Of a stretch of DNA of 64,000 nucleotides, positions 1-64,000 are shown piece by piece. This DNA comes from Pseudomonadota bacterium (GTDB lineage Bacteria; Pseudomonadota; Gammaproteobacteria; Xanthomonadales; Ahniellaceae): NCBI GenBank assembly GCA_022843465.1, contig JALHNO010000004.1:248001-312000 (forward strand), given 5' to 3'. The notes under the pieces are model-generated. The model was given only the letters and a program-made list of their open reading frames with translations, searched no databases and was not told where the DNA came from. The translations under genes and the position numbers were made by a program. How positions within the stretch are numbered: the first letter of the stretch is position 1; each line of letters opens with the position of its first letter.

Positions 1-1
1 G

Positions 2-1333
2 GGCAGCGCGACCTCCGAGCAGTTCGTCGCGGCAATCGCCGAGGCCGCCAATGACCCGCGGGTGACGCCGGCATTCTTCAGCTTCCTCACCCAGATCGGC
101 GTGCCCGAAGTGGTGATGGCCAGCACCTGCAGCGAGGGCAAGTTCAAGGCCCAGCTGCGGCAGTCGCGTTACCTGCCGGTGGGCTCGGCGGCAAGCCGTG
201 ACCAGCAGTGGCAGATTCCATTCTGTGTGACGGCCTACAACGGGACCAGCGGAACCGGGCACTGCACCCTGATGACGGCGGCCATTCAGGACTGGTCGCT
301 GGATCTGCCCAGCTGTCCGACTCATGTACTGCCCAATGGCAACGGCGCCGGCTACTACCGCTTCAGCATGGGCGGCCAGCAGTTCAGCGAACTGCTGCAG
401 CAACTCGACACGCTGCCCTTGCCTGAAGCCTATGTGCTGGTCGACAACCTTGCCGCCGGATTCCGCTCCGGCACGGTCGATGTAAATGCCTATCTGGCGG
501 CATTGCCGAAGATTGCCGCGCATCCTTCGCGCGAGGTCGCGACGATGCCGCTCGGCGATCTCGAGTTCATTCGCAGCCAGGTCATCGACCAGGCACGCAG
601 GACGGAACTCGAGGCCTACTACGCGCGGCTCTATCAGCCCCGCCTGGACGCGATCGGATTGAACCCGGGCAAGGACGACTCCGCGGAACTGCGCCTGCTG
701 CGCAGTGACCTCGTTGATTTTCTGGCGCAGTCGGCGCGCAGCGGGCCTGTGCGCACCCGTCTGACCGAGTGGGGACGCGCCTATATCGGTTACGGCGGCG
801 ATGGGCAATTGCATGCAGATGCGGTGCCGCCGGATCTGCTCGCGCAGTCCCTGATCGTGGCGAACCAGGAACTCGACGCGCCATTCTTCGAGGCACTCGA
901 TCGCCAGCTGGAAAAAAGCAGCGATGGCAATGTGCGCGACAACCTGCTGTTTGCCATGGCCCGCAGCGACGATCCGGATCTGGCCAGGCGCGCACGCGAA
1001 CTGATGCTGAGCCCACGTCTGCGTACCAATGAGCGCTTCTTGATCGCCTTCGGCCAGATGCGCGATCCGGTGAACGCCGATGCCATGTTCCAGTGGTTCA
1101 AGGCGCATGCCACCCTGATGATGCCGCTGATGCCTGACCGCATGCGCAATCGCATGCCGATGCTGGCCAGCAGCTATTGCACTCCCGAACGTGCCGATGA
1201 AGTGAAGGCCTACTTCACGCCATTGATCGGCGCCAATCCGGGTGGCGAGCGCAGTCTCAACAACGTGCTCGAAGGAATCGCTCTCTGCCACGCGCTGGTG
1301 ACGGCGCAGCCGGCGGTGCGCATCGAGGGCTGA
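2..1333 (+). CDS. M1-family aminopeptidase, C-terminal part (5' end outside window)
   Basis: The reading frame is open to the left edge, so only the C-terminal portion (about 443 residues) is visible; a GTG at 62 is not a credible start because the frame continues upstream. The helical, Leu/Ala-rich sequence, with segments such as YVLVDNLAAGF, VRDNLLFAMARSDDP and RTNERFLIAFGQMRDP, matches the ERAP1-like C-terminal domain of M1 zinc aminopeptidases. The catalytic HExxH and GxMEN motifs would lie upstream of the window. The expected role is removal of N-terminal residues from peptides. The gene ends 14 bases before a hairpin shared with the convergent gene. An unrelated helical-repeat protein is a weaker alternative. 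Confidence 0.75.
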   Translation, partial: GSATSEQFVAAIAEAANDPRVTPAFFSFLTQIGVPEVVMASTCSEGKFKAQLRQSRYLPVGSAASRDQQWQIPFCVTAYNGTSGTGHCTLMTAAIQDWSLDLPSCPTHVLPNGNGAGYYRFSMGGQQFSELLQQLDTLPLPEAYVLVDNLAAGFRSGTVDVNAYLAALPKIAAHPSREVATMPLGDLEFIRSQVIDQARRTELEAYYARLYQPRLDAIGLNPGKDDSAELRLLRSDLVDFLAQSARSGPVRTRLTEWGRAYIGYGGDGQLHADAVPPDLLAQSLIVANQELDAPFFEALDRQLEKSSDGNVRDNLLFAMARSDDPDLARRARELMLSPRLRTNERFLIAFGQMRDPVNADAMFQWFKAHATLMMPLMPDRMRNRMPMLASSYCTPERADEVKAYFTPLIGANPGGERSLNNVLEGIALCHALVTAQPAVRIEG

Positions 1334-1347
1334 GCGCGCCATAGCCG

Positions 1348-1379
1348 CCTGCAGATGCTGAAGCTCCAGCACCTGCAGG
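1348..1379. terminator. Hairpin between convergent genes
   Basis: Two 13-base arms (1348-1360 and 1367-1379) pair with one mismatch around a 6-base loop. The hairpin sits between the end of the aminopeptidase gene and the end of the convergent lipoprotein gene, where a bidirectional terminator would be expected. There is no clear T-tract on either side, so termination is inferred from position and pairing only. Confidence 0.45.
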
Positions 1380-1434
1380 GTCCGCCGTCGTCCTGGCTAT
1401 CTGTCGGTTCCTGCGTGTTGCGATGCAGACAGGC

Positions 1435-1992
1435 TCAGCGCTGCTGATTGGCCGCCAGTGTGCTCGCACTTCCCGGGCTTGCCTGGGCCAGTTGCCGTTG
1501 CAGACTGATGGCAGTCAGCGAACCGGGCGCAGCTTCCTCCAGCAGCGCAATCACCCGGCGCGCTTCGCTGTGATCACCTCCGCGGATCATGGCCTGTACG
1601 CGGCTGGTTGCCGCAGGACCGATATCGGCCAGGATCTCGGCGGCACCGGCACTGCGGGCATTGATGCGCCGCGCCTGCAGGGCATGCTCGAGCGCGTTGT
1701 CACCGGCCGGGCTGACGATGCGATCGGCCTGGAAGGCCACATTGGCGCGCCGCAATGCTGCGCGCTCTGCGGATTTCATTGCCGAGCGCACATCGGCATC
1801 GCGCGTGCCGGTGGTTGTGGCGGCGGCCGGGGTCATGGCCTCGGCGGCCGACATTGGCGCGATCCGCGCTCCGTCTCCGGAGCCGCAGGATGCGAGCAGC
1901 GCCGCGAGCGCGGCGACGACCAGAACCTTACGCAATTCCTTCGCACAATCACGGGCTTGCAGTGTTGCTTGGCGGGCGCTCACGTCCCTCAT
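1435..1992 (-). CDS. Small putative lipoprotein, function unknown
   Basis: A 185-residue protein. The ATG at 1992 is chosen because CAGGAG lies six bases upstream, although the frame extends to 2061. A basic N-terminus and a hydrophobic stretch end in LLASC, a lipobox, so the mature protein is probably anchored to a membrane through Cys. The rest is Ala/Arg-rich and helical, with no motif I recognise. The only coding neighbour on this side is the convergent aminopeptidase. The reading frame looks genuine because of the ribosome site and the signal sequence; no function is assigned. Confidence 0.6.
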   Translation of the reverse strand: MRDVSARQATLQARDCAKELRKVLVVAALAALLASCGSGDGARIAPMSAAEAMTPAAATTTGTRDADVRSAMKSAERAALRRANVAFQADRIVSPAGDNALEHALQARRINARSAGAAEILADIGPAATSRVQAMIRGGDHSEARRVIALLEEAAPGSLTAISLQRQLAQASPGSASTLAANQQR

Positions 1993-2525
1993 GATCAGCT
2001 CCTGATGCCATCGTCCGGGATGGCTCCGTGAATCAGCGTAGCGGTGCGCGACCGCGCGCATAGCTGTAAATACTTACAGTGACGATTGCCGCACAAAGCA
2101 AACGTGACCCAGGTCCAGAACCAGGTCCTGGGCCCTGTCGCTATCCCTCTGACCATGTGCCGTCCGGCCGCCGCATGTCTGCCGATTGACGGCGAAGATC
2201 AGGGCAGCGTAGTGTTGGCTGGTCGGTCCCGGGGGACAGATCGGCGTCCGATGATGGTCATGGACGCCAGGCGGATCGGTTGCGGCGAAAGCCCTGCCGA
2301 TTCCAGTATTGCGTCAACGACGGCCAGTGGCCGTTTCGGAGCGTGCCCGTGGCTGTTGCATCGACTTTCTGCATGCGCGCTGATCCTGTCGCGGAGCGTT
2401 CGTTCCTGTTGCCTGTCCGCGCGCGCACTGGCTTCAGCATGAGCATGAGGGCTGCAACAAGCCGCTCCTGCCAGCCACGCGCGGCACGAGCCCGCATGGA
2501 ATTTTCTCCTTCCTGAGGTCCAGCC
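1993..2525. other. Intergenic region, no gene recognised
   Basis: A 530-base spacer between the divergent lipoprotein and GH19 genes. Open frames here on both strands have no ribosome site or protein-like composition, and one overlaps the GH19 start. It must carry the promoters for both flanking genes, but no confident -35/-10 pair was found. Confidence 0.4.
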
Positions 2526-3134
2526 ATGTCCCGCATCAATCGTGCGTTTCTGTTCGACCATGTGCGTCAGCAATTGTTCGGTGGCAAGCTCAAGCAATCC
2601 CAGGTCGATGGCCACAGCAGTCTGCTGGATTACTGGGAAGGCAAGCACGCCTTGAAAGATGACCGTTGGCTGGCCTATGCGCTGGCCACCGCGTTCCACG
2701 AGACCGCGCACACGCTGCAGCCGGTGAACGAGTTTGGCGGTGTTGCCTACAAGACTGATCGTTACGACGTCACCGGTTCGAACCCGGCGCGGGCGAAGAA
2801 GATGGGCAACACCACGCCCGGCGATGGCGTGAAGTATGCCGGGCGCGGATACATCCAGCTGACCTGGAAGAACAATTACCAGACTGCCAGCAATGCCGTG
2901 GGGGTCGACCTTGTCGGCAACCCCGATGCCGCCCTGCAGCCGGACGTCGCCGCCGCCATCCTGTTCGAAGGAATGATCGCCGGCTGGTTCACTTCCCGGC
3001 GTTTGTCCGACTATTTCAGTGGCGACACCTCGAACTGGACCCAGGCACGCCGCATCGTCAATGGACTCGACAAGGCCGACATGATCGCAACGTACGCCAG
3101 GACCTACTACGCGGCAATCAGCTACACCACATAG
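2526..3134 (+). CDS. GH19 chitinase-like / endolysin-like glycoside hydrolase
   Basis: A 202-residue protein starting at an ATG preceded by a GAGG ribosome site. The segment ATAFHETAHT (about residues 55-64) carries the HET catalytic glutamate context typical of glycoside hydrolase family 19. KYAGRGYIQLTWKNNY (about 116-131) is the second conserved family block, and the C-terminal Trp/Tyr-rich helix (WTQARRIVNG) also fits. GH19 enzymes cleave chitin or, in phage-type members, peptidoglycan. The short single-domain form without a signal peptide resembles phage or prophage endolysins more than secreted chitinases. No holin or other phage gene is next to it, so it may be an isolated prophage relic or a domesticated lytic enzyme. 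Confidence 0.75.
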   Translation: MSRINRAFLFDHVRQQLFGGKLKQSQVDGHSSLLDYWEGKHALKDDRWLAYALATAFHETAHTLQPVNEFGGVAYKTDRYDVTGSNPARAKKMGNTTPGDGVKYAGRGYIQLTWKNNYQTASNAVGVDLVGNPDAALQPDVAAAILFEGMIAGWFTSRRLSDYFSGDTSNWTQARRIVNGLDKADMIATYARTYYAAISYTT

Positions 3135-3162
3135 CGCACAGCGTGCCCCGCTGCTGATCCGC

Positions 3163-3239
3163 CGTTGCCGTTGATGTCAACGTTGATGTTGATGTTGATG
3201 TTGATGTTGATGCTGACGTTGACGTTGACGTTGACGTTG
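3163..3239 (+). repeat. Tandem hexanucleotide array (GTTGAT/GTTGAC)
   Basis: About twelve 6-base units in a row, first mainly GTTGAT and then GTTGAC with occasional variants. The array lies 30 bases downstream of the GH19 stop and runs directly into the left arm of a long inverted repeat. This is simple-sequence DNA likely to vary in copy number by slippage. Confidence 0.85.
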
Positions 3240-3323
3240 TAGAGCGTGGCTTGCCGTGCTGCCTTGGATTTTTTCCGGCGATAACGGCAGGATCAAACGC
3301 AGCGCGGCAAGCCACGCTCTACA
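3238..3323. repeat. Long inverted repeat, REP/MITE-like
   Basis: The arms 3238-3260 and 3301-3323 (23 bases each) are reverse complements with a single mismatch, separated by 40 bases. The arm begins TGTAGAGCGTGGCTTGCC. Size, near-perfect symmetry and intergenic position fit a REP-type or miniature transposable element. No transposase is adjacent. Confidence 0.7.
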
Positions 3324-3448
3324 GAAGCAATAAGCAGACGCAACGGGGCCAGCCCCGATCTGCAAATGCAATGCATGGACAGGGCAGGCCGCGCGCTACG
3401 ATTCGGCCGTTGCCGAATTTCCGGTCGCGCGGTCGAGGGCGTTGCGTA

Positions 3449-4852
3449 GTGAACCCATTCGAATCCAGAAACGCTTCCCGCCCTGTGCTTCTGCCCACCT
3501 CGTCGGTGGGATTTGCGCTCGCGCTGCGTGTGTGGCTGAAGATCGGCCTGCTCGGCTTCGGCGGCCCTGCTGGCCAGATCGCCCTGATGCATCGTGAACT
3601 GGTCGAACAGCGCCGCTGGATCAGCGAGTCGCGCTTTCTGCATGCGCTGAACTACTGCATGCTGCTGCCGGGGCCGGAGGCGCAGCAACTCGCCGTCTAC
3701 ATCGGCTGGTTGTTGCATCGGACCTGGGGCGGGGTTGCCGCGGGAGTCCTGTTCGTACTGCCGGGTGCATTGGTGCTGGTACTGCTCAGCTGGATCTATG
3801 TCCGCTTCGGATCACTGCCGATCGTGTCCGGCGTGTTCTTCGGACTCAAGGCCGCGGTACTCGCGATTGTCGTCGAAGCCGTATTGCGCATCGGTCGGCG
3901 CGCACTGAAGACGAAGTTTCTTGTCGGCATCGCCGTCGCCGCCTTCCTGATGATCCATCTGTTGCAGATCGGGTTTCCGTGGATCGTGCTGACAGCCGCT
4001 GCGACCGGACTGATCGCACATCGACTCGCCGCATCCTGGCTGCCACAGCGCTCAGACGAAGCAGAGCAGGGCGATCTCGACTATGTTGTCGATCGCCAAC
4101 TCGCCGAGGGCGGCGCTGCGCATACGCGTGCCTCCGGGCCGCGGGCGCTGCGCAGGCTGATCGCCTGCGCTGCCTTGTGGATCGCGCCCATCTTGCTGGC
4201 GGCCTGGTGGCTCGGACGTGATCATGTACTGGTGCAGGAGGGCATCTTCTTCAGCCAGACCGCGCTCGTTACCTTCGGCGGCGCCTACGCGGTGCTGGCC
4301 TATGTGGCGCAACGCGCCGTCGAGGATTTCGCCTGGCTGCAGCCCGGCGAAATGATCGATGGTCTGGCGCTCGCCGAGACCACACCGGGACCGCTGGTGA
4401 TCGTCCTGCAGTTCGTCGGTTTCATCGCTGCCTATCGCCATCCCGGCGGGCTCGATCCGCTCACGGCCGCACTGCTCGGCGCTGCACTCACCACCTGGGT
4501 CACCTTCGTCCCCAGCTTCCTGTTCATCTTCGTCGGCGCTCCCTATGTCGAAGCGCTGCGCCGCAATCGCAGCCTGCATGCGGCGCTGTCCGCAGTCACC
4601 GCCGCCGTGGTCGGCGTGGTGTTGAATCTTGCTGTCTGGTTTGCGCTGCATACCCTGTTCGCCGACGTCGGCCAAACCCGTCTGGGCCCGCTGAGTTTGA
4701 ACACGCCCGTCCTGGCGTCCATCCATCCCGTGGCAGCTCTGCTTACCGTCGCCGCATTGATTGCCGTATTGCGCTTCAAGCTCGGCCTGGTCTGGACCCT
4801 GCTGGCCTGCGCAGCGATCGGCGCCGCCTGCCGCGTGGCGGGTCTTGCCTGA
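3449..4852 (+). CDS. chrA: ChrA-family chromate transporter
   Basis: A GTG at 3449 is preferred over the upstream frame extension, because a GAGGG site lies about ten bases before it and upstream codons run through the REP-like inverted repeat. The 467-residue product has two homologous CHR halves. The first opens with the GFGGPAGQIALMHRE block and has LLPGPEAQQLA; the second has TFGGAYAVLAYVA and ETTPGPLVIVLQF. Paired halves with about 10-12 membrane helices are typical of the long-chain CHR family, which expels chromate (or takes up sulfate-like oxyanions) at the inner membrane. No chrB regulator is nearby, so the gene stands alone and the substrate is inferred from family membership. Confidence 0.85.
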   Translation: MNPFESRNASRPVLLPTSSVGFALALRVWLKIGLLGFGGPAGQIALMHRELVEQRRWISESRFLHALNYCMLLPGPEAQQLAVYIGWLLHRTWGGVAAGVLFVLPGALVLVLLSWIYVRFGSLPIVSGVFFGLKAAVLAIVVEAVLRIGRRALKTKFLVGIAVAAFLMIHLLQIGFPWIVLTAAATGLIAHRLAASWLPQRSDEAEQGDLDYVVDRQLAEGGAAHTRASGPRALRRLIACAALWIAPILLAAWWLGRDHVLVQEGIFFSQTALVTFGGAYAVLAYVAQRAVEDFAWLQPGEMIDGLALAETTPGPLVIVLQFVGFIAAYRHPGGLDPLTAALLGAALTTWVTFVPSFLFIFVGAPYVEALRRNRSLHAALSAVTAAVVGVVLNLAVWFALHTLFADVGQTRLGPLSLNTPVLASIHPVAALLTVAALIAVLRFKLGLVWTLLACAAIGAACRVAGLA

Positions 4853-4892
4853 GCGGCATGTGCCGGTAGTACGGCCGAGAGTGCCCGCAACT

Positions 4893-4990
4893 CTTCTCCC
4901 GCGCGCGGGAGAAGATGCCGCAGGCAGATGAGGGAAACCTGCCCCAGCGCAACATCACTGCGCCACTGCGTTCGTGAACACCCAACACCG
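4893..4990. repeat. Intergenic repeat, copy A (hairpin plus conserved tail)
   Basis: A segment starting with a CTTCTCCCGCG...CGGGAGAAG hairpin and continuing through AGATGAGGG, AACCTGCCC and TTCGTGAACA. It is repeated with small differences at 5075-5172. Such CTCTCCCG-rich repeats are common intergenic elements in proteobacteria. The hairpin could also end chrA transcription. Confidence 0.7.
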
Positions 4991-5074
4991 TCGCGAGTGG
5001 TCGCACCTCTTCTCCCGCGCGCCCGCGGAAGAAGGGATCCGGCGAAGTCGCTGCGATGCTGCGCTCAAGATTCC

Positions 5075-5172
5075 CTTCTCCCGCAGCGCGGGAGACAGGC
5101 CGAAGGCCGGATGAGGGCAACCTGCCCAAGCGCAACGTCACTGCGATCCCGCCGTTCGTGAACAACCAACAC
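5075..5172. repeat. Intergenic repeat, copy B
   Basis: A direct repeat of 4893-4990. It shares the inverted CTTCTCCCGC/GCGGGAG stem, then GATGAGGGCAACCTGCCC, a block resembling AGCGCAACGTCACTGCG, and TTCGTGAACA. The spacing between copies is about 180 bases, with an additional imperfect CTTCTCCCGCG hairpin between them. Confidence 0.7.
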
Positions 5173-5192
5173 GCAGATTTCCCTCACCCTAA

Positions 5193-5216
5193 CCCTCTCC
5201 CGCAAGCGGGAGAGGG
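5193..5216. repeat. Perfect 11-bp stem hairpin
   Basis: The arms CCCTCTCCCGC and GCGGGAGAGGG pair perfectly around an AA loop, preceded by CCCTCACCCTAA. It is the third stem-loop of the same type in the chrA downstream region. This may be a transcription terminator or REP unit; there is no T-tract. Confidence 0.6.
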
Positions 5217-5648
5217 GAGCTTTAGACTGAGACCACCGTGCAGGCCCGCCACAGCATTGACAAGCCCTCAGCGCCGGCGTAGCTTTTTCGCACATCAATC
5301 CCGGGGGATTGATCGGCGCCGCAGCAGCAACGCGACGTCAACTGGGCGGGCACGATCAGGCTTCGTGCCAGCCCCCAAGTTTCAGTTCGTGGCGTCATTG
5401 CCACTGTGGAGCGTGCCCCGTGAACGCCAGTCGTGCCGATCTGCCGTCTGCCGAATCGCCCAGGCGATTGCGCCGCGCATTCTGCCTCAAACGCCGCGCG
5501 CGGCTGCGCTCTTGCGCGCATCAGCGTCACCAGCGCAGCGTGCATTTCGGCGCGCATCCGCAGACTGCGTCAGCCACCATGAGTCCTTCCGCGCAGACCC
5601 GCGTTCCGCCTGCGCTGTCCATCGCCTGATCCCGTTCTGGAGTCCGTC
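5217..5648. other. Intergenic stretch, no gene recognised
   Basis: Between the hairpin cluster and the small basic protein at 5649. A plus-strand frame stays open from 5056 into the gene at 5932, but its translation is Arg/Pro/Ser-rich and has the look of random high-GC coding, with no start or ribosome site. I see no gene, RNA or clear promoter here. Confidence 0.4.
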
Positions 5649-5921
5649 ATGCCGAGCAAACCCAAGCCCAAGTCTGCGACCACCAAACCACCCGTCAAGA
5701 CCGAGAAAGCGGCAAGCGCCGAACTTGCCGTCAGTGGCAAGCAGGGCAGTGGCCTGCTGCTGGCGATGGCCCTGCGGCCTGCGCCGACTGCGGCACAACT
5801 CGACGCCCGTCAGGAGGCGGCCAAGACCAGGCGCAAGGCTTCCGGACCACCGCGCAAGGGCACCGCACAAAGCAAGATCAAGGCGCCCGAAGTCGCGCCC
5901 TGCAATCCACGCAATAAATAG
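5649..5921 (+). CDS. Small basic Lys/Ala/Pro-rich protein, unknown
   Basis: A 90-residue protein that begins MPSKPKPKSATTKPP and is rich in Lys, Ala and Pro at both ends, with a short hydrophobic middle (GSGLLLAMALRP). Composition suggests a disordered, possibly nucleic-acid-binding or linker-like protein. The stop codon is followed by AGGA and the ATG of the next gene ten bases later, so the two are probably co-transcribed. No family is recognised. The low complexity means it could be spurious, but the tight coupling to the downstream gene argues for a real gene. Confidence 0.45.
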   Translation: MPSKPKPKSATTKPPVKTEKAASAELAVSGKQGSGLLLAMALRPAPTAAQLDARQEAAKTRRKASGPPRKGTAQSKIKAPEVAPCNPRNK

Positions 5922-5931
5922 GACCGCCCAC

Positions 5932-7146
5932 ATGCCCCTTACGATCTTGAAAAACCTGGATCTGGATGATGTGGCGACCGGCGAGCAGACCGGCACTGTG
6001 GGCGAACCGACTGTCGCCGCGGCCGGCAAGAAATTCTTCGTCACCGGCAACTGGTTCGCCTCGATGTCGGCCGATTCCGGTGCCAGCTGGAACCTGGTCG
6101 ATCCGTTCACCGAATTGCCTCCGGTCGCCGGCGGCTTCTGCTGCGATCAGCTGGCCCTGCATTCGCGCAGCAAAAAACCATGGATCTGGATCCTGCAATA
6201 CAGCTCGGCCAACGACACCAATGTGCTGCGCGTCGCCGTCAGCGCGACGGCGGAATCCGGCTCCTGGCGCTGGTGGGATTTCACCCCCGGCATGCTCAAT
6301 CCAGCCTGGAAAAAATTCTGGCTCGACTATCCGGACATTTCGGAGAGCAATGGCGCAATCTGGCTGACCTCGAACGTGTTCGACGCCAACGACAAGTGGA
6401 AGCGGGCGGTGGTACTCAAATTGACCACGGCCACCATGGTCGGCGGTGGGCCGCTGAGTTTCAATCACTGGTCGACCAACCAGCACGGTTCGCTGCGACT
6501 GGCGCAGGGCGCCGGCGACACCATGTACTTCGGCGCGCAGAATGGCACCGCGGGCGTGCGCGTGTTCGCGTGGAAGGATTCCAGCAACACCGTGTCGTTC
6601 TGGGATGTGGCGGTCACGCCATGGAGCAATGGCCCGTACTCGTCCAAGGGGCCCGGCAATGTGCAGTGGTTGAGTCGCTGCGACGATCGCATCACCGGCG
6701 CCTGGCTCACTGGCAATCAGCTCGGACTGCTGTGGACCTCAAGCCCCGTCGCTGGCCGTCCGCATCCCTTCATCCGCGCCGCCCGCATCAATATCAGCAC
6801 ACGAAAACTGATCGACGAACCCGATCTCTGGAGCCCCGATCACGCCTACGCCTATCCCGCCGCCGCCGCCAACTCCAAAGGCCGCGTCGGCATCACCGCC
6901 TTCATCGGCGGCGGCACCCTGCATCCCTCGCATGTCGTCGGTGTACGCGACGACAGCGCCGGCACCTGGGACACCTTCATCGCCAAACAAGGCAGCCACG
7001 GCCCCGCCGATACCAAATGGGGCGACTACCTCACCATCCGCCGCCACCGCTCGCGACCCACCACCTGGGTAGCCTCCGGCTTCACCCTGCAGGGCGGAAC
7101 CTCCAGAAACCACGTAGAGCCGAGGGTGGTGCAGTTCAAAGCTTGA
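5932..7146 (+). CDS. Hypothetical protein, possible beta-propeller (sialidase-like fold)
   Basis: The start is the ATG at 5932, with AGGA eight bases upstream; the frame is open far upstream but without coding character. The 404-residue product is rich in Trp, Gly, Asp and Ser and contains recurring aromatic beta-strand segments (GNWFASMSADSGASWN, WIWILQYSSAND, ITGAWLTGNQLGLLWTSS). SxDxGxxW is the Asp-box type motif of sialidase and other propellers, seen once clearly at about residues 44-50. There is no signal peptide. Function is unknown. A decayed partial second copy lies at 8326-8762, which shows local duplication. Confidence 0.6.
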   Translation: MPLTILKNLDLDDVATGEQTGTVGEPTVAAAGKKFFVTGNWFASMSADSGASWNLVDPFTELPPVAGGFCCDQLALHSRSKKPWIWILQYSSANDTNVLRVAVSATAESGSWRWWDFTPGMLNPAWKKFWLDYPDISESNGAIWLTSNVFDANDKWKRAVVLKLTTATMVGGGPLSFNHWSTNQHGSLRLAQGAGDTMYFGAQNGTAGVRVFAWKDSSNTVSFWDVAVTPWSNGPYSSKGPGNVQWLSRCDDRITGAWLTGNQLGLLWTSSPVAGRPHPFIRAARINISTRKLIDEPDLWSPDHAYAYPAAAANSKGRVGITAFIGGGTLHPSHVVGVRDDSAGTWDTFIAKQGSHGPADTKWGDYLTIRRHRSRPTTWVASGFTLQGGTSRNHVEPRVVQFKA

Positions 7147-7746
7147 GGCTGTGGGATTTCTTATTGCCTGATCACACGCAAGGGACTTTCCAACGCGCAG
7201 AATGGAGCGCGCAATTGATGAGGGAAGTTGCAACTTTCGATCCAACCCCAAATCGCCTCGGGCAGGTCGTAGGTCGGGTCCCGCGAAGCGGTACCCGACA
7301 TCGGGATGTCGTCCCCGATAGGAGATGCGGTGAGTGTGACGGTGCCTGGTTGCGCCGGATATTGGTTCACTGACCCCGACTTCGCTCATTGCGCAGCAGG
7401 TTGCGATGGGCACGGTGTGAGGATCTGGGCGGGTCCTGAGCCAAGCGGTATGCGTCCGCTCTTGGCCGGCAATATGTAGGGCGGATCCCTCGAAGGGGAA
7501 GCCGCCGCCCAGACCTGTCGACCTCCGTTCAGCTCGTGTCACTCAGGTTGCGCGGGGAAATTGCTAAAGCTCCGTTCAAACCGACCCTGCGGCGAACCGG
7601 CCCCAACTCAGGCATTGAAGTTGCAGAGAACCGGTCACCGCACACACCCACGAGGCCGGCGCCGCGGGGGCTTCAAATTTTCGCTCGCAACCCATTACCA
7701 TCACGCTTCCCCGACTGACGCACACGGCCCACCTTTGTACGCGTGG
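7147..7746. other. Intergenic region with REP-like hairpin (7273-7299)
   Basis: No gene is supported in these 600 bases. GTCGGGT at 7273-7279 pairs with ACCCGAC at 7293-7299, enclosing CCGC-GAA-GCGG. This is a compact hairpin of the kind found as dispersed repeats in xanthomonad-like genomes. The remainder is featureless to the eye. Confidence 0.5.
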
Positions 7747-8193
7747 ATGGAATCGCTACTGACTAGAGTACGTGGCTGGGCGAACTGGCGCAGTGGTGGC
7801 GCCGTGTCCGAGGAAGTCGATACCGAGCTGCGCGATGTGTTCCTCGCCGAGATGACCGATGTGCTGGAATCGATCGACGCGGCCCTGGTGCGCTGGCGCG
7901 TGAATCCGTCCGATGCCGACGCGCACCGACAGCTGCGCCGCGGCTTCCATACGCTCAAGGGCTCGGCGCCGCTGGTTCGGGCCGAACTGCTGGGTGCCTA
8001 CTGCAAGGATCTGGAGCGCTTGATGGCCGAGTTCCAGGACCGGCCGGCGAAGATCACGCCGATCAGCATCAGTACGCTGGCTCAGGCGATTTCGCTGTTG
8101 CCGGCATTCGGCGACTGCCTGCGCAACAATCGAGCGGCGCCGGCGCAGGCTTCGAGCGTCCATCAACGGGTACGACGCATCATCGCCGGCTGA
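7747..8193 (+). CDS. Hpt (histidine phosphotransfer) domain protein
   Basis: A 148-residue protein from ATG 7747. VDTELRDVFLAEMTDVLESID (first helices), then a block ending FHTLKGSA (His at about residue 74) carry the phosphorylatable histidine of an Hpt domain. The sequence resembles one Hpt unit of the large ChpA/PilL chemotaxis-type kinases for type IV pili, so this may be a stand-alone fragment of such a gene. It would relay phosphate between response regulators. No kinase or receiver gene is in the window. Its last 37 codons (QAISLLPAFGDCLRNN to the stop) are duplicated at 10021-10137. Confidence 0.7.
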   Translation: MESLLTRVRGWANWRSGGAVSEEVDTELRDVFLAEMTDVLESIDAALVRWRVNPSDADAHRQLRRGFHTLKGSAPLVRAELLGAYCKDLERLMAEFQDRPAKITPISISTLAQAISLLPAFGDCLRNNRAAPAQASSVHQRVRRIIAG

Positions 8194-8199
8194 GCCGGT
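8083..8199 (+). repeat. Direct repeat, copy 1 (3' end of Hpt gene)
   Basis: The first 80 bases are identical to 10021-10100; divergence begins about 37 bases before the end. The copy includes the Hpt gene stop codon. The two copies bracket the decayed propeller gene and the SUKH gene. Confidence 0.85.
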
Positions 8200-8279
8200 G
8201 CCGTGGCTGTGATGGGGCGCATGCTCCGCTTGCAGTCGGTGATGCCCGAAGGAATTTGCCGGGTTGCTTTTCTCGCTAT

Positions 8280-8319
8280 GGTGTCAGGGACAATTGATTG
8301 TGGAAATTGTCCCTGGCAT
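8280..8319. repeat. Inverted GGGACAATT repeat
   Basis: AGGGACAATT (8287-8296) and its complement AATTGTCCCT (about 8304-8313) form a stem. The left arm with its flank recurs at 9935-9954 (GGTGCCAGGGACAATT). This resembles REP elements mobilised by RAYT transposases; no such transposase is in the window. Confidence 0.55.
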
Positions 8320-8325
8320 TATTTT

Positions 8326-8762
8326 TGGAAGGCTTTCAGCAACACCGTGTCGGTAGGGGATATGACCGTCACGCCCTGGCGCAATGGCCCGTACTCGTCG
8401 AAAGGGCCCGCCATGGGAAGTGGCTCAGTCGCTTCGATAATCGTACTGCCGGCGTCTGGTTCAGCGGCAATACGCTCGGATCCCTGTAGACACCGAGTCC
8501 GGTTGCAGGGCGCTCCACGAACTTCATCCGTGCCGCCCGCGTCAAGGTCGGCACCCGAATGCTGACCGCCGAAGTCGATTTCTGGAACCCCGATCAGCCC
8601 AGGCCCACCGTGCCGCCGCATCGGAATGCAAAGACAGCGTCGGCATCACCGCCATGGCCGGCGTGCGCGACGACAGCCGCGCCAGCTAGGTCACCTCCGG
8701 CTTCTGTGCATGGCGGAACTTGGGGGAGCCACGCAGCGCTGGCGGTGGTGCAGTTCAAGGCA
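8326..8762 (+). pseudogene. Decayed partial copy of the propeller-like gene at 5932
   Basis: Nucleotide similarity to about 6568-7140 is visible throughout: CAGCAACACCGTGTCG, CAATGGCCCGTACTCGTC, CTTCATCCGTGCCGCCCGC and the final GTGGTGCAGTTCAA are shared in the same order. The copy has an in-frame stop, frameshifts and internal deletions, so no intact product is possible. It starts immediately after the GGGACAATT inverted repeat. It is the remnant of a duplication of the downstream half of the 5932 gene. Confidence 0.75.
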
Positions 8763-9179
8763 TCTGGCCACTGCGCCCGCAGATTGGCCGTCGCCACCGG
8801 AAGTAACGGTCACAGGTGGCGCTTGCACCTGCTCCGTTGCACTGCCGACATCGTCGATGTCCAGTCTTGCCGTCAGACTTCGATTCATTCCGCGTAGACC
8901 GCTGCGCCAGCCGCGGTGCTCTGCCTGGCTGCGTCGGACCTTGAGTCACTCAATGTTCGACGGCCCGTTCCAGCCGCAAGCCCAGGTCGGGGCATCCATG
9001 CATCGAATCCTGAATCGTCTCGTCATCTTTCCGTGCGCTGTGATACTGCTGTGCTGTGCGTGCAAGGCGACGACCGAGCCACGGGCGCAAAAGGGCTGGT
9101 CGTGTTGCGCGATCGGCCTGGAGCCAGTTTGCCACCGATTTGCGACAAGCAATCACCCACAACCAGGAAAGGTACGTCC
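8763..9179. other. Intergenic stretch, no gene recognised
   Basis: Between the pseudogene and the SUKH gene. Open frames on both strands lack ribosome sites. The segment near 9000-9160 (MHRILNRLVIFPCAVILLCCACK in one frame) superficially resembles a lipoprotein signal but runs into the SUKH frame without a separate stop, so it may be an upstream N-terminal extension or chance. Confidence 0.3.
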
Positions 9180-9869
9180 ATGCCGCAAGCTGCTTTCGAC
9201 CGAATCCATGCGCAGATGAATAGAGTCAACACATTGGAACGCACTACGCGCGATACTCATTACAAGTACCTGACAGATCGCGGCGACAAGCCAGAACCTT
9301 ACGAGCAGTACATGGCGACATGCGCCAGTTATGCCCGCTTTGGCGAGCCAGCTACAGAGTCGGAGATTGCGCATCTGCAACTGCTCTCTGGTCCAGAACT
9401 TCCGCCCGATCTCACGCAGTTCTATCGCACCCTGGGTACGCTCTCGGGAGGAGCGCGGTTGCAGGATCTTGTGGTCTACGCACCGCGATCACTGCTCGAG
9501 TTTGCAAGACCGGATGCTGCTCCGTATCAGCGCATCGTATGCATCGGATTGGTCGACATGATCGTGCTGTCCTGGGGCGGGGATCGTCTTGAGTTTGATC
9601 CGAACAGCAGCGGGGGGCTGACCTCAGCAGAGGTCGCCTTGCTCAATGCGCGCTACAGCGTTGTCGGTCATCACGCTGCGGCAGATGGCGAGGCTGCCGT
9701 GTACCTGTTCTTCGACCAAAGAGGACAGTTTGGGACACTGTTCTATCATCAGGACGCGTTCGACGAGTTTTACGCCGATCACTTGATACCGCTACTGCAA
9801 TCCAGCAGCGCCAGCCAGACCTTCGATCAGGCGCTTGCCGCCTTTGTCGATACCGCTGCAGCGCTCTAG
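9180..9869 (+). CDS. SMI1/KNR4 (SUKH) family protein
   Basis: A 229-residue protein from ATG 9180, with AGGAAAGG upstream. ATESEIAHLQLLSGPELPPDLTQFYRTLG (about residues 58-86) matches the SUKH core pattern in which an acidic/hydrophobic helix is followed by LPxDxxxFY. The later IGLVDMIVLSWGGDRLEFDP and VYLFFDQRGQFGTLF segments fit the mixed beta sheet. SUKH proteins commonly act as immunity proteins against secreted nuclease or other polymorphic toxins. No toxin gene is adjacent, so this may be an orphan immunity gene or serve another role. It lies inside the segment bracketed by the 117-base direct repeats. Confidence 0.6.
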   Translation: MPQAAFDRIHAQMNRVNTLERTTRDTHYKYLTDRGDKPEPYEQYMATCASYARFGEPATESEIAHLQLLSGPELPPDLTQFYRTLGTLSGGARLQDLVVYAPRSLLEFARPDAAPYQRIVCIGLVDMIVLSWGGDRLEFDPNSSGGLTSAEVALLNARYSVVGHHAAADGEAAVYLFFDQRGQFGTLFYHQDAFDEFYADHLIPLLQSSSASQTFDQALAAFVDTAAAL

Positions 9870-10457
9870 GCTCGGGCGACCACTGAGGGGTGGACACGAC
9901 CGCGATCGCTGGGGCTCTTTCGCAGCCGAGAAATGGTGCCAGGGACAATTTCCCGGAACAGCGTCGTTGGCACCCGCTCCGCTGATCAGCCATGTGGAAA
10001 CGTGTTGCGAGTTCGTTGCACAGGCGATTTCGCTGTTGCCGGCATTCGGCGACTGCCTGCGCAACAATCGAGCGGCGCCGGCGCAGGCTTCGAGCGTCCA
10101 CCAACGGGTGCTGCGCATCATCGCGGGCTGAGCCGGCGGCGCGGCCGTTGTGCGGGCACCTTCTCCGGCCAAGGTCGCTGATGCCCGGACGAATGCCTTG
10201 AGTAGCCGTCCTCGCTGCACAGAAATGCACGGCGCAAGATAGCCATCCGCAGTGGAATGCGCTGGCGCGCCGTGCCTGCGCTGGTCTGGTCCTGTTGCAC
10301 GAACCGCCACCCTCAGTATGCGAGCGCCATCAGTTCAAGGGCGGGGCGAGGGCGCGGAGGTTTCAGAATCATGGGCCTCCTCGATTCGGCGCATTGTCCG
10401 CCGGCATCCGACTCCGGCCGGAGAGCAGCCGCTGAACAGAGTTCGCCATGGTCAGGT
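9870..10457. other. Intergenic region holding repeat copy 2
   Basis: Contains a second GGGACAATT element (9935-9954) and the duplicated Hpt gene tail (10021-10137). The rest (10138-10457) shows no gene, promoter or RNA that I can support. Confidence 0.4.
10021..10137 (+). repeat. Direct repeat, copy 2 (Hpt gene tail remnant)
   Basis: Near-identical to 8083-8199, including the codons AISLLPAFGDCLRNNRAAPAQASSVHQRV and the stop. The upstream Hpt core with its phospho-histidine is missing here, so this is a gene remnant and not a second functional gene. Confidence 0.85.
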
Positions 10458-12056
10458 TCAGTGACAGGAGAGTGGGCGACTGGTCGCCGCGTTGGCGTCG
10501 ATGTGCAGCAGTCGGCCTTCGGAGTCGTGAAAGAGTATCTGGCCGAGGTGTTCATGAACCTGGGCGGGCGTAGCGCGCGGCCAGCGGACCTGCGCCACGA
10601 CCCGATGTGCCGTGGTGCTGACCACGAAGTAGTCGATGTGATTGCCAGAGTGGAGCGCGGCAATAATGCCGCGATCGAGCGCAATGAACGAGCTGGCAGG
10701 CTCGGGGCCCTCTGGCCATATGCACAAAATGCAGCGCCGGTCCGTGCGGTCTGCGCGATAGCGCAGCTCCGCATGATCATCGACCTGTTGCACGGCTGGT
10801 TGCAGGGCGACAGCGGCCGGATGCGGCAGCAGCGGAAGCGCTTCATCGATCTGGAGATCCTGTCGCGAGAGCAAACGCCGCGACGGTGTCTCGTAGACCC
10901 AGTCGCGCCAACCGCTGGAACCCTTCACCAGAAAAACTTCGCGATCAGCGAAGAAGCCGGCCGCATGAATCTGGCCGCCGAGATCGCCGACGTGCCACAG
11001 CGGGTCGCAGGCCGGCGTCTGGGTGTCGAGCACGAGGATGCGCTGCTCGATCACGACCGTCCAGCCGATGCCGTTGAAACTGCGCGCGAAGAACGCCAGC
11101 GGCAGCACGCCGCGATCTGCAATCGAATGAGTGACCAGATCAAGTCGCGAGACGCGCGTCACCCGCTCGCGTTGCGCGACAGCGAGCGCGACCCGGCCGA
11201 GATCGCTGCCGACCAGTCGGTAGGCGGGAACCGCATAGCGCTGCCTGATCTTGCCGTTGCCATCGAGAATGGCGACACCCGCTTCGCCCAGTGCCACCAG
11301 ATAGCGCTGGCCCGGCAAGACCAGGGCATCGTGGATGGCGTGCAATCCGGGCGAGGGCGGGGCGCATTCGATGGGTGCAGTGAGCTTCCAGAGCGGGGTC
11401 GTTTCAACCAACTGGGTGAGGTCCCAGCCGGGCATGTCGGCCTTCAGATAGGGATCTCCTGACAGGCTCATCAGTGAATCAAGTTCCTTGCGTGTGAAGG
11501 CATTGCGGGCTGCGGTTCGATCGGCGGCGACTGCCGGCAACAGGTGCGTCGCCAACGCACGCACCGCTGGTCCTTTGGTCGAAACTTCCATCAGGGCCCG
11601 CGCCATCTCCGTGCGCACGTCGGCGTTCGCATGCGGATCTGACAGCGCGTCTATCGTTGGCGCATAGCGTTCAATCGTATCGGGCAACAGGGCGGCGCGT
11701 TGCACCAGTGCGCGCCCGCCCAACTCGCCGCCGACACGCTCGGCCGCAAGCAACCACTCAATGGCGCGTTGCCGCGCCTGCGGCAGCGGCCAGACTGCGT
11801 TGACGGCCGCAAGCCAGTCGCCCTGTGCAATCAGCGCATCGCCCCAGTCGAGGCGCAATTGATCGGCAAGAGCAGGGTGCTTTGATTCCAGCATCTGGAT
11901 CGCAGCCGAAAAGGCGCCGTCGCGCCGTGCCACCTGGACCGCCCGCTGACTGTCGCCGGCCAGCATCAGAAAGCGGATGATGGTCGCTGCCGGCATGTCC
12001 CAGCCCAGCGCAAGCTCGGCAGCCTGGCTATCGCGGCCATGTTTGCTGAGATAGAG
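10458..12056 (-). pseudogene. TPR/beta-propeller-like protein gene, 5' end cut by Tn3-type element
   Basis: A single open frame encodes at least 512 residues from ATG 11996. Coherent helical-repeat sequence continues upstream of that codon (LYLSKHGRDSQAAELALGW) right up to the transposon edge, where a stop appears at 12066-12068 within the candidate terminal repeat. The true N-terminus is therefore lost. About the first 170 visible residues are Ala/Leu-rich helices like TPR or similar repeats. The remainder has alternating hydrophobic strands (YLVALGEAGVAILDGNGKI, GWTVVIEQRILVLDTQTP) like a beta-propeller. Architecture is compatible with the bpX proteins of MoxR-vWA-propeller systems, but no partner gene is visible, so that is only a suggestion. 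Confidence 0.55.
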
Positions 12057-12099
12057 GGTTGGCCGTTAACTCGGGAAAAGTTCGACAATCTTCTGTAAG
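12056..12099. repeat. Candidate terminal inverted repeat of the Tn3-family element
   Basis: The segment begins GGGTTGGCCGTTAAC and ends TAAG directly before the tnpA stop codon. A G-rich outer end and a TAAG inner end are typical of Tn3-family termini, usually about 38-40 bases. It also marks the exact point where the neighbouring gene frame is interrupted. No inverted partner was found elsewhere in the window by eye. Confidence 0.4.
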
Positions 12100-15000
12100 T
12101 CAATGAACCGTAAAGTTTTCGGGGCCGGCACCAGAGGACTTCGGCTGCCAGTCTGCCTGCGAGGGATCTGAGTCCCGATTGCTGTCCACCAGCATCAAGC
12201 CGAAACGGTTGAGGTGTCCCATTCGGAACGGCGACGTGCCTGCCATCGCCTCCTCCGTGAGCTCGTAGCCTTCGGCTTCGAGTTCGCGGAGGACCCGAGT
12301 CATCTCGTTGACGCTGTGCAGGATGATCAGGTTCGCGGCCAGGTGCGCCCACTTCATCAGTTTCTGCTGTTCGTGGCGCATGTTCTCGGCCACGACGCCT
12401 TCCCCGCCGAAGAACACCAGTCGCATGAAGCCGTTGAACTGTTCACTCTTGTTGGTGGCGCGGTGAATCGTCCTGCGCAGCTCGACATCGTCCACGTAGT
12501 CGAGCAGGAAGAGCGTGCGGATCACGCGCCCGAGTTCGACGAACGCGAAGTAGATCGGGTTCTTCCGATTCTGCGTGCCCAGCCGGCGGAGAATCGACGA
12601 CGAGGTTAGCAACCCTGCCTTGATGGACACCGCGATGCGCATCATCTCCGGCAGGTGCTCTTCGATCAGGTCCCACTTGATCGCCGCGTCCATCAGCGCA
12701 TTGATATGCGTGTAGCGCTGCTTGGGTTCGGCGCGACTGAAGGAGCAATCCCCGAGATCCCGGATCCTGGGCATCAGCTTGATGCCGAGCAGGTACGCCA
12801 ATGCAAACACCGGGTAGCTCTGCGACTGCGTATCGCCATGCACCGTGTCCGGCTGGATCTCCGAGGCGTTCTTGAGCAGGCCGTCCAGAATGTGGATAGC
12901 CTCGTAAGTTCCGCAGGTGGTGAAGTGCGCCATCAGAGCGATGTAGCGGTCGGACACATGGTAGTAGCCGAGGCCGCCATACCCTCCATACCGGATGTGG
13001 CGTTCGGAGATGAGGTTCTGCTCGTAGATGTTCCATTTCTTTCCATCGGCGGACGCGCTCATCCCGCTGCCCCAATACTTTGGAAGCTGGAACTGGTTGA
13101 AGCAGTTGATGACCTTGACGATCGCTCGATCCAAGGTCTCCTCGGTCACGTACTGCTGGTTCAACCAGGCGACCTGTTTGCGCGAGACCAGACGCACGGA
13201 GCGCTCGGTCTGGGAGGCGCCGAGATTCAGCCCGTAGCAGATCAGCGACACCACGATGCGGAGCGACAGGTCCTTGAGGCGGCCTTTCTCGCCGGCCACG
13301 GTACGGAACTCCGACGCCACGTTGGCCCACCGGCAGGCGTCGACCAGCACGTCGGCGACGTTGACCTCGGCCATTCTGGCCGTGATTTCGGCTTCCAGCA
13401 GCTTCACCTCGGGGCTCAGCTCGTTGCGCCGAATTCGCGACAGCTTGAGCTTGTTGTTGACGATCTCGGCGAACGGATTGTTGGGGAAGCGCGCGTCGAC
13501 CTGGGCGGTCTTGGCACCCAGTTCGCGCCGCAGCTTCGCCACGTGCTTGACCGGGTCGATCTCGATCCGGGTGGTCTCGCCATAGGCGTCGAGTTCCTTG
13601 GCGAAGCGCTCGTCGTCGAGCAGGTGCTCCCGGTAGTCATCAAACCGGTTGCCCTTGGGCACGAACAGCTCGCCCGACTTCAGTTCGTTGCGCAGCCGGA
13701 AATGGATCGCCAATTCGAGGAACACCCGGTCGAGCGCCGGCCCCTCAGGCGTATCGATCTCGACGTGCCGAGGCCAGGGCTCCTTGAGCCAACGCAAATC
13801 CTTGGGATCGAGGCCGGCGTCCTCATGAGTGATGACGCGCTTGCGCCGCAGCTTTCGCAGCCGTTGCAGCACGCCGAGCAGCGCTCGGCTGTCGGACGCC
13901 TCGTCGAGGCAATGCAGGTCGGCGATGTCGAGACAGTTGAGGAGCAGCGTGCGCATGCCTTCGTAGGGCTCGACCAGGAATGGCAGGTAGTCCTTGTGGC
14001 GCACGGACAGATGCTGCTGGCAGGCTGCGATCAGTGCGTCCTTGTCCTGATAGGTGTCCCGCAGCGCCGCCAGTTGCCTCACCGCACTGCCCCGGGTGTC
14101 GTCGGCCTGCAGCGTGGTCAGGAAACGCTCGATCAGCGTGTCGGCATCCGACCCGGTCGCCAGTCGGTGCTCCTGCAGCTTGCGAACGGCGATGTTCTCC
14201 AGCCGCTGCACGAAGCGCAGGTAGATATCGACCACATCATCCAGCGCCTGACCGCGTTGGGCGTGGATGAAGATGGCCGCGAGGCCGTAGCGCGTCGGGC
14301 CCTTCAGCCGCGCCATCTGGGCGGCGTCGTAGGCGCGGGCCCAGTCGCGAAAGAACCGCAGCTTGGAAGGCGGAATCTCGAGCGGTGGCATCTGGTCGGC
14401 CAGCCGCTTGAGGTTCTCCAGATGCTGCAGCCAGTGGCGTACCTCCCGATTGGTGGGCCGCTTGGGTTCACGCTTGAGTGCGTTCCAGCCGGTCAGCGGG
14501 TCGGTTCCGCGCTTGAGCAGTCCATCGATCATGGCGCGGCCCGCCGGACTCAGCGCCTCCGACAGGCGAGACAGGTACTGATCGTGGATTGCCGTGCGCG
14601 CCTCGCGCGCGATGTCTTCGAGCACGGAAAACACCGGCAGCTCGAAGCGTCGGCGAATCAATTCGTCGATTAGCTGATTAATAATGTCCGGAATGTTGTG
14701 CTTGGTCTGGGCCGCGTCCCGCGCGACTCCCTCCACCCAGCCACGGTGCGCGCGTAGCTCGAACGGTTCGACGCGCAGGACGCGGCGCAGCGCAGCAAGG
14801 TGATCGCGCTTGCTCTTGGTGCCGTCGTAGGCTTCGAGTCGATAGGCCGGGGGCAGGCGCTTGTAGCCCAGCGCCAAGGCAATGTGCGCCTTGATCCGCT
14901 CGGGCACGTGCTTGAGCAGCACGAAGTAGCCCAGGTACTGGAAGGCCTTGAAGTGGATGGTGAGACCGAGGCGCGCGTAGGGCTTCTTGGCGATACCGTG

Positions 15001-15105
15001 GATCAGGTCAAGGTCTTTCTTGCTGGGCGTGAACAGGCGCCGGAGGTCGCGCTCGCTGATGTCGTCGGTGAGGCGCCGGTAGGCGGTTTCGTACTCGGTT
15101 GTCAC
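12100..15105 (-). CDS. tnpA: Tn3-family transposase (DUF4158 type)
   Basis: A 1001-residue protein from a GTG with AAGGAG six bases upstream. The N-terminal RLFTPSKKDLDLIHGIAKKPYARLGLTIHFKAF region is the DUF4158 domain, followed by the long Tn3 transposase core. The DDE residues can be placed at about D687 (SADGKK), D758 (HGDTQSQ) and E888 (NKSEQFNGF), with the conserved C-terminal HLNRFG. The length is normal for the family and no frameshift or stop interrupts it, so it appears functional. It catalyses replicative transposition at the terminal inverted repeats. Its stop lies beside the candidate terminal repeat. Confidence 0.93.
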   Translation of the reverse strand: MTTEYETAYRRLTDDISERDLRRLFTPSKKDLDLIHGIAKKPYARLGLTIHFKAFQYLGYFVLLKHVPERIKAHIALALGYKRLPPAYRLEAYDGTKSKRDHLAALRRVLRVEPFELRAHRGWVEGVARDAAQTKHNIPDIINQLIDELIRRRFELPVFSVLEDIAREARTAIHDQYLSRLSEALSPAGRAMIDGLLKRGTDPLTGWNALKREPKRPTNREVRHWLQHLENLKRLADQMPPLEIPPSKLRFFRDWARAYDAAQMARLKGPTRYGLAAIFIHAQRGQALDDVVDIYLRFVQRLENIAVRKLQEHRLATGSDADTLIERFLTTLQADDTRGSAVRQLAALRDTYQDKDALIAACQQHLSVRHKDYLPFLVEPYEGMRTLLLNCLDIADLHCLDEASDSRALLGVLQRLRKLRRKRVITHEDAGLDPKDLRWLKEPWPRHVEIDTPEGPALDRVFLELAIHFRLRNELKSGELFVPKGNRFDDYREHLLDDERFAKELDAYGETTRIEIDPVKHVAKLRRELGAKTAQVDARFPNNPFAEIVNNKLKLSRIRRNELSPEVKLLEAEITARMAEVNVADVLVDACRWANVASEFRTVAGEKGRLKDLSLRIVVSLICYGLNLGASQTERSVRLVSRKQVAWLNQQYVTEETLDRAIVKVINCFNQFQLPKYWGSGMSASADGKKWNIYEQNLISERHIRYGGYGGLGYYHVSDRYIALMAHFTTCGTYEAIHILDGLLKNASEIQPDTVHGDTQSQSYPVFALAYLLGIKLMPRIRDLGDCSFSRAEPKQRYTHINALMDAAIKWDLIEEHLPEMMRIAVSIKAGLLTSSSILRRLGTQNRKNPIYFAFVELGRVIRTLFLLDYVDDVELRRTIHRATNKSEQFNGFMRLVFFGGEGVVAENMRHEQQKLMKWAHLAANLIILHSVNEMTRVLRELEAEGYELTEEAMAGTSPFRMGHLNRFGLMLVDSNRDSDPSQADWQPKSSGAGPENFTVH

Positions 15106-15123
15106 GCCGGCTCCTTGCGCACG

Positions 15124-16395
15124 TCAGTCCCAGACCTGACCGGTGGCCACGTCCCGAATCCTGGCTTCGAGGTAGCAATCGTTGTTGGTGGCGACCTGGT
15201 GCAACTCATCGAGCAGATCGCTGACGCGTTCGGTCAGGGTGGACTCATCCGCCTGCGCCGGCAGCTGGACGTGGTACCGGTCCCCTTTGCGCCCGAACTT
15301 CTGTCCACCGAGTCGCGCGAGGCACACCTCCTCGATGTGCCGGCGTGCGGCGGCAACGCCCCGTGTCTTGCCGACGAAGGGGCGCAGCGCGATCGACACT
15401 TCAAGCCGCACGACGTCGTCGGCGGGTGACGATGGGGCTGGGGCGGCCGCGGCAGGCAACGAGCGCGCGAGACCCGCCTCCAGCCGATCCCGATCGCTGG
15501 CCAACGGGTCGACGTAGCGCGCCGCCGATTGGATGTCGCGCCAGCCCACGTACTGCATCAAGGCCTTCAGGTCCCAGCCCTGATGGGTGGCCCAGCCGGC
15601 GAAACCCCGACGCAGCGAGTGACTCGTATAACTGCACGCATCGTCGACCCCGGCCTGGACGAAGAGACGTTGCAGCCACGGAATGATGCTCTTGCGGTTC
15701 ATGGGCTGCAGGCCCGGCGCCCCCCAGCGATTGACGCGCCGAAACAACGGGCCGGCGTCGAGCTTCGAGGCGGTCAGCCAGGCCTCCACTGCCTCGACGG
15801 GACACAGGCGGGTCAGCGCAGGCACCACCCAGCTGCGCCCCTGATTTTCGCGATCACTCTTGGAGCTCGGCAGCCACAACGTCAGGCTCTCGCCCGGCCG
15901 CAGGACCAGGTGTTCGATCCGCAGGCGGACCAGATCGTCGCTGCGGAAGGCGCGCCAGAAGCCGAGCAGCAGCAATGCGCGATTGCGGAGCGCCTGCATC
16001 TCGCCGGCCCGGTCGCCTTCCATGCGCGCTTGCGCTGCGGCGGCGCGGCAGAATGCATCGACGCGCTCAAGATCCGCGACCTGAAGCGGCGTCGCCTGCT
16101 TCTCGACCGTGGCATGCAACGCGCGAATGCCCTTGAAGGCCTGGCGCACGACCTCATCACGGGTCGGGTCTGGAAAGCCCTGACGACGATGCCAGCTTGC
16201 CAGTGCGGACAGGCGCTGCCGCAGGGTGTTGTTCGACAATGAGCCGGCGTACGCGGCGAGATACCGAGCGACAGCGTCCCCGGTCGCCGGCAGGAAGCCG
16301 CCGAAGTCCTCTTCAAAGTGGCGCGTGGCCTGCGCATAACTTTGCTGCGTGTTCTTGCGCGTGGCCGCGGCCAGGTAACGTTCCAGAGTCGTCAT
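15124..16395 (-). CDS. Tyrosine site-specific recombinase
   Basis: The start is taken at ATG 16395 (MTTLERYLAAATRK), where the core-binding SAM-like domain begins; the frame upstream to 16506 lacks this character. The 423-residue protein has the catalytic pattern: FRSDDLVRLRIEHL (Arg I), HSLRRGFAGWATHQG (HxxR box) and SAARYVDPL (nucleophilic Tyr). About 110 residues extend past the Tyr, more than in a minimal XerC-type enzyme. Next to tnpA it most likely resolves transposition cointegrates at a res-like site, or moves the element itself. No obvious core-site palindrome was found. Confidence 0.85.
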   Translation of the reverse strand: MTTLERYLAAATRKNTQQSYAQATRHFEEDFGGFLPATGDAVARYLAAYAGSLSNNTLRQRLSALASWHRRQGFPDPTRDEVVRQAFKGIRALHATVEKQATPLQVADLERVDAFCRAAAAQARMEGDRAGEMQALRNRALLLLGFWRAFRSDDLVRLRIEHLVLRPGESLTLWLPSSKSDRENQGRSWVVPALTRLCPVEAVEAWLTASKLDAGPLFRRVNRWGAPGLQPMNRKSIIPWLQRLFVQAGVDDACSYTSHSLRRGFAGWATHQGWDLKALMQYVGWRDIQSAARYVDPLASDRDRLEAGLARSLPAAAAPAPSSPADDVVRLEVSIALRPFVGKTRGVAAARRHIEEVCLARLGGQKFGRKGDRYHVQLPAQADESTLTERVSDLLDELHQVATNNDCYLEARIRDVATGQVWD

Positions 16396-16526
16396 GGAAG
16401 CAAGAGCCAAAAGAATCTCCAGCGATATATCACAAGGGCGAATGCGCAGCCGGACGACGCACAGGGCTTTCCGGCGAGACGAAACGGAAGGGGTCGAGGT
16501 CCACACCTTCCCTGCTCACGCGGTCC

Positions 16527-18686
16527 CTAACGCAGGATTCGCAGGCCATTGAACACCACGATCAGGCTGGCTCCCATATCGGCGAACACCGCCATCCACA
16601 TGCTGGCCTCGCCGAACAGGGCGAGCACCAGAAACACCAGTTTCACCCCGAGCGCGAAGCCGATGTTCTGCCACAGCAGCCGGTGGGTGCGCTGCGAGAG
16701 CACGATGGTTTCCGGGATGCGGCGCAGGTCGTCGTTCATCACCACGATATCGGCCGCCTCCAGTGCTGTGTCGGTGCCGGTACCGCCCATGGCAAAGCCG
16801 ATGTCGGCACGGGCCAGTGCCGGCGCGTCGTTGATGCCGTCGCCGGTCATCGCGGTGGGGCCGTGCGCGGACTGTAGCTCGGTGATGATGCCGAGCTTGT
16901 CTTCCGGCAGCAGGTCGCCGCGCGCATCGTCGATACCGGCCTGGGTGGCGATGGTGCGCGCCGTGAGCTTGTTGTCGCCGGTGAGCATGACCGAGCGCAC
17001 GCCGAGTCGATGCAGCTGTTCGAGCGCGGCGCGTGAGCTGTCCTTGATGGTGTCGGCGACCGCGAAGATCGCCAGCACGTCCGTGGCCGACGCCAGCAGC
17101 GTCGTGGTGCGCCCTTGGGTTTCATGCTCGGCGAGGATCGTCTCGGTCGCCGGCGAGCACACGCCTCGCTCCTCGATCAGACGGTGGTTTCCGAGCCACA
17201 GGTCCTGGCCGTCGACACGACCGCGCACACCGCGGCCGGGCAGCGCGGTGAAATCCTCGATGTCGCCAGTGGCGGGAGGCAAACCCTGGGCAATCGCCTG
17301 AGCCACCGGATGGTCGGACTGTGCGGACAGCGCGGCGGTCCAGCCCAACACCTGCGCGGTGTCACCGTTGACGACCTGGTGCGCGACCAGCCGCGGCCGG
17401 CCCTCGGTCAAGGTGCCGGTTTTGTCCAGCGCGACGACACGCAGCCTACGTGCCTGTTCGAGATAGACGCCGCCCTTGATCACGATGCCGCGCCGCGCGG
17501 CGGCGGCCAGACCGCTGACCACGGTCACGGGCGTGGCGATCACCAGGGCGCAGGGACAGGCGATCACCAGCAGCACCAGGGCGCGGTAGACGGCGTCCGT
17601 CCAGGTCCAATCGAGCAGCAGCGGGCTGGCCACGGCAACCAGCAGCGCCACGACGAACACGGCAGGCGTGTACACCGCAGCGAAGCGGTCAACGAACTGC
17701 TGCGTCGGCGCCCGCGTGGACTGAGCCTCCTCAACCGCGCGGATGATGCGCGCCAGGGTGGTGTCCTTTGCACCGGCGGTCACCTCCAGCTCGAGCATGC
17801 CGGTGAGGTTGATGGTGGCGGCGAACACCCCATCGCCGACGGCCTTGTCGACCGGGACGCTCTCGCCGGTCACCGGCGCCTGATTGATCGCGCTTTGCCC
17901 GACCCGGATCAGCCCATCGAGCGGAATCCGCTCGCCCGGCCGCACCCGGACGCGCGCGCCGACCGCCACGTCGGCCACGGGCACGGTTTGCCAGCCTCCG
18001 CCGGCCGTCTGCAGTTCGGTGCGGTCGGGCGCCATTGCCATCAGACTCTTGATGGCGTTACGGGCGCGATCGAGCGCACGCGCCTCAATCGCTTCGGCCA
18101 GGGCGTACAACACCATCACCATCGCTGCTTCCGGCCACTCGCCGATCAGGAACGCGCCGGTCACCGCCACCGACATCAGCGCATTCATGTTCAAGCGCAG
18201 GCCGAACAAGGCTGCCAGCCCCTTGCGGTAGGTGGACGCGCCGGCCAACGCAATCGCTACCAGCGAGAGGCCCATGCCCAACCCGGTGACGAGCGACGTC
18301 CCCTCGCCGAAGTAGTGCGCAGCCTCGGCGGCCAGAGCGACCAGCAGTCCGATCAGCAAGCGTGGCAAGCCCTCCGCGAAAGCATCGCGGCCTGCGGTGC
18401 TATCCGCTTCGACCAGCGGCTGCGGATCAAAGCCCGCCTTGCGGATGGCCGCAAGCGCTGCCTGCAGCGCGAGCGGATCGGCATCGAGACGCAGCACGCG
18501 GGCTGACAGATCGAATCGCAAGCCACGCACGCCTTCAAGTGCTTCGACGGCCCGCCGGATCTCGGCCTCTTCGGTCGGGCAGTCCATGTTGGCGATGCGG
18601 AATGCGACACCGCCGGTCGCCCTTGATTCCACGGTGGGCGATTGGCATGCCTGCGAGCCGCAGGCGTCGTCATGCTTGTCGGTCAT
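16527..18686 (-). CDS. Zn/Cd/Pb-type P1B-ATPase (CadA/ZntA-like)
   Basis: A 719-residue heavy-metal pump. The N-terminal Cys/His-rich leader (DDACGSQACQ) precedes an HMA domain with NMDCPTEEAEIRR, the DCPTEE form typical of ZntA/CadA relatives. PVTGESVPVDK (actuator), IACPCALVIATP (membrane metal site), DKTGTLTEG (phosphorylated Asp), SDHPVAQAI and TGDGINDAPALA (nucleotide/Mg hinge) are all present. It moves divalent soft metals from the cytoplasm to the periplasm, feeding the Czc-type RND pump encoded directly upstream. It is the last gene of the minus-strand czc-type operon, one base from the YnfA-like gene. Confidence 0.92.
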   Translation of the reverse strand: MTDKHDDACGSQACQSPTVESRATGGVAFRIANMDCPTEEAEIRRAVEALEGVRGLRFDLSARVLRLDADPLALQAALAAIRKAGFDPQPLVEADSTAGRDAFAEGLPRLLIGLLVALAAEAAHYFGEGTSLVTGLGMGLSLVAIALAGASTYRKGLAALFGLRLNMNALMSVAVTGAFLIGEWPEAAMVMVLYALAEAIEARALDRARNAIKSLMAMAPDRTELQTAGGGWQTVPVADVAVGARVRVRPGERIPLDGLIRVGQSAINQAPVTGESVPVDKAVGDGVFAATINLTGMLELEVTAGAKDTTLARIIRAVEEAQSTRAPTQQFVDRFAAVYTPAVFVVALLVAVASPLLLDWTWTDAVYRALVLLVIACPCALVIATPVTVVSGLAAAARRGIVIKGGVYLEQARRLRVVALDKTGTLTEGRPRLVAHQVVNGDTAQVLGWTAALSAQSDHPVAQAIAQGLPPATGDIEDFTALPGRGVRGRVDGQDLWLGNHRLIEERGVCSPATETILAEHETQGRTTTLLASATDVLAIFAVADTIKDSSRAALEQLHRLGVRSVMLTGDNKLTARTIATQAGIDDARGDLLPEDKLGIITELQSAHGPTAMTGDGINDAPALARADIGFAMGGTGTDTALEAADIVVMNDDLRRIPETIVLSQRTHRLLWQNIGFALGVKLVFLVLALFGEASMWMAVFADMGASLIVVFNGLRILR

Positions 18687-18687
18687 G

Positions 18688-19032
18688 TCAGTGCGGCTCC
18701 AGTCGGGGCCAGTGGTGCGCGACGATGATCAGGGCGCCGAGCAGGATCAGCCCGGTCCCCAGGTAGTCCGCCAGCACCGGGCGTATGCCGTCGACGATGC
18801 GCAGCCAGACCAGTGCGGTCAGCACGTAGATGCCGCCGTAGGCCGCATAAACTCGGCCCGACGCTACCGGGTGAAAGCTCAGCAGCCAGGCGAACAGCAG
18901 CAGGCTGCAGGCGCCGGGCAGCCAGTACCACCCCGGCTTGGCGCCACTGACCGCCTGCAGGATCAGCCAACACCCGACGATCTCGGCGACCGCGGTAAGC
19001 GCGAACAGCCCAAGCGCCCAGACCGCCGTCAT
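18688..19032 (-). CDS. YnfA-family (UPF0060) small membrane protein
   Basis: A 114-residue protein with four predicted hydrophobic helices. HPVASGRVYAAYGGIYVLTALVWL and the terminal GTGLILLGALIIVAHH stretch are characteristic of the family. YnfA relatives are related to small multidrug resistance transporters. Here the gene overlaps the P-II-like gene by four bases and abuts the P1B-ATPase gene, so it is expressed with metal efflux. Its role in metal resistance is unproven. Confidence 0.8.
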   Translation of the reverse strand: MTAVWALGLFALTAVAEIVGCWLILQAVSGAKPGWYWLPGACSLLLFAWLLSFHPVASGRVYAAYGGIYVLTALVWLRIVDGIRPVLADYLGTGLILLGALIIVAHHWPRLEPH

Positions 19033-19352
19033 TCCGTGACCCCGTCGATCGGGATCGACTCGCTGAGATCAGCCACGAAGATCCAGCCCGCCACGTGCTG
19101 CCCAGTGCGACCATGGCGTTTGAGCAAGGCGATGACCGAGGCGGATTCGGCGTCTTCACAGAACACGTCGAGCTGGATCTCCTGAGTCATGCGCTCGCCG
19201 AGTTCCACCGAGAACTCGTGTTCCCGATTGCTGGAGGCGCTCAGCAAACCGTGCGCGTGCGTGATGCTCAGTCGACGCTGACCGACGGCTTCGAGGGCAT
19301 GCACGATGTCGCTCAGGCGATGCGCGTGCAGCAATGCGGTAATGCGTTTCAT
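19029..19352 (-). CDS. P-II-like small regulatory protein
   Basis: A 107-residue protein starting MKRITALLHAHRLSDIVHALEAVG, the beta-alpha opening of the P-II fold. The FSVELGERMTQEIQLDVFCED strand and the final HVAGWIFVADLSESIPI strand resemble the ends of P-II proteins. The classical T-loop uridylylation tyrosine is not evident, so it is one of the P-II-like paralogues often encoded beside HME-RND metal pumps. ATGA overlaps the czcA stop, indicating translational coupling. It may sense a small ligand or metal and act on the pump; this is inference. The ATG at 19352 is preferred to upstream starts for this coupling. Confidence 0.75.
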   Translation of the reverse strand: MKRITALLHAHRLSDIVHALEAVGQRRLSITHAHGLLSASSNREHEFSVELGERMTQEIQLDVFCEDAESASVIALLKRHGRTGQHVAGWIFVADLSESIPIDGVTE

Positions 19353-22300
19353 GCGGCCTCCTGGGCTTTGCGTTCGGCACGGGTTTCCAGCCACTCGTAG
19401 AGCACGGGCAGCAGGATCAAGGTGAGCAAGGTCGAGCTGAGCAGGCCGCCGACCACCACGGTGGCGAGCGGGCGCTGGGTTTCGGCACCGACGCCGCTGG
19501 ACAGCAACATCGGCACCAGGCCGAGGACTGCCACGCTCGCAGTCATCAACACCGGGCGCAGGCGCAGCGCGGTGCCTTGCAGCACGGCCTCGCGGACCGA
19601 GAGGCCTTTCTCACGCTGCTCGTTGAGAAAGCTCACCAGCACGATGCCGTTGAGCATCGCCACACCGAATACCGCGATGAAGCCAATCGCCGAGGGCACC
19701 GACAGGTACTGCCCGGTGACGAACAAGGCGAGCAGGCCGCCGATAGTGGCGAACGGCACGTTGGCCAGGATCAGCGCCGCAAACTTGATCGAGTTGAACG
19801 CGGTGTAGAGCAGCACGAAGATGAAGAAGATCGTGATCGGCACGATCAGGCTCAGCTTGGCCAGGGCGCGCTGCTGGTTCTCGAAGGCGCCGCCCCATTC
19901 GATCCAGTAGCCGGGTGGCAGGTCGACCTCAGCCTTGACCGCGGCACTGGCCGCCTGCACGAAGCTGTCCACGTCGCGACCGCGCACATCCATCTGGATC
20001 ACCGCGTAGCGTTGCAGCTGTTCCCGCCGCACGAAGGAATAGCCCTCGGCGACGTTGACCTCGGCCACCTCGCCAAGCGGCACCAGGGCGCCGGAGGCCG
20101 CCCGCAGCGGAATGCGGCGCAGCGCCTCCACCGAGTCGCGGGTCACCTCGGCGAGACGCACCGCGATGTCGAAGCGTTTCACGCCGTCGAGCAGCACGCT
20201 GACCGGCTCGCCGCCCAGACCATTGCGGACGATGGTCAGCACTTCCTCGGCATTCATGCCGTGGCGCGCCAGCTCACCGCGGTCGACCTCGATGCGAATC
20301 TGTGGCTTGCCGACGTTGGCTTCCAGCGACAGGTCAGCGACCCCAGGCACCCCGGCGAGCACGGTCTTGATCTGCGCGCTGAGGCGATCGAGTTCAATCA
20401 GATCCTCGCCGTAGAGCTTGAGCGCCAGCGTGGCGCGCACGCCCGAGATCAGTTCCTCGACGCGCATCTGGATCGGCTGGGTGTAGCCGGGCACCACATT
20501 GGGTACCACTTGCTCCAGCGTCTCCTCCATGGCCTCCTCAAGATCCTTGAGACTGCGGCCGGTGGTCCAGTCTTCCTCCGGATGCAGCGCGGTGTAGATT
20601 TCCATGTAGTTCACGTCGGCGGTTTCGCCTTTCTCGGCCCGGCCGATCATCGCCAGCGTGGTCTCCACTTCGGGAAACTTCTTGAACGCCTCGGCGATGG
20701 TCTTGCTCGTGCGGATCGACTCGTCGAGCGAAGTCGAGGGAATGCCGGTCACGCGCCACATGATCGAGCCTTCCTGCAGCTGCGGCATGAACTCTTTGCC
20801 GAGCAGCGGGAACAGCGCCAGGCTGAGCACCAGGGCGGCCGCGGCGCTGCCAACCACAATGCGCTTGTGCGCCAGCGCCGCGTTCAGCAACGGCCGGTAG
20901 CGTGCCTTGATGAACGCCATCATGCGGGTGTCCTTTTCCTCGCCGGGCTTCAGAATCATCGCCGCCAGCACCGGAATCAGGGTCAGGCTGAGGATCAGCG
21001 AGCCGGCCATCGCGAACGCGATGTTGAAGGCCATCGGTTTGAACAGCTTGCCTTCCAGACCTTCGAGCGAGAACAGCGGCAGGAACACCACGATGATGAT
21101 CATGATCGCGAAAGAAATCGGATTGGCGACTTCGTGCGCTGCGGCGAGCACAGCGGCGGTGCGGTCGACCTTTTCGCCGTGGGCGCGCCGCTCGGCCATG
21201 ATGCGATAGGCGTTCTCCACCATGACCACGGCCCCGTCGACCATCATGCCGATGCCGATGGCCAGGCCTGCGAGCGACATCAGATTGGCCGACAGCCCGA
21301 ACTGACCCATGCCGATGAAGGCGATCAGCATCGCCAGCGGCAAGGTGACGATCACCACCAGGGCCGAGCGCAGTTCACCGAGAAACAGGAACAGGACAAG
21401 AGCGACCAGCAGCGAACCCTCGATCAGCGCGCGGGTTGCGGTGCCCACGGCCTTGTTCACGAGGTCGGTGCGCTCGTAGATCGGCTTGATCACCATGCCC
21501 TCCGGCAAGGCGTTTTCCACCGCCGCGAGCTTGGTCTTCACCGCCTCGACCACGTCCTTGGCGTTCTCGCCGATGCGCGCCAGGGCCATGCCGAGCACGA
21601 CTTCCTCGCCATCGCGGGTGACTGCGCCAAAGCGCGGCGCGGGGGCCTGGCGAACTTCGGCGACATCGCGGATATAAACCGGCACGCCGTCTTCGGCCTT
21701 GAGCACGATGCCGCCGATGTCCTCGCCGGTCTTCAGCAGACCCAGGCCGCGCACCAGGTACTGCTCGCGACCGACATCCAGCACATTGCCGCCGACCTGG
21801 CCGTTGTTGGCGGCGATCGCATCGATCACGTCGCTGAAGCCGAGATCCCGTGCATAGAGCCGTTGCGGGTCGATATGCACTTGAAACTCGCGCTCGCCGC
21901 CGCCCCAGGAAGTGATGTCGTCCACCCCGGGCGCGGTGCGCAGGATCAGCCGCAAGGTCCAGTCCTGCCAAGTACGCAGGTCCATGGCGGTGATCTGTTC
22001 GGCCGACACTCCGGGCGCGCGCTCGACCGTGTACCAGAACACCTGGCCCAGGCCCGAGGCATTCGGCCCCATGCTGGGCTTGCCGTAGCCCTCGGGCAGA
22101 CGATCACCGACTTCCTGCAGGCGCTCATTGACCAGCTGGCGGGCGAAGTAGATGTCCATGTCGTCTTCGAAGTAGACGGCGACATAGGACAGCCCGAACA
22201 GGCTGACCGAGCGGATCTCCTGCACCTTGGGCAGGCCGGCCATCGCCGACTCCACCGGAAAGGTGAGCAGCTGCTCGACGTCCTCGGCAGCGAGACCCGG

Positions 22301-22459
22301 CGACTCGGTGTAGACGTTGACCTGCACCGGCGTGACATCGGGAAAGGCATCGATCGGTACATCGCGCACCGCACGCGCACCGAGGAAGGCCACCACGCCG
22401 AACGCGATCAGCACCAGGAATTTGTAGCGCATTGACAGCTCGACCAGGCGGTTCAGCAT
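19349..22459 (-). CDS. czcA: HME-RND metal efflux pump, inner-membrane subunit (CzcA-like)
   Basis: A 1036-residue protein with the RND layout: an N-terminal helix, a large periplasmic loop, helices 2-7, a second loop and helices 8-12. The start MLNRLVELSMRYKFLVL and DVPIDAFPDVTPVQVNV are the heavy-metal-exporter signatures. The helix-4 motif reads AIGIGMMVDGAVVMVEN, a DGA-type motif of divalent-metal HME pumps but without the DFG of classical CzcA, so the precise substrate (Zn, Co, Cd or Ni) is uncertain. It uses the proton gradient to drive metal out through CzcB and CzcC, encoded immediately upstream. Confidence 0.9.
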   Translation of the reverse strand: MLNRLVELSMRYKFLVLIAFGVVAFLGARAVRDVPIDAFPDVTPVQVNVYTESPGLAAEDVEQLLTFPVESAMAGLPKVQEIRSVSLFGLSYVAVYFEDDMDIYFARQLVNERLQEVGDRLPEGYGKPSMGPNASGLGQVFWYTVERAPGVSAEQITAMDLRTWQDWTLRLILRTAPGVDDITSWGGGEREFQVHIDPQRLYARDLGFSDVIDAIAANNGQVGGNVLDVGREQYLVRGLGLLKTGEDIGGIVLKAEDGVPVYIRDVAEVRQAPAPRFGAVTRDGEEVVLGMALARIGENAKDVVEAVKTKLAAVENALPEGMVIKPIYERTDLVNKAVGTATRALIEGSLLVALVLFLFLGELRSALVVIVTLPLAMLIAFIGMGQFGLSANLMSLAGLAIGIGMMVDGAVVMVENAYRIMAERRAHGEKVDRTAAVLAAAHEVANPISFAIMIIIVVFLPLFSLEGLEGKLFKPMAFNIAFAMAGSLILSLTLIPVLAAMILKPGEEKDTRMMAFIKARYRPLLNAALAHKRIVVGSAAAALVLSLALFPLLGKEFMPQLQEGSIMWRVTGIPSTSLDESIRTSKTIAEAFKKFPEVETTLAMIGRAEKGETADVNYMEIYTALHPEEDWTTGRSLKDLEEAMEETLEQVVPNVVPGYTQPIQMRVEELISGVRATLALKLYGEDLIELDRLSAQIKTVLAGVPGVADLSLEANVGKPQIRIEVDRGELARHGMNAEEVLTIVRNGLGGEPVSVLLDGVKRFDIAVRLAEVTRDSVEALRRIPLRAASGALVPLGEVAEVNVAEGYSFVRREQLQRYAVIQMDVRGRDVDSFVQAASAAVKAEVDLPPGYWIEWGGAFENQQRALAKLSLIVPITIFFIFVLLYTAFNSIKFAALILANVPFATIGGLLALFVTGQYLSVPSAIGFIAVFGVAMLNGIVLVSFLNEQREKGLSVREAVLQGTALRLRPVLMTASVAVLGLVPMLLSSGVGAETQRPLATVVVGGLLSSTLLTLILLPVLYEWLETRAERKAQEAA

Positions 22460-22489
22460 GGGGTATCTCCGCGGCGGGCGGACGTCAGG

Positions 22490-23680
22490 TCAATCCGCAT
22501 CACCTTCTCCCAGCTGTGACTTCAATTGCTGCGCCTTGAGCACATAGGCGCCCTCGACCACGACCCGTTCGCCTTCGCTGAGGCCTTCGAGGATCACCGT
22601 GTGATCGCCGATCACTGCACCGGTGCGCACCGGCACCGCGGTCAGGCGGTCCTCGTCGTCCTGACGAAACGCCACGGTGTCGCCTTCGAGCTGGACCAGG
22701 GCCGCCGTCGGCAGCGCCAAGGTTGCCGGGCCGGCGTCGCCCGCCTGCAGATAGACCTCAACGAAATCACCGCCGTGCAGGCGGTCCGCCTCGTTGGGCA
22801 CTTCGAGGCGCACCTTGGCATTGCGGGTGGCTTCCGAGGTGTGGTGGGCGCGCTGGACCACGGTGCCGGTCAGGCGCACCTCACCCAGCACCACGTCGGC
22901 GGGGGTCCCGACGGCGATGCGGTGGGCTTGCTCGGCGGGCAACGTGGCGTCGACCCACACCACCGACTCATCCACCAGACGGAACAAGGCGTGACCGGGT
23001 TCGATGCGCTCGCCGATCACGAAGTTGTCCTGGGTGAGGCGTCCGGCATGCGGCGCGGTAAGGGTGAATGCCCCATCCGCGGAAGCACGCTGCTGAGCCG
23101 ACAATCCGTAGGCCTTGGCGGTGGCCCGCGCCTGTTCGACGGCGATTTGCGCCTCGCTGTATCGGCGACCGGAGACGGCCTCGCGTCCGAGCGCCTCAAC
23201 CCGCGTCCACTCCTGCTCGGCAAGCCGCAGGCCCGCCTGGGCGTTGGCCACCTCGACGCTGGACAGCGTCACCAGCGGCGCGCCGGCGGCGACCTCATCA
23301 CCGAGCTTGGCGTGGCGCTTGACCACGAGGGCCTCGACTCGCGGCGTGATCAGGGTGGTGCCGTAAGCGTTGTCCACCACCTCGCCCGGGGCGCGCAGCG
23401 ATTCGCTCATCGATTGGCGCTGCAGGGCTTCGATGCGGATACCGGCGTCGGCCAGTTTGGCGGCATCCCAACGCGGCGCTTCGGTCTCCTCTTCGCCATG
23501 TTCGTCGCCGTGCTCGTCACCGCCATGCTCGTCGTCATCGGCATGTTCGTCAGCGTGCACTTCGGGTTTGGCCGCGGCGTTGGCGGCGGCGTTTTCTGGG
23601 GCACCAAGCTCGTCGGAGCAGGCGCTGAGGAGCAACAGGGCTGCCAGCCCCAGTGCGGAGAATCGGGCGGTCGGAGTCAT
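22490..23680 (-). CDS. czcB: Periplasmic adaptor of the Czc-type pump (CzcB-like lipoprotein)
   Basis: A 396-residue membrane-fusion protein. The signal ends in LLLSAC (lipobox), followed by an extended His/Asp/Glu-rich stretch (about residues 40-68, HADEHADDDEHGGDEHGDEH) that could bind divalent metal in the periplasm. The lipoyl-like/hairpin pattern (LVVKRHAKLGDEVAAGAPLVTLSS, then ANAQAGLRLAEQEW, then TLTAPHAGRLTQDNFVIGERIEPG) is typical of adaptors. It joins CzcA to the outer-membrane channel. Start and stop overlap or abut czcC and czcA, so the three are one operon. Confidence 0.88.
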   Translation of the reverse strand: MTPTARFSALGLAALLLLSACSDELGAPENAAANAAAKPEVHADEHADDDEHGGDEHGDEHGEEETEAPRWDAAKLADAGIRIEALQRQSMSESLRAPGEVVDNAYGTTLITPRVEALVVKRHAKLGDEVAAGAPLVTLSSVEVANAQAGLRLAEQEWTRVEALGREAVSGRRYSEAQIAVEQARATAKAYGLSAQQRASADGAFTLTAPHAGRLTQDNFVIGERIEPGHALFRLVDESVVWVDATLPAEQAHRIAVGTPADVVLGEVRLTGTVVQRAHHTSEATRNAKVRLEVPNEADRLHGGDFVEVYLQAGDAGPATLALPTAALVQLEGDTVAFRQDDEDRLTAVPVRTGAVIGDHTVILEGLSEGERVVVEGAYVLKAQQLKSQLGEGDAD

Positions 23681-24954
23681 GGCGTGGTCTTCTCAAAAGG
23701 GCGATCAAAACCGACCCAGGCATCGAGCCGGCCGGTCGCATACAGAGCTTCGACAGTGGCCCGCGAGGCCTGCGACTGCAGGTCGGAGCCGGCAAAGGCG
23801 GTATCGAGGGATTGATTGAGCTGGGTCAGGAAATCGGCGGTACTGAGTTCGCCGGCACGCCACAGACGTTCCAGCAGGTCGGCGCGCTCGGTGAGCTGAG
23901 GGCCTGGGCCTTTCGACCAGCGCGACCAGGCCTGCTGCAGCGCCTCTGAGGTGCGCAGGCTGCGTTCCGCCCGGGCGCGCAACTCCAGTTCGACGCGCTT
24001 CTGCTCGGCCCGCGCGGCCTCGGCGTCGGCCTGGGCCGCCACCAGTTCGGCGCGGTACGGATTGCGAAACTGCAGCGGCACGCTGATCGCCACACCGAGC
24101 ACGTTGTCCGAGGCGGAACCCACGTCGAGGCGACCCGCGTTCAGGCTGATCGTCGGGTCCGCCCGGCGCTCGCGCTCGGCGAGACGCACGCGGCCCTCAA
24201 CCGAGGTGGCGCTGGCGAGCGCCACGCGGCCTTCCGGGGTGGCGAATGGATCGAAGCGATCGGTGAGCTGCCCAACGGCTGGCGCAGGGCAATTCCCGTC
24301 GACAGGCGCGGCACCAGGATCTCCACCGACCGCCCGAAAGGCCTCTTCGGCGGCGGCCAGATCACCCAGCAGCGTGGCCTGTTCGGCGTCGGCCTGGTTG
24401 CGCGCCAGCAGCGCCAGGTCGCGCTCCAGCGGCGCGATATCGCCGGCCTGCAGCTGCCGCTCGGCCAGGTCGGCGAAACGCTGCATCAATGCCAGCCGCT
24501 GCTCGCCCAGCGCGACACGGGCCAAGGCAGCACGCCGCCCCACGGCCGCCAGCAACCACTGCTGAGCGAAGCCACTACGCCGCAGCGCGGCCTCGGCCTC
24601 GGCCAGGCTCAGATCGGCAGCGCCTACGGTCTCGCGCGCGGCACGCTTGCCGGACAGGTCCAGCGTCAGCGACAGGCCGGCGGTCGTGGTGCGCTCATCG
24701 CCGTCCCGGTCGTAGGCCAGTTCGAGCTCCGGGTTGTACAGAGGCTTCGAGGCCGCTTGGGCCCGCGCCCTGGCCGCGGCGAGCGTGGATTCGGTGGCCG
24801 CAAAGGCCGGGTGCGCCGACCACGCGCCGCGCACGGCACAAGGCAATTCGGCAGGCAGGGTGGACTCAGCGCGCGCCGTTCCGACCGCCAATGCGGTGGA
24901 CAGCAACGCGCCGCAGGCGAGCGCAGAGGCTCGCGTTGCAACAGCAAATGACAT
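23677..24954 (-). CDS. czcC: Outer-membrane channel of the Czc-type pump (CzcC-like, TolC family)
   Basis: A 425-residue protein with an N-terminal signal (ALACGALLSTALAVGTARA). Two helical repeats with long Ala/Leu/Glu-rich coiled-coil segments fit an outer-membrane efflux channel. ALYNPELELAYDRDG-like text (SKPLYNPELELAYD) is the usual OEP first-strand region. The stop overlaps the czcB start by four bases. A 10-bp stem hairpin lies 28 bases before its start, separating it from the CzcI-like gene. Confidence 0.85.
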   Translation of the reverse strand: MSFAVATRASALACGALLSTALAVGTARAESTLPAELPCAVRGAWSAHPAFAATESTLAAARARAQAASKPLYNPELELAYDRDGDERTTTAGLSLTLDLSGKRAARETVGAADLSLAEAEAALRRSGFAQQWLLAAVGRRAALARVALGEQRLALMQRFADLAERQLQAGDIAPLERDLALLARNQADAEQATLLGDLAAAEEAFRAVGGDPGAAPVDGNCPAPAVGQLTDRFDPFATPEGRVALASATSVEGRVRLAERERRADPTISLNAGRLDVGSASDNVLGVAISVPLQFRNPYRAELVAAQADAEAARAEQKRVELELRARAERSLRTSEALQQAWSRWSKGPGPQLTERADLLERLWRAGELSTADFLTQLNQSLDTAFAGSDLQSQASRATVEALYATGRLDAWVGFDRPFEKTTP

Positions 24955-24981
24955 GGACTGATCCTTGGACGAACGGCAATG

Positions 24982-25004
24982 CTCATCGCGCCTGGCGCGA
25001 TGAG
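24982..25004. terminator. Hairpin between CzcI-like gene and czcC
   Basis: CTCATCGCGC (24982-24991) pairs perfectly with GCGCGATGAG (24995-25004) around a 3-base loop. It follows the CzcI-like stop by 16 bases. There is no T-tract, so it may only attenuate or protect the transcript, giving different levels of the first gene and the pump genes. Confidence 0.5.
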
Positions 25005-25020
25005 TACGGTCGGCGTGGGA

Positions 25021-25404
25021 TCAGGCGATCGGGGGTCTCAGCTCACGTGCTGGAGGCACGTCACTGTGCCTGTGGTTCCACCGTGGAGCCATAACGCCAG
25101 GCTCGGTCACGGCCATCGGCTCAGGCGGGGTAGGCAACGCGGCGGGGAAATGGCAGCCGCAGTGCAGGCAGTGGCCGGACAGATTCGGCTCCGGGGAATC
25201 AGGCGCCGAATCCGAAGACGCATCAAGCGTGCTGACCACGGCATGCCCGTCGGCCTGTCCAGACAGGAGTTCGGCGAGATCACTGGGCTCACACGCCGCC
25301 ACCATGCCCAGCCGCAGCACGAATACCGCCAAGGCGAACGCCGCCAAACGCACCGAACGGCGCAACGTGGCAAGGCTGAAATAGGGCGATTGGCGGCGGA
25401 TCAT
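25021..25404 (-). CDS. Small Cys/His-containing exported protein, CzcI-like
   Basis: A 127-residue protein with a hydrophobic N-terminal segment (AAFALAVFVLRLGMVAA) likely to direct export. A GHCLHCGCHFP cluster at about residues 77-87 can bind metal. Small proteins of this kind precede czcCBA operons as CzcI-type regulators of metal response. It heads the minus-strand operon ending with the P1B-ATPase. Similarity is by position and composition, so the name is tentative. Confidence 0.55.
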   Translation of the reverse strand: MIRRQSPYFSLATLRRSVRLAAFALAVFVLRLGMVAACEPSDLAELLSGQADGHAVVSTLDASSDSAPDSPEPNLSGHCLHCGCHFPAALPTPPEPMAVTEPGVMAPRWNHRHSDVPPARELRPPIA

Positions 25405-25410
25405 CGGCGC

Positions 25411-25430
25411 GTAGGCTATCCGAAGCCTAC
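25411..25430. promoter_or_regulatory. Palindrome upstream of the CzcI-like gene
   Basis: GTAGGCT and AGCCTAC flank a 6-base centre. The site lies 7-26 bases upstream of the CzcI-like ATG, within the divergent region facing copL. Position and symmetry suggest an operator for a dimeric regulator; which one is unknown. Confidence 0.4.
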
Positions 25431-25583
25431 GGGGCTACACAATTTCAATATGGCATCGACGATCGCGACACCCGAACAGGATAGTACTGGCGGGCCGCGC
25501 CGGATCGAACCGGTTCAATGGCCGCCACTGAATTTATCCATCATGTTGAAACTTTCCCCGGTCCGGCGCAGTCTGTTGAGGCC

Positions 25584-25991
25584 ATGTCCCGCCCACTACT
25601 CCATATCGTCCTTGCGCTGACGCTCATCCTGAACGGGATCTCAGCGCCGTGGGCGATGGCGCGCATGGATCATGGCGATCACGGCGCGAGCGGTTCACAC
25701 GCGGCGCACGGTGATGTCGAGCAGTCGCCCGCGCCCGAATCGATGGCGCATCATGGCCATCACGACCATGCGGCTGCGGGCGGCGACGCAGGTTCGATGC
25801 CTGAACCCATCGACGACGGAAATTGCTGCGACGGGACGTCCTGCCAGTGTGGCTGCGTGTTGCCTCCCGTGCTGGCGTTGCGCATGTTGGGCGTGACCGC
25901 GGCGCCCATCGGTGTGCCGGTCTTTGATGCGGCCGAATCGCACCTCGTCCGCAACCGGACCTCTCCACCCCTCAGACCCCCGGCGGCCTGA
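25584..25991 (+). CDS. copL: CopL-family metal-binding protein
   Basis: A 135-residue protein from ATG 25584 (MSRPLLHIVLALTLILNG), with a signal peptide ending near APWAMA. The mature part is full of His (MDHGDHGASGSHAAHGD, MAHHGHHDHAA) and ends with a Cys cluster, NCCDGTSCQCGC. This matches CopL, the first gene of xanthomonad copLAB-type copper operons, required for copper-induced expression there. It is divergent from the czc-type operon and followed by the TolC-like, multicopper oxidase and cytochrome genes on the same strand. Confidence 0.75.
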   Translation: MSRPLLHIVLALTLILNGISAPWAMARMDHGDHGASGSHAAHGDVEQSPAPESMAHHGHHDHAAAGGDAGSMPEPIDDGNCCDGTSCQCGCVLPPVLALRMLGVTAAPIGVPVFDAAESHLVRNRTSPPLRPPAA

Positions 25992-26091
25992 CGGCCTGAC
26001 GATCCCCGTGCGGGCGCCGTTCGGCGTTCGTGCGCCCGTTGTCACTGCCGCTGCGCGCGCCCTGCCGGCGGCCGTCCGAGAGGATGAGTTC

Positions 26092-27792
26092 ATGCCATTG
26101 CCCTTACGTTCCGTCGCGGTCGCCGCGGCGGTGCTCGCGTTGGCGGGTTGTGCCAGCCTGCCCAGTGAGCGCGGGTACGCCGAAACCCGCGCGCTCATCA
26201 ACGCCCAGCGTCCACTGCCGGCGGACTGGTCGCCGCTCGATCGCGTCGCGACGCCCGACATTCCCGCCACCCCCATGGGCATCGACGACGCCGTGCGGCG
26301 GGCCTTCTTCCATAACCCACGCATCCGCGAGGCCTATGCGCGCCTAGGCATCGGGCGCGCCGAACTCGAGGAGGCGCGGCGCCTCGCCAATCCGACTTTC
26401 GGGTTCGCCCGGCTCACCGCGCAAAGCGGTGACGGAAGCCAGATCACCCGAAGCCTTTCGCTTGGCCTGACCGACCTTCTGCTGCTGCCCGCGCGCAAGC
26501 GAATGGCCGAGGGCGAGCTTGAGCGCCTGCAGAAGGCGGTTGCCGGCGAGGTGCTGGCCATGGCCAGCGAGGTGGAGGTCGCCTGGTACGAGGCGGTCGG
26601 TGCGGCGCAGATCGCCGCTATGCGTGACCTGGTCGCCCAGGCCGCCGAGCGCTCCGCCGAACTGGCCCAGCGCTTCTTCGACGCCGGCAACATCAACCGG
26701 CTGCAACTCGAGCAGGAGCACGCCGCGGCCACCCAGGCCCGCATCGAGGCGCTGACGGCCGGCGCGGATGCGCTGCGGGCGCGCAGCGCCCTCGGCGGGT
26801 TGATCGGATTGCAGAGCGATGCAGCCTGGCGCATTCAGACCCAGCTGCCGGCCCCGCGGCCGCTGGCCTATTCGGCCGATACCTTGATTCCCTTGGCACT
26901 CGAGACTCGGCTGGATCTCGCCGCCGCGCAGCATGCCGTGGCACTGCGCGAGGATGCGCTCGGCGTGACCCGGCGTTGGCGCTGGTTCGGCACCGTCGAG
27001 GTGGGCTACGAGCGCGAGCGGGAGTTCGATGGCGGCATCTCGCGCGGCCCTTCCGTGTCCCTCGGGCTGCCGCTGTTCAACCAGGGTCAGGGCGCGCTGG
27101 AACGCGCGCAGGCCGAACTGCTGCAGGCGCGCGCCGACCTGGATGCGCAGGTGCTCGCCGTGCACAACGCCGCGCATCTGGGCATCGAGAAGCTGAAAGT
27201 GTCAGCGACCATCGCCGAGCGCTACCGGACCGAACTGGTGCCGCGACGGGAAGCCATCGTGGCGCGTACCCAGGAACGGGTGAACTTCATGCTGGTGGGC
27301 GTCTTCGAACTACTCCTCGCCAAGCAGCAGGAGTACCACGCCTACCAGGCCTATCTGGAAGCGGTGCGCGACTACTGGACCGCCCGTGCGGAACTGCGCA
27401 GCGCGGTGGGTGGACGCTTGCCCGATGACGATCAGCCACTGCCGCCCACGATCGGCGTGGAGGCGATCCTGCCGGCAGCATCCGCCTCCCCCATGGATCA
27501 CGGCGCGCACGGCATGCCCTCGGAGTCCGAAGCGGATCCGCACGCAGGCCATCGCATACCCGAAGCCACGTCCCCGCGCGATGCCGACCCGCATGCCGGG
27601 CATGGCACGACCAAGCCGCAATCCGCCCCGGACAGCGATCCGCATACTGGGCACAGCGCGGACGCAACGGAAGCCGTCGACCCGCACGCAGGCCATCGCC
27701 AGACTGCCCCCGAACGCGACCCTCCCGCCACACCCCAGACCGACGAAAGCGCTGACGCGCATTCCGATCACGATCACGGAGACCGGCCATGA
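26092..27792 (+). CDS. TolC-family outer-membrane lipoprotein with His-rich tail
   Basis: A 566-residue protein from ATG 26092, with GAGGA nine bases before. The signal ends in ALAGC (lipobox). Residues to about 465 are two TolC-type repeats (IREAYARLGIGRAELEEARRLANPTFGF; EVGYEREREFDGGISRGPSVSLGLPLFNQGQG). The last 100 residues are a disordered tail with four DPH(A/T)GH motifs plus MDHGAHG and HSDHDHGD, most unusual for a channel protein and likely to bind copper. The stop overlaps the multicopper oxidase start by four bases. It takes the position of CopB in the usual cop operon. It may form an efflux channel, or simply a metal-binding outer-membrane protein, since no matching inner pump is next to it. 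Confidence 0.8.
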   Translation: MPLPLRSVAVAAAVLALAGCASLPSERGYAETRALINAQRPLPADWSPLDRVATPDIPATPMGIDDAVRRAFFHNPRIREAYARLGIGRAELEEARRLANPTFGFARLTAQSGDGSQITRSLSLGLTDLLLLPARKRMAEGELERLQKAVAGEVLAMASEVEVAWYEAVGAAQIAAMRDLVAQAAERSAELAQRFFDAGNINRLQLEQEHAAATQARIEALTAGADALRARSALGGLIGLQSDAAWRIQTQLPAPRPLAYSADTLIPLALETRLDLAAAQHAVALREDALGVTRRWRWFGTVEVGYEREREFDGGISRGPSVSLGLPLFNQGQGALERAQAELLQARADLDAQVLAVHNAAHLGIEKLKVSATIAERYRTELVPRREAIVARTQERVNFMLVGVFELLLAKQQEYHAYQAYLEAVRDYWTARAELRSAVGGRLPDDDQPLPPTIGVEAILPAASASPMDHGAHGMPSESEADPHAGHRIPEATSPRDADPHAGHGTTKPQSAPDSDPHTGHSADATEAVDPHAGHRQTAPERDPPATPQTDESADAHSDHDHGDRP

Positions 27793-29183
27793 ATCTCTCT
27801 CGACGCAACTGGTTCACCTGGGCGGGCGCAGGGGCGCTGGCACCGCTGGCATTCTGGGGACGGCGCGCCTTGGCGCAAGACCATTCACAGCATCGACCAC
27901 CGGAACCGTCCGACGCTCTGCCCAGGTCGACGTCGGCGAGCGGCTACACGCCGGTGCGCACCCTCAACGGCTGGACGCTGCCGCATCGCATGGTCGACGG
28001 CGTGAAGGAGTTCCATCTTGTCGCCGAGGAGATCGAGCACGAGTTTGCGCCGGGATGCCGCGCCAAGTGCTGGGGCTACAACGGCACCACGCCGGGGCCG
28101 ACCATCGAGGCGGTCGAGGGCGACCGGGTACGCATCTACGTGACCAACCGCTTGCCCGAGCACACAAGCGTGCATTGGCACGGCATCCTGCTGCCGAGTG
28201 GTATGGACGGCGTCGGCGGGCTGAGCCAGCCGCATATCCGGCCCGGGGAAACCTACGTCTACGAGTTCACCCTGCGCCAGCACGGTACCCACATGTACCA
28301 CCCGCACGCCGACGAGATGGTGCAGATGGCGGTCGGCATGATGGGCATGTTCATCATTCACCCCAAGGACGGTGAGCTCGAGCGTATCGACCGCGACTAC
28401 GTCGTGTTGCTGCACAACTGGGCGTTGCACCCAGGCACCTACCGCCCGGACCCCTCGGTGATGGTCGACTTCGACCTGTGGACGATGAACAGCAAGGTCT
28501 TCCCGGCAATCGAGCCCCTCGTTGCGCGAACCGGCGAGCGCGTGCGCGTGCGGATCGGCAACCTGTCGATGTGGAACCACCCGATCCACATGCACGGCGT
28601 GCAGTTTCACATCACCGGCTCGGACGGTGGCCGTTGGGCCAAGGGCCTGTGGCGACCCGAGACCACTGAGATCGTTGGCGTCGGCCAGACCCGCGATCTG
28701 GAATTCATCGCGGTGCCCGGCGACTGGGCTTTCCACTGCCACATGTCGCATCACACGATGAATGCGATGGGACACGAGATTCCGAACACGCTCGGCGTCG
28801 ACCAGTCCGGCGTGGAGGCGGAGATCCGCAAGCTGCTGCCGGGCTATATGGCGATGGGGCAAGGCGGCATGGCCGAGCACCAGGAGCACACCGATTCCGG
28901 CCACATGACCGGCCCCGAGAACACCCTGCCGATGATGATGGGCAAGGGGCCGTTCGGAAACCTGGAGATGGGCGGCATGTTCACCGTGGTCAAGGTGCGT
29001 GACGATCTGGCTGCCGGCGATTTCCGTGATCCAGGCTGGTACCCCAACCCCAAGGGCACGGTCGCCCATCGCATCAGCGCCGATCCTGATTTTGGGGCGC
29101 CCACGCGACGCGGTCCGCCGCCGGGCCCGCCGGCCGAGCTCAAAGCCAAACCGATGGACCACTCCACGATGAAGCACGGCTGA
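27789..29183 (+). CDS. copA: Periplasmic multicopper oxidase (CopA-type)
   Basis: A 464-residue protein with a twin-arginine signal (SRRNWFTWAGAGALAPLAF) for folded export. Copper ligands are visible in order: HWHG (about residue 129), HMYHPH, NHPIHMHG, and HCHMSHHTM for the type 1 and trinuclear sites. The domain spacing fits a three-cupredoxin oxidase. Such enzymes oxidise Cu(I) to the less toxic Cu(II) in the periplasm using oxygen. The stretch after the last motif contains several Met (MAMGQGGMAEH, MMMGKGPFGNLEMGGM) that may collect Cu(I). It is co-transcribed with the TolC-like gene before it and the cytochrome c gene 10 bases after it. Confidence 0.9.
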   Translation: MNLSRRNWFTWAGAGALAPLAFWGRRALAQDHSQHRPPEPSDALPRSTSASGYTPVRTLNGWTLPHRMVDGVKEFHLVAEEIEHEFAPGCRAKCWGYNGTTPGPTIEAVEGDRVRIYVTNRLPEHTSVHWHGILLPSGMDGVGGLSQPHIRPGETYVYEFTLRQHGTHMYHPHADEMVQMAVGMMGMFIIHPKDGELERIDRDYVVLLHNWALHPGTYRPDPSVMVDFDLWTMNSKVFPAIEPLVARTGERVRVRIGNLSMWNHPIHMHGVQFHITGSDGGRWAKGLWRPETTEIVGVGQTRDLEFIAVPGDWAFHCHMSHHTMNAMGHEIPNTLGVDQSGVEAEIRKLLPGYMAMGQGGMAEHQEHTDSGHMTGPENTLPMMMGKGPFGNLEMGGMFTVVKVRDDLAAGDFRDPGWYPNPKGTVAHRISADPDFGAPTRRGPPPGPPAELKAKPMDHSTMKHG

Positions 29184-29193
29184 GGAGACCACC

Positions 29194-29853
29194 ATGAAAC
29201 TGCTCAAGACACTGGTTGTTCTCGCGCTGCTCGGCATGGTGATGGCCGCTGCCGTCATCTGGAGCGGCGTCTACCACGTCGGCGCCGACGATCCGCATTG
29301 GTCTGCGACCTACCGTGTGCTGGAGGTCGCACGCCAGCGCTCGATCGCCGTCCGCGCGGCAGACATCGAGGTGCCCGACCTGTCCGACGCCGAACTGATC
29401 CGTAGCGGCGCCGGCAACTACAGCGCCATGTGCGTGACCTGCCATCTCAGCCCCGACGCGGCAGAAACCGAGCTCAGCATCGGCCTGTATCCGCGCCCGC
29501 CGCGCTGGGATGCGCTGGGCCAGACCGATCCTGCCGAGGCCTTCTGGGTGCTCAAGCACGGCATCAAGGCTTCAGGCATGCCGGCTTGGGGCAAGAGCAT
29601 GGACGACCGCTACCTGTGGGGCATGGTCGCCTTCATGCAGCAGTTCCCGGGCATGACCGCAGCACAGTACAGCGCGCAGGTGTCAGCCAGCGACGGCCAT
29701 AGCCACGGCGGCGGCGAGACCGATGTCGGCGGCGGCGATCCGCATGCAGGACACGACGGTGCAAATGCCGAGCGTTCGTCTTTCGAGCCCGTCGACGATC
29801 CGATGGCGACGCCCTCCGGCGAGGAGCACAGCGATGATGGCCACGACCACTGA
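29194..29853 (+). CDS. Membrane-anchored c-type cytochrome with His-rich tail
   Basis: A 219-residue protein with one N-terminal helix (LVVLALLGMVMAAAVIW) that may stay as an anchor. CVTCH (about residues 79-83) binds one haem covalently, and SGMPAWG supplies the axial Met. The last 60 residues are His-rich and repeat the DPHAGH motif of the TolC-like protein. Directly after the multicopper oxidase gene, it could pass electrons to or from that enzyme, though no direct evidence exists. Single-haem cytochromes of this kind are sometimes found in cop operons. Confidence 0.82.
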   Translation: MKLLKTLVVLALLGMVMAAAVIWSGVYHVGADDPHWSATYRVLEVARQRSIAVRAADIEVPDLSDAELIRSGAGNYSAMCVTCHLSPDAAETELSIGLYPRPPRWDALGQTDPAEAFWVLKHGIKASGMPAWGKSMDDRYLWGMVAFMQQFPGMTAAQYSAQVSASDGHSHGGGETDVGGGDPHAGHDGANAERSSFEPVDDPMATPSGEEHSDDGHDH

Positions 29854-29901
29854 GTTACCCACCCACGAGGTCCTGCACCTCACCACACCCTGGAGAAACC
29901 C

Positions 29902-30420
29902 ATGATCCTTCGCATGACATCCCTCGCCCTCGCTCTGGCGCTTGCCAGCCCGCTCGCCTGGGCGCACGGTAACGAGAAACACAAGCCCTCGCAGGTGGAA
30001 GCCGGACGTGAAACCGCAGGGGCCGAGCAGACCATCCCGCCCGAATCTGCCGACGCCGTGGCGGTGCTCGAGCGCTTCTCCGCCGCCTTGAGCGCAGGCG
30101 ATCTTGAGGGCGTAGGCGCTGAGCTCGATCCGGCCGTGCTGATTCTCGAAAGCGGCGGCGCCGAGCGCAGCCGCGACGAGTACCTCGGCGGACATGCCAA
30201 ACACGATGCCGAGTTCCTCAAGGCCGCCCATATCACCCTGAAGCGCCGGACCGCCCAGGCCTCGGGCGATCTGGTCTGGGTCGGCAGCGAGAGCGAAATC
30301 CACGCCAGCAAGGACGACAAGATGCTGATGATCTCCTCCACTGAGACCGCGATCCTGCGCAAGACCGTGCAAGGCTGGAAGATCGTGCACCTGCACTGGT
30401 CGTCGAGGGCGCAGCGATGA
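29902..30420 (+). CDS. Periplasmic DUF4440 / SnoaL-like (NTF2-fold) protein
   Basis: A 172-residue protein with a clear signal (ALALALASPLAWA). VLERFSAALSAGDLEGVGAELDPAVLILESGG and the ending TVQGWKIVHLHWSSR are typical of the NTF2-like cone fold. No catalytic residues are obvious. The stop overlaps the DUF411 gene by four bases. A related protein follows at 31051. Both are common accessories of copper operons, with unknown roles. Confidence 0.75.
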   Translation: MILRMTSLALALALASPLAWAHGNEKHKPSQVEAGRETAGAEQTIPPESADAVAVLERFSAALSAGDLEGVGAELDPAVLILESGGAERSRDEYLGGHAKHDAEFLKAAHITLKRRTAQASGDLVWVGSESEIHASKDDKMLMISSTETAILRKTVQGWKIVHLHWSSRAQR

Positions 30421-30956
30421 GCGGAGGGATCGAGAGAACCCGCATCGTGTGGGGCCTTGCGGCCCTGGCGGCTTTGGCGCTCTCCACCGCCTGCGCGCGC
30501 GAACCGGAAGCCGGCAGCGCAGCCACGACGACCACGCCCGATGCGGCCGCACCGAGTGTGATCGTTGCCACGACTCCGCGCATGATCGTCCACAAGACGC
30601 CCACGTGTGGCTGCTGCGGCCTGTGGGTCGAGCACATGCAGCGCGCCGGCTTCGAGGTGGAAGTGCGTGATACCGATAACCTCCACCCGGTGAAAGCCAG
30701 GCTCGGCGTCCCGTACGGCAAGGGCTCCTGCCACACCGCCGAGGTCGATGGCTATCTGATCGAAGGGCACGTGCCGGCCGACGACATCCGCCGTCTGTTG
30801 GCCGAGCGGCCCAAGGCGCGCGGACTGGTCCTTCCGGGGATGCCGCTCGGCTCGCCGGGCATGGAGACGCCGGATGGCCGCGTGCAACCCTACACAGTCG
30901 AACTGGTGGCTCAGGACGGCAGCACGTCCGCCTTCCGCCAGCACGGTTCGCCGTGA
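30417..30956 (+). CDS. DUF411 copper-binding-type periplasmic protein
   Basis: A 179-residue protein whose N-terminus (WGLAALAALALSTAC) looks like a lipoprotein or secretion signal. MIVHKTPTCGCCGLWVEHM (about residues 55-73) carries the CxCC-type cysteine motif of DUF411, and GSCHTAEVDGYLIEGHVPADDI is its second block with a further Cys-His pair. DUF411 proteins are found in copper and silver resistance operons and probably bind the metal. It overlaps the preceding DUF4440 gene. Confidence 0.85.
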   Translation: MSGGIERTRIVWGLAALAALALSTACAREPEAGSAATTTTPDAAAPSVIVATTPRMIVHKTPTCGCCGLWVEHMQRAGFEVEVRDTDNLHPVKARLGVPYGKGSCHTAEVDGYLIEGHVPADDIRRLLAERPKARGLVLPGMPLGSPGMETPDGRVQPYTVELVAQDGSTSAFRQHGSP

Positions 30957-30997
30957 CCCGGCTCGGCCTGCTTTCCGCCAGGCCGCAACCGCAGGTG

Positions 30998-31018
30998 CTG
31001 GCGCGGTCATCGCGCCAG
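30998..31018. repeat. Short hairpin between DUF411 and second DUF4440 gene
   Basis: CTGGCGCG (30998-31005) pairs with CGCGCCAG (31011-31018) around GTCAT. It lies 42 bases after the DUF411 stop and may weaken read-through or stabilise the upstream message. Confidence 0.4.
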
Positions 31019-31050
31019 CGCAACCTTGCCTCCAAACTTGGAGCAACACC

Positions 31051-31524
31051 ATGACACGCTCAATACTTGCGGCACTCTTGCTCAGCCTGCCCCTCCTCGG
31101 CCACGCCGCCACGCCGACGCCCGACCCGGACGAAGCGGCGGTGAAGGCGGTGCTTGCCAGCTACAAGTCGGCGCTGGAGCGCCGCGATCTGGCCGGCACT
31201 GAAACCCTGTTCGCCGACGACAACATCGTCGCCGAATCCGGCAAGCTGGAGGGCAGCTACCTCGACTATGTCGCCCACCACATCGGTCCCGAGCTGGGCC
31301 ATTTCAAGCGCTTCGCGTTCTCCGACTACGCCGTCCGCGTCGAGCGCGTGGGCGATGTGGCCTGGGCCACGGAGACGTATCGCTATGTGATCGAACTGAA
31401 GGACCGCGCCGAGCCGATCGAGCGGCAAGGTCTCAGCACAACGGTGCTGCAGCGCATCGATGGCGGGTGGAAGATCCGTTCGATGCACAGCTCGTCCCGA
31501 GCGCCGAAACCGCCGACGCCGTAG
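31051..31524 (+). CDS. Second DUF4440 / NTF2-fold exported protein
   Basis: A 157-residue protein from ATG 31051, with TTGGAGC upstream. The signal is ILAALLLSLPLLGHAA. VLASYKSALERRDLAGTETLFADDNIVAESGK and DGGWKIRSMHSSSR match the layout of the 29902 protein, so the two are paralogues separated by the DUF411 gene. The role in copper handling is unknown. Confidence 0.75.
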   Translation: MTRSILAALLLSLPLLGHAATPTPDPDEAAVKAVLASYKSALERRDLAGTETLFADDNIVAESGKLEGSYLDYVAHHIGPELGHFKRFAFSDYAVRVERVGDVAWATETYRYVIELKDRAEPIERQGLSTTVLQRIDGGWKIRSMHSSSRAPKPPTP

Positions 31525-31689
31525 ACAGTGCATGGATGCCTCGGCCAGGCCGTTTCAGCGCCCGGTGGTCATCCGAGCCCACGGTGGTGCGTGCAGTGAG
31601 CCAGAGCGGGCAGCGCAGCCGGTTCGTTCAAGCGCTTTCGCCGTGGCGATCCCACAGTGTGGGCGTGATCACACTGAGAGGCACACACC

Positions 31690-32580
31690 ATGGCTGGATC
31701 GAACTTGAAGTTCGTACCCCGCATTCGTCGGGCGGTCGCGCGGCATCGTCCCGGCATGCGCGCGCTCATTGGGGTGCTCGCGCTGTTGGTCATCCTGGAT
31801 CCTGTGTTGTTCGACCGAAGCATCGTGCATCTGCTGGTTTGGCACTCCGTGATCTTCCTGATCCTGCTGTTGGCCCTGTTGATGGTGGAAAGTGCCCAAG
31901 ACGCATCCTTCGACGAAAGGGCGCAGCCCCGCGCTCCGCGCTTCGTTCCCGCGCTGGGCTTCAAGGCGCTGACACCGCTCTACGACGGCGTGGTGAAGGC
32001 GACGACCCGCGAGGGGCTGTTCAAGCAAACGCTTATCGCGCAGGCAAACATCCAGCCGGGTCAGCATGTGCTGGACCTTGCGTGCGGCACCGGCACGTTG
32101 GCGGTTCAGATGGCACAGTTTCAGCCGCTCGCCCAGATCACGGGAGTGGATGGCGATCCTGAGGTACTGGCGCGGGCTCGCAAAAAGGTCGAGCGTGCAG
32201 GTGTGCGGGTGCGGCTTGATCACGCCAACGCAACCGCCTTGCCCTACGGGGCTGGGCAGTTCGACCGCGTGATGACAAGCTTGTTTTTTCATCACCTCGA
32301 CTGGCCCGACAAACAGCGCGCCGCATCCGAGATACTGCGCGTGCTTAAGCCAGGCGGGGAACTGCACATGGCAGACTGGGGCAGGCCCGCGAACAGGCTG
32401 ATGCGCTGGCTGTTCTTCCCGGTGCAGGTTCTCGATGGATTTGCCAATACGCGCAGTCACGTCGCCGGACAGCTGGTCGAGTTGTTTCAGCAGGCTGGCT
32501 TCCAAGCCGTCGTCGAGCGGGGTCGGATCAGCACGATGTTCGGCACGCTCTCGCTGTACAGCGCCGCTCGACCGCACTGA
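31690..32580 (+). CDS. Membrane-anchored class I SAM-dependent methyltransferase
   Basis: A 296-residue protein. About residues 24-66 form two hydrophobic segments (IGVLALLVILDPVLF; VIFLILLLALLMV), unusual for a soluble methyltransferase. The catalytic part has VLDLACGTGTLAVQMAQ (motif I), ITGVDGDPEVLARARKK and RVMTSLFFHHL (motif IV region), as in the UbiE/type-11 group. It faces the convergent cusA gene. The substrate is unknown; a lipid or quinone-like membrane substrate would fit the anchor. Confidence 0.75.
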   Translation: MAGSNLKFVPRIRRAVARHRPGMRALIGVLALLVILDPVLFDRSIVHLLVWHSVIFLILLLALLMVESAQDASFDERAQPRAPRFVPALGFKALTPLYDGVVKATTREGLFKQTLIAQANIQPGQHVLDLACGTGTLAVQMAQFQPLAQITGVDGDPEVLARARKKVERAGVRVRLDHANATALPYGAGQFDRVMTSLFFHHLDWPDKQRAASEILRVLKPGGELHMADWGRPANRLMRWLFFPVQVLDGFANTRSHVAGQLVELFQQAGFQAVVERGRISTMFGTLSLYSAARPH

Positions 32581-32628
32581 CGGCCGCCTCACCATGGAGC
32601 ACACTGCTGGCTCGAAGACTGACCCGCT

Positions 32629-35600
32629 TCATGTCCTTGTCAGTGATCGGCGTTTCACCAGCGCATAGATCGCCGGGATCACGGCCAGGGTCAGGATGGT
32701 CGATGACACCATGCCGCCCACCATGGGTGCGGCAATCCGGCGCATCACCTCGGAACCAGTACCTGTGCTCCACATGATGGGTAACAGACCCGCCATGATC
32801 GCGACGACGGTCATCATCTTCGGGCGCACGCGCTCGACGGCGCCTTCGATGATCGCATCGGTGAGGTCACCGACGGTCAGCGATTCGCCGCTTTCTCGCC
32901 GCCGCCGCGCGCGCTCATCAAGCGCATGGTCAAGATAGATCAGCATGACCACACCAGTCTCGGCCGCGACGCCGGCCAGGGCAATGAAGCCCACGGCGAC
33001 CGCGACGCTGAGGTTGTAGTCCAGCGCCCACATCAGCCACACGCCGCCGACCAGCGCGAACGGCACCGACAGCATCACGATCAGCGACTCGGTCACACGG
33101 CGGAAGTTGAGATAGAGCAGCAGGAAGATGATCGCCAGCGTCAGCGGGACGACGATCTTCATCTTGGCGATGGCGCGCTGCATGTACTCGTACTGGCCGC
33201 TCCACGTGGCGTAGTAGCCCGCAGGAAACGTCACCTCTCCGGCGACTGCCTCCTGTGCGCGACGCACGTAGGCGCCAAGGTCCGCGTCGCGGGTATCGAC
33301 ATAGATGTAGGCCGACAGCAGGGCGTTCTCGGTGCGGATCGACGGCGCGCCCTTGCGCACGCTGATGTCCGCCAGTTCGCCGAGCGGAATCTGCGCGCCG
33401 TCCATAGTCGGGACCAGCACCTGCGTCGCGATGGCCTCGGGGCTGTCACGCAGTTCGCGCGGGTAGCGCACGATCACCCCGAAGCGTTCGCGACCCTCTA
33501 CCGTGGTCGTGACCATTTCGCCGCCCAGGGCCGCGGCAATGACGTCCTGCACCGCACCGACCGTCAGGTCGTACCGGGCGAGCCGGCGCAGGTCGGGCTG
33601 AATGTCGAGGTAGAAGCCGCCCGTGAGGCGTTCGGCATACGCGCTGGTGGTTCCCGGCACTTCGCGCACCACCGCTTCGATCTGCTTGGCCAAGCGCTCC
33701 ATTTCGGTGAGGTCGGTGCCGAAGACCTTGATGCCGATCGGCGTGCGGATGCCGGTCGCCAGCATATCGGTGCGCGCCTTGATCGGCATGGTCCATGAGT
33801 TGGCGACCCCGGGAAACTGCAGGGCTTTGTCCATCTCGGCGATCAGCGCATCCACCGTGAGCCCCATCCTCCACTGATCTTCAGGTTTCAGATTGATTAC
33901 CGTCTCGAACATTTCCAACGGCGCCGGATCGGTGGCGGTCAGCGCGCGGCCGGCCTTGCCGAACACCGACTCGACTTCGGGGAAGGACTTGATGATGCGG
34001 TCCTGCTGCTGCAGCAGTTCGGCCGCCTTGGTCGGCGACATGCCCGGCAGCGAGGCCGGCATGTAGAGCAGCGTGCCCTCGTTGAGCGTGGGCATGAACT
34101 CGCTGCCCAGTCGCGACGCCGGCCAAGCTGTCGCGAGCAGCACCGCCAACGCAGCCAGCAGGGTCGCGACCTTGTGCCGCAGCACCACGGCGATCACCGG
34201 CCGGTACAGCGCGATCAACAGGCGATTCACCGGATTCTTTGCCTCGGGCAGGATCTTGCCGCGCACGAACAGCAGCATCAGTACCGGCACCAGGGTGACC
34301 GACAGCAGTGCGCCACCGGCCATGGCGAAGGTCTTGGTGAAGGCCAGCGGATGGAACAGACGTCCCTCCTGGGCCTCCAGCGCAAACACCGGCAGGAACG
34401 ACACCGTGATGATCAGCAGGCTGAAGAACAGCGCCGGGCCGACTTCGCGGCAGGCGTCGACGATCAGCTTTGACCTTGGAGTGCTGCCATCGTCCCGCTC
34501 GATGTGCTTGTGCGCGTTCTCGATCATCACGATGGCCGCGTCGACCATCGCGCCGATGGCAATCGCAATGCCGCCCAGGCTCATGATGTTGGAGTTCATG
34601 CCGAGCAGGCGCATGGCCAGAAAGGCAATCAATACGCCGATCGGCAGCATGATGATCGCCACCAGAGCGCTGCGCGCATGGAACAGGAACACCACGCAGA
34701 CCAGCGCGACGATCAGGCTTTCCTCGATCAGCGTCCAGCGCAAGGTAGCGATGGCGCGGTAGATCAGGTCGGAGCGGTCGTAGACCGCGCGCAGCGAGAC
34801 CCCTTCGGGCAGACCGCCGGCAATCTCGGCGATCTTGGTCTTCAGGCCCTCGATCACCGCCAGCGCGTTCTCGCCATAGCGGGCAACGGCGATGCCGCCG
34901 ACAACTTCCCCCTCGCCATTCAGTTCGGCGATGCCGCGGCGCTCGTCCGGCACCAGTTCGACCCGAGCCACGTCGCTTATTAGCACCGGCGTGCCGCCCT
35001 CGGCCTGGAGCACCAGCTGCTCGATGTCGGCGATGCCGCGCAAATAGCCGCGGCCACGTACCATGTACTCGGTCTCGCTCATTTCGACGATGCGCCCGCC
35101 GACGTCGCGGTTGCTCTCGGCGATCACCTGCATGATCCGATCCAAGCCGATGCCGTACTGGCGTAGCCGGACCGGATCCACGGTGACCGAGTACTGGCGC
35201 ACGAATCCGCCGACGCTGGCGACTTCGGCGACACCCGGCGCCTTGGTCAACTGGTAGCGCACGTACCAGTCCTGGGTCGCGCGAAGCTCGTCGAGCGAGC
35301 GCTGCTCGCCTTCGAGCGCGTACTGATAGACCCAGCCGACGCCGGTCGCATCCGGCCCCAGCGTCGGGGTCACGCCCTCGGGCAGCTTCTGCGAGGCGAA
35401 GTTCAGGTACTCGAGCACGCGCGAGCGCGCCCAGTACAGGTCGGTGCCATCCTCGAAGATGACGTAGACGAAGGACGCGCCAAAGAACGAGAACCCGCGC
35501 ACCACCTTCGACTTCGGCACCGCCAGCATCGCCGTGGTCAGGGGATAGGTGACCTGGTCCTCGACCACCTGCGGCCCCTGGCCCGGCACTTCGGTAAACA

Positions 35601-35745
35601 CGATGACCTGCACGTCGGACAGATCCGGCAAGGCATCCAGCGGCGTGCGCAACACCGCATAGACGCCGGCTGCGGTCACCGCCAGCGACAACACGAGGAC
35701 CAGGAAGACGTTGCGGACCGACCACTCGATCAGGCGGGCAAGCAT
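32629..35745 (-). CDS. cusA: HME-RND Cu/Ag efflux pump, inner-membrane subunit (CusA-like)
   Basis: A 1038-residue protein from ATG 35745, with GAGGAG eight bases before; the frame extends upstream but over cusB. It opens MLARLIEWSVRNVFLVLVL, and the helix-4 region reads AIGAMVDAAIVMIENAHKHIE, the DAA form of the monovalent (Cu/Ag) HME class. EGTLLYMPASLPGMS and METSAR-type Met-rich periplasmic segments fit Cu(I) binding. It would export Cu(I) or Ag(I) across both membranes with CusB and CusC. The start is one base beyond the cusB stop. Confidence 0.92.
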   Translation of the reverse strand: MLARLIEWSVRNVFLVLVLSLAVTAAGVYAVLRTPLDALPDLSDVQVIVFTEVPGQGPQVVEDQVTYPLTTAMLAVPKSKVVRGFSFFGASFVYVIFEDGTDLYWARSRVLEYLNFASQKLPEGVTPTLGPDATGVGWVYQYALEGEQRSLDELRATQDWYVRYQLTKAPGVAEVASVGGFVRQYSVTVDPVRLRQYGIGLDRIMQVIAESNRDVGGRIVEMSETEYMVRGRGYLRGIADIEQLVLQAEGGTPVLISDVARVELVPDERRGIAELNGEGEVVGGIAVARYGENALAVIEGLKTKIAEIAGGLPEGVSLRAVYDRSDLIYRAIATLRWTLIEESLIVALVCVVFLFHARSALVAIIMLPIGVLIAFLAMRLLGMNSNIMSLGGIAIAIGAMVDAAIVMIENAHKHIERDDGSTPRSKLIVDACREVGPALFFSLLIITVSFLPVFALEAQEGRLFHPLAFTKTFAMAGGALLSVTLVPVLMLLFVRGKILPEAKNPVNRLLIALYRPVIAVVLRHKVATLLAALAVLLATAWPASRLGSEFMPTLNEGTLLYMPASLPGMSPTKAAELLQQQDRIIKSFPEVESVFGKAGRALTATDPAPLEMFETVINLKPEDQWRMGLTVDALIAEMDKALQFPGVANSWTMPIKARTDMLATGIRTPIGIKVFGTDLTEMERLAKQIEAVVREVPGTTSAYAERLTGGFYLDIQPDLRRLARYDLTVGAVQDVIAAALGGEMVTTTVEGRERFGVIVRYPRELRDSPEAIATQVLVPTMDGAQIPLGELADISVRKGAPSIRTENALLSAYIYVDTRDADLGAYVRRAQEAVAGEVTFPAGYYATWSGQYEYMQRAIAKMKIVVPLTLAIIFLLLYLNFRRVTESLIVMLSVPFALVGGVWLMWALDYNLSVAVAVGFIALAGVAAETGVVMLIYLDHALDERARRRRESGESLTVGDLTDAIIEGAVERVRPKMMTVVAIMAGLLPIMWSTGTGSEVMRRIAAPMVGGMVSSTILTLAVIPAIYALVKRRSLTRT

Positions 35746-35746
35746 G

Positions 35747-37198
35747 TCAGTGCTCTCCTCGGTGACCAGCGTGCGGATCGTCGGCAGGGGGCTCGTTGGA
35801 TTCAGTGGGAGTGCCGTGGCCATCGTGTGTCGAAGTCGATGCTGGAGGCGATTCGGTCGGCATCGTGTGACCGCTGTGGTCCTCAATCGGTGCGGAGTCA
35901 AGATTGCGACCGGTGGCCGGGATGGAGGGCTCGTCCACACCGTCTGCCGCGGTCGACAGGCCCTGCAGGGCCGACGTCAGGTTGCTCTCGGCATCGATAA
36001 GGAAGTTGGCCGACACCACCACCTCCTCGCCGACCGCGACGCCGTCCAGCACCGCGACTTGATCACCCGCACGTCGCCCGAGACGAACATCACGCGGTTC
36101 GAAGCGGCCCGGCGCAACCTGTACCAGCACGATCCGCCGTGTTCCGCTGTCGATCACAGCGGAGCGTGGCAAGACGATCGATTCCGCATCCGGGGTGCCG
36201 CCAAGCGTCACGTCACCGAACAGGCCGGGGCGCAGTGCACCGTCCTCGTTAGGCAGAACGATGCGCACGCCGATGGTGCGGCTGGCCATGTCGACGACCG
36301 GCTGGATGAAGTCGATAACGCCGTCGCGATACTCGCCGGGAAGGCTCGGCGTCTCGAAACGCGCGTCGTTGCCAGTCGCCAGATCAGCTGCCATCGATGT
36401 CGGCACCTGCGCCACGATCCAGACAGTGGACAGGTCCGCCAGCCGTAGCACCGTCTGCCCGGCTTCGAACCGGTCGCCCTCAACCACCATCTTGTCGATC
36501 ACCACCGCATCGGACGGCGCGGTGAGCACGAGGCGTGCGGGTGCGCCAGACATTGTAATCCGCCCTCCCGCCACCTCCCAGTTGCGTAGACGGGAATCGG
36601 CCGCGTCACGCAGCTGGCGCATGGCGTTGGCACTGGCCGGGTCGCTGGTGGCCAGGCGGCTGGCGGCCTCGTCGGCGATCCGGTATTCCTCCTGCGCGGC
36701 GAGCAAGTTCGGGCTGTAGAGGGTCATAAGCGGCTGACCGCGGCGCACCGGCATGCCGGTCTGGTTGGCGTGCAGCCGCTCGATCCAGCCCTCGAAGCGC
36801 GGCGCCACAACAAACTGCCTGGTTTCATCGACCTGCACGCTGGCGCTCACCCGCACTTCAGCGGACAGCCGATCAAGGGTAGCGATGTGTGTTCGCACGC
36901 CGAGCTTCTGGACCTTTTCCGGCGACAGCACGACGGTGCCGGACACCGATCGCGGTTCGCCGCCGGCATAGACCGGGATGTAGTCCATACCCATGCTGTC
37001 TTTCTTGGGCACTGGCGAGGTGTCCGGCAGACCCATCGGGTTGCGGTAATAGAGGATTTCAGGCTCGCCCTGCGGCGCAGCCGCAGCGTTCCCGGCTGCA
37101 TGTTCCGTTGGAGGCGCCGTCGACCGACCGAGCCACCAGCCCGCGCCAAGCGCCAGGAGCACGGACGCGCCCAATCCCATCCAGTTCGACATTTTCAT
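35747..37198 (-). CDS. cusB: Periplasmic adaptor of the Cus-type pump (CusB-like)
   Basis: A 483-residue adaptor with an N-terminal membrane anchor or signal (LGASVLLALGAGWWLG). ILYYRNPMGLPDTSPVPKKD followed by SMGMDYIPVY is the heavy-metal-binding motif of CusB-type adaptors. WIERLHANQTGMPVRRGQPLMTLYSP is the barrel-sandwich domain. The C-terminus ends in a His-rich stretch with DDPHAGHRGEH, which shares the DPHAGH motif of two other proteins in the window. Its start overlaps the cusC stop by four bases. Confidence 0.9.
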   Translation of the reverse strand: MKMSNWMGLGASVLLALGAGWWLGRSTAPPTEHAAGNAAAAPQGEPEILYYRNPMGLPDTSPVPKKDSMGMDYIPVYAGGEPRSVSGTVVLSPEKVQKLGVRTHIATLDRLSAEVRVSASVQVDETRQFVVAPRFEGWIERLHANQTGMPVRRGQPLMTLYSPNLLAAQEEYRIADEAASRLATSDPASANAMRQLRDAADSRLRNWEVAGGRITMSGAPARLVLTAPSDAVVIDKMVVEGDRFEAGQTVLRLADLSTVWIVAQVPTSMAADLATGNDARFETPSLPGEYRDGVIDFIQPVVDMASRTIGVRIVLPNEDGALRPGLFGDVTLGGTPDAESIVLPRSAVIDSGTRRIVLVQVAPGRFEPRDVRLGRRAGDQVAVLDGVAVGEEVVVSANFLIDAESNLTSALQGLSTAADGVDEPSIPATGRNLDSAPIEDHSGHTMPTESPPASTSTHDGHGTPTESNEPPADDPHAGHRGEH

Positions 37199-38496
37199 GG
37201 TGTGCTCCCAACCAGGGCGCGCAGTGCAGCAGCGCCAGAAAGTTCATCGCGCAACGCGTCGATTCGCGCCAGATCGGCGCCTTGCCAGGCCTCTAGTGCC
37301 TCCAGCAAGGTGGCGAAGTCGACATCGCCTACGCGATAGCTGGCCAGCGCCGAGGCGAAGTTCGCCTCGGTCTGGGGCAAAAGGGTGTCGCTGTACAGCG
37401 TGCGGCGCTGATTCGCGCTCGACCAGCGCGCCCAGGTCTCGCCAAAGCGAGCCTCGAGCGCGCTGAGCGTCTGATCGACTCGGGCACGCGCCGCGTCGCT
37501 GCGCAGCGCGGCCTCGCGCTCGCGTTCACGAAGCGCGCGGCGCTGAAATGGGATCTCGACCTCGAGCATCAGCTCGTAGCCATCCAGGCGATTGCCCATC
37601 TGCATCGCGCCCACCCCGACAGTAAGGTCGGGCAGGCGCCGACGCCGTTGCAGGTCGAGAGCCTGATCGGCAGCCGCCGCCATGGTGTTGCTCGCGCGTA
37701 GCGCCGGATGCGTCGCCCGGCGTACCGCTTGCAGACCGGCAACAAGTGTCGCGACGGGCGCTGTGATGGCTGGCTCGGCCGCGGGCGGGTGAAGCGCCGC
37801 ATCCGCCGGCCGGCCGAGCCGTGTGTTGAGTTGCGATACGGCTTCCTGTCGCATCGCCGTGCGCTCGATGCGCTCGGCCTGCATCTGGGTGCGGGCCACC
37901 TGGGCGCGAATCGCATCCTGCTGCGCGGCGATGCCCAGTGCGTAGCGCTCGCGTGCGACTGCTTCGACCTGGCCAAGCAGTTCAATCAGCCGATCCACGA
38001 CCTGCAATCCCGCGTCGGCATGCCAGTAGCGCACGTAGGCCTGCTCAGCTTCTGCCAGTCGGTCAAGCAGGATCGCGTCGCGCACTTCGCGCTGTGCATC
38101 GGCCTCACGACTTGCGATGTTGCGCGCCAGCCCCCGCTTGCCCCACAAAGGAAACGTCTGCCGGACGGTATAGGTAGCGGTATCAACATTGCCGGGCAAC
38201 AGGTTTGGTCGCTCGGCATCGATGCCTTGTAACCGGACACCGACCATCGGATCGGGAAGAGACCCGGCAGGTATCACGCGGGCCTCGGCCGCGTCCGCAT
38301 CGGCCTGCAGCGCGCGCAGTTCGGGATTGTGCTCGATCAGCCACGCTCGAATCGACGCCACGTCTCCCCCGGGGAGCGGTTCCTGTGCGACCAGTGGCAA
38401 TGGAATTGCCAACAGGACCGCAAACAGCCAGGCACCGCCTTGCCGGGGAAGAGCAGGCGTACGCCCGATGTCAGGGCGCACAGCAAAAAGTTTCAT
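37195..38496 (-). CDS. cusC: Outer-membrane channel of the Cus-type pump (CusC-like, TolC family)
   Basis: A 433-residue OEP protein with a secretion signal (GAWLFAVLLAIPLPLVAQ). LIEHNPELRALQADADAAEARV and GSLPDPMVGVRLQGID are the usual opening of the CusC group. Two long helical hairpin repeats follow. The first gene of the cusCBA operon, it overlaps cusB by four bases. No lipobox is seen. Confidence 0.87.
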   Translation of the reverse strand: MKLFAVRPDIGRTPALPRQGGAWLFAVLLAIPLPLVAQEPLPGGDVASIRAWLIEHNPELRALQADADAAEARVIPAGSLPDPMVGVRLQGIDAERPNLLPGNVDTATYTVRQTFPLWGKRGLARNIASREADAQREVRDAILLDRLAEAEQAYVRYWHADAGLQVVDRLIELLGQVEAVARERYALGIAAQQDAIRAQVARTQMQAERIERTAMRQEAVSQLNTRLGRPADAALHPPAAEPAITAPVATLVAGLQAVRRATHPALRASNTMAAAADQALDLQRRRRLPDLTVGVGAMQMGNRLDGYELMLEVEIPFQRRALREREREAALRSDAARARVDQTLSALEARFGETWARWSSANQRRTLYSDTLLPQTEANFASALASYRVGDVDFATLLEALEAWQGADLARIDALRDELSGAAALRALVGSTP

Positions 38497-38614
38497 GGTT
38501 GTTCCCTTGCCTGATGGTCGGACCAGAGCGATCCGCGGCCTGCAGCCACAACGTACGCTTGCGCGCTACGCAGCGATTAACCGGGCGCCGAGGCGTCCGG
38601 GCGTCGAGGCGGCA

Positions 38615-39010
38615 TCAAATCAGGAGGACGCTTGCGGGATGCTGTGTGGGTCGATGCCAGCCGGCCTGTCGACTCGGCGAGGGGGCAATGGTGCCCTGCG
38701 CCGCGAGGCGCCGCACCGAATCTACCGAAACCGGGGCCACGGGACCCAGAAACGGCACCAAGGGGGCACGTGAGTGGTCGGAACTGGCATCGCCCTGGTT
38801 GCAGTGTGCCTTGCAGACAGCGAGGTCGGTCCCATCACCTTGGTCGGTGCAGTCCGAATGCTCGGCGACTGTATCGGCCTGGGTGCTTGCTTTCGCCGAC
38901 CACTCGCAATCGGCATGCAACGCCAGCAACATTTGCGACCACAGCAATGCGGTGATCGCCAAAAGCGAAATCCGGGAAAACAGGCGTTGGTGGCGACGCA
39001 TCCGGTGCAT
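38615..39010 (-). CDS. Small Cys-rich exported protein, copper-cluster type
   Basis: A 131-residue protein with an N-terminal signal-like helix (ISLLAITALLWSQMLLALHA). CEWSAK, HSDCTD and LAVCKAHCNQGDASSDHSR supply Cys and His. The protein at 60619 is a clear paralogue (VCAAHCSQGDQSHESSR, ending HPTPLLLI versus HPASVLLI here). Both sit next to copper genes and resemble small DUF2946- or CopL-like copper proteins. An FNR-type box lies 42 bases upstream. The function is unknown. Confidence 0.55.
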   Translation of the reverse strand: MHRMRRHQRLFSRISLLAITALLWSQMLLALHADCEWSAKASTQADTVAEHSDCTDQGDGTDLAVCKAHCNQGDASSDHSRAPLVPFLGPVAPVSVDSVRRLAAQGTIAPSPSRQAGWHRPTQHPASVLLI

Positions 39011-39045
39011 GTTGTTGACCTTAGTATCTTGCGCGATGCAGGACC

Positions 39046-39059
39046 TTGATCAGGATCAA
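39046..39059. promoter_or_regulatory. FNR/Anr-type box TTGATCAGGATCAA
   Basis: A perfect match to the TTGAT-N4-ATCAA consensus. The centre is 42.5 bases upstream of the small Cys-rich gene start (39010), the usual class II activator distance if the message has a very short leader. It also lies 130 bases upstream of the ATP-grasp-like gene on the other strand. Confidence 0.65.
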
Positions 39060-39190
39060 CTACATGTGACTTGCGCCGGGGCGGAAGGTTCCCGCTATCC
39101 ATGCCGTGACTTCTTGGGGGCTACCATGAGTACGACTCTGGGGCCCGCTGCCTCGACTACTCGTGAACTGTCGCGCGTGACTACTCCGTC

Positions 39191-40543
39191 ATGATTACTG
39201 CCGCCCAGAAAGCCATGCAGCGCGTGCTTGAACGTTGCGGCGTGCCGTGCGCGAGCCCGAGCTCGGCGAAGAACCTGAATCGTTGCTGCTTCTGTCTGGC
39301 CGTCGATCCAGCCGAGGTGCGCGCGAACCTCAATCGCCTGCTTGATGCACATGGCGGCGCTGGGCAACTAAACGAGTCACACGCCAACCTGTTCTCAGCG
39401 CTACCGGTGTTCGTGCCGGAGAGCATGATCAAGCGCATGGCCGAGGCGGTACGAGCGTTGACCGCCGTCGCGACAACCGAGCCCTATCAGCGCGTGGCGC
39501 TCGGCCGGGCCCCGGATATCGCCCGCTACGACCCCGGCTCGCCTGGAGGCGTGCTTGGCTTCGATTTCCATCTCACCGCGACCGGGCCGAAGCTGATCGA
39601 GATCAACACCAATCCCGGTGGACTGCTGCTCAACGCGATGTTGGCTCAGGCGCAGCAGCCGTGCGTGCCGGAACTCGGCGTTGCCTTCGATGGCGCGGCC
39701 GCGGAACGTCGCACCTCAGAGATACTGATCGAGGAATGGAGTGCGCAAATTGCGGTCGATGGCGACGCAATCGTCGCGATCGTCGATGAAGCGCCTGAAG
39801 AACAGTTCCTGCATGCCGAGTTCGTACTCTTCCAGCGCCTGCTGGAAGCGCAGGGCTATCGAGCGGTTATCTGCGATCCCGCGACGCTTCACTACGCCGA
39901 GGGCGCGTTGTGGTTCGGTACACAACGCGTGGGCTTCGTCTACAACCGATTAACGGATTTTTCGCTTGCCGGCGCCCAGTTGGCGCCCCTGCGTGAGGCC
40001 TATGTCGCGGGCGCTGTCGCCCTGAGTCCGCATCCGCGCGCGCACGCGATATGGGCTGACAAACGCAACCTGTGCCAGCTCAGCGACCGCGACTTCTTGG
40101 CCAACTCCGGATTGTCTCGGGTCGAGCAGGATGTACTGGCCGAAGCGGTGCCCCTGACCGTGACCGTAACGGCTGACAATCGGGATGCACTCTGGCGCGA
40201 GCGCCGTGGCTGGTTCTTCAAACCGGCGGCAGGATTCGGCAGTCGTGCCAGTTATCGCGGCGACAAGCTCACCCACAAGGCCTGGGCCGCGATTGCCGAG
40301 CAGGCCTTTGTCGCCCAGGCCCTCGTGCCGCCCAGCGAACGCCACACCGGGATGGACGGCCGCCCGCTCAAAGTGGATGTGCGCTGCTACGCGTATCGCG
40401 GCGAGGCGCTGCTGTTCGCCGCTCGTCTGTATCAGGGCCAGACCACCAACTTTCGCACCCCCGACGGCGGCTTCGCGCCGGTGCTGACCCTGCTCGCTCC
40501 GTACCAGCCCGCGTTGATGCCAGTCTCGGGGTGGGCTGACTGA
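39191..40543 (+). CDS. Circularly permuted ATP-grasp-like protein, unknown substrate
   Basis: A 450-residue protein. FDFHLTATGPKLIEINTNPGG (about residues 121-141) resembles the metal-binding strand of ATP-grasp enzymes (E-x-N). GWFFKPAAGFGSRASYRGDKL (about 340-360), followed by AFVAQALVPP and KVDVRCYAYRG, resembles the lysine and glycine-rich loop and hinge. The metal-binding element comes before the lysine loop, the reverse of the normal order, as in circularly permuted ATP-grasp families. These ligases usually join a carboxylate to an amine. The gene stands alone on the plus strand between two minus-strand operons. I do not recognise the substrate. Confidence 0.55.
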   Translation: MITAAQKAMQRVLERCGVPCASPSSAKNLNRCCFCLAVDPAEVRANLNRLLDAHGGAGQLNESHANLFSALPVFVPESMIKRMAEAVRALTAVATTEPYQRVALGRAPDIARYDPGSPGGVLGFDFHLTATGPKLIEINTNPGGLLLNAMLAQAQQPCVPELGVAFDGAAAERRTSEILIEEWSAQIAVDGDAIVAIVDEAPEEQFLHAEFVLFQRLLEAQGYRAVICDPATLHYAEGALWFGTQRVGFVYNRLTDFSLAGAQLAPLREAYVAGAVALSPHPRAHAIWADKRNLCQLSDRDFLANSGLSRVEQDVLAEAVPLTVTVTADNRDALWRERRGWFFKPAAGFGSRASYRGDKLTHKAWAAIAEQAFVAQALVPPSERHTGMDGRPLKVDVRCYAYRGEALLFAARLYQGQTTNFRTPDGGFAPVLTLLAPYQPALMPVSGWAD

Positions 40544-40655
40544 CGCGGACCGCGGTGTCAGGGGGATCGTGTTCGCCAATCGCGCGTCGTCGCCTCGCGC
40601 AACTGACCTGGCCGTTCGCACGCTGATACGCACGGCAACTACGACTGGCAGTTCC

Positions 40656-42239
40656 TCACAATCCTTCAGAGCGAAACACCGCGGCGATCAGCTTCAGGCT
40701 CAATCCGGCGGCAGCCACGAAAGCGACGACCGCTGCAATCGGAACGCCGTACAGCCAAGGGCCTGCGCTATGCAGCATGAGCACCGCCCCGCCCACGTAG
40801 AGCCCCAGTGCCAGCAGCGCCAGCACCATGCGATTACCGACCCGCTCCAACCGCGACTCCAGTCGCTCCAGCCCGCGGTGATGGATCGCGATGGGGGGAC
40901 GACCATCATCGGCCTGCGCCTGTTGCAGCCAGTGGCTGAGCAGCCGCGGTAGGTCGCGCACGCTCCTGAGCGCGAGTTGACCAGCGGGGCGCGGTCCGGC
41001 CGGGCCGGCGACGGGCGCTGCCAGGGCCGTCTGCAGCACCTCGCGTCGCTTCATCAACTCGCCGACCAGATCGAAGCGCGGGTCCAGCGCTCGCAGTGTG
41101 CTCTCCAGCAGGAACAGCGCCCGCAGCAGCACCAGCAGGTGACGTGGGATGCGGAAGTGTTCTCCGGCACCAAGCTGCGCGATGCGCCACAGCGTCTCGG
41201 CCAGCGACCATTCGGCCAGCGGCTGGCCTTGCAGTTCGGCAAGGATCGTGTCGATGCCGCGCTGCAGCGCGCGGCGGTCGAACGCGCCGGCGACGAAGCC
41301 GAGTTCAATCGCAGATGCAAGCGCCGCCTCGGCATCACGATAGATCACGGCTTCAAGCATTCTGCCCAAGGCCTGCCGGGACAGCGTATCAAGGCTGCCC
41401 ACCAGGCCGAAGTCATGCAGGCACAGCCGTCCGTCATCGCGTGCAAAAAGGTTGCCTGGATGCGGATCGGCGTGGAACGCGCCGACTACGAAGAGCTGAT
41501 GAAGATAGGCGTCGAGCAGCGAAACCGCCAGCTCCTCGCCTGCGGGCGTGCCGAAGCGCTCGGACACAGGGCGTCCCGGCGCAAACTCCTGGACCATCAC
41601 ATCGGCCGTGACCAGTGGGTCGATCACGGCGGGCACATGGAGGCCGCCCTGCTGCCGCAAGGCTGCGGCGAGGCGGCGGACATTCTGCGCCTCGTGGCGC
41701 AGGTCGAGTTCGCCGAACAGCTGCTTGCCGAGTTCGTCGATCAATGCCAGTGGACGCTGTCGTCGCAGTCCCGGCAGCAGCCATGTCGCCCCACGCACAA
41801 TGCGCCGCAGCAGTCGCAGGTCGCGCCCTACCTGACGCACGATTCCCGGTCGACGCACCTTGACGATCACCGCACGACCATCGGGCATCTCGGCGCGATG
41901 AATCTGCGCCACCGAGGCGGCCGCCAGCGGCTGTGTGTCGAAGCGAGCGAACAACTGATCCAGCGGCGCGCCGAACGCCGTCTCAATGGCCACGATTGCC
42001 TCGGCGCCAGGAAACGGCGCGACCCGGCTTTGCAGTTCTGCGAGCGCGTCACGATAAGCCTTCGGCAGCAGGTCCATGCGCAGACTCAGGCCCTGGGCGA
42101 GCTTGATGAACGTCGTACCAAGACGTTCGATGGTTTGTTTGAAGCGTTGCGGAAGCTCCTGCGGCCTGTGGCGCAGCCACGCCAATGCGAATCCGCCAAA
42201 AGCCAGGATGATCTCGATACTGCGTGGCGTGCGTAGCAT
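40656..42239 (-). CDS. UbiB/ABC1-family atypical kinase
   Basis: A 527-residue protein. IKLAQGLSLRMDLLPKAYRDALAELQ (KxGQ-type motif), PLAAASVAQIHRAEM (Ala-rich loop), VIVKVRRPGI (Lys) and HADPHPGNLFARDDGRLCLHDFGLVG (catalytic and metal Asp) are all present, and two C-terminal hydrophobic helices follow. The family supports ubiquinone or other isoprenoid-lipid handling through ATPase activity. Chromosomal ubiB is normally next to ubiE and ubiJ, which are absent, so this is an accessory paralogue. It is the last gene of the long minus-strand run. Confidence 0.85.
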   Translation of the reverse strand: MLRTPRSIEIILAFGGFALAWLRHRPQELPQRFKQTIERLGTTFIKLAQGLSLRMDLLPKAYRDALAELQSRVAPFPGAEAIVAIETAFGAPLDQLFARFDTQPLAAASVAQIHRAEMPDGRAVIVKVRRPGIVRQVGRDLRLLRRIVRGATWLLPGLRRQRPLALIDELGKQLFGELDLRHEAQNVRRLAAALRQQGGLHVPAVIDPLVTADVMVQEFAPGRPVSERFGTPAGEELAVSLLDAYLHQLFVVGAFHADPHPGNLFARDDGRLCLHDFGLVGSLDTLSRQALGRMLEAVIYRDAEAALASAIELGFVAGAFDRRALQRGIDTILAELQGQPLAEWSLAETLWRIAQLGAGEHFRIPRHLLVLLRALFLLESTLRALDPRFDLVGELMKRREVLQTALAAPVAGPAGPRPAGQLALRSVRDLPRLLSHWLQQAQADDGRPPIAIHHRGLERLESRLERVGNRMVLALLALGLYVGGAVLMLHSAGPWLYGVPIAAVVAFVAAAGLSLKLIAAVFRSEGL

Positions 42240-42352
42240 GGTGGACGCGTCTCCTCGGGCAGACTAGCGCAATTCGCCGTCATGGCTGCTGTACTTTACG
42301 ACCGAGCCATCCTCTGCGAGTAGGTCGATCTGCTGCGCCACCCAACACTTCT

Positions 42353-43846
42353 TCACAACACTGGTGCCATCAAATAGGCCGCGCGGGACGCTACGCGGAA
42401 CCAGAACGGCTTTTCATCGACTTCGCCAGCAGCCATTTCCCTGGATCGAAGAAAATCCTCTTCGAACATTTCGCCCACTTCCATGGCGAACGTCTGATCG
42501 TTGACGATGGCGCTGATTTCAAAGTTCAGTCGGAACGAGCGATTGTCCAGATTGACCGTCGTGATCGCAGCCGTGTGGTCGTCGACCAGGATCGCCTTTC
42601 CATGCAGGAATCCCGCCTGATACCGGTGAACCTTGACTCCGGCATCAAGCATCGGACCGACAAAGGCATAGGCTGCGTAGTACAGCAGGGCATTGTCGGG
42701 TTTCTCCGGTATCAGGATCCGCACATCGACACCAGACAACGCGGCCAACTTCAACATGCCCTGTACGCCCTCGTCCGGCACGAAGTACGGACTGGAAATC
42801 CAGATGCGCTGGCGGGCGCTATGGATGAGCTGCTGCACCATCAAGCTGGCTGTATCGAAGCGGTCGGCCGGTCCGGACGGAAGAATCAGGACCGCTGCGT
42901 CACCCTCGGAAGCAGCGGGGTTCCAGGGCAACTCCAGGATCTCTCCCGTGGCCCAGTACCAGTCCTCGACAAACGAATGCTGCAGATTGAGCGCGGCCGG
43001 ACCATCCACGCGCAGGTGCGTGTCCCGCCAGGCACCGATCCGCGCGTCCGTGCCCAGGTACTCGCTGGCGATGTTGAAACCGCCCAGCCATCCGTGCGCA
43101 CCATCTGTCACCAGCAGCTTGCGATGATTGCGGAAGTTGAACTGGAAGCGGTTTCCTGAACCGCGAGTAGAGTGGAATCTGTGAACGCTCACGCCGGCGT
43201 CAGCAAGCTTTTCAACGTACGCGTTCGGTAGCGCATAGCTCCCGATCTCGTCGTAAAGCAGATACACAGCCAGGCCGGCCTCGGCTTGCTCGATCAAGCG
43301 ATCCTGCAGCGCGCGGCCGACCTCGTCATCCCGAAGGATGTACGTCTGGACAAGGACGTACTGGCGAGCCGCCGCGATACCCTCGAAGAGACTGTTGAAG
43401 GCGGCCTCGCCGTCGACGAGGATCTGCAGACGGTTGTCGAAAAGGAAGTGACTCTTGGCCAGGGCTTCAAGTGCGCCAAACCGGTGCGGATCATCAGTCG
43501 CCTGCGAGCGGAAGGATCGGAGCGCTTTCCGAGTATCCCCCAACGATGCAGCGAGCTCGCTGTCCAGGTCTCGCCTGGAGATCACGTAACCCTGAAACTT
43601 GGTCCGTCCGAAGACCCAATACACGGGAACGGACACATACGGAATCGTATTGAGGGCCACGATCCAGGCTACGGTTCCCTGCGGCGTGCGAGTGTCCATC
43701 AGCGCGTGTAGGGACGACACGAAACCCAGGGCATGCGAGAAAAGCAGGAAGCCCAGAAGAAGACGGCGTCGCCCCCGCTTCCTAGGCCGAAGTCTCTGAT
43801 CGGCGGGCTGCTGCGATTGCTCGCCATCCTTGAGTTTGGCTGTCAT
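42353..43846 (-). CDS. cls: Cardiolipin synthase-like phospholipase D family enzyme
   Basis: A 497-residue protein. Two N-terminal membrane helices (LLLGFLLFSHALGFV; VAWIVALNTIPYVSVPVYWVFG) are followed by two HKD motifs: HRKLLVTDGAHGWLGG (about residue 247) and HGKAILVDDHTAAITTVNLDNRS (about 420). This is the bacterial Cls layout, joining two phosphatidylglycerols to cardiolipin plus glycerol. It is presumably an accessory copy altering membrane composition under stress. It follows the nuclease-like gene by 76 bases. Confidence 0.88.
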   Translation of the reverse strand: MTAKLKDGEQSQQPADQRLRPRKRGRRRLLLGFLLFSHALGFVSSLHALMDTRTPQGTVAWIVALNTIPYVSVPVYWVFGRTKFQGYVISRRDLDSELAASLGDTRKALRSFRSQATDDPHRFGALEALAKSHFLFDNRLQILVDGEAAFNSLFEGIAAARQYVLVQTYILRDDEVGRALQDRLIEQAEAGLAVYLLYDEIGSYALPNAYVEKLADAGVSVHRFHSTRGSGNRFQFNFRNHRKLLVTDGAHGWLGGFNIASEYLGTDARIGAWRDTHLRVDGPAALNLQHSFVEDWYWATGEILELPWNPAASEGDAAVLILPSGPADRFDTASLMVQQLIHSARQRIWISSPYFVPDEGVQGMLKLAALSGVDVRILIPEKPDNALLYYAAYAFVGPMLDAGVKVHRYQAGFLHGKAILVDDHTAAITTVNLDNRSFRLNFEISAIVNDQTFAMEVGEMFEEDFLRSREMAAGEVDEKPFWFRVASRAAYLMAPVL

Positions 43847-43922
43847 TGATTGGGCGCCTCGGGTCAGTAGGAAGCCGCCGCGAGGCCGATTAGCAGAAGC
43901 AGGCTGGGCATCCAGGACCGTT

Positions 43923-44570
43923 TCAATTCGGAGCCTCCTGTGGGGCGCTGTGATCGTCGTCGTGCGGTTCGATGCGCTCGATCAGCGCCAACAAATCGAG
44001 TGACGGATTGCCAAACTGGACCTGCTTCAGCCGCGTCCACTGCCCGGCGAGGTGCTCGCGAAGTCCGCGCACGATCGCGGCCAACGGCACGACCTGCCAG
44101 TCCTTGGGTATGTCCAGCGCCGCGCTGCCGCCGAAGGCGACCATGCGTATCACGTGACCATGAGAGCTGCGCGCCTGGCCGTGCCGGACCAGTCGCTGCG
44201 CCAACGCCAGCGCCTCGGCCGGTGAGCAGCAGCCGAAGCGCATCAGGGCTGCAGCTAGCACCTCCGGCCGTCGCGTGGCCGGGTTGAAGCGTGCGCGGCC
44301 GCGCTTGACCTCGCCGACGATCATGTCGGGATGTGCGGGGTCTCCGCCCAGTGCCGGATCTGGTTCGAAGCGCGTATCGCCGGTCATCGGGCGCTTGCCA
44401 CGGGCAGCCACCTCGTGCCCGGCGTGGGGAAAGCGGAAAGCCAGGATGTCGAGGTCGCTGACCGTACGGACCTCGCCACCCGCGCCGCCTTCAAGCAGCG
44501 GGTACTCGGCCACGCACAGGTAGCCATTGACCTGCAGGTAGGCTTCGACCAGTGCGACTGCGGTGTCCAT
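43923..44570 (-). CDS. PD-(D/E)XK nuclease-like protein, unknown
   Basis: A 215-residue protein from ATG 44570 (MDTAVALVEAYLQVNGY); the upstream extension overlaps the transporter gene and is Cys/Pro-rich junk. TVSDLDILAFRFP (about residues 36-48) and PDMIVGEVKRGRARFN (about 80-95) resemble the Asp and E-x-K elements of the restriction-nuclease fold. AALMRFGCCSPAEAL may continue the core. It may act on DNA or RNA, or be an inactive fold member. It is encoded within the metabolic cassette run. Confidence 0.5.
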   Translation of the reverse strand: MDTAVALVEAYLQVNGYLCVAEYPLLEGGAGGEVRTVSDLDILAFRFPHAGHEVAARGKRPMTGDTRFEPDPALGGDPAHPDMIVGEVKRGRARFNPATRRPEVLAAALMRFGCCSPAEALALAQRLVRHGQARSSHGHVIRMVAFGGSAALDIPKDWQVVPLAAIVRGLREHLAGQWTRLKQVQFGNPSLDLLALIERIEPHDDDHSAPQEAPN

Positions 44571-44625
44571 GGGAGTCAGCTCCAATTGGTGGGGTGGCGG
44601 TGGGCGGCACAGCGAGTCCGGCCAG

Positions 44626-45561
44626 TCATGTCCTCCACCGCATGACTTTCCCGGTTGAGAACAGCAGCGCGATTCCCACCAGCATGATGGCAATACCGAT
44701 CATCTCCACGATACCGATGCGTTCGCCCATCACCGTGGCACCGATTGCGAGACCGAACGCAGGTGTCAGGAAAGTGAAACCATTGAGTCGGGTCAATGGC
44801 GCGCGCGCGAGCAGCGAATACCACAGCACCACCATCAGCGCCGTGGCTGGTATGGACAGGGCGAACAGTGCGCCCGCGAACGTCCAGGTCCAGCGGATGG
44901 TCCAGCTTTCTCCGACAGCCAGCGACGCGAGCGCGAGCATTCCGCCGCCGATCAGCAATTGCAGCCCCATGGGTAACCAGATGGCATCGGAACCGCTGCG
45001 CCGTTTGAGCAGGACGTTGCCCAGCGCCGTGCCTAGTGCAGCGCCGACCACGTAGAGCGCACCCGTCGCATGACCGCCGTCGAATTGCAGATCGGGAAAA
45101 GCCAACACCACAACTCCGGCAAAGCCGATAACAAGCCCGGACAGCATGCGGGCAGTCAAGGTTTCCTTCAGGCACCAGAAGGCCAGGAGCGCAGCGATCA
45201 GGGGCTGGACATTGGCAAGGACGGTAGCGATACCCGTGGTGAGTTTCTCGGCTCCCAGAAACATGCCACCGAATCCGATAGCGGTGAAGCACAGCCCTAT
45301 CAGGGTGAGTTCGCCGAGATCCCGCCAGCCCGGCCAGCGCCAGGCGCCGGCAATCACGGCGAGCGCGACCAGCAGGCCACCGGCCAGGAACGCCCGCAGC
45401 GCAGCAAACAGCAAGGGCTCGGCCGCGGAGCCCCCCATCACGATCAGTGGAAAGCACAGCGCCCACAGCAGGGCCACCAGCACCATGCCGCCGGCGATCG
45501 TGATGGGTGCCGTAGCCGGGGCCACAGTCATCGGCAGGGTCGCGGCTTCGCAAGCAGACAC
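44626..45561 (-). CDS. DMT-superfamily (EamA) transporter
   Basis: A 311-residue membrane protein with ten hydrophobic helices in two EamA halves (the first around LLWALCFPLIVMGG and LTTGIATVLANVQPLIAALLAFWCLKE; the second around PATALMVVLWYSLLARAPLTRLNGFTFLTPAF). The family exports or imports small metabolites. Here it follows the GAPDH gene by 12 bases, so it may move a product or substrate of the cassette; this is inference. Confidence 0.85.
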   Translation of the reverse strand: MSACEAATLPMTVAPATAPITIAGGMVLVALLWALCFPLIVMGGSAAEPLLFAALRAFLAGGLLVALAVIAGAWRWPGWRDLGELTLIGLCFTAIGFGGMFLGAEKLTTGIATVLANVQPLIAALLAFWCLKETLTARMLSGLVIGFAGVVVLAFPDLQFDGGHATGALYVVGAALGTALGNVLLKRRSGSDAIWLPMGLQLLIGGGMLALASLAVGESWTIRWTWTFAGALFALSIPATALMVVLWYSLLARAPLTRLNGFTFLTPAFGLAIGATVMGERIGIVEMIGIAIMLVGIALLFSTGKVMRWRT

Positions 45562-45573
45562 GTTTGCATCGCT

Positions 45574-46626
45574 TCACCTGAGCGCGCGGGATAGCGCCCC
45601 GATATCGAGGGCGGTGTTGGTCCTTGCGATCGACGCCTCTTGCCCAGTCCCCGAATCCGTCAGCGCGCGGATCGCGTCGATGACTTCCGGAATCACGATG
45701 GCTTGGTTGTCGACCATGTAAGCGTAGAACAACTCATCACCACGGACCGTGAGCATGTCCTCCCACAGCGCGACCTCGTACAGGTCGTCGCGCGGACGCC
45801 CAAGGTCCGCCATGGCCTCCTTGATGCAGTTGATGGCGACCAAGCCCGCGTCCATGCGCACCAGCGCAATGCGCGGCGTGCTGCGGAACGCAGCGAGAAT
45901 CTCGTCGCGGCTCGCCGGCCGCGTCAGCTGCACCGACCAGTAATGCAGATGAGCCAGCGTCTCCGGCACCTTGACGGCCATCGTCACGACGTCGAGCTCA
46001 GGATCGACGGTCTGGGCGTCCGGGCCTTGGTGGCTCGGGATTTCACGCTCGGGAACCAGCGTGTTCATGATGCCCCCCGCGTGGCTTTCCCAGGGGTCGG
46101 TAGCGCGGCGCAGCAGCGTGCCGCGCGCCCGCCCGAGGAGTCCTGTGCGCTTGAGCGCCGAAAGCGTGCGAACGATCGAAGTCGTGTTGCAGGAGACTAC
46201 GCGCGTGGCATCGCGGCCGACGGCGCTGGCGTAGGAAACTTCGGCAACGAACGAATGACCGGTGACCGAATGCTTCTCACCCCCCTGGACGATGAACCGG
46301 GTCCCGCGCTCACGGTACCGTTCGGCGTTCTTGGCAGCGATCCCTTTCGGCGTGCAGTCCACAATCACATCTGCGTCCTGCAGCAGGTCGTCGAGCGCGC
46401 CGGCAATGTCGAATCCAGCCTCGCGCATTGCGGCCACACGCTCGTCGACGGCGGCGAAGAGCGGGTAGCCTTTCGCCTGCGCCGTACGCAGTCGCCAGCT
46501 GGTGTCGAGGTCGGCGATGCCCAGCAACTGCATGTCGGGCTGGCGTACAACGGCGTCTGCGACCCGCTTTCCAATCACCCCATAGCCATTGACTGCAACG
46601 CGGATTCTCCGTGATTCGGTGGTCAT
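45574..46626 (-). CDS. Type II (archaeal-type) glyceraldehyde-3-phosphate dehydrogenase
   Basis: A 350-residue protein from ATG 46626, with AGGAG upstream. RVAVNGYGVIGKRVADAV is the Rossmann loop. VVSCNTTSIVRTL (about residues 140-152) carries the catalytic Cys, in the SCNTT form of archaeal type II enzymes where bacterial type I has SCTTNC. Length, and the ending with IPEVIDAIRAL, also match the archaeal group, which uses NADP or NAD to oxidise glyceraldehyde-3-phosphate. It would use the GAP released by the phosphoketolase encoded in the same run. Start and stop abut the neighbouring membrane protein by five bases. Confidence 0.85.
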   Translation of the reverse strand: MTTESRRIRVAVNGYGVIGKRVADAVVRQPDMQLLGIADLDTSWRLRTAQAKGYPLFAAVDERVAAMREAGFDIAGALDDLLQDADVIVDCTPKGIAAKNAERYRERGTRFIVQGGEKHSVTGHSFVAEVSYASAVGRDATRVVSCNTTSIVRTLSALKRTGLLGRARGTLLRRATDPWESHAGGIMNTLVPEREIPSHQGPDAQTVDPELDVVTMAVKVPETLAHLHYWSVQLTRPASRDEILAAFRSTPRIALVRMDAGLVAINCIKEAMADLGRPRDDLYEVALWEDMLTVRGDELFYAYMVDNQAIVIPEVIDAIRALTDSGTGQEASIARTNTALDIGALSRALR

Positions 46627-46630
46627 GTCC

Positions 46631-47149
46631 TCAACTCCTGTCGTCGATTGGCGGCTGATGTCTCGGTGGCTCATTCGTGTCGCCCGCAACCGGCCGCATG
46701 TGCGACCAGAACCCACGCCGCGCCCACCAGAATCCGGCTATGGGCAGGATTAGCCACTGCAAGACCGGACTCAATCCCGTACCAAGAAGCGGCAGGCGCG
46801 GCATCGCGTCGCTGTAGGCCCAGCTTTGCCGTATCTCGATATTGAGCCACTCGCTGAATAGCGTGTAGGCCAGGCCAAAGGCCACAGCGAGTGCGGCGAC
46901 CCGCGCGTAGTGCTGCTGTGGCCATGCGCGGTTGCCAGCGAGAGCCGCAGCAAGCGCGAGGCTGCCGGCGGTGATCAGCCAATCACCCACGCTGCAGTGC
47001 AAGGCAGCAAAGCCGATCTCGGCGCGAGTACCGGTCTCCCACAGCGTGTAGAGCGGCATCTGGGCGAACTCCCAGGCGACGCTTGCCGGCACCATCAACA
47101 AGAAGTAACGGCCGACGACGCTGCGCGCGGTCCTTTTGAAAATCTTCAT
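46631..47149 (-). CDS. Conserved membrane protein (paralogue of 61068-61592)
   Basis: A 172-residue protein with about four to five hydrophobic helices. WEFAQMPLYTLW, LHCSVGDWLITAG, WAYSDAMPRLPLLGTGLSPVLQWL are shared almost word for word with the protein at 61068 (WEVAQLPLYTIW, HCTLGDAG, WAYSDLMPTRPLLGLGLSPVLQW). The conserved HC(S/T)xGD and the Tyr/Trp-rich loops suggest a defined function, possibly binding metal or haem, but I do not recognise a named family. It is coupled to the GAPDH gene. Confidence 0.65.
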   Translation of the reverse strand: MKIFKRTARSVVGRYFLLMVPASVAWEFAQMPLYTLWETGTRAEIGFAALHCSVGDWLITAGSLALAAALAGNRAWPQQHYARVAALAVAFGLAYTLFSEWLNIEIRQSWAYSDAMPRLPLLGTGLSPVLQWLILPIAGFWWARRGFWSHMRPVAGDTNEPPRHQPPIDDRS

Positions 47150-47315
47150 GCCAGATCCCTGCGGAATCGATGGCGTCGAAACGGGCCGGTCGGCCTGAGT
47201 GCGATAGAGCGCAGATGCTGGAGATCAGCGCGGCTCCGTGGTTTCTCCGTCCCTGGCATGCCGTGGCGGCCGAAGCGATCGACTTCCGGGCTCAACGTTG
47301 GCTGCGAACTCGCCA

Positions 47316-47975
47316 TTAGGGCAGCGTCGGACTATCCGTTCGCAGCGTGCGACGCGCACCGCGAAAATGCAGGTACACGATCACGCTCAAGATTGCAGCA
47401 AAGAAGCACCACATCGAAATCAAGGTCGCTGCGTGAATCGCGTATGCCAGGAAAAACGTCCCCAGCGAGGCGGCGCCAAACCACCGAATCATGTGGTGAC
47501 TGGACAACAAGCTGCTGGCGCAGGTTGCGATCAAATACCCGGACATCACCGGGGCGATGTAGAAATGCGGCGAGTCATACACGAGGTGCTGGCCGAGGAC
47601 GTGCACGACGATTGGAAAGCGAATCAGGTTGTAAAGCAGGTACCCGCCCACGGCGAGGCCAACCATCTGGGTACCCCAGATCGCACGTTGGCGCCACCCG
47701 TACGGCTCGAGCAAGCCGACGGCGAGCGGCACGAATATCGGCCACAACACGTGCGAGAACAGCGAGTATCCCATCGACCAGCCCCCCTCGATGGTCGTCC
47801 CACCAGCGCCCAGCACTAGCCAGATCACGCCTTCGAGCCCTTGCTGCAGGCCAAACAACAGCGGAATCGCGGCGAAAGGCCATTCGGAACGGTGCGAGGT
47901 CAAGCGCAACGCGGCGATGCCAACTCCCGTCAGCACGGTGGCGGCGATGAAGCTCGCAGGCGCGGAAAAGCACAT
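47316..47975 (-). CDS. DUF6629-like multi-pass membrane protein
   Basis: A 219-residue protein from ATG 47975 (MCFSAPASFIAATVLTGVG), with about seven helices and FGLQQGLEGVIWL at about residues 46-58. The opening MCFSAxASF and the QQ-x-x-EG motif match the DUF6629 family of uncharacterised membrane proteins. It sits 156 bases after the acetate kinase gene, the widest gap in the cassette. A degenerate FNR-like box lies in that gap. Confidence 0.65.
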   Translation of the reverse strand: MCFSAPASFIAATVLTGVGIAALRLTSHRSEWPFAAIPLLFGLQQGLEGVIWLVLGAGGTTIEGGWSMGYSLFSHVLWPIFVPLAVGLLEPYGWRQRAIWGTQMVGLAVGGYLLYNLIRFPIVVHVLGQHLVYDSPHFYIAPVMSGYLIATCASSLLSSHHMIRWFGAASLGTFFLAYAIHAATLISMWCFFAAILSVIVYLHFRGARRTLRTDSPTLP

Positions 47976-48131
47976 CGAACTATCTCCCGACGAATGACAT
48001 GAGTAGCGCTTGATTCGGTGCAAGTGCACGCATGCCACGACGCTGCGCAACCGCTTTTGGCGGGAGGCGGACGCCGCCCGTCCCAGTGTGCGCGTCGGGT
48101 GGCGATCGATCGGTGGGGCGGGCGCCGTCGC

Positions 48132-49337
48132 TCATGGCGAAGCCGCCGCATCGTCGTCCTGCCAGGCCAACGCTGCGTGGGCGAGTTCCCATTCCTCATC
48201 CACCGTCACCACCCACACCCGTACCCGCGAGCCTATCGCCTCGATTCGGGTCGCATTTTCCTCGTTTGCGCGAGCGTCAATGTTCACGCCCAGCCATGCC
48301 AACCGCTCGCCGATTTCGGCGCGCACAGGGGCAGCATGGGATCCCACCCCGCCGGAGAACACGAGGTCTTCGAGGCCACCCGCGCTCGTGGCCATGCTTG
48401 CGATACCCTGGGCCACACGGAGAGTAAACACGTCGATCGCCAGTTGGGCCGGTTTGGTTTCGTCAGCGAGCAGACGGCGCATGTCCCCGCTGATGCCAGA
48501 GAGTCCCAACAAGCCACTGCGCCCGCTCAGTTCGGCCTCGACGGCATCCACCTCGCCCCCCGCCTCACGAATGAGGTGCAGCACGACGCCGGGATCGAGG
48601 CTGCCGGAGCGGGTGGCCATGGGAACCCCGTCCAGCGGCGTGAGGCCCATTGTGGTGTCGACGCTGTGGCCGCCGCGTACTGCGCACAGGCTGGCACCAC
48701 CGCCCAAGTGCGCCAGCACAACCGGAGCGGAAGCCGTGCTAGGCGAGGACCTGCAAAGCTGGCGGTACGCGGACTGGAACGCGAGTCCGTGAAACCCATA
48801 ACGCTCCACGCCCGCCGCGCGCCAACGCCCCGGCAGCGCCAAAGTGCGGCTCTCGGCGGCCAAGGTACGGTGCCAGCTGGTGTCGAAGACGCCAAGGGCG
48901 CCGGCTCTCGGCCAGCGCGTCGAGGCCGCTGCGGCGAGGGCCAGGGCGGGCGCCTGATGCAGGGGCGCCCACGCGCTGAGCGCACCCAATGCGTGTCGCG
49001 CATCGACGTCCAGGCGTTGAGGCGCGTCGCGCGTCCCCCCGTGCACGATGCGATGAGCCACCAGAAAAGGGTTCGCACCCCGTGACGGTGCGGCCTCGGC
49101 GACCTGATCGAGCAAAGCGGACCATGTCTCGTCCGAAGCGATCGGTGGCGATCTGAATGAGTCATCTTCACGGAATGCAGGCAAAGGAACGGCGATACGT
49201 GACAAGAGCGCGAAGTCGTCCGACCTTGCCTCTGATTCTCCCATCGAGAACCATGCGGCCTTGAGCGTCGACGAGCCCAGGTTCAGCGCGACGCCGAGCC
49301 GAGGCAGACGATGCGCAATACGCAGTGCGCGGGGCAT
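48132..49337 (-). CDS. ackA: Acetate kinase (divergent)
   Basis: A 401-residue protein. ALNLGSSTLKAAWFS (nucleotide/acetyl-phosphate strand), RIVHGG, RYGFHGLAFQ, VLAHLGGGASLCAV, DTTMGLTPLDGVPMATRSGSLDPG and FSGGVGSHAAPVR follow the acetate-kinase order. Several residues differ from the standard enzyme (FDTSWHRT for FDTAFHQT; FSGGVGSH for FTGGIGEN), so activity is likely but should be tested. It converts acetyl-phosphate plus ADP to acetate plus ATP. The gene starts 13 bases after the phosphoketolase stop. Confidence 0.88.
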   Translation of the reverse strand: MPRALRIAHRLPRLGVALNLGSSTLKAAWFSMGESEARSDDFALLSRIAVPLPAFREDDSFRSPPIASDETWSALLDQVAEAAPSRGANPFLVAHRIVHGGTRDAPQRLDVDARHALGALSAWAPLHQAPALALAAAASTRWPRAGALGVFDTSWHRTLAAESRTLALPGRWRAAGVERYGFHGLAFQSAYRQLCRSSPSTASAPVVLAHLGGGASLCAVRGGHSVDTTMGLTPLDGVPMATRSGSLDPGVVLHLIREAGGEVDAVEAELSGRSGLLGLSGISGDMRRLLADETKPAQLAIDVFTLRVAQGIASMATSAGGLEDLVFSGGVGSHAAPVRAEIGERLAWLGVNIDARANEENATRIEAIGSRVRVWVVTVDEEWELAHAALAWQDDDAAASP

Positions 49338-49350
49338 TATGAAAAGCCAG

Positions 49351-51825
49351 TCACGACGCAGTTTCCGCGGTCCGCCACAATGCTGTCGGGTCGCCTTCCC
49401 CGCGCACCGCTGCGAACTCGTCTGGGGTCAGCCAGTCGGTCACGGGATGCTGCATAACATCGGCGGCTGCGGCGACCGCGTGCGCCCACGTACAGCGATT
49501 GGCGAACAACAGACCATTCACGTCGAGCGTGCCGCCGCGGTTGATAAAGCCCAGCGCCCGTGTGGTGCGCGGACCTGTATCGATCCGGCGCAGTGCGCCC
49601 AGGTAGGCGTCCGGCCGCGTGTGGGTCAGGAACACGCGTGGCGTCGCGGACGGGAAATGGCGCAGAAGTTCGGTATCGGACAGCACATAGGCTGCCTCCC
49701 GTTCATCGCGTCCGCTGCGTAACCGACCCGGCTCACCCACGTAGACCACGCCCACGGCGATGCCGGCCGCACGCAATCGGGCTTCGGCGCGCAGCACTTC
49801 GCCCAGTTGGTAGGCGCCGGTCGCCGCCAGGATCACCGCCGCGGACTGCGCTTCGCCGTGCAGCCACACCAGCCCATCGGCAACCAGCGCACGGGCCTGG
49901 GTCGGCGTCAGCCGGTTAGGCACCTCGCGCTTGGGCACGATCAGCGCGGTGATCGTGCCAAGGCCCTGAACGCTGTGCGACAACGCTGCCATGGCGCTGT
50001 TGGCATCGGCCGGGAAGCACACCCGGGCGACATCCGCCATTTCACCCAACCAGGCCTCGGCGAGGGTTGGATCCTGATGTGACTGCTCGTTCTTGGCGTT
50101 CTCCCAGGTGTGCGAGGTCAGCACCACTGGTACCCCCAACCAGCCTGGCGGCCGGTCTGCTTCGGCAAGATGGCGGCTGAAAATGATTTCCTGGCGCATC
50201 GCACCGAGCATCTTGGGCGCGAAGGCTTCGTAGGTGACCACCAGGTTCAGGCCACCCTTGTTGGCCAGCGCGGCGCAGACCACGGCCTCCTCATTGAGCG
50301 CGGTAATGACCCCGCCGACGCGCGACTCGGACACACCTACCTCCGGGCTGTGCACCCGGTGTTGGAGCAGGTCGAGCGTGGCATCGAGTTTGTTGCTGCG
50401 CAGTTCGTCTGGATTGCCCACGCGCGGCCGCAAGGTGGGATTGGCCTGGACCAAGCGCACGAAGTGGCCGTCGATCGCTGCCATCGGCGAGCTGATCGTG
50501 CCGGGCACCAGCCACGCAGGCTCGGGCAGGACAGGCGGGGGCACTTGGCGGGTGGCCAGCGCGTGGTCGCGCTCTCGCGGCCGGCCCTGCGCGTCGTGCG
50601 TCGTCAGTTCGGTGACCGCGGCCAGCAGCTCCTGCAGCGGCACGTGCAGCGGCGCGCAGCCAGCATTGAACTGGTTCCGCGCCTCCGCGTCGCGCGCAGG
50701 GTTGCCGGCCAGGGGAAGGTTGTGCGCGGCGTTGGTACCTGCGCCGGGGAAGCCGAATCCCTTGATGGTTTCGGCGATGCCGTAGCGTAGTGGAATCCGA
50801 TGGTCGCCATCGGGATTGTCCGCTGCGGCCTCGGTGCAGGCGCGCAGGCGCGACTCGATGATGTGAATGCCCCAGGCCAGACTGGCGGGATCGCGGCCAT
50901 CCAGAGAAATCGGCTCGAACCCGTTCAATCGCAGGTGACGGTGGAGCCAATCCTCGCCTCCCTGCTGGGCAATCTGGCTGCGCTGCTCGATGCGCCGTCC
51001 GTTGAGCACCATGATGGGTGCGACCAGGCCCGAATCGTCGGGCCGCCACCAGCGTGGCGCCCAGTCACCGCCGCGTTGCTCCTCGAACGCGCCATCGCTG
51101 AGAAAGGCGACCAGCCGCTCGCCAGGCAGCGGCGCGTGCACGTACTGCAGTTCGGCAAAGCCCAGGTAGCCGCCTTCCAGCATGCCACCGGCGGTGTGGG
51201 CATTGACATGCGAGCCCAGTGGCGAGGCCGGCCGGCCCTCGGAAGTCAGCGCGTAGGAGTAGAAGTCGCCGGCGAAGCGCGACAGACGTTCATCATCCAA
51301 GCCATACCGCGCGGCGTGCGCGGGAGTCATGTTGTCGACGATCAGGTTGAGCGCATCGATCGCCGCCACGCAATGACCCTGGCCCATCATCCACGCGCGG
51401 GTGACGCCATCAAGTGCATTCATCGCAAGGTAGCCGGCGTAGGCCGGCACCATGTTGAGTGCGCCGCCGGTATGACCCTCCGGCTGCAGCTTGAAGTCCT
51501 CGGCATCCAGTGCCCGCCCGTCCAGTCTTACGCGCCGCGCATAGGTCATGTGTGCCACCAGCCACATGCCGGCACTGGCAACGCGGTCGGCCGCCTGCAG
51601 TCGGCGGTAACCGGTTGCTGTGTCCGGCAACGCGCCGGTTGCGACCAGTTCATCGAGCATGGCCCGCACGCGAAGCTGGGTCAGCGGCGTGTGCACGATC
51701 ACACCGTAGCCCGCGGCCCAACGCGCGAATGCCGTGTCGGTCTGCGCGTAAAGCGTCGCCAGCTGCTCAACGCGGTGATTGTCGATCGCGCTCAAGGCGC
51801 CGGCAGAACAGGTCAGGTCGTTCAT
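49351..51825 (-). CDS. xfp: Phosphoketolase family enzyme (divergent)
   Basis: An 824-residue ThDP enzyme. PEGHTGGALNMVPAYAGYL and GQGHCVAAIDALNLI are the substrate/ThDP regions, and SDGAFEEQRGGDWAPRWW sits where standard phosphoketolases have GDGExE, so the first acidic residue is replaced by Ala. The middle and C-terminal transketolase-like domains (VVTYEAFAPKMLGAMRQE; SQDPTLAEAWLGE) are recognisable. The expected reaction is xylulose-5-phosphate (or fructose-6-phosphate) plus phosphate to acetyl-phosphate plus GAP (or erythrose-4-phosphate). Acetate kinase directly downstream supports this. The motif change and distinct N-terminus place it in a divergent branch. Confidence 0.85.
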   Translation of the reverse strand: MNDLTCSAGALSAIDNHRVEQLATLYAQTDTAFARWAAGYGVIVHTPLTQLRVRAMLDELVATGALPDTATGYRRLQAADRVASAGMWLVAHMTYARRVRLDGRALDAEDFKLQPEGHTGGALNMVPAYAGYLAMNALDGVTRAWMMGQGHCVAAIDALNLIVDNMTPAHAARYGLDDERLSRFAGDFYSYALTSEGRPASPLGSHVNAHTAGGMLEGGYLGFAELQYVHAPLPGERLVAFLSDGAFEEQRGGDWAPRWWRPDDSGLVAPIMVLNGRRIEQRSQIAQQGGEDWLHRHLRLNGFEPISLDGRDPASLAWGIHIIESRLRACTEAAADNPDGDHRIPLRYGIAETIKGFGFPGAGTNAAHNLPLAGNPARDAEARNQFNAGCAPLHVPLQELLAAVTELTTHDAQGRPRERDHALATRQVPPPVLPEPAWLVPGTISSPMAAIDGHFVRLVQANPTLRPRVGNPDELRSNKLDATLDLLQHRVHSPEVGVSESRVGGVITALNEEAVVCAALANKGGLNLVVTYEAFAPKMLGAMRQEIIFSRHLAEADRPPGWLGVPVVLTSHTWENAKNEQSHQDPTLAEAWLGEMADVARVCFPADANSAMAALSHSVQGLGTITALIVPKREVPNRLTPTQARALVADGLVWLHGEAQSAAVILAATGAYQLGEVLRAEARLRAAGIAVGVVYVGEPGRLRSGRDEREAAYVLSDTELLRHFPSATPRVFLTHTRPDAYLGALRRIDTGPRTTRALGFINRGGTLDVNGLLFANRCTWAHAVAAAADVMQHPVTDWLTPDEFAAVRGEGDPTALWRTAETAS

Positions 51826-51839
51826 CGGGACTCACAGTC

Positions 51840-52790
51840 TCAGGACGGATCAGGTCGGTTCGGGAAGGACGCCGGGCTCGGCGGAGCGTCGTGCTGAGCA
51901 CGCTCGGTCAGCAACGCGTCGCAGGCGGCGGCCAAAAACGGCGCGACCGAGATGGCGTTGGTCGGGTGCGGGATCGTGTTCGTGCTGACTACGCGCTGCG
52001 CGCCTGCGGCGAGCAAATTGCCGTGGGCGTCGTCGGAGAACACTGCGTGCGTCACCAGGCAGGTCGCCGGTGCCAGCCCGAGTCCTGACAGGTGCTTCAA
52101 GGTTTCGAGCATGGTGTGGCCCGAGGACACGATGTCGTCGACCACCACCGGGGTGCGGCCGCGGGCCACGACAGCGTCGGGCAGGCTGACGCTGACGGAG
52201 CGGTCGCCTTGCCGCGTTTTGGCCAGAACCTGGTGCGGCACGTCGGCACGGGCCGCGATGTCGGCGACCCACTGCGCGCTCTCGCTGTCGGGGCCGATGA
52301 GGATTGCATCGGGCACGTGGTCCCGCACCCAGGCAGCTATCGCCGGCGCGGCGGCCACGTTGCGTGCGGGGATGGAAAACAGCCGATCCAGGCTGGGGTT
52401 GCGATGCAGGTGGGGGTCGACCGTCACCAGCCAGTCCACGCTCTGTTCCAGGAATCGGGCGAACAATGGGGCACTGATCGCCTCGCCGGGGTGAAAGCGC
52501 GCGTCCTGCCGCATGTAGGCCAAGTAGGGAGCGATCAGGCCGACCGAACGGGCACCGAACTCGCGAGCAGTCTCCGCGGCAAAGCGCAACGCCAGCGCCG
52601 TGCTGTCGGGACGGCGCAGCCCGGCCAGCAGCAGCACATCGGCGTCGGCCAGATCGGCGTCAAGCGTGACCAGCGATTCGCCATCCGGGAAACGGCGCCA
52701 CCCCAGCGCGCCCAGCCGTGCGCCCACCCTCGGCGCCAGCTCCGCCCCGAGGGCCTGCAGCTCCGGGAATGCAAGCAGTACGCGGCTCAT
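51840..52790 (-). CDS. Ribose-phosphate pyrophosphokinase-like protein (archaeal-like branch)
   Basis: A 316-residue protein. RRFPDGESLVTLD, IAPYLAYMRQDARFHPGEAIS, VDPHLHRN and VVVDDIVSSGHTMLE (PRPP loop) are in the Prs order. The YLAYMRQD-GEAIS form is nearer to archaeal class III enzymes than to typical bacterial Prs, which suggests it is not the housekeeping copy. It interconverts ribose-5-phosphate + ATP with PRPP + AMP; in this operon it may run towards ribose-5-phosphate, or act on ribose-1,5-bisphosphate. Its start overlaps the DUF5676 stop by four bases, and the phosphoketolase follows after 14. Confidence 0.85.
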   Translation of the reverse strand: MSRVLLAFPELQALGAELAPRVGARLGALGWRRFPDGESLVTLDADLADADVLLLAGLRRPDSTALALRFAAETAREFGARSVGLIAPYLAYMRQDARFHPGEAISAPLFARFLEQSVDWLVTVDPHLHRNPSLDRLFSIPARNVAAAPAIAAWVRDHVPDAILIGPDSESAQWVADIAARADVPHQVLAKTRQGDRSVSVSLPDAVVARGRTPVVVDDIVSSGHTMLETLKHLSGLGLAPATCLVTHAVFSDDAHGNLLAAGAQRVVSTNTIPHPTNAISVAPFLAAACDALLTERAQHDAPPSPASFPNRPDPS

Positions 52791-53056
52791 GGGTTGCGCG
52801 TGCCGCCCAAGCGGCGGGAAAGCAGGTTATGGATCCAGGCGAACCCTCCGCCCAGATAAAGCCCCCAGAGAAGGCTTTCCGCCAGTCCAAGGAAGAACGC
52901 GGCGGGACTGATCCATTCGAAGCCCGGGAGCACGGCCTCCAGCAGTGCTCGCATGTGGAAGCGCTCGGGTGTCACAAGGCCGAACGCGACACACAGCACG
53001 AAGCTCAGCGCCAGAAACAGCGCGGCGGAGGAAGCGATCAACTTGATCTTCAGCAT
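52787..53056 (-). CDS. DUF5676-like small membrane protein
   Basis: An 89-residue protein from ATG 53056 with two hydrophobic helices (IASSAALFLALSFVLCVAFGLV; FFLGLAESLLWGLYLGGGF). Such DUF5676 proteins are common in heavy-metal and accessory islands. It sits between the NMP phosphorylase and PRPP-synthetase genes, with four-base overlap to the latter. The role is unknown. Confidence 0.75.
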   Translation of the reverse strand: MLKIKLIASSAALFLALSFVLCVAFGLVTPERFHMRALLEAVLPGFEWISPAAFFLGLAESLLWGLYLGGGFAWIHNLLSRRLGGTRNP

Positions 53057-53140
53057 GGTGGTGCTCTCCTTTGGATGCCAACCAGCGAGGGGATGTGCGC
53101 AACGATTTCGACCTGGCAAGCGGTTTGGCCGGTGGTCCTA

Positions 53141-54655
53141 CTACGCTTCTGTAATGGTGATGATGCTCGGGTGTGCGGCGACGTATTCCAGTGCATAGCG
53201 CAACTCGCCGACGGTTTGCGCGTGTACTTGAAACAGCGGAGCACCGACCGGGATCGGATCGCCGATCCGCAACGTAATTGCAAGTCCGGCGACGGCGCTC
53301 ATCGGGGCACCGGCCAGTTTTGCGACCTTTGCCAGACGCCGGTTGTCGATGGCGCGTACCCAGCCGGATCGAGGTGCCGGGACGTCGGCGCGGTGCTCGG
53401 CCGCGCCGGGTTCAGTGAAGCCGCCCTGCGCCTCGCAGATCGCGTAGAACTTCGCCAGCGCACGCCCAGAGGCCAAGGCCTGCCTTGCCAGATCAAGGCC
53501 GGTTCCGCGGTGCGCTCCGGGTGCCAGGTCCAGCAAGGCGCCCGCCACAGCCAGCGCCCGGTCACGCAAGTCCGCAGGTGCCCCGGCCTCCCCACGCAGC
53601 ACGGCGAGAACGTCGTGGGCCTCGAGCGCCGGACCGATGCCAATGCCCACCGGCTGTCGTCCGTCGGAGCGGAGCACGGACAATTGCAAGCCCAGCGCCG
53701 TACCCGTGGCCAACAGGCGGTCCGTCAGGGTGGACGCAGCGGCGTCGGAGCGGACCTTGGCGGTTGCTCCTACCGGCATATCGATCAGAACGTGGCTGGC
53801 GCCGGCCGCGACTTTCTTGGACAGAACACTGGCCACCAACTGGCCGTCACTGTCGAAGTCCAGTGGTCGTTCGACCCGGATCAGCACGTCGTCCGCCGGG
53901 CTCAATCGCACATTGCCGCCCCAGACCACGCAACCGCCTTCGCGCTCGACCACGCGCCGCATAGCGGCCAGATCGAGCGCCACCGGGGTCATTACCTCCA
54001 TCGTGTCGGCGGTGCCGGCCGGTGAGGTGATAGCGCGTGACGATGTCTTGGGAATGCGATGCCCCAAGGCGGCAATGATCGCGACCACGATGGGCGTTGT
54101 CCGATTGCCCGGCAGGCCGCCCACACAATGCTTGTCCAGCACCGGGCCGTCGCCCCAGTCCAAGGTCTCCCCGACCGCCACCATGGCGCGCGTCAGCGAC
54201 AGCGTTTCATGCACATCCAAACGATCGCCGGCGCAGGCGGTGACGAACGCCGCCAGTTCAATATCCGACAGCTGGTTCGCCACCGTATCGCGCATCAGGG
54301 CCAGGCAGGCGTCGTCATCCAGGCGTGCGCCGAATACTTTGGCGCGCAAGGCCCCGGCCGACGCCGGCGGATCGGCATGGCGAAACGTGGCACAGGCATG
54401 CTCATCCGGCGACGCCGCGCGCCAGGCGGCCTCGGATAGCGCGACTTCGTCGATCGCCAGATGATCCCCGGTGACCACGTTCAGGGTCGCGGTCACCTGC
54501 CGATCACCCACCGTCATCCGCACGCGAGTGAGCGCTTTGAAGCCCTCCGCCCGGCACACCGCACAGTCGCGATGCATGTACACCACAGGCTGCTGGTAGG
54601 TATCGATGCCGGCGCGAATCACACGCAGCCGGGTATGCGGATGCTCGGCGGCCAT
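53141..54655 (-). CDS. NMP (AMP) phosphorylase of the archaeal DeoA-like type
   Basis: A 504-residue protein from ATG 54655, which overlaps the RNase stop (TGATG). KHCVGGLPGNRTTP (about residue 190) and KTSSRAITSPAGTADTMEV are the phosphate- and sugar-binding motifs of the thymidine/AMP phosphorylase family. The length of about 500 residues and the extra N-terminal domain match archaeal AMP phosphorylase rather than bacterial DeoA (about 440). That enzyme splits AMP, CMP or UMP with phosphate into base and ribose-1,5-bisphosphate. Directly after an RNase gene, this suggests nucleotide salvage or degradation. Thymidine phosphorylase activity is the less likely alternative. Confidence 0.82.
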   Translation of the reverse strand: MAAEHPHTRLRVIRAGIDTYQQPVVYMHRDCAVCRAEGFKALTRVRMTVGDRQVTATLNVVTGDHLAIDEVALSEAAWRAASPDEHACATFRHADPPASAGALRAKVFGARLDDDACLALMRDTVANQLSDIELAAFVTACAGDRLDVHETLSLTRAMVAVGETLDWGDGPVLDKHCVGGLPGNRTTPIVVAIIAALGHRIPKTSSRAITSPAGTADTMEVMTPVALDLAAMRRVVEREGGCVVWGGNVRLSPADDVLIRVERPLDFDSDGQLVASVLSKKVAAGASHVLIDMPVGATAKVRSDAAASTLTDRLLATGTALGLQLSVLRSDGRQPVGIGIGPALEAHDVLAVLRGEAGAPADLRDRALAVAGALLDLAPGAHRGTGLDLARQALASGRALAKFYAICEAQGGFTEPGAAEHRADVPAPRSGWVRAIDNRRLAKVAKLAGAPMSAVAGLAITLRIGDPIPVGAPLFQVHAQTVGELRYALEYVAAHPSIITITEA

Positions 54656-56043
54656 CAGGCGTTGGCCTGCGGGTTGAGGGACACTCGCTCCAAGTGCTCG
54701 GGCACCCGGCACGCCCAGCCGAGCTCGCGCGCGATCCGACCGCGCAGCGTGTCGGCCGCATCGGGTTCGCCATGCGTGATGTAGGTGATCTCCGGCGGCG
54801 GCGCCGCGCCCAGCCAGGCCAGCAACTCCTCGCTGTCGGCGTGCCCAGAGAAGCTTTCCATCGCCACCACTTCGGCATTGATCGGAACGCTCTGGCCAAA
54901 GATGCGCAGGGTTCGATCACCCCGGATCAAGGCCGCGCCGCGCGTGCCTCCTGCCTGGTAGCCCGCCAGCAGGATCGCGTTGCGCGAATCCTGGCCGAAG
55001 GCCTGTAGATGATGCAGAACCCGCCCGCCAGACAACATGCCGCTGGCCGAGATGATGATCATGGGGCCACGCTGCCGGTTGAGGGCCTTGGACTCTTCGG
55101 CGCTGCGCACCATCGTTGCCAACTCATACATGGCGTGGCACTCGGCGTCAGTGACATGGTGCTCGTCGTGGTGCCGGTGGTAGAGGTCGGTGGCATTGAT
55201 CGCCATCGGGCTGTTGAGATAGACCGGCACGCGAGGGATCTCACCACGCTGACGCAGCCGTGCGATATGCAGCATCAGACCCTGCGCCCGACCAACAGCG
55301 AATGCTGGAATGACAATGACACCTCCGCGAGCGGCCACGCGCTTGATCACGGGCGCCAGCTCGGCCTCGGCGTCGGCGACGGGATGACGACGATTTCCGT
55401 AGGTGGACTCGCAGACCAGCAGGTCGGCGCCCTCGAACGGAGCCGGCGCGCGCATCAGGGAATCCGTGGCCCGGCCGAGATCGCCGGTGAAATGAAGGCG
55501 CTGTCCGTCGATGTTCAGCGCGATCTGGGCAGCGCCCAGGATATGGCCGGCGGGAAGGAAGCGCGCGCTGATGCCCGGTGCCAGCACCTGCGTCTCGCCG
55601 AATGGCCGGCCCTCGAAGCGCTTCAGGCAAGCCATCGCATCGGCTTCCGTGTACAGCGGTAGCGGCTCCGCGTGCTTGGAGTAGCCCTTCCTCTTTGCGT
55701 AGCGTGCATCTTCCTCCAGCAGGTGGCCGCTGTCGGGAAGCAGCAATTGGCTGAGCTCGTAAGTCGCCTGCGTGCAGAGGATTCGGCCGTTGAAGCCCTG
55801 CTTGACCAGGGCGGGCAAGTAACCGGCATGGTCGAGGTGCGCGTGGGTGAGCAGCACGGTGTCGATCGAAGCGGGCGCGACCGGAAACGCAGCCCAGTTT
55901 CGTTCCCGAAGCTGCTTGTAGCCCTGAAACAGGCCGCAATCCACCAAAATGCGCTGCCCGGCAACTTCGATCAGGTAACGGGAGCCGGTTACGGTTCCGG
56001 CTGCACCGAGGAAACGGAGCGAGCGCATCGATGAGGTTGTCAT
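54655..56043 (-). CDS. Beta-CASP metallo-beta-lactamase-fold RNase
   Basis: A 462-residue protein from ATG 56043, with AAGGAG seven bases upstream. LTHAHLDHAGYLPAL (HxHxDH zinc motif), LPAGHILGAAQI, FTGDLGR and SGHADSEELLAWL, then YITHGEPDA, trace the active site. CESTYGNRRHP and the SASGMLSGGR block are the beta-CASP region. Relatives such as the RNase J/CPSF73-like and YsgB-type proteins cut or trim RNA. It heads the metabolic run and overlaps the NMP phosphorylase gene, suggesting it supplies nucleotides. Confidence 0.88.
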   Translation of the reverse strand: MTTSSMRSLRFLGAAGTVTGSRYLIEVAGQRILVDCGLFQGYKQLRERNWAAFPVAPASIDTVLLTHAHLDHAGYLPALVKQGFNGRILCTQATYELSQLLLPDSGHLLEEDARYAKRKGYSKHAEPLPLYTEADAMACLKRFEGRPFGETQVLAPGISARFLPAGHILGAAQIALNIDGQRLHFTGDLGRATDSLMRAPAPFEGADLLVCESTYGNRRHPVADAEAELAPVIKRVAARGGVIVIPAFAVGRAQGLMLHIARLRQRGEIPRVPVYLNSPMAINATDLYHRHHDEHHVTDAECHAMYELATMVRSAEESKALNRQRGPMIIISASGMLSGGRVLHHLQAFGQDSRNAILLAGYQAGGTRGAALIRGDRTLRIFGQSVPINAEVVAMESFSGHADSEELLAWLGAAPPPEITYITHGEPDAADTLRGRIARELGWACRVPEHLERVSLNPQANA

Positions 56044-56124
56044 GGGTGAACTCCTTGAAAGGGTGAGGAGAGTCCGCTTCGGCCGCTCGGATGACTGGGC
56101 GCTCGCGGCGTCTCACCCGGCCAT

Positions 56125-56159
56125 GGCGTCCGAGGCAGAGACGCTCCGCCTCGGACGCC
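56125..56159. terminator. 12-bp stem hairpin upstream of the RNase gene
   Basis: GGCGTCCGAGGC (56125-56136) pairs perfectly with GCCTCGGACGCC (56148-56159), with an 11-base loop. It lies just after the stop of the exported protein gene (56166) in the direction of transcription. There is no U-tract, so it may be a terminator or mRNA-stabilising structure separating the copper operon from the metabolic operon. Confidence 0.5.
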
Positions 56160-56165
56160 GGTCCA

Positions 56166-56573
56166 TTAGCGCCTTACCAGCTCGACGGTGTCGTTGACCT
56201 TGGGTTCGCCATCCACCACTTCGGCCGTTGCGTAGTGCTCATCGAACAACGAGGTGATGCGCACGCTGCCAACCGCTTCGCGGCGGAAGCGCGGCGACGG
56301 ACTCTTGTGTTGATGGCCGACGCGCGTGTGGCGGACCACGTCGAGCTGCTGGCCGACTTCGGCGCCATCCCGCTTTCCGATGCAGACGACCAGGCTGCCA
56401 GCCTCGGCCTCCAGGATCTGACCGCGCATCAGGACCTCGTGCTTGAAGCCGCCTTCGGCGGCGTGCGCTGTTCCTGCCAGTGCGAGCATCAAGGCCAGCG
56501 GGGTGAGCAGCCGACGGGCGCGTCCGCGCAGAATCGGGGCCGTACGGCATTGCAATGAGGATGCGATGTTCAC
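56166..56573 (-). CDS. Small exported protein, FlgT C-terminal-like
   Basis: A 135-residue protein starting at GTG 56573, which overlaps the ATPase stop (GTGA). The signal is [34 protein letters not shown] and [33 protein letters not shown] resemble the SH3-like beta-barrel at the end of FlgT-type proteins. There is no flagellar gene nearby, so this is a fold suggestion. It is expressed with the Cu-ATPase. Confidence 0.5.
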
Positions 56574-58954
56574 GAGTGAGACTCCTTGGGCACGGGGGGA
56601 GGAAACTGGGCAGCGGCAGCGGCCGCTTCCAGGGGCAAGCGCTTCAACAACAGCGCGTTGACGGCGACGATCACCGAACTGCCGGACATCGACAGCGCGG
56701 CGATTTCGGGTGACAACACAAAGGGATAGAGCACGCCGGCGGCAAGCGGGAAGGCGAGGACGTTGTAGCCCACCGCCCACGCCAGGTTCTGGTGCATCTT
56801 GCGCAGCGTTCCGCGCGCAATCGTGATGGCCCGCACCACGTCGTAGGGGTCGCTGCGCATCAGCACCGTGTCGGCGCTCTCGATCGCCACGTCGGTGCCG
56901 GCGCCGATCGCAAAACCGACTTCCGCCTGCGTCAGGGCGGGCGCGTCGTTGACGCCATCGCCGACCATGCCGACTTTGAGGCCCTGCGTCTGCAGCTTCC
57001 GGACCTCGGCTGCCTTGTCGCCCGGGAGGACATCGGCCAGCACGATGTCGATGCCGAGGTCGGCGGCGACGCGCTCGGCGGTGGGACGGTTGTCGCCGGT
57101 AATCATGGCGACCTTGACGCCGCGGCGATGCAACTCGTCGATGGTTGCCCGCGACGTCGGGCGAATCGCATCCGCGATGGCGATGACGCCGACCAGCTGA
57201 CGTTCCACGGCGACATAGACCACGGTGCGCCCGCCGCCCTTGAGCTGCTCAGCCGGGGCTTCGAGGTCGTCCAGCGGCACGCCCTCGGCGGTCATCAGCA
57301 GCCGGTTACCCAAGTGGACCCAGCGATCGCCCACACGACCCTTCGCGCCCTGGCCGTCGACGTTGGTGTAATCGGTGGCTCGGTCGGAGACGCTGCCTGC
57401 GTGCTTGAGAATGGCTTGCGCCAGCGGATGCTCGGAGTGCGTCTCCACGGCCGCTGCAATGTCGATCAGCGCGGCCTCATCCCAGCCCGGCGCGGGCACC
57501 ACCTGCACCACATCGGGTTGACCGAGGGTCAGGGTGCCGGTCTTGTCGAAAACCACAACGTCCAGGCGCGCGGTCTGTTCGATCGCTTCGGCGTGCTTGA
57601 ACAGAATGCCGTGGCGGGCGCCGAGGCCGGTGCCGATCATGATCGCCATCGGCGTCGCCAGGCCCAACGCATCCGGGCAGGCGATAACGAAGACGGTGAT
57701 GGTCAGGGTCAGCGCGAACAGCAGGGTTTGCCCAAGCCACCAGAACCAGACCGCAAAGGTCAGCAGTCCGATCATGATGGCGGCCAACACCAGCCATTGC
57801 GATGCGCGATCGGCCAACAGTTGCGCGGGAGCCTTGGAGTTCTGCGCCTCCTGTACCAGCTTGATGATCTGCGCCAGCGCGGTATCGGCGCCCACCTTGG
57901 TCGCTCGGTAGGTGAACGCTCCGCTGCGGTTGATGCTGGCACCCACCACCTTGTCGCCCGGCGCTTTCTTGACCGGCATCGATTCGCCGGTCAGCATCGA
58001 CTCATCGACCTGGGACTGGCCCTCCATCACCTCGCCGTCGACCGGGATCTTCGCGCCTGGCCGCACCACCACCAGATCCCCGACCTGCACGTCGTCGGTC
58101 GCGATCTCCACGTCCTGATTGTTCCGCCTGACCACGGCCCGCGGAGGAGATAGCTTGAGTAGCGCCTTCATCGCATCGGAAGCACCGGCGCGGGCACGCA
58201 TCTCCAGCCAGTGGCCGAGCAGGATGAAAGTCAGCAAGACCGAGGACGCTTCGTAGAAGTTGGGCCCTTCGAATAGAAACGTCGCGCCCAGACTGAAGCC
58301 ATAGCCCGTGCCCACGCTGAGCAGCACCAGTACCGCCATGTCGAGCACGCCCCGTCGCAGCGAGCGTATCGCTGCGGCAAAGAACGGCCAGCCCGGATAC
58401 AGGACTGCGCCGCTGGCCAGCAGCCACAACCAGACGTTCTCGGCCAGCCCAAATGGCGTCGGGGGCGGAGTCATCATGCCCATCGGAGACCAGATGAACA
58501 GTGGAACGGCGAAGATCAGCGCGATCACGAAGCGCCGCCGCATGTCACGGGCGGCAGCGTGCAGGTCGGTGCCGTGGTGCATGCCCTCGTGTGCGTCTGC
58601 ACTTGCCTGGTGCGCGGAGTGCGCCGGCGAATGTCGGCCCTGCATTTCGCGTGTTGCCGGAACTGCCGGTCGATTGCTGCTGGGCTGCGCGTGGTGTGCG
58701 TGATCCTCGTGGCCTCGGTCAGCCTCTGGCCGGGGCGAGCGGCAGGCGAATCCGTAACTGCGGATGGCGGCGCTGATTTGCTCGGGGCGCACACCGTCGC
58801 GCGCATAGGTCACGCGCAACGTACCGGCCGCGAAGTTGGCATCGGCCGCCTTCACTCCAGGTAGTTTTGCGATGGTCGCGACCAGGGTGCGCGCGCAGCC
58901 TTCGGAGAGCATGTCGCCGATCGGCCAGATCCTGCTCGCCACGGCCGCACTCAT
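56570..58954 (-). CDS. Cu-type P1B-ATPase with CPD in place of CPC
   Basis: A 794-residue pump. The N-terminal HMA-like domain has SEGCARTL with one Cys, where the usual GMTCxxC has two. A His-rich linker ([21 protein letters not shown]) follows. [41 protein letters not shown] and [11 protein letters not shown] are all present, and the last helices have [12 protein letters not shown] and [16 protein letters not shown] (YN and MxxSS), the mark of Cu(I) pumps. The helix-6 motif reads CPD, confirmed in the bases 57680-57695, so the second metal-binding Cys is replaced by Asp. It would still be expected to export Cu(I) or a related ion. Confidence 0.88.
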
Positions 58955-59598
58955 CGGACGGGATCCATCACGCGGCGACCCGGCACGAAGCGCGGCACGC
59001 TGGCCATGTAGTGCCGGTACTCATCCCCGAATCGCGTCAGGCTGTCGCGCTCCTCGGCCTTGGCGAGGCGAGCGTAGACCCAAACAAGCATCGGATACAT
59101 GGCCAGCGTGAGCAGGGTCGGCCACTGCAGCAGGAAGCCGGTCATGATCAGAAAGAAGCCGACGTACTGGGGGTGCCGGATGCGCGCATACGGGCCCTCG
59201 CGCGCCACCCGGCCCTCGCGCTGCGCACGGTAAAGCACCGGCCACGCCACCGAGAGCAACCAGAAGCCGCCGCCGATCAGGGCGAAGCTGGCGATGTGGA
59301 ACGGGCCGAAGTGCGGGTTCGCCCGCCAGCCGAACATCATCTCGAAGAGGTGGCCCGCGTCATGGGTGAGCCAATCCACCTGCGGAAACTGCGATGAGAG
59401 CCAACCTGAGAGCAGGAACAGCGTGAGCGGAAAGCCGTACATCTCGGCAAACAGGGCGACGATGAAGGCGGAGAACAGCCCGAAGCTTCGCCAGTCGCGG
59501 GCATTCAGCGGCTTGTAGAAGCTCCACGCGAAGAAAATGAAGAACGCGGCATTGAGGATCGCCAAGGCCCACAGACCGTAACCGGGAATCGCGCTCAT
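58951..59598 (-). CDS. Isoprenylcysteine carboxyl methyltransferase-like membrane protein
   Basis: A 215-residue protein with about five helices. [19 protein letters not shown] (about residues 136-154) is the RHPxYxG motif of the ICMT/PEMT-like family, followed by [26 protein letters not shown]. It overlaps the ATPase start by four bases. The family methylates small or prenylated substrates in membranes; the substrate here is unknown, but genes like this recur in copper islands. Confidence 0.82.
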
Positions 59599-59601
59599 GG
59601 T

Positions 59602-59883
59602 TCAGTCCTCGCGTCGAGCGTTCGCGGCATCCGTGCCGGTGGATGAGTCGTGACTGCCGTGACCGCGGTGCATGAACACGTGGAGCAACGGACACGCCAG
59701 GATGATCAGATAGGGCAACCAACCAAGGCCGCCGAGCAGATGCGCCCGATGCTCGGTCCAAAGGAAATACGCGGCGATGGCAAGGAAGGCAAAGAAGACC
59801 CAACGCAGCGACGATCGCTGCGGCGGTGTCGAAGGCGTCGACGTCATGCGGGAGTCGGAGTCGGGATCGGTGTGCGTGTGCAT
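59602..59883 (-). CDS. DUF2933 small membrane protein
   Basis: A 93-residue protein from ATG 59883. The N-terminal half is Ser/Thr/Asp-rich. LRWVFFAFLAIAAYFLWTEHRAHLLGGLGWLPYLIILACPLLHVFMHRGHGSHD gives two helices and the CPLLHxFMHxGHG ending that characterises DUF2933. It lies three bases from the methyltransferase gene and just after the merR stop, so it is part of the MerR-controlled operon. Confidence 0.82.
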   Translation of the reverse strand: MHTHTDPDSDSRMTSTPSTPPQRSSLRWVFFAFLAIAAYFLWTEHRAHLLGGLGWLPYLIILACPLLHVFMHRGHGSHDSSTGTDAANARRED

Positions 59884-59900
59884 GGAATCCTCCGTCGGAA

Positions 59901-60425
59901 TCACTTGGCTAGGGGTTTGGCTCGGGACCGGGGCCGAGCAGCTGCGGGGCTCGCTTCGTCCGGCTCGGTTTCGATGAGGCGACATACATCGTCGCCGCTC
60001 GGGACCTGGTCCTGGTGGCGGCGCCATCGGCGCGTGGCGCGGCTCATGCGCTCGAACATTTGCATCATTTCGGTCAACTGCTGGCCGATCAGCGGCAGTC
60101 GCGCATCGAGGATCTGCCGGACGCGTGGGCACGGTGCCTGACCACGGTGCGCGTCATGGATGAAGCTGCGGATCTCGCTGAGGGAGAAGCCGAGCCGCTG
60201 TGCGCGGCGCACGAAGCGCAGCCGGGCATGCGCACTGCGATCGAACAGCCGATACCCGTTGGCGGCGACCTGGCTTGGTACCAACAGTCCTTCACGCAGG
60301 TAGTAGCGCACCGCATGCACGGTCTCGTCGGCGGCGTCGGCCAGCTGACTCAAGGTCAGCAGTCCGGCTTCAGTGGGCCGCCGAGGCGCCGGGGATACCT
60401 TGAGGCCGGAATGCATACGCTTCAT
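59901..60425 (-). CDS. MerR-family metal regulator
   Basis: A 174-residue protein; the N-terminal LLTLSQLADAADETVHAVRYYLREGLLVPS helix-turn-helix and NGYRLFDRSAHARLRFVRRAQRLGFSLSEIRSFI are standard MerR features. GQAPCPRVRQIL (about residue 112) holds the single Cys of a possible effector site, and the C-terminal tail is Arg/Pro-rich. The -10 box of its promoter ends six bases before the ATG at 60425, so the message is nearly leaderless, or the start is ATG 60416. It would activate its own operon, including DUF2933, ICMT and ATPase, in response to metal. Confidence 0.85.
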   Translation of the reverse strand: MKRMHSGLKVSPAPRRPTEAGLLTLSQLADAADETVHAVRYYLREGLLVPSQVAANGYRLFDRSAHARLRFVRRAQRLGFSLSEIRSFIHDAHRGQAPCPRVRQILDARLPLIGQQLTEMMQMFERMSRATRRWRRHQDQVPSGDDVCRLIETEPDEASPAAARPRSRAKPLAK

Positions 60426-60431
60426 GCAAGC

Positions 60432-60462
60432 ACCGTAAACCTATGTGTTGCTCGCAGGTCAA
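60432..60462 (-). promoter_or_regulatory. MerR-type promoter with 19-base spacer
   Basis: On the minus strand TTGACC (60457-60462) and TACGGT (60432-60437) are separated by exactly 19 bases containing an ACCT...AGGT dyad. The long spacer is the hallmark of promoters activated by MerR proteins. It drives the MerR gene and probably the genes downstream of it. Confidence 0.75.
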
Positions 60463-60618
60463 GCTGCAGAACCATGCGACGGTTGAGGTCGCATGCAACG
60501 CGCGTCGCGTTGTCTGCCTTGAGCTACGGCGGAACGATCTGGCCGCTGCGCGAAAGGAAGATGCTCGCGCAGGGTTCGGGAGACGGGCGACAGCGCGCCC
60601 GCTGCACTGGCAGCGCGA

Positions 60619-61023
60619 CTAGATCAGCAACAGCGGCGTGGGATGGGCAGTAGGCCCGTGCCGTTTCTCGAAGGGTTCGCGGAAGCAGCGAGCGATGATC
60701 GGCTGTGCGCCGGAAGCACCCATGCGCGGAAACGGCATGCCAGTCGGCAACGCCAAAAGCGGGGGTACGCGAGAACTTTCGTGACTCTGGTCGCCCTGGC
60801 TGCAGTGCGCTGCGCAGACCGCAACATCCGCGTCAGGTGCCGCGCGCTCGGCAGGGTCGTGACACCCGAGCTTTTGCTCGGCCGCCGCCGGCGGCGTGCC
60901 CAAACTGGACAGTGCGTGCATGCAAAGCCCGTGACCGGCAATGGCCACCTGCGTCCATAGCATCCCGAACAGCGCCAGCATGGCGATGCGGGAGTGCGAA
61001 CGGCGGTGCGAAGAACGGCCCAT
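60619..61023 (-). CDS. Small Cys-rich exported protein, second copy
   Basis: A 134-residue protein from ATG 61023; the frame extends to a TTG at 61047 but no ribosome site supports it. The signal is IAMLALFGMLWTQVAIAGHG. LGCHDPAERAA and AVCAAHCSQGDQSHESSR carry Cys and His, and HPTPLLLI ends it. Paralogue of the 38615 protein; both lie next to copper genes and both have an FNR-type box about 42 bases upstream of the start. Confidence 0.55.
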   Translation of the reverse strand: MGRSSHRRSHSRIAMLALFGMLWTQVAIAGHGLCMHALSSLGTPPAAAEQKLGCHDPAERAAPDADVAVCAAHCSQGDQSHESSRVPPLLALPTGMPFPRMGASGAQPIIARCFREPFEKRHGPTAHPTPLLLI

Positions 61024-61057
61024 AAAACAACCATACGCCGATCGCAATGCTGGTCAA

Positions 61058-61071
61058 TTGATTCAGATCAA
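61058..61071. promoter_or_regulatory. FNR/Anr-type box TTGATTCAGATCAA
   Basis: A perfect TTGAT-N4-ATCAA site, extended by ATT/AAT symmetry. The centre is 41.5 bases upstream of the Cys-rich gene start (61023), the class II activator distance. It overlaps the 3' end of the membrane-protein gene. Confidence 0.7.
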
Positions 61072-61592
61072 TCGGCCGACGAACTTCTCGGATCATGGTC
61101 GCAATCCGCAGCGGTGCGCAGCGCCTCCAATGTGTGGCCCATTCTTCGACGCAGGATCAGCAGTGCGAGGGTAGGAACGAAAATCCACTGCAGCACGGGG
61201 CTCAGCCCCAGGCCAAGCAGAGGACGCGTCGGCATCAGATCGCTATAGGCCCAGCGTGCGAGCCATTCGGTGCTTGCCCATTCGAATGCCGCCGTCACCA
61301 TCAGCCCAGCAGCCACGATCAGGACCGAGAGCGGCAGAACGCGTCGCAGAGGGCTCACCACCGAGGCCAAGGCCAGACTCGCGAAACTTGCTGCGAGCGC
61401 GATGCCCGCGTCACCCAGCGTGCAGTGCGCGGCCGCCCGCAGACTGCCCGCGACGCCTTGTTCATTCCAGATTGTGTAGAGCGGCAACTGTGCCACTTCC
61501 CAGATGGCAAACATGGGCAGTGTCACCGCCACGTACCACAGCACGAATGTCAGGCGGATGTGGATCCGTCGGAGCCATGCTGGTCGTTCCAT
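61068..61592 (-). CDS. Conserved membrane protein (paralogue of 46631-47149)
   Basis: A 174-residue protein with about four to five helices. WEVAQLPLYTIW, HCTLGDAGIALA, WAYSDLMPTRPLLGLGLSPVLQW are shared with the protein at 46631. The N-terminus differs. The pairing of two such genes within 15 kb of metal genes suggests a family function tied to metals or to the low-oxygen cassette. Confidence 0.65.
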   Translation of the reverse strand: MERPAWLRRIHIRLTFVLWYVAVTLPMFAIWEVAQLPLYTIWNEQGVAGSLRAAAHCTLGDAGIALAASFASLALASVVSPLRRVLPLSVLIVAAGLMVTAAFEWASTEWLARWAYSDLMPTRPLLGLGLSPVLQWIFVPTLALLILRRRMGHTLEALRTAADCDHDPRSSSAD

Positions 61593-61802
61593 TTCTGCTG
61601 CCTCCTGATGGACATGACATGAGCACGATCACCTCGGTCGAGTCCTTCGCCGTGTACGTGCGCTCTCACGGTGCCCGAGGTTGACGGCTCGTGCTAGCCG
61701 CGGGCCGGCGATGTGACGTCACGCCCAGCCGGCTTCCGCCCGCGGCTGCAAGCGTGTGACCGGAGTCTTCGCCTGTCCCAAATCGTTCGTAAGCATCAGG
61801 GC

Positions 61803-61833
61803 TTGACTCCGGACCCAGGTCCATACTTCAGAC
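61803..61833 (+). promoter_or_regulatory. MerR-type promoter of the CueR-like/ATPase operon
   Basis: TTGACT (61803-61808) is followed by a 19-base spacer with the operator-like CCGGACCCAGGTCC and a weak TCAGAC at 61828-61833. It closely matches the arrangement of the mer promoter (TTGACTCCG, then a dyad). It lies 25 bases before the MerR ATG. Confidence 0.7.
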
Positions 61834-61857
61834 TGGCTCCCCCAATGGAGAACGGGC

Positions 61858-62258
61858 ATGTCCAGTTTGAGCATCGGCCAGCTTGCCAAACAGGCTGGCG
61901 TCGCCATCGACACGGTGCGCTACTACGAGCGTAACGCCTTGCTGCCACCCGCCGGGCGCTTGGCCTCCGGCTATCGCCGCTATGGCACGACCGAACTGAA
62001 GCGACTGCGCTTCATTCGGCGTGCCAAGGCCTTGGGATTCTCGCTGGATGACGTGCGCGAACTGCTTGCGTTGAGCGATGAGCACGACATCGCCAAAGTC
62101 AAGCGCGCGGCCGAGCGCAAGCTCGGCGATATCGCCCAGCGCATCGAAGAACTCGAACGCATCCGCGCTGGCCTCAACACCCTCGTCGCCGCTTGTCCAG
62201 GGCATGGACGTGCCGAGGCCTGCCCGATCCTTAACGCCCTCACACTGGAGCAAGCACC

Positions 62259-62262
<4 letters not shown>
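61858..62262 (+). CDS. CueR/HmrR-like copper-responsive MerR regulator
   Basis: A 134-residue protein from ATG 61858, with GGAGAA before. [31 protein letters not shown] and [33 protein letters not shown] are the DNA-binding region. The C-terminal [14 protein letters not shown] holds the two Cys of the Cu(I)-binding loop of CueR. It should switch on the overlapping ATPase gene when Cu(I) rises. The ATGA overlap with the ATPase couples their translation. Confidence 0.88.

Positions 62263-64000
<1,738 letters not shown>

Follow-up and report, generated by a model that had tools for sequence, protein, structure and literature searches.

Breakdown of NMPs through ribose-1,5-bisphosphate (R15P) is known from archaea. 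In Thermococcus kodakarensis, the NMP shunt, or pentose bisphosphate pathway, consists of AMP phosphorylase, R15P isomerase, and form III RuBisCO; the characterized archaeal phosphorylase uses Pi, and its described role is NMP breakdown. The noncarboxylating pentose bisphosphate pathway of halophilic archaea starts from guanosine and, in the part of its description consulted (PMC9700705), proceeds through R1P kinase, R15P isomerase, RuBP phosphatase, Ru1P aldolase, and glycolaldehyde reductase. E. coli consumes R15P by means of PhnN, a kinase that converts it to PRPP. Here, we analyzed a bacterial gene run that contains an archaeal-type NMP phosphorylase, located within a 64,000-nucleotide stretch of a Pseudomonadota genome (referred to below as the window).

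A reading made from the sequence alone had described nine minus-strand genes as a cassette linking RNA and nucleotide breakdown to ATP formation. All nine open reading frames were found at positions 45574 to 56043, and the family names given to them held in Pfam and NCBIfam profile searches (Table 1). The reported overlaps of starts and stops were likewise present: the RNase stop codon and the ATG of the NMP phosphorylase-type gene (NMPP) have one base in common, and the genes for the DUF5676 protein and the PRPP-synthetase-like protein (PRS) overlap by 4 bases.

Table 1. Features of the gene run and the upstream FNR-type box (window coordinates)
Feature	Position	Strand	Basis or remark
Beta-CASP/RMMBL ribonuclease	54655..56043	-	Pfam Beta-Casp, RMMBL, Lactamase_B
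NMP phosphorylase-type protein, NMPP (core)	53141..54655	-	TIGR02645, 541 bits, above cut-off (434.6)
DUF5676 two-TM protein between core genes	52787..~53056	-	PF18926; start picked by eye
PRPP-synthetase-like protein, PRS (core)	51840..52790	-	NF005537/PRK07199, 386 bits (cut-off 322)
Divergent phosphoketolase-type TPP enzyme	49351..51825	-	XFP
Acetate/propionate-kinase family protein	48132..49337	-	PF00871
DUF6629 protein	47316..47975	-	PF20334
Protein without Pfam or NCBIfam match; putative membrane protein according to the sequence-only reading	46631..47149	-	
Type II (archaeal-type) GAPDH	45574..46626	-	TIGR01546, 330 bits (cut-off 232.9)
Perfect FNR-type box, TTGATTCAGATCAA	61058..61071	.	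Ahead of minus-strand gene run

The distribution of the two core proteins was examined in 249 genomes of the window's phylum, with the curated cut-offs of TIGR02645 (NMPP) and NF005537 (PRS) defining family membership. Each protein exceeded its cut-off in 30 genomes, and these were the identical 30 genomes. Score gaps across the sample were wide (322.8 versus 167.6 bits for PRS and 523.1 versus 218.7 bits for NMPP), and the pair-bearing genomes belong to 14 families, 9 of which also contain sampled genomes with neither protein. The two genes were found together in 30 of 31 loci. NMPP and PRS distances were correlated over 70 loci (r = 0.77, equaled in 0 of 2,000 permutations, as calculated without a species-tree control). 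Neighbors were also counted in the nearest 80 of at least 587 pattern-matched NMPP relatives, counts that are biased toward close relatives because the 80 loci are the nearest members of a larger set; PRS lay near NMPP in 73 of them at an E value of 1e-8 and in 71 at 1e-25. In the other seven, PRS was not found within the examined stretch of the locus; one of these loci has a 25% match, which was left uncounted. No candidate substitute for PRS was present among six NMPP neighbors scanned in five of these seven loci (all except L056 and L068), namely, two MacB/FtsX permeases, a thiolase, an isocitrate-dehydrogenase-family protein, a molybdopterin oxidoreductase, and one protein without a family. 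We found no description of the NMPP-PRS pair in the open-licence literature.

The remaining genes showed weaker grouping. Of 31 loci, 13 have the RNase next to the pair; RNase relatives were found in 18 of the 30 genomes with NMPP and also in 27 sampled genomes without it. The phosphoketolase clade is represented in 3 of these 30 genomes and in 6 of the remaining 219. Type II GAPDH is present in only 2 of the 249 genomes, each of which has NMPP. DUF5676 and DUF6629 proteins occur in 10 and 13, respectively, of the nearest 80 of at least 587 related loci. Such patchy occurrence of the RNase, phosphoketolase, and type II GAPDH rules out a single unit of nine genes. The cassette is conserved for NMPP and PRS but not as a set of nine genes; the grouping of the pair is not due to chance, and the pair is the conserved heart, and the sole conserved unit, of a run in which the RNase, phosphoketolase, acetate kinase, and type II GAPDH are optional.

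Two of the optional enzymes fall below the cut-offs of their NCBIfam models. With its best model, which has a cut-off of 777 bits, the phosphoketolase scored 132 bits; it is identical to a canonical enzyme at 175 of 773 aligned residues. The first 20 Foldseek matches of its structural model, which is weak at residues 191 to 229, were all phosphoketolases, and the His residues of the GH.G, GSH, H[QN].P, and SHQDP motifs are kept (we take these to be H64, H142, H320, and H553). The acetate kinase fell below the TIGR00016 cut-off (243.7 versus 293.4 bits).

NMPP passes the broader phosphorylase model and lies below the cut-off of the AMP-phosphorylase equivalog TIGR03327 (432 versus 535 bits). 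It is 41% identical to a segment of the T. kodakarensis AMP phosphorylase (TkAMPpase) over 400 aligned residues and, in an alignment with the thymidine-phosphorylase-type protein of its own genome, carries the TkAMPpase motifs PGN[RK]T and PKTSSRAITS.AGTAD rather than those of thymidine phosphorylase. The proposal that NMPP releases R15P from NMPs by phosphorolysis is therefore supported by homology. Archaeal-type NMP phosphorylases of bacteria are labelled thymidine phosphorylase in database records.

The fate of R15P had been left without a recognized enzyme. R15P isomerase (TIGR00511) exceeded its cut-off in none of the 30 pair-bearing genomes; there were 17 matches below the cut-off (139 to 180 bits), which are probably methylthioribose-1-phosphate isomerase. 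PhnN passed in 4 of the 30. Neither enzyme can thus be the general next step. RuBisCO was not found in the genome of the window and is present in 16 of the 30 pair-bearing genomes. Given the counts for R15P isomerase and PhnN, PRS is the strongest contender for the missing step. Its earlier nomination for this role is strengthened by exact co-occurrence with NMPP and by a change, invariant among PRS proteins, in the active-site loop.

This change distinguishes PRS from PRPP synthetases. The glycine loop of the latter, PD.G[GA], is absent and is replaced by GPDxESxQW in all 87 extracted PRS homologues (GPDSESAQW, residues 166 to 174, in the window). By direct comparison, a separate housekeeping Prs in the same genome has SPDVGG at this site and the M. 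jannaschii enzyme has APDKGA. The other active-site elements are retained, including Mg ligands, nucleotide-binding residues, and the catalytic Lys and Arg; the K.R.GD pattern of the last two is present in 85 of 87 homologues, and K191 and R193 are invariant across 68 alignment rows. An AlphaFold model, predicted from 68 of 88 sequences (the 87 homologues and that of the window), had a pLDDT of 94.8 and matched PRPP synthetases in fold (Z of 32.9 over 286 residues and an rmsd of 2.0 against 3lpn). The best sequence matches among solved structures were four archaeal PRPP synthetases, so that the archaeal affinity noted for other enzymes of this bacterial run extends to PRS by sequence; when only the fold is compared, archaeal and human enzymes match PRS equally well. 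The family (NF005537/PRK07199) is filed as ribose-phosphate diphosphokinase. The Asp of the altered loop presumably corresponds, from its numbering, to D170 of E. coli PRPS. In the E. coli enzyme, D170 holds an Mg bound to the C1 to C3 hydroxyls of R5P, and ADP has been observed in the ATP site beside R5P.

We propose, at about even confidence, that the two core enzymes, NMPP and then PRS, take nucleotides apart by a route that saves energy. NMPP would convert NMP and Pi to base and R15P; in the PRS reaction, an adenine nucleotide would accept the anomeric phosphate of R15P, leaving R5P. The altered loop would lie at the site for the extra phosphate of PRPP. The reaction that keeps PRPP-synthetase geometry would be R15P + AMP -> R5P + ADP; the alternative would be R15P + ADP -> R5P + ATP. 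R5P could then be converted to Xu5P by ordinary Rpi and Rpe and, where the optional genes are present, enter phosphoketolase and acetate kinase, with acetyl phosphate yielding ATP and GAP passing to type II GAPDH. The NMP would come from RNA degraded by the beta-CASP RNase, a role that is only plausible, and the set would be active at low oxygen or in starvation. The gene content, the linkage, the exact co-occurrence within the sample, the loop motif, and the absence of known R15P-consuming enzymes from most genomes with the pair are observations; from them we infer both reactions, the direction of flow, and the RNA source.

Nucleotides might instead flow the other way, with PRS making R15P from R5P and ATP (or ADP) and NMPP joining it to free bases in a PRPP-free salvage. 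The equilibrium of N-glycoside phosphorolysis usually lies on the nucleotide side and would favor salvage, and the co-occurrence and motif data fit both directions. However, the neighbors, where present, are catabolic (RNase, phosphoketolase, and acetate kinase), and the archaeal homologue of NMPP is described in NMP breakdown; we consider this reversal unlikely. It is similarly improbable that PRS serves as a second, ordinary PRPP synthetase, with NMPP either functioning apart or acting as a PPi-using, TrpD-like maker of PRPP that PRS, in reverse, would turn into ATP and R5P. Its filing, fold, and catalytic Lys and Arg agree with such an activity, as does a 2026 preprint on PRPS (PMC13252144), which in the part consulted reports universally conserved catalytic residues to be retained across the major classes. 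PRS nevertheless has an invariant Glu-Ser in place of Gly-Gly/Ala, the genome already encodes a housekeeping Prs, and use of Pi by the archaeal phosphorylase argues against a PPi-using NMPP. Very improbable is a catalytically reduced PRS that regulates NMPP in the manner of PRPP-synthetase-associated proteins, R15P being removed by a general phosphatase: exact pairing and the PRPS pseudoenzymes described in eukaryotes would suit it, but PRS keeps its catalytic, Mg-binding, and nucleotide-binding residues.

Two sets of observations bear on low-oxygen control. Perfect FNR-type boxes number 11 in the 5.18-Mb genome, 2 of them in the window, and none arose in 100 shuffles of the window. Only 6 of 97 loci had an FNR-like box in the 400 bases preceding the operon; several of the 97 are near-identical, so that they are not independent. 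FNR control as a general rule is thus ruled out. In Bradyrhizobium, the published tables consulted show a phosphoketolase-acetate kinase unit and a phosphorylase-Prs-MBL unit both raised at 0.5% O2 and both lowered by fixK2 deletion; these genes were equated with the cassette by annotation and gene order only. On the opposing side, in the part of PMC6515984 consulted, the three Bradyrhizobium genes carry no FixK2-target mark and show no increase in soybean bacteroids. FixK2-dependent induction of like-annotated operons supports the low-oxygen role suggested in the sequence-only reading.

The NMPP-then-PRS route offers a testable account of how bacteria without R15P isomerase dispose of what archaeal-type NMP phosphorylases produce. 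A family currently annotated as PRPP synthetase would, on this view, catalyze a new reaction. If true, the proposal would add an ATP- or ADP-yielding route and allow anoxic survival on the cell's own RNA; the results suggest an undescribed way for cells short of oxygen to regain energy from old RNA. The pair is distributed among Lysobacterales, rhizobia, roseobacters, flavobacteria, and others and is often mobile. More tentatively, and with the balance leaning somewhat against so full a statement, the PRS family would be the first R15P:AMP (or ADP) phosphotransferase, with its origin in a PRPP synthetase whose loop changed so as to shut out the second phosphate. Together, PRS and NMPP would give bacteria a pentose bisphosphate route that needs neither RuBisCO nor the isomerase (NMP + AMP + Pi -> base + R5P + ADP). 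This substrate-level phosphorylation would draw on RNA from the cell itself, and the route would occur in several bacterial phyla, with plasmids and metal islands among its carriers.

Compared with the archaeal NMP shunt, the system has a homologous phosphorylase, with the same reaction predicted from sequence, and would likewise use nucleotide ribose; it differs in that R15P isomerase exceeds its cut-off in none of the 30 genomes, in the lack of RuBisCO in the window's genome, and in the proposed place of a PRPP-synthetase-like protein after R15P. The halophilic pathway also handles R15P without RuBisCO, but none of its enzymes, as given in the part of the source consulted, is annotated among the nine genes. 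With PRPP synthetases (archaeal class III and bacterial classes II and IV to XI of PMC13252144, in the consulted main text of which the words phosphorylase and bisphosphate were not found), PRS has in common the fold, nucleotide site, R5P loop, and catalytic Lys and Arg; it differs in the GPDxESxQW loop and in always accompanying NMPP in our sample. PhnN, although R15P consuming, belongs to a different family. For the lxa low-oxygen locus of B. cenocepacia, the part of the description consulted mentions an MBL protein and does not mention a phosphorylase or phosphoketolase. Bradyrhizobium diazoefficiens bll3117-bll3116-bll3115 and bll2518-bll2517, to which the published passages and tables consulted assign no function, have the same annotated products as the cassette and are co-regulated at low oxygen, but they form two separate units, unlike the single run of the window.

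Nine genes, all on the minus strand, fill the cassette, as the sequence-only reading had noted. Family scans confirmed its family names, with reservations about the phosphorylase, phosphoketolase, and acetate kinase scores. The archaeal-type NMP phosphorylase-type protein (NMPP) exceeded the NCBIfam TIGR02645 cutoff (541 versus 434.6 bits) and fell below that of the AMP phosphorylase equivalog TIGR03327 (432 versus 535 bits). The phosphoketolase was far below the NCBIfam phosphoketolase cutoffs (best, 132 versus 777 bits), and the acetate kinase passed Pfam and not TIGR00016. One base is common to the stop of the beta-CASP RNase gene and the start of NMPP, and the genes for DUF5676 and the PRPP synthetase-like protein (PRS) overlap by four bases. 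Elsewhere, the 5.18-Mb genome encodes a separate PRPP synthetase and a separate thymidine phosphorylase-type protein. NMPP is 34% identical (131/381) to the latter and 41% identical (165/400 aligned residues) to a segment of the T. kodakarensis AMP phosphorylase, and it carries the AMP phosphorylase motifs PGNRT and PKTSSRAITSPAGTAD. The archaeal enzyme splits all natural NMPs with phosphate (PMC8376864). The top NCBIfam model for the RNase was the type VII CRISPR Cas14 MBL-CASP protein (368 bits, under the cutoff of 800).

Features of the window, with positions
Feature	Position (strand)	Remark
Chromate transporter	3251-4852	
Tn3-family transposase	12100-15105	same window as metal genes
RND-type efflux protein	19349-22459	
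RND-type efflux protein	32629-35940	
Perfect FNR-type box	39046-39059	~130 bases upstream of an ORF (39191-40543) with no Pfam match
Nine-gene cassette	45574-56043 (-)	
Protein of similar-looking sequence	46631-47149	similar, by eye only, to 61068-61592; the two lie either side of the island
PRS	51840-52790 (-)	
NMPP	53141-54655 (-)	
RNase	54655-56043 (-)	beta-CASP/RMMBL
Perfect FNR-type box	61058	
Protein of similar-looking sequence	61068-61592	see 46631-47149

With its Tn3-family transposase, chromate transporter, and two RND-type efflux proteins, the region is a mobile metal island.

Co-occurrence was scored in 249 genomes of the phylum (nearest named homologues, Lysobacterales) with TIGR02645 for the phosphorylase and NF005537/PRK07199 for PRS, at curated cutoffs. 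Each family was found in 30/249 genomes, and a recount showed that the two lists were identical. Scores split cleanly for both PRS (lowest over the cutoff, 322.8 bits; highest under it, 167.6) and NMPP (523.1 bits, from a contig-end fragment, versus 218.7). Among 14 control genomes, none had PRS and three had TIGR02645 over the cutoff. The 30 genomes span 14 families, and since 9 of these also hold sampled genomes with neither gene, the two are gained or lost together. NMPP was present at an E value of 1e-60 in only 13 of 61 genomes (this one and 60 relatives) and is thus patchy. The 30 genomes contain 31 NMPP loci (two in one genome); both genes lie within one cluster in 30 of these, and in the remaining, fragmented genome they lie on two contigs. 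Pairwise NMPP and PRS distances, uncorrected for species relatedness, correlated (r = 0.77, 70 loci; 0/2000 permutations as high). NMPP matched 165 of 72,556 plasmid records at an E value of 1e-5, distant phosphorylases included, and 105 of these matches covered ≥80% of its length; a Prs-type gene followed NMPP in all six records inspected (five by annotation, the sixth by tblastn). On Sinorhizobium pSinB, an annotated thymidine phosphorylase (L006, 9638-11224) opens with ~125 residues of the beta-CASP RNase and continues as NMPP, starting near residue 109 of the latter; an internal deletion is the apparent cause.

The remaining genes vary. Among the matches listed, the nearest 80 NMPP loci in named genomes (a nearest-first and so biased set; by title, Proteobacteria, Bacteroidota, and Gemmatimonadota and Verrucomicrobia MAGs) included PRS in 73 at an E value of 1e-8 and 71 at 1e-25 (one 25% match excluded). 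Counts for the other genes in these loci were 57 for RNase, 45 for a P-type ATPase, 26 for phosphoketolase (two of them at just 25 to 26% identity), 13 for DUF6629, 10 for each of acetate kinase and DUF5676, and 9 for type II GAPDH. Within the 249-genome sample, the RNase adjoined the pair in 13/31 loci, and its relatives (E value of 1e-60) occurred in 45 genomes, 18 with NMPP and 27 without. The cassette-type phosphoketolase clade was found in nine genomes, three with NMPP (where it adjoins the pair) and six without, and type II GAPDH in two, both pair bearing. The nine-gene cassette is thus a local extension built around two core genes. The earlier proposal, a cassette that would turn RNA or nucleotides into energy, is right in outline but has to be recentered on the pair. 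In four genomes (G083, G117, G121, and G203), the divergent phosphoketolase adjoins a beta-CASP RNase without NMPP, a couple that may have its own role.

PRS was also the suggested candidate for the step consuming ribose-1,5-bisphosphate (R15P), and this suggestion gained support. It is the only cassette gene found alongside NMPP in every NMPP genome of the sample. The archaeal pathway disposes of R15P through an isomerase and RuBisCO (PMC9700705); among the 30 pair-bearing genomes, R15P isomerase was over the cutoff in none (17 weaker matches) and PhnN in 4, this genome not among them, and RuBisCO was present in 16 but not in this genome. The AlphaFold model of PRS (pLDDT 94.8) matched PRPP synthetases with Foldseek and with VIA-align, where an archaeal enzyme came first (Z of 32.9 and 2.0 Å across 286 residues) and human ones tied with it, and the top solved relatives by sequence were four archaeal enzymes. 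Catalytic Lys191 and Arg193, the loop Asp, the second-Mg-site His, and most of the ribose-5-phosphate (R5P) loop are retained. All 87 extracted cassette PRS proteins have GPDxESxQW at the PD.G[GA] position of PRPP synthetases, where the housekeeping enzyme of this genome has SPDVGG and that of M. jannaschii APDKGA. In PRPP synthetases and phosphoribosyltransferases, the additional phosphate that distinguishes PRPP normally contacts the main chain at this point; an acidic residue there argues for a substrate with a single phosphate on C1, i.e., R15P. PRPP synthetases carry out transfer from the beta phosphate with AMP as the leaving group. With ADP in the same geometry, PRS would catalyze R5P + ADP <-> R15P + AMP; in E. 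coli PRPP synthetase, ADP was observed in the ATP site alongside R5P (PMC9232217). The reactions of both NMPP and PRS are predictions.

The cassette phosphoketolase, whose substrate is putative, is identical at 175/773 aligned residues to a canonical enzyme beside NMPP at another locus (L055) and retains the catalytic histidine motifs. That locus (12534-16792) lacks PRS and also contains a carbohydrate phosphorylase-family protein. The cassette enzyme's model (mean pLDDT 80.6; <50 at residues 191 to 229 and some other stretches) matched phosphoketolases first and then transketolases, and one plasmid homologue is annotated as xylulose 5-phosphate 3-epimerase.

Both perfect FNR-type boxes of the window (0 in 100 shuffles) are among 11 in the genome. 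Across 97 related loci, not all independent, there were 13 strict and 50 relaxed boxes versus 0.6 and 2.0 in mononucleotide shuffles; only six of these loci had one within 400 bases upstream of the operon. In Bradyrhizobium diazoefficiens, with genes equated by annotation and gene order rather than sequence, MBL bll3115, Prs bll3116, and thymidine phosphorylase family bll3117 were raised at 0.5% O2 (protein log2 2.9, 4.4, and 2.1; transcripts 15.4-, 7.7-, and 5.1-fold), as was phosphoketolase bll2518 (4.3; 8.2-fold); that table gives bll3115 to bll3117 neither a FixK2-target mark nor a rise in soybean bacteroids (PMC6515984, Table 2). A second table reports a fall in a fixK2 deletion for FixK2 box-associated units: bll3117 and bll3115 (-6.6 and -30.6), whose predicted operon includes bll3116, and bll2518-bll2517 (phosphoketolase and acetate kinase; -10.0 and -10.2) (PMC9104804, Table 2). 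In this species, phosphoketolase and acetate kinase are encoded away from the pair but under the same regulator, and the data support a metabolic link between them and the pair, regardless of neighborhood.

Among open-licence papers, none was found that describes the NMPP-PRS pair or a PRPP synthetase-like protein acting on R15P; related material there comprised papers on the archaeal pathway and on candidate phyla with RuBisCO, along with the Bradyrhizobium tables. Bacterial PRPP synthetase classes II and IV to XI are defined by sequence in a preprint of June 2026, which speaks of the PRPP reaction as strictly preserved; the words phosphorylase and bisphosphate are absent from its main text (PMC13252144). 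PRS of the cassette may belong to one of these classes.
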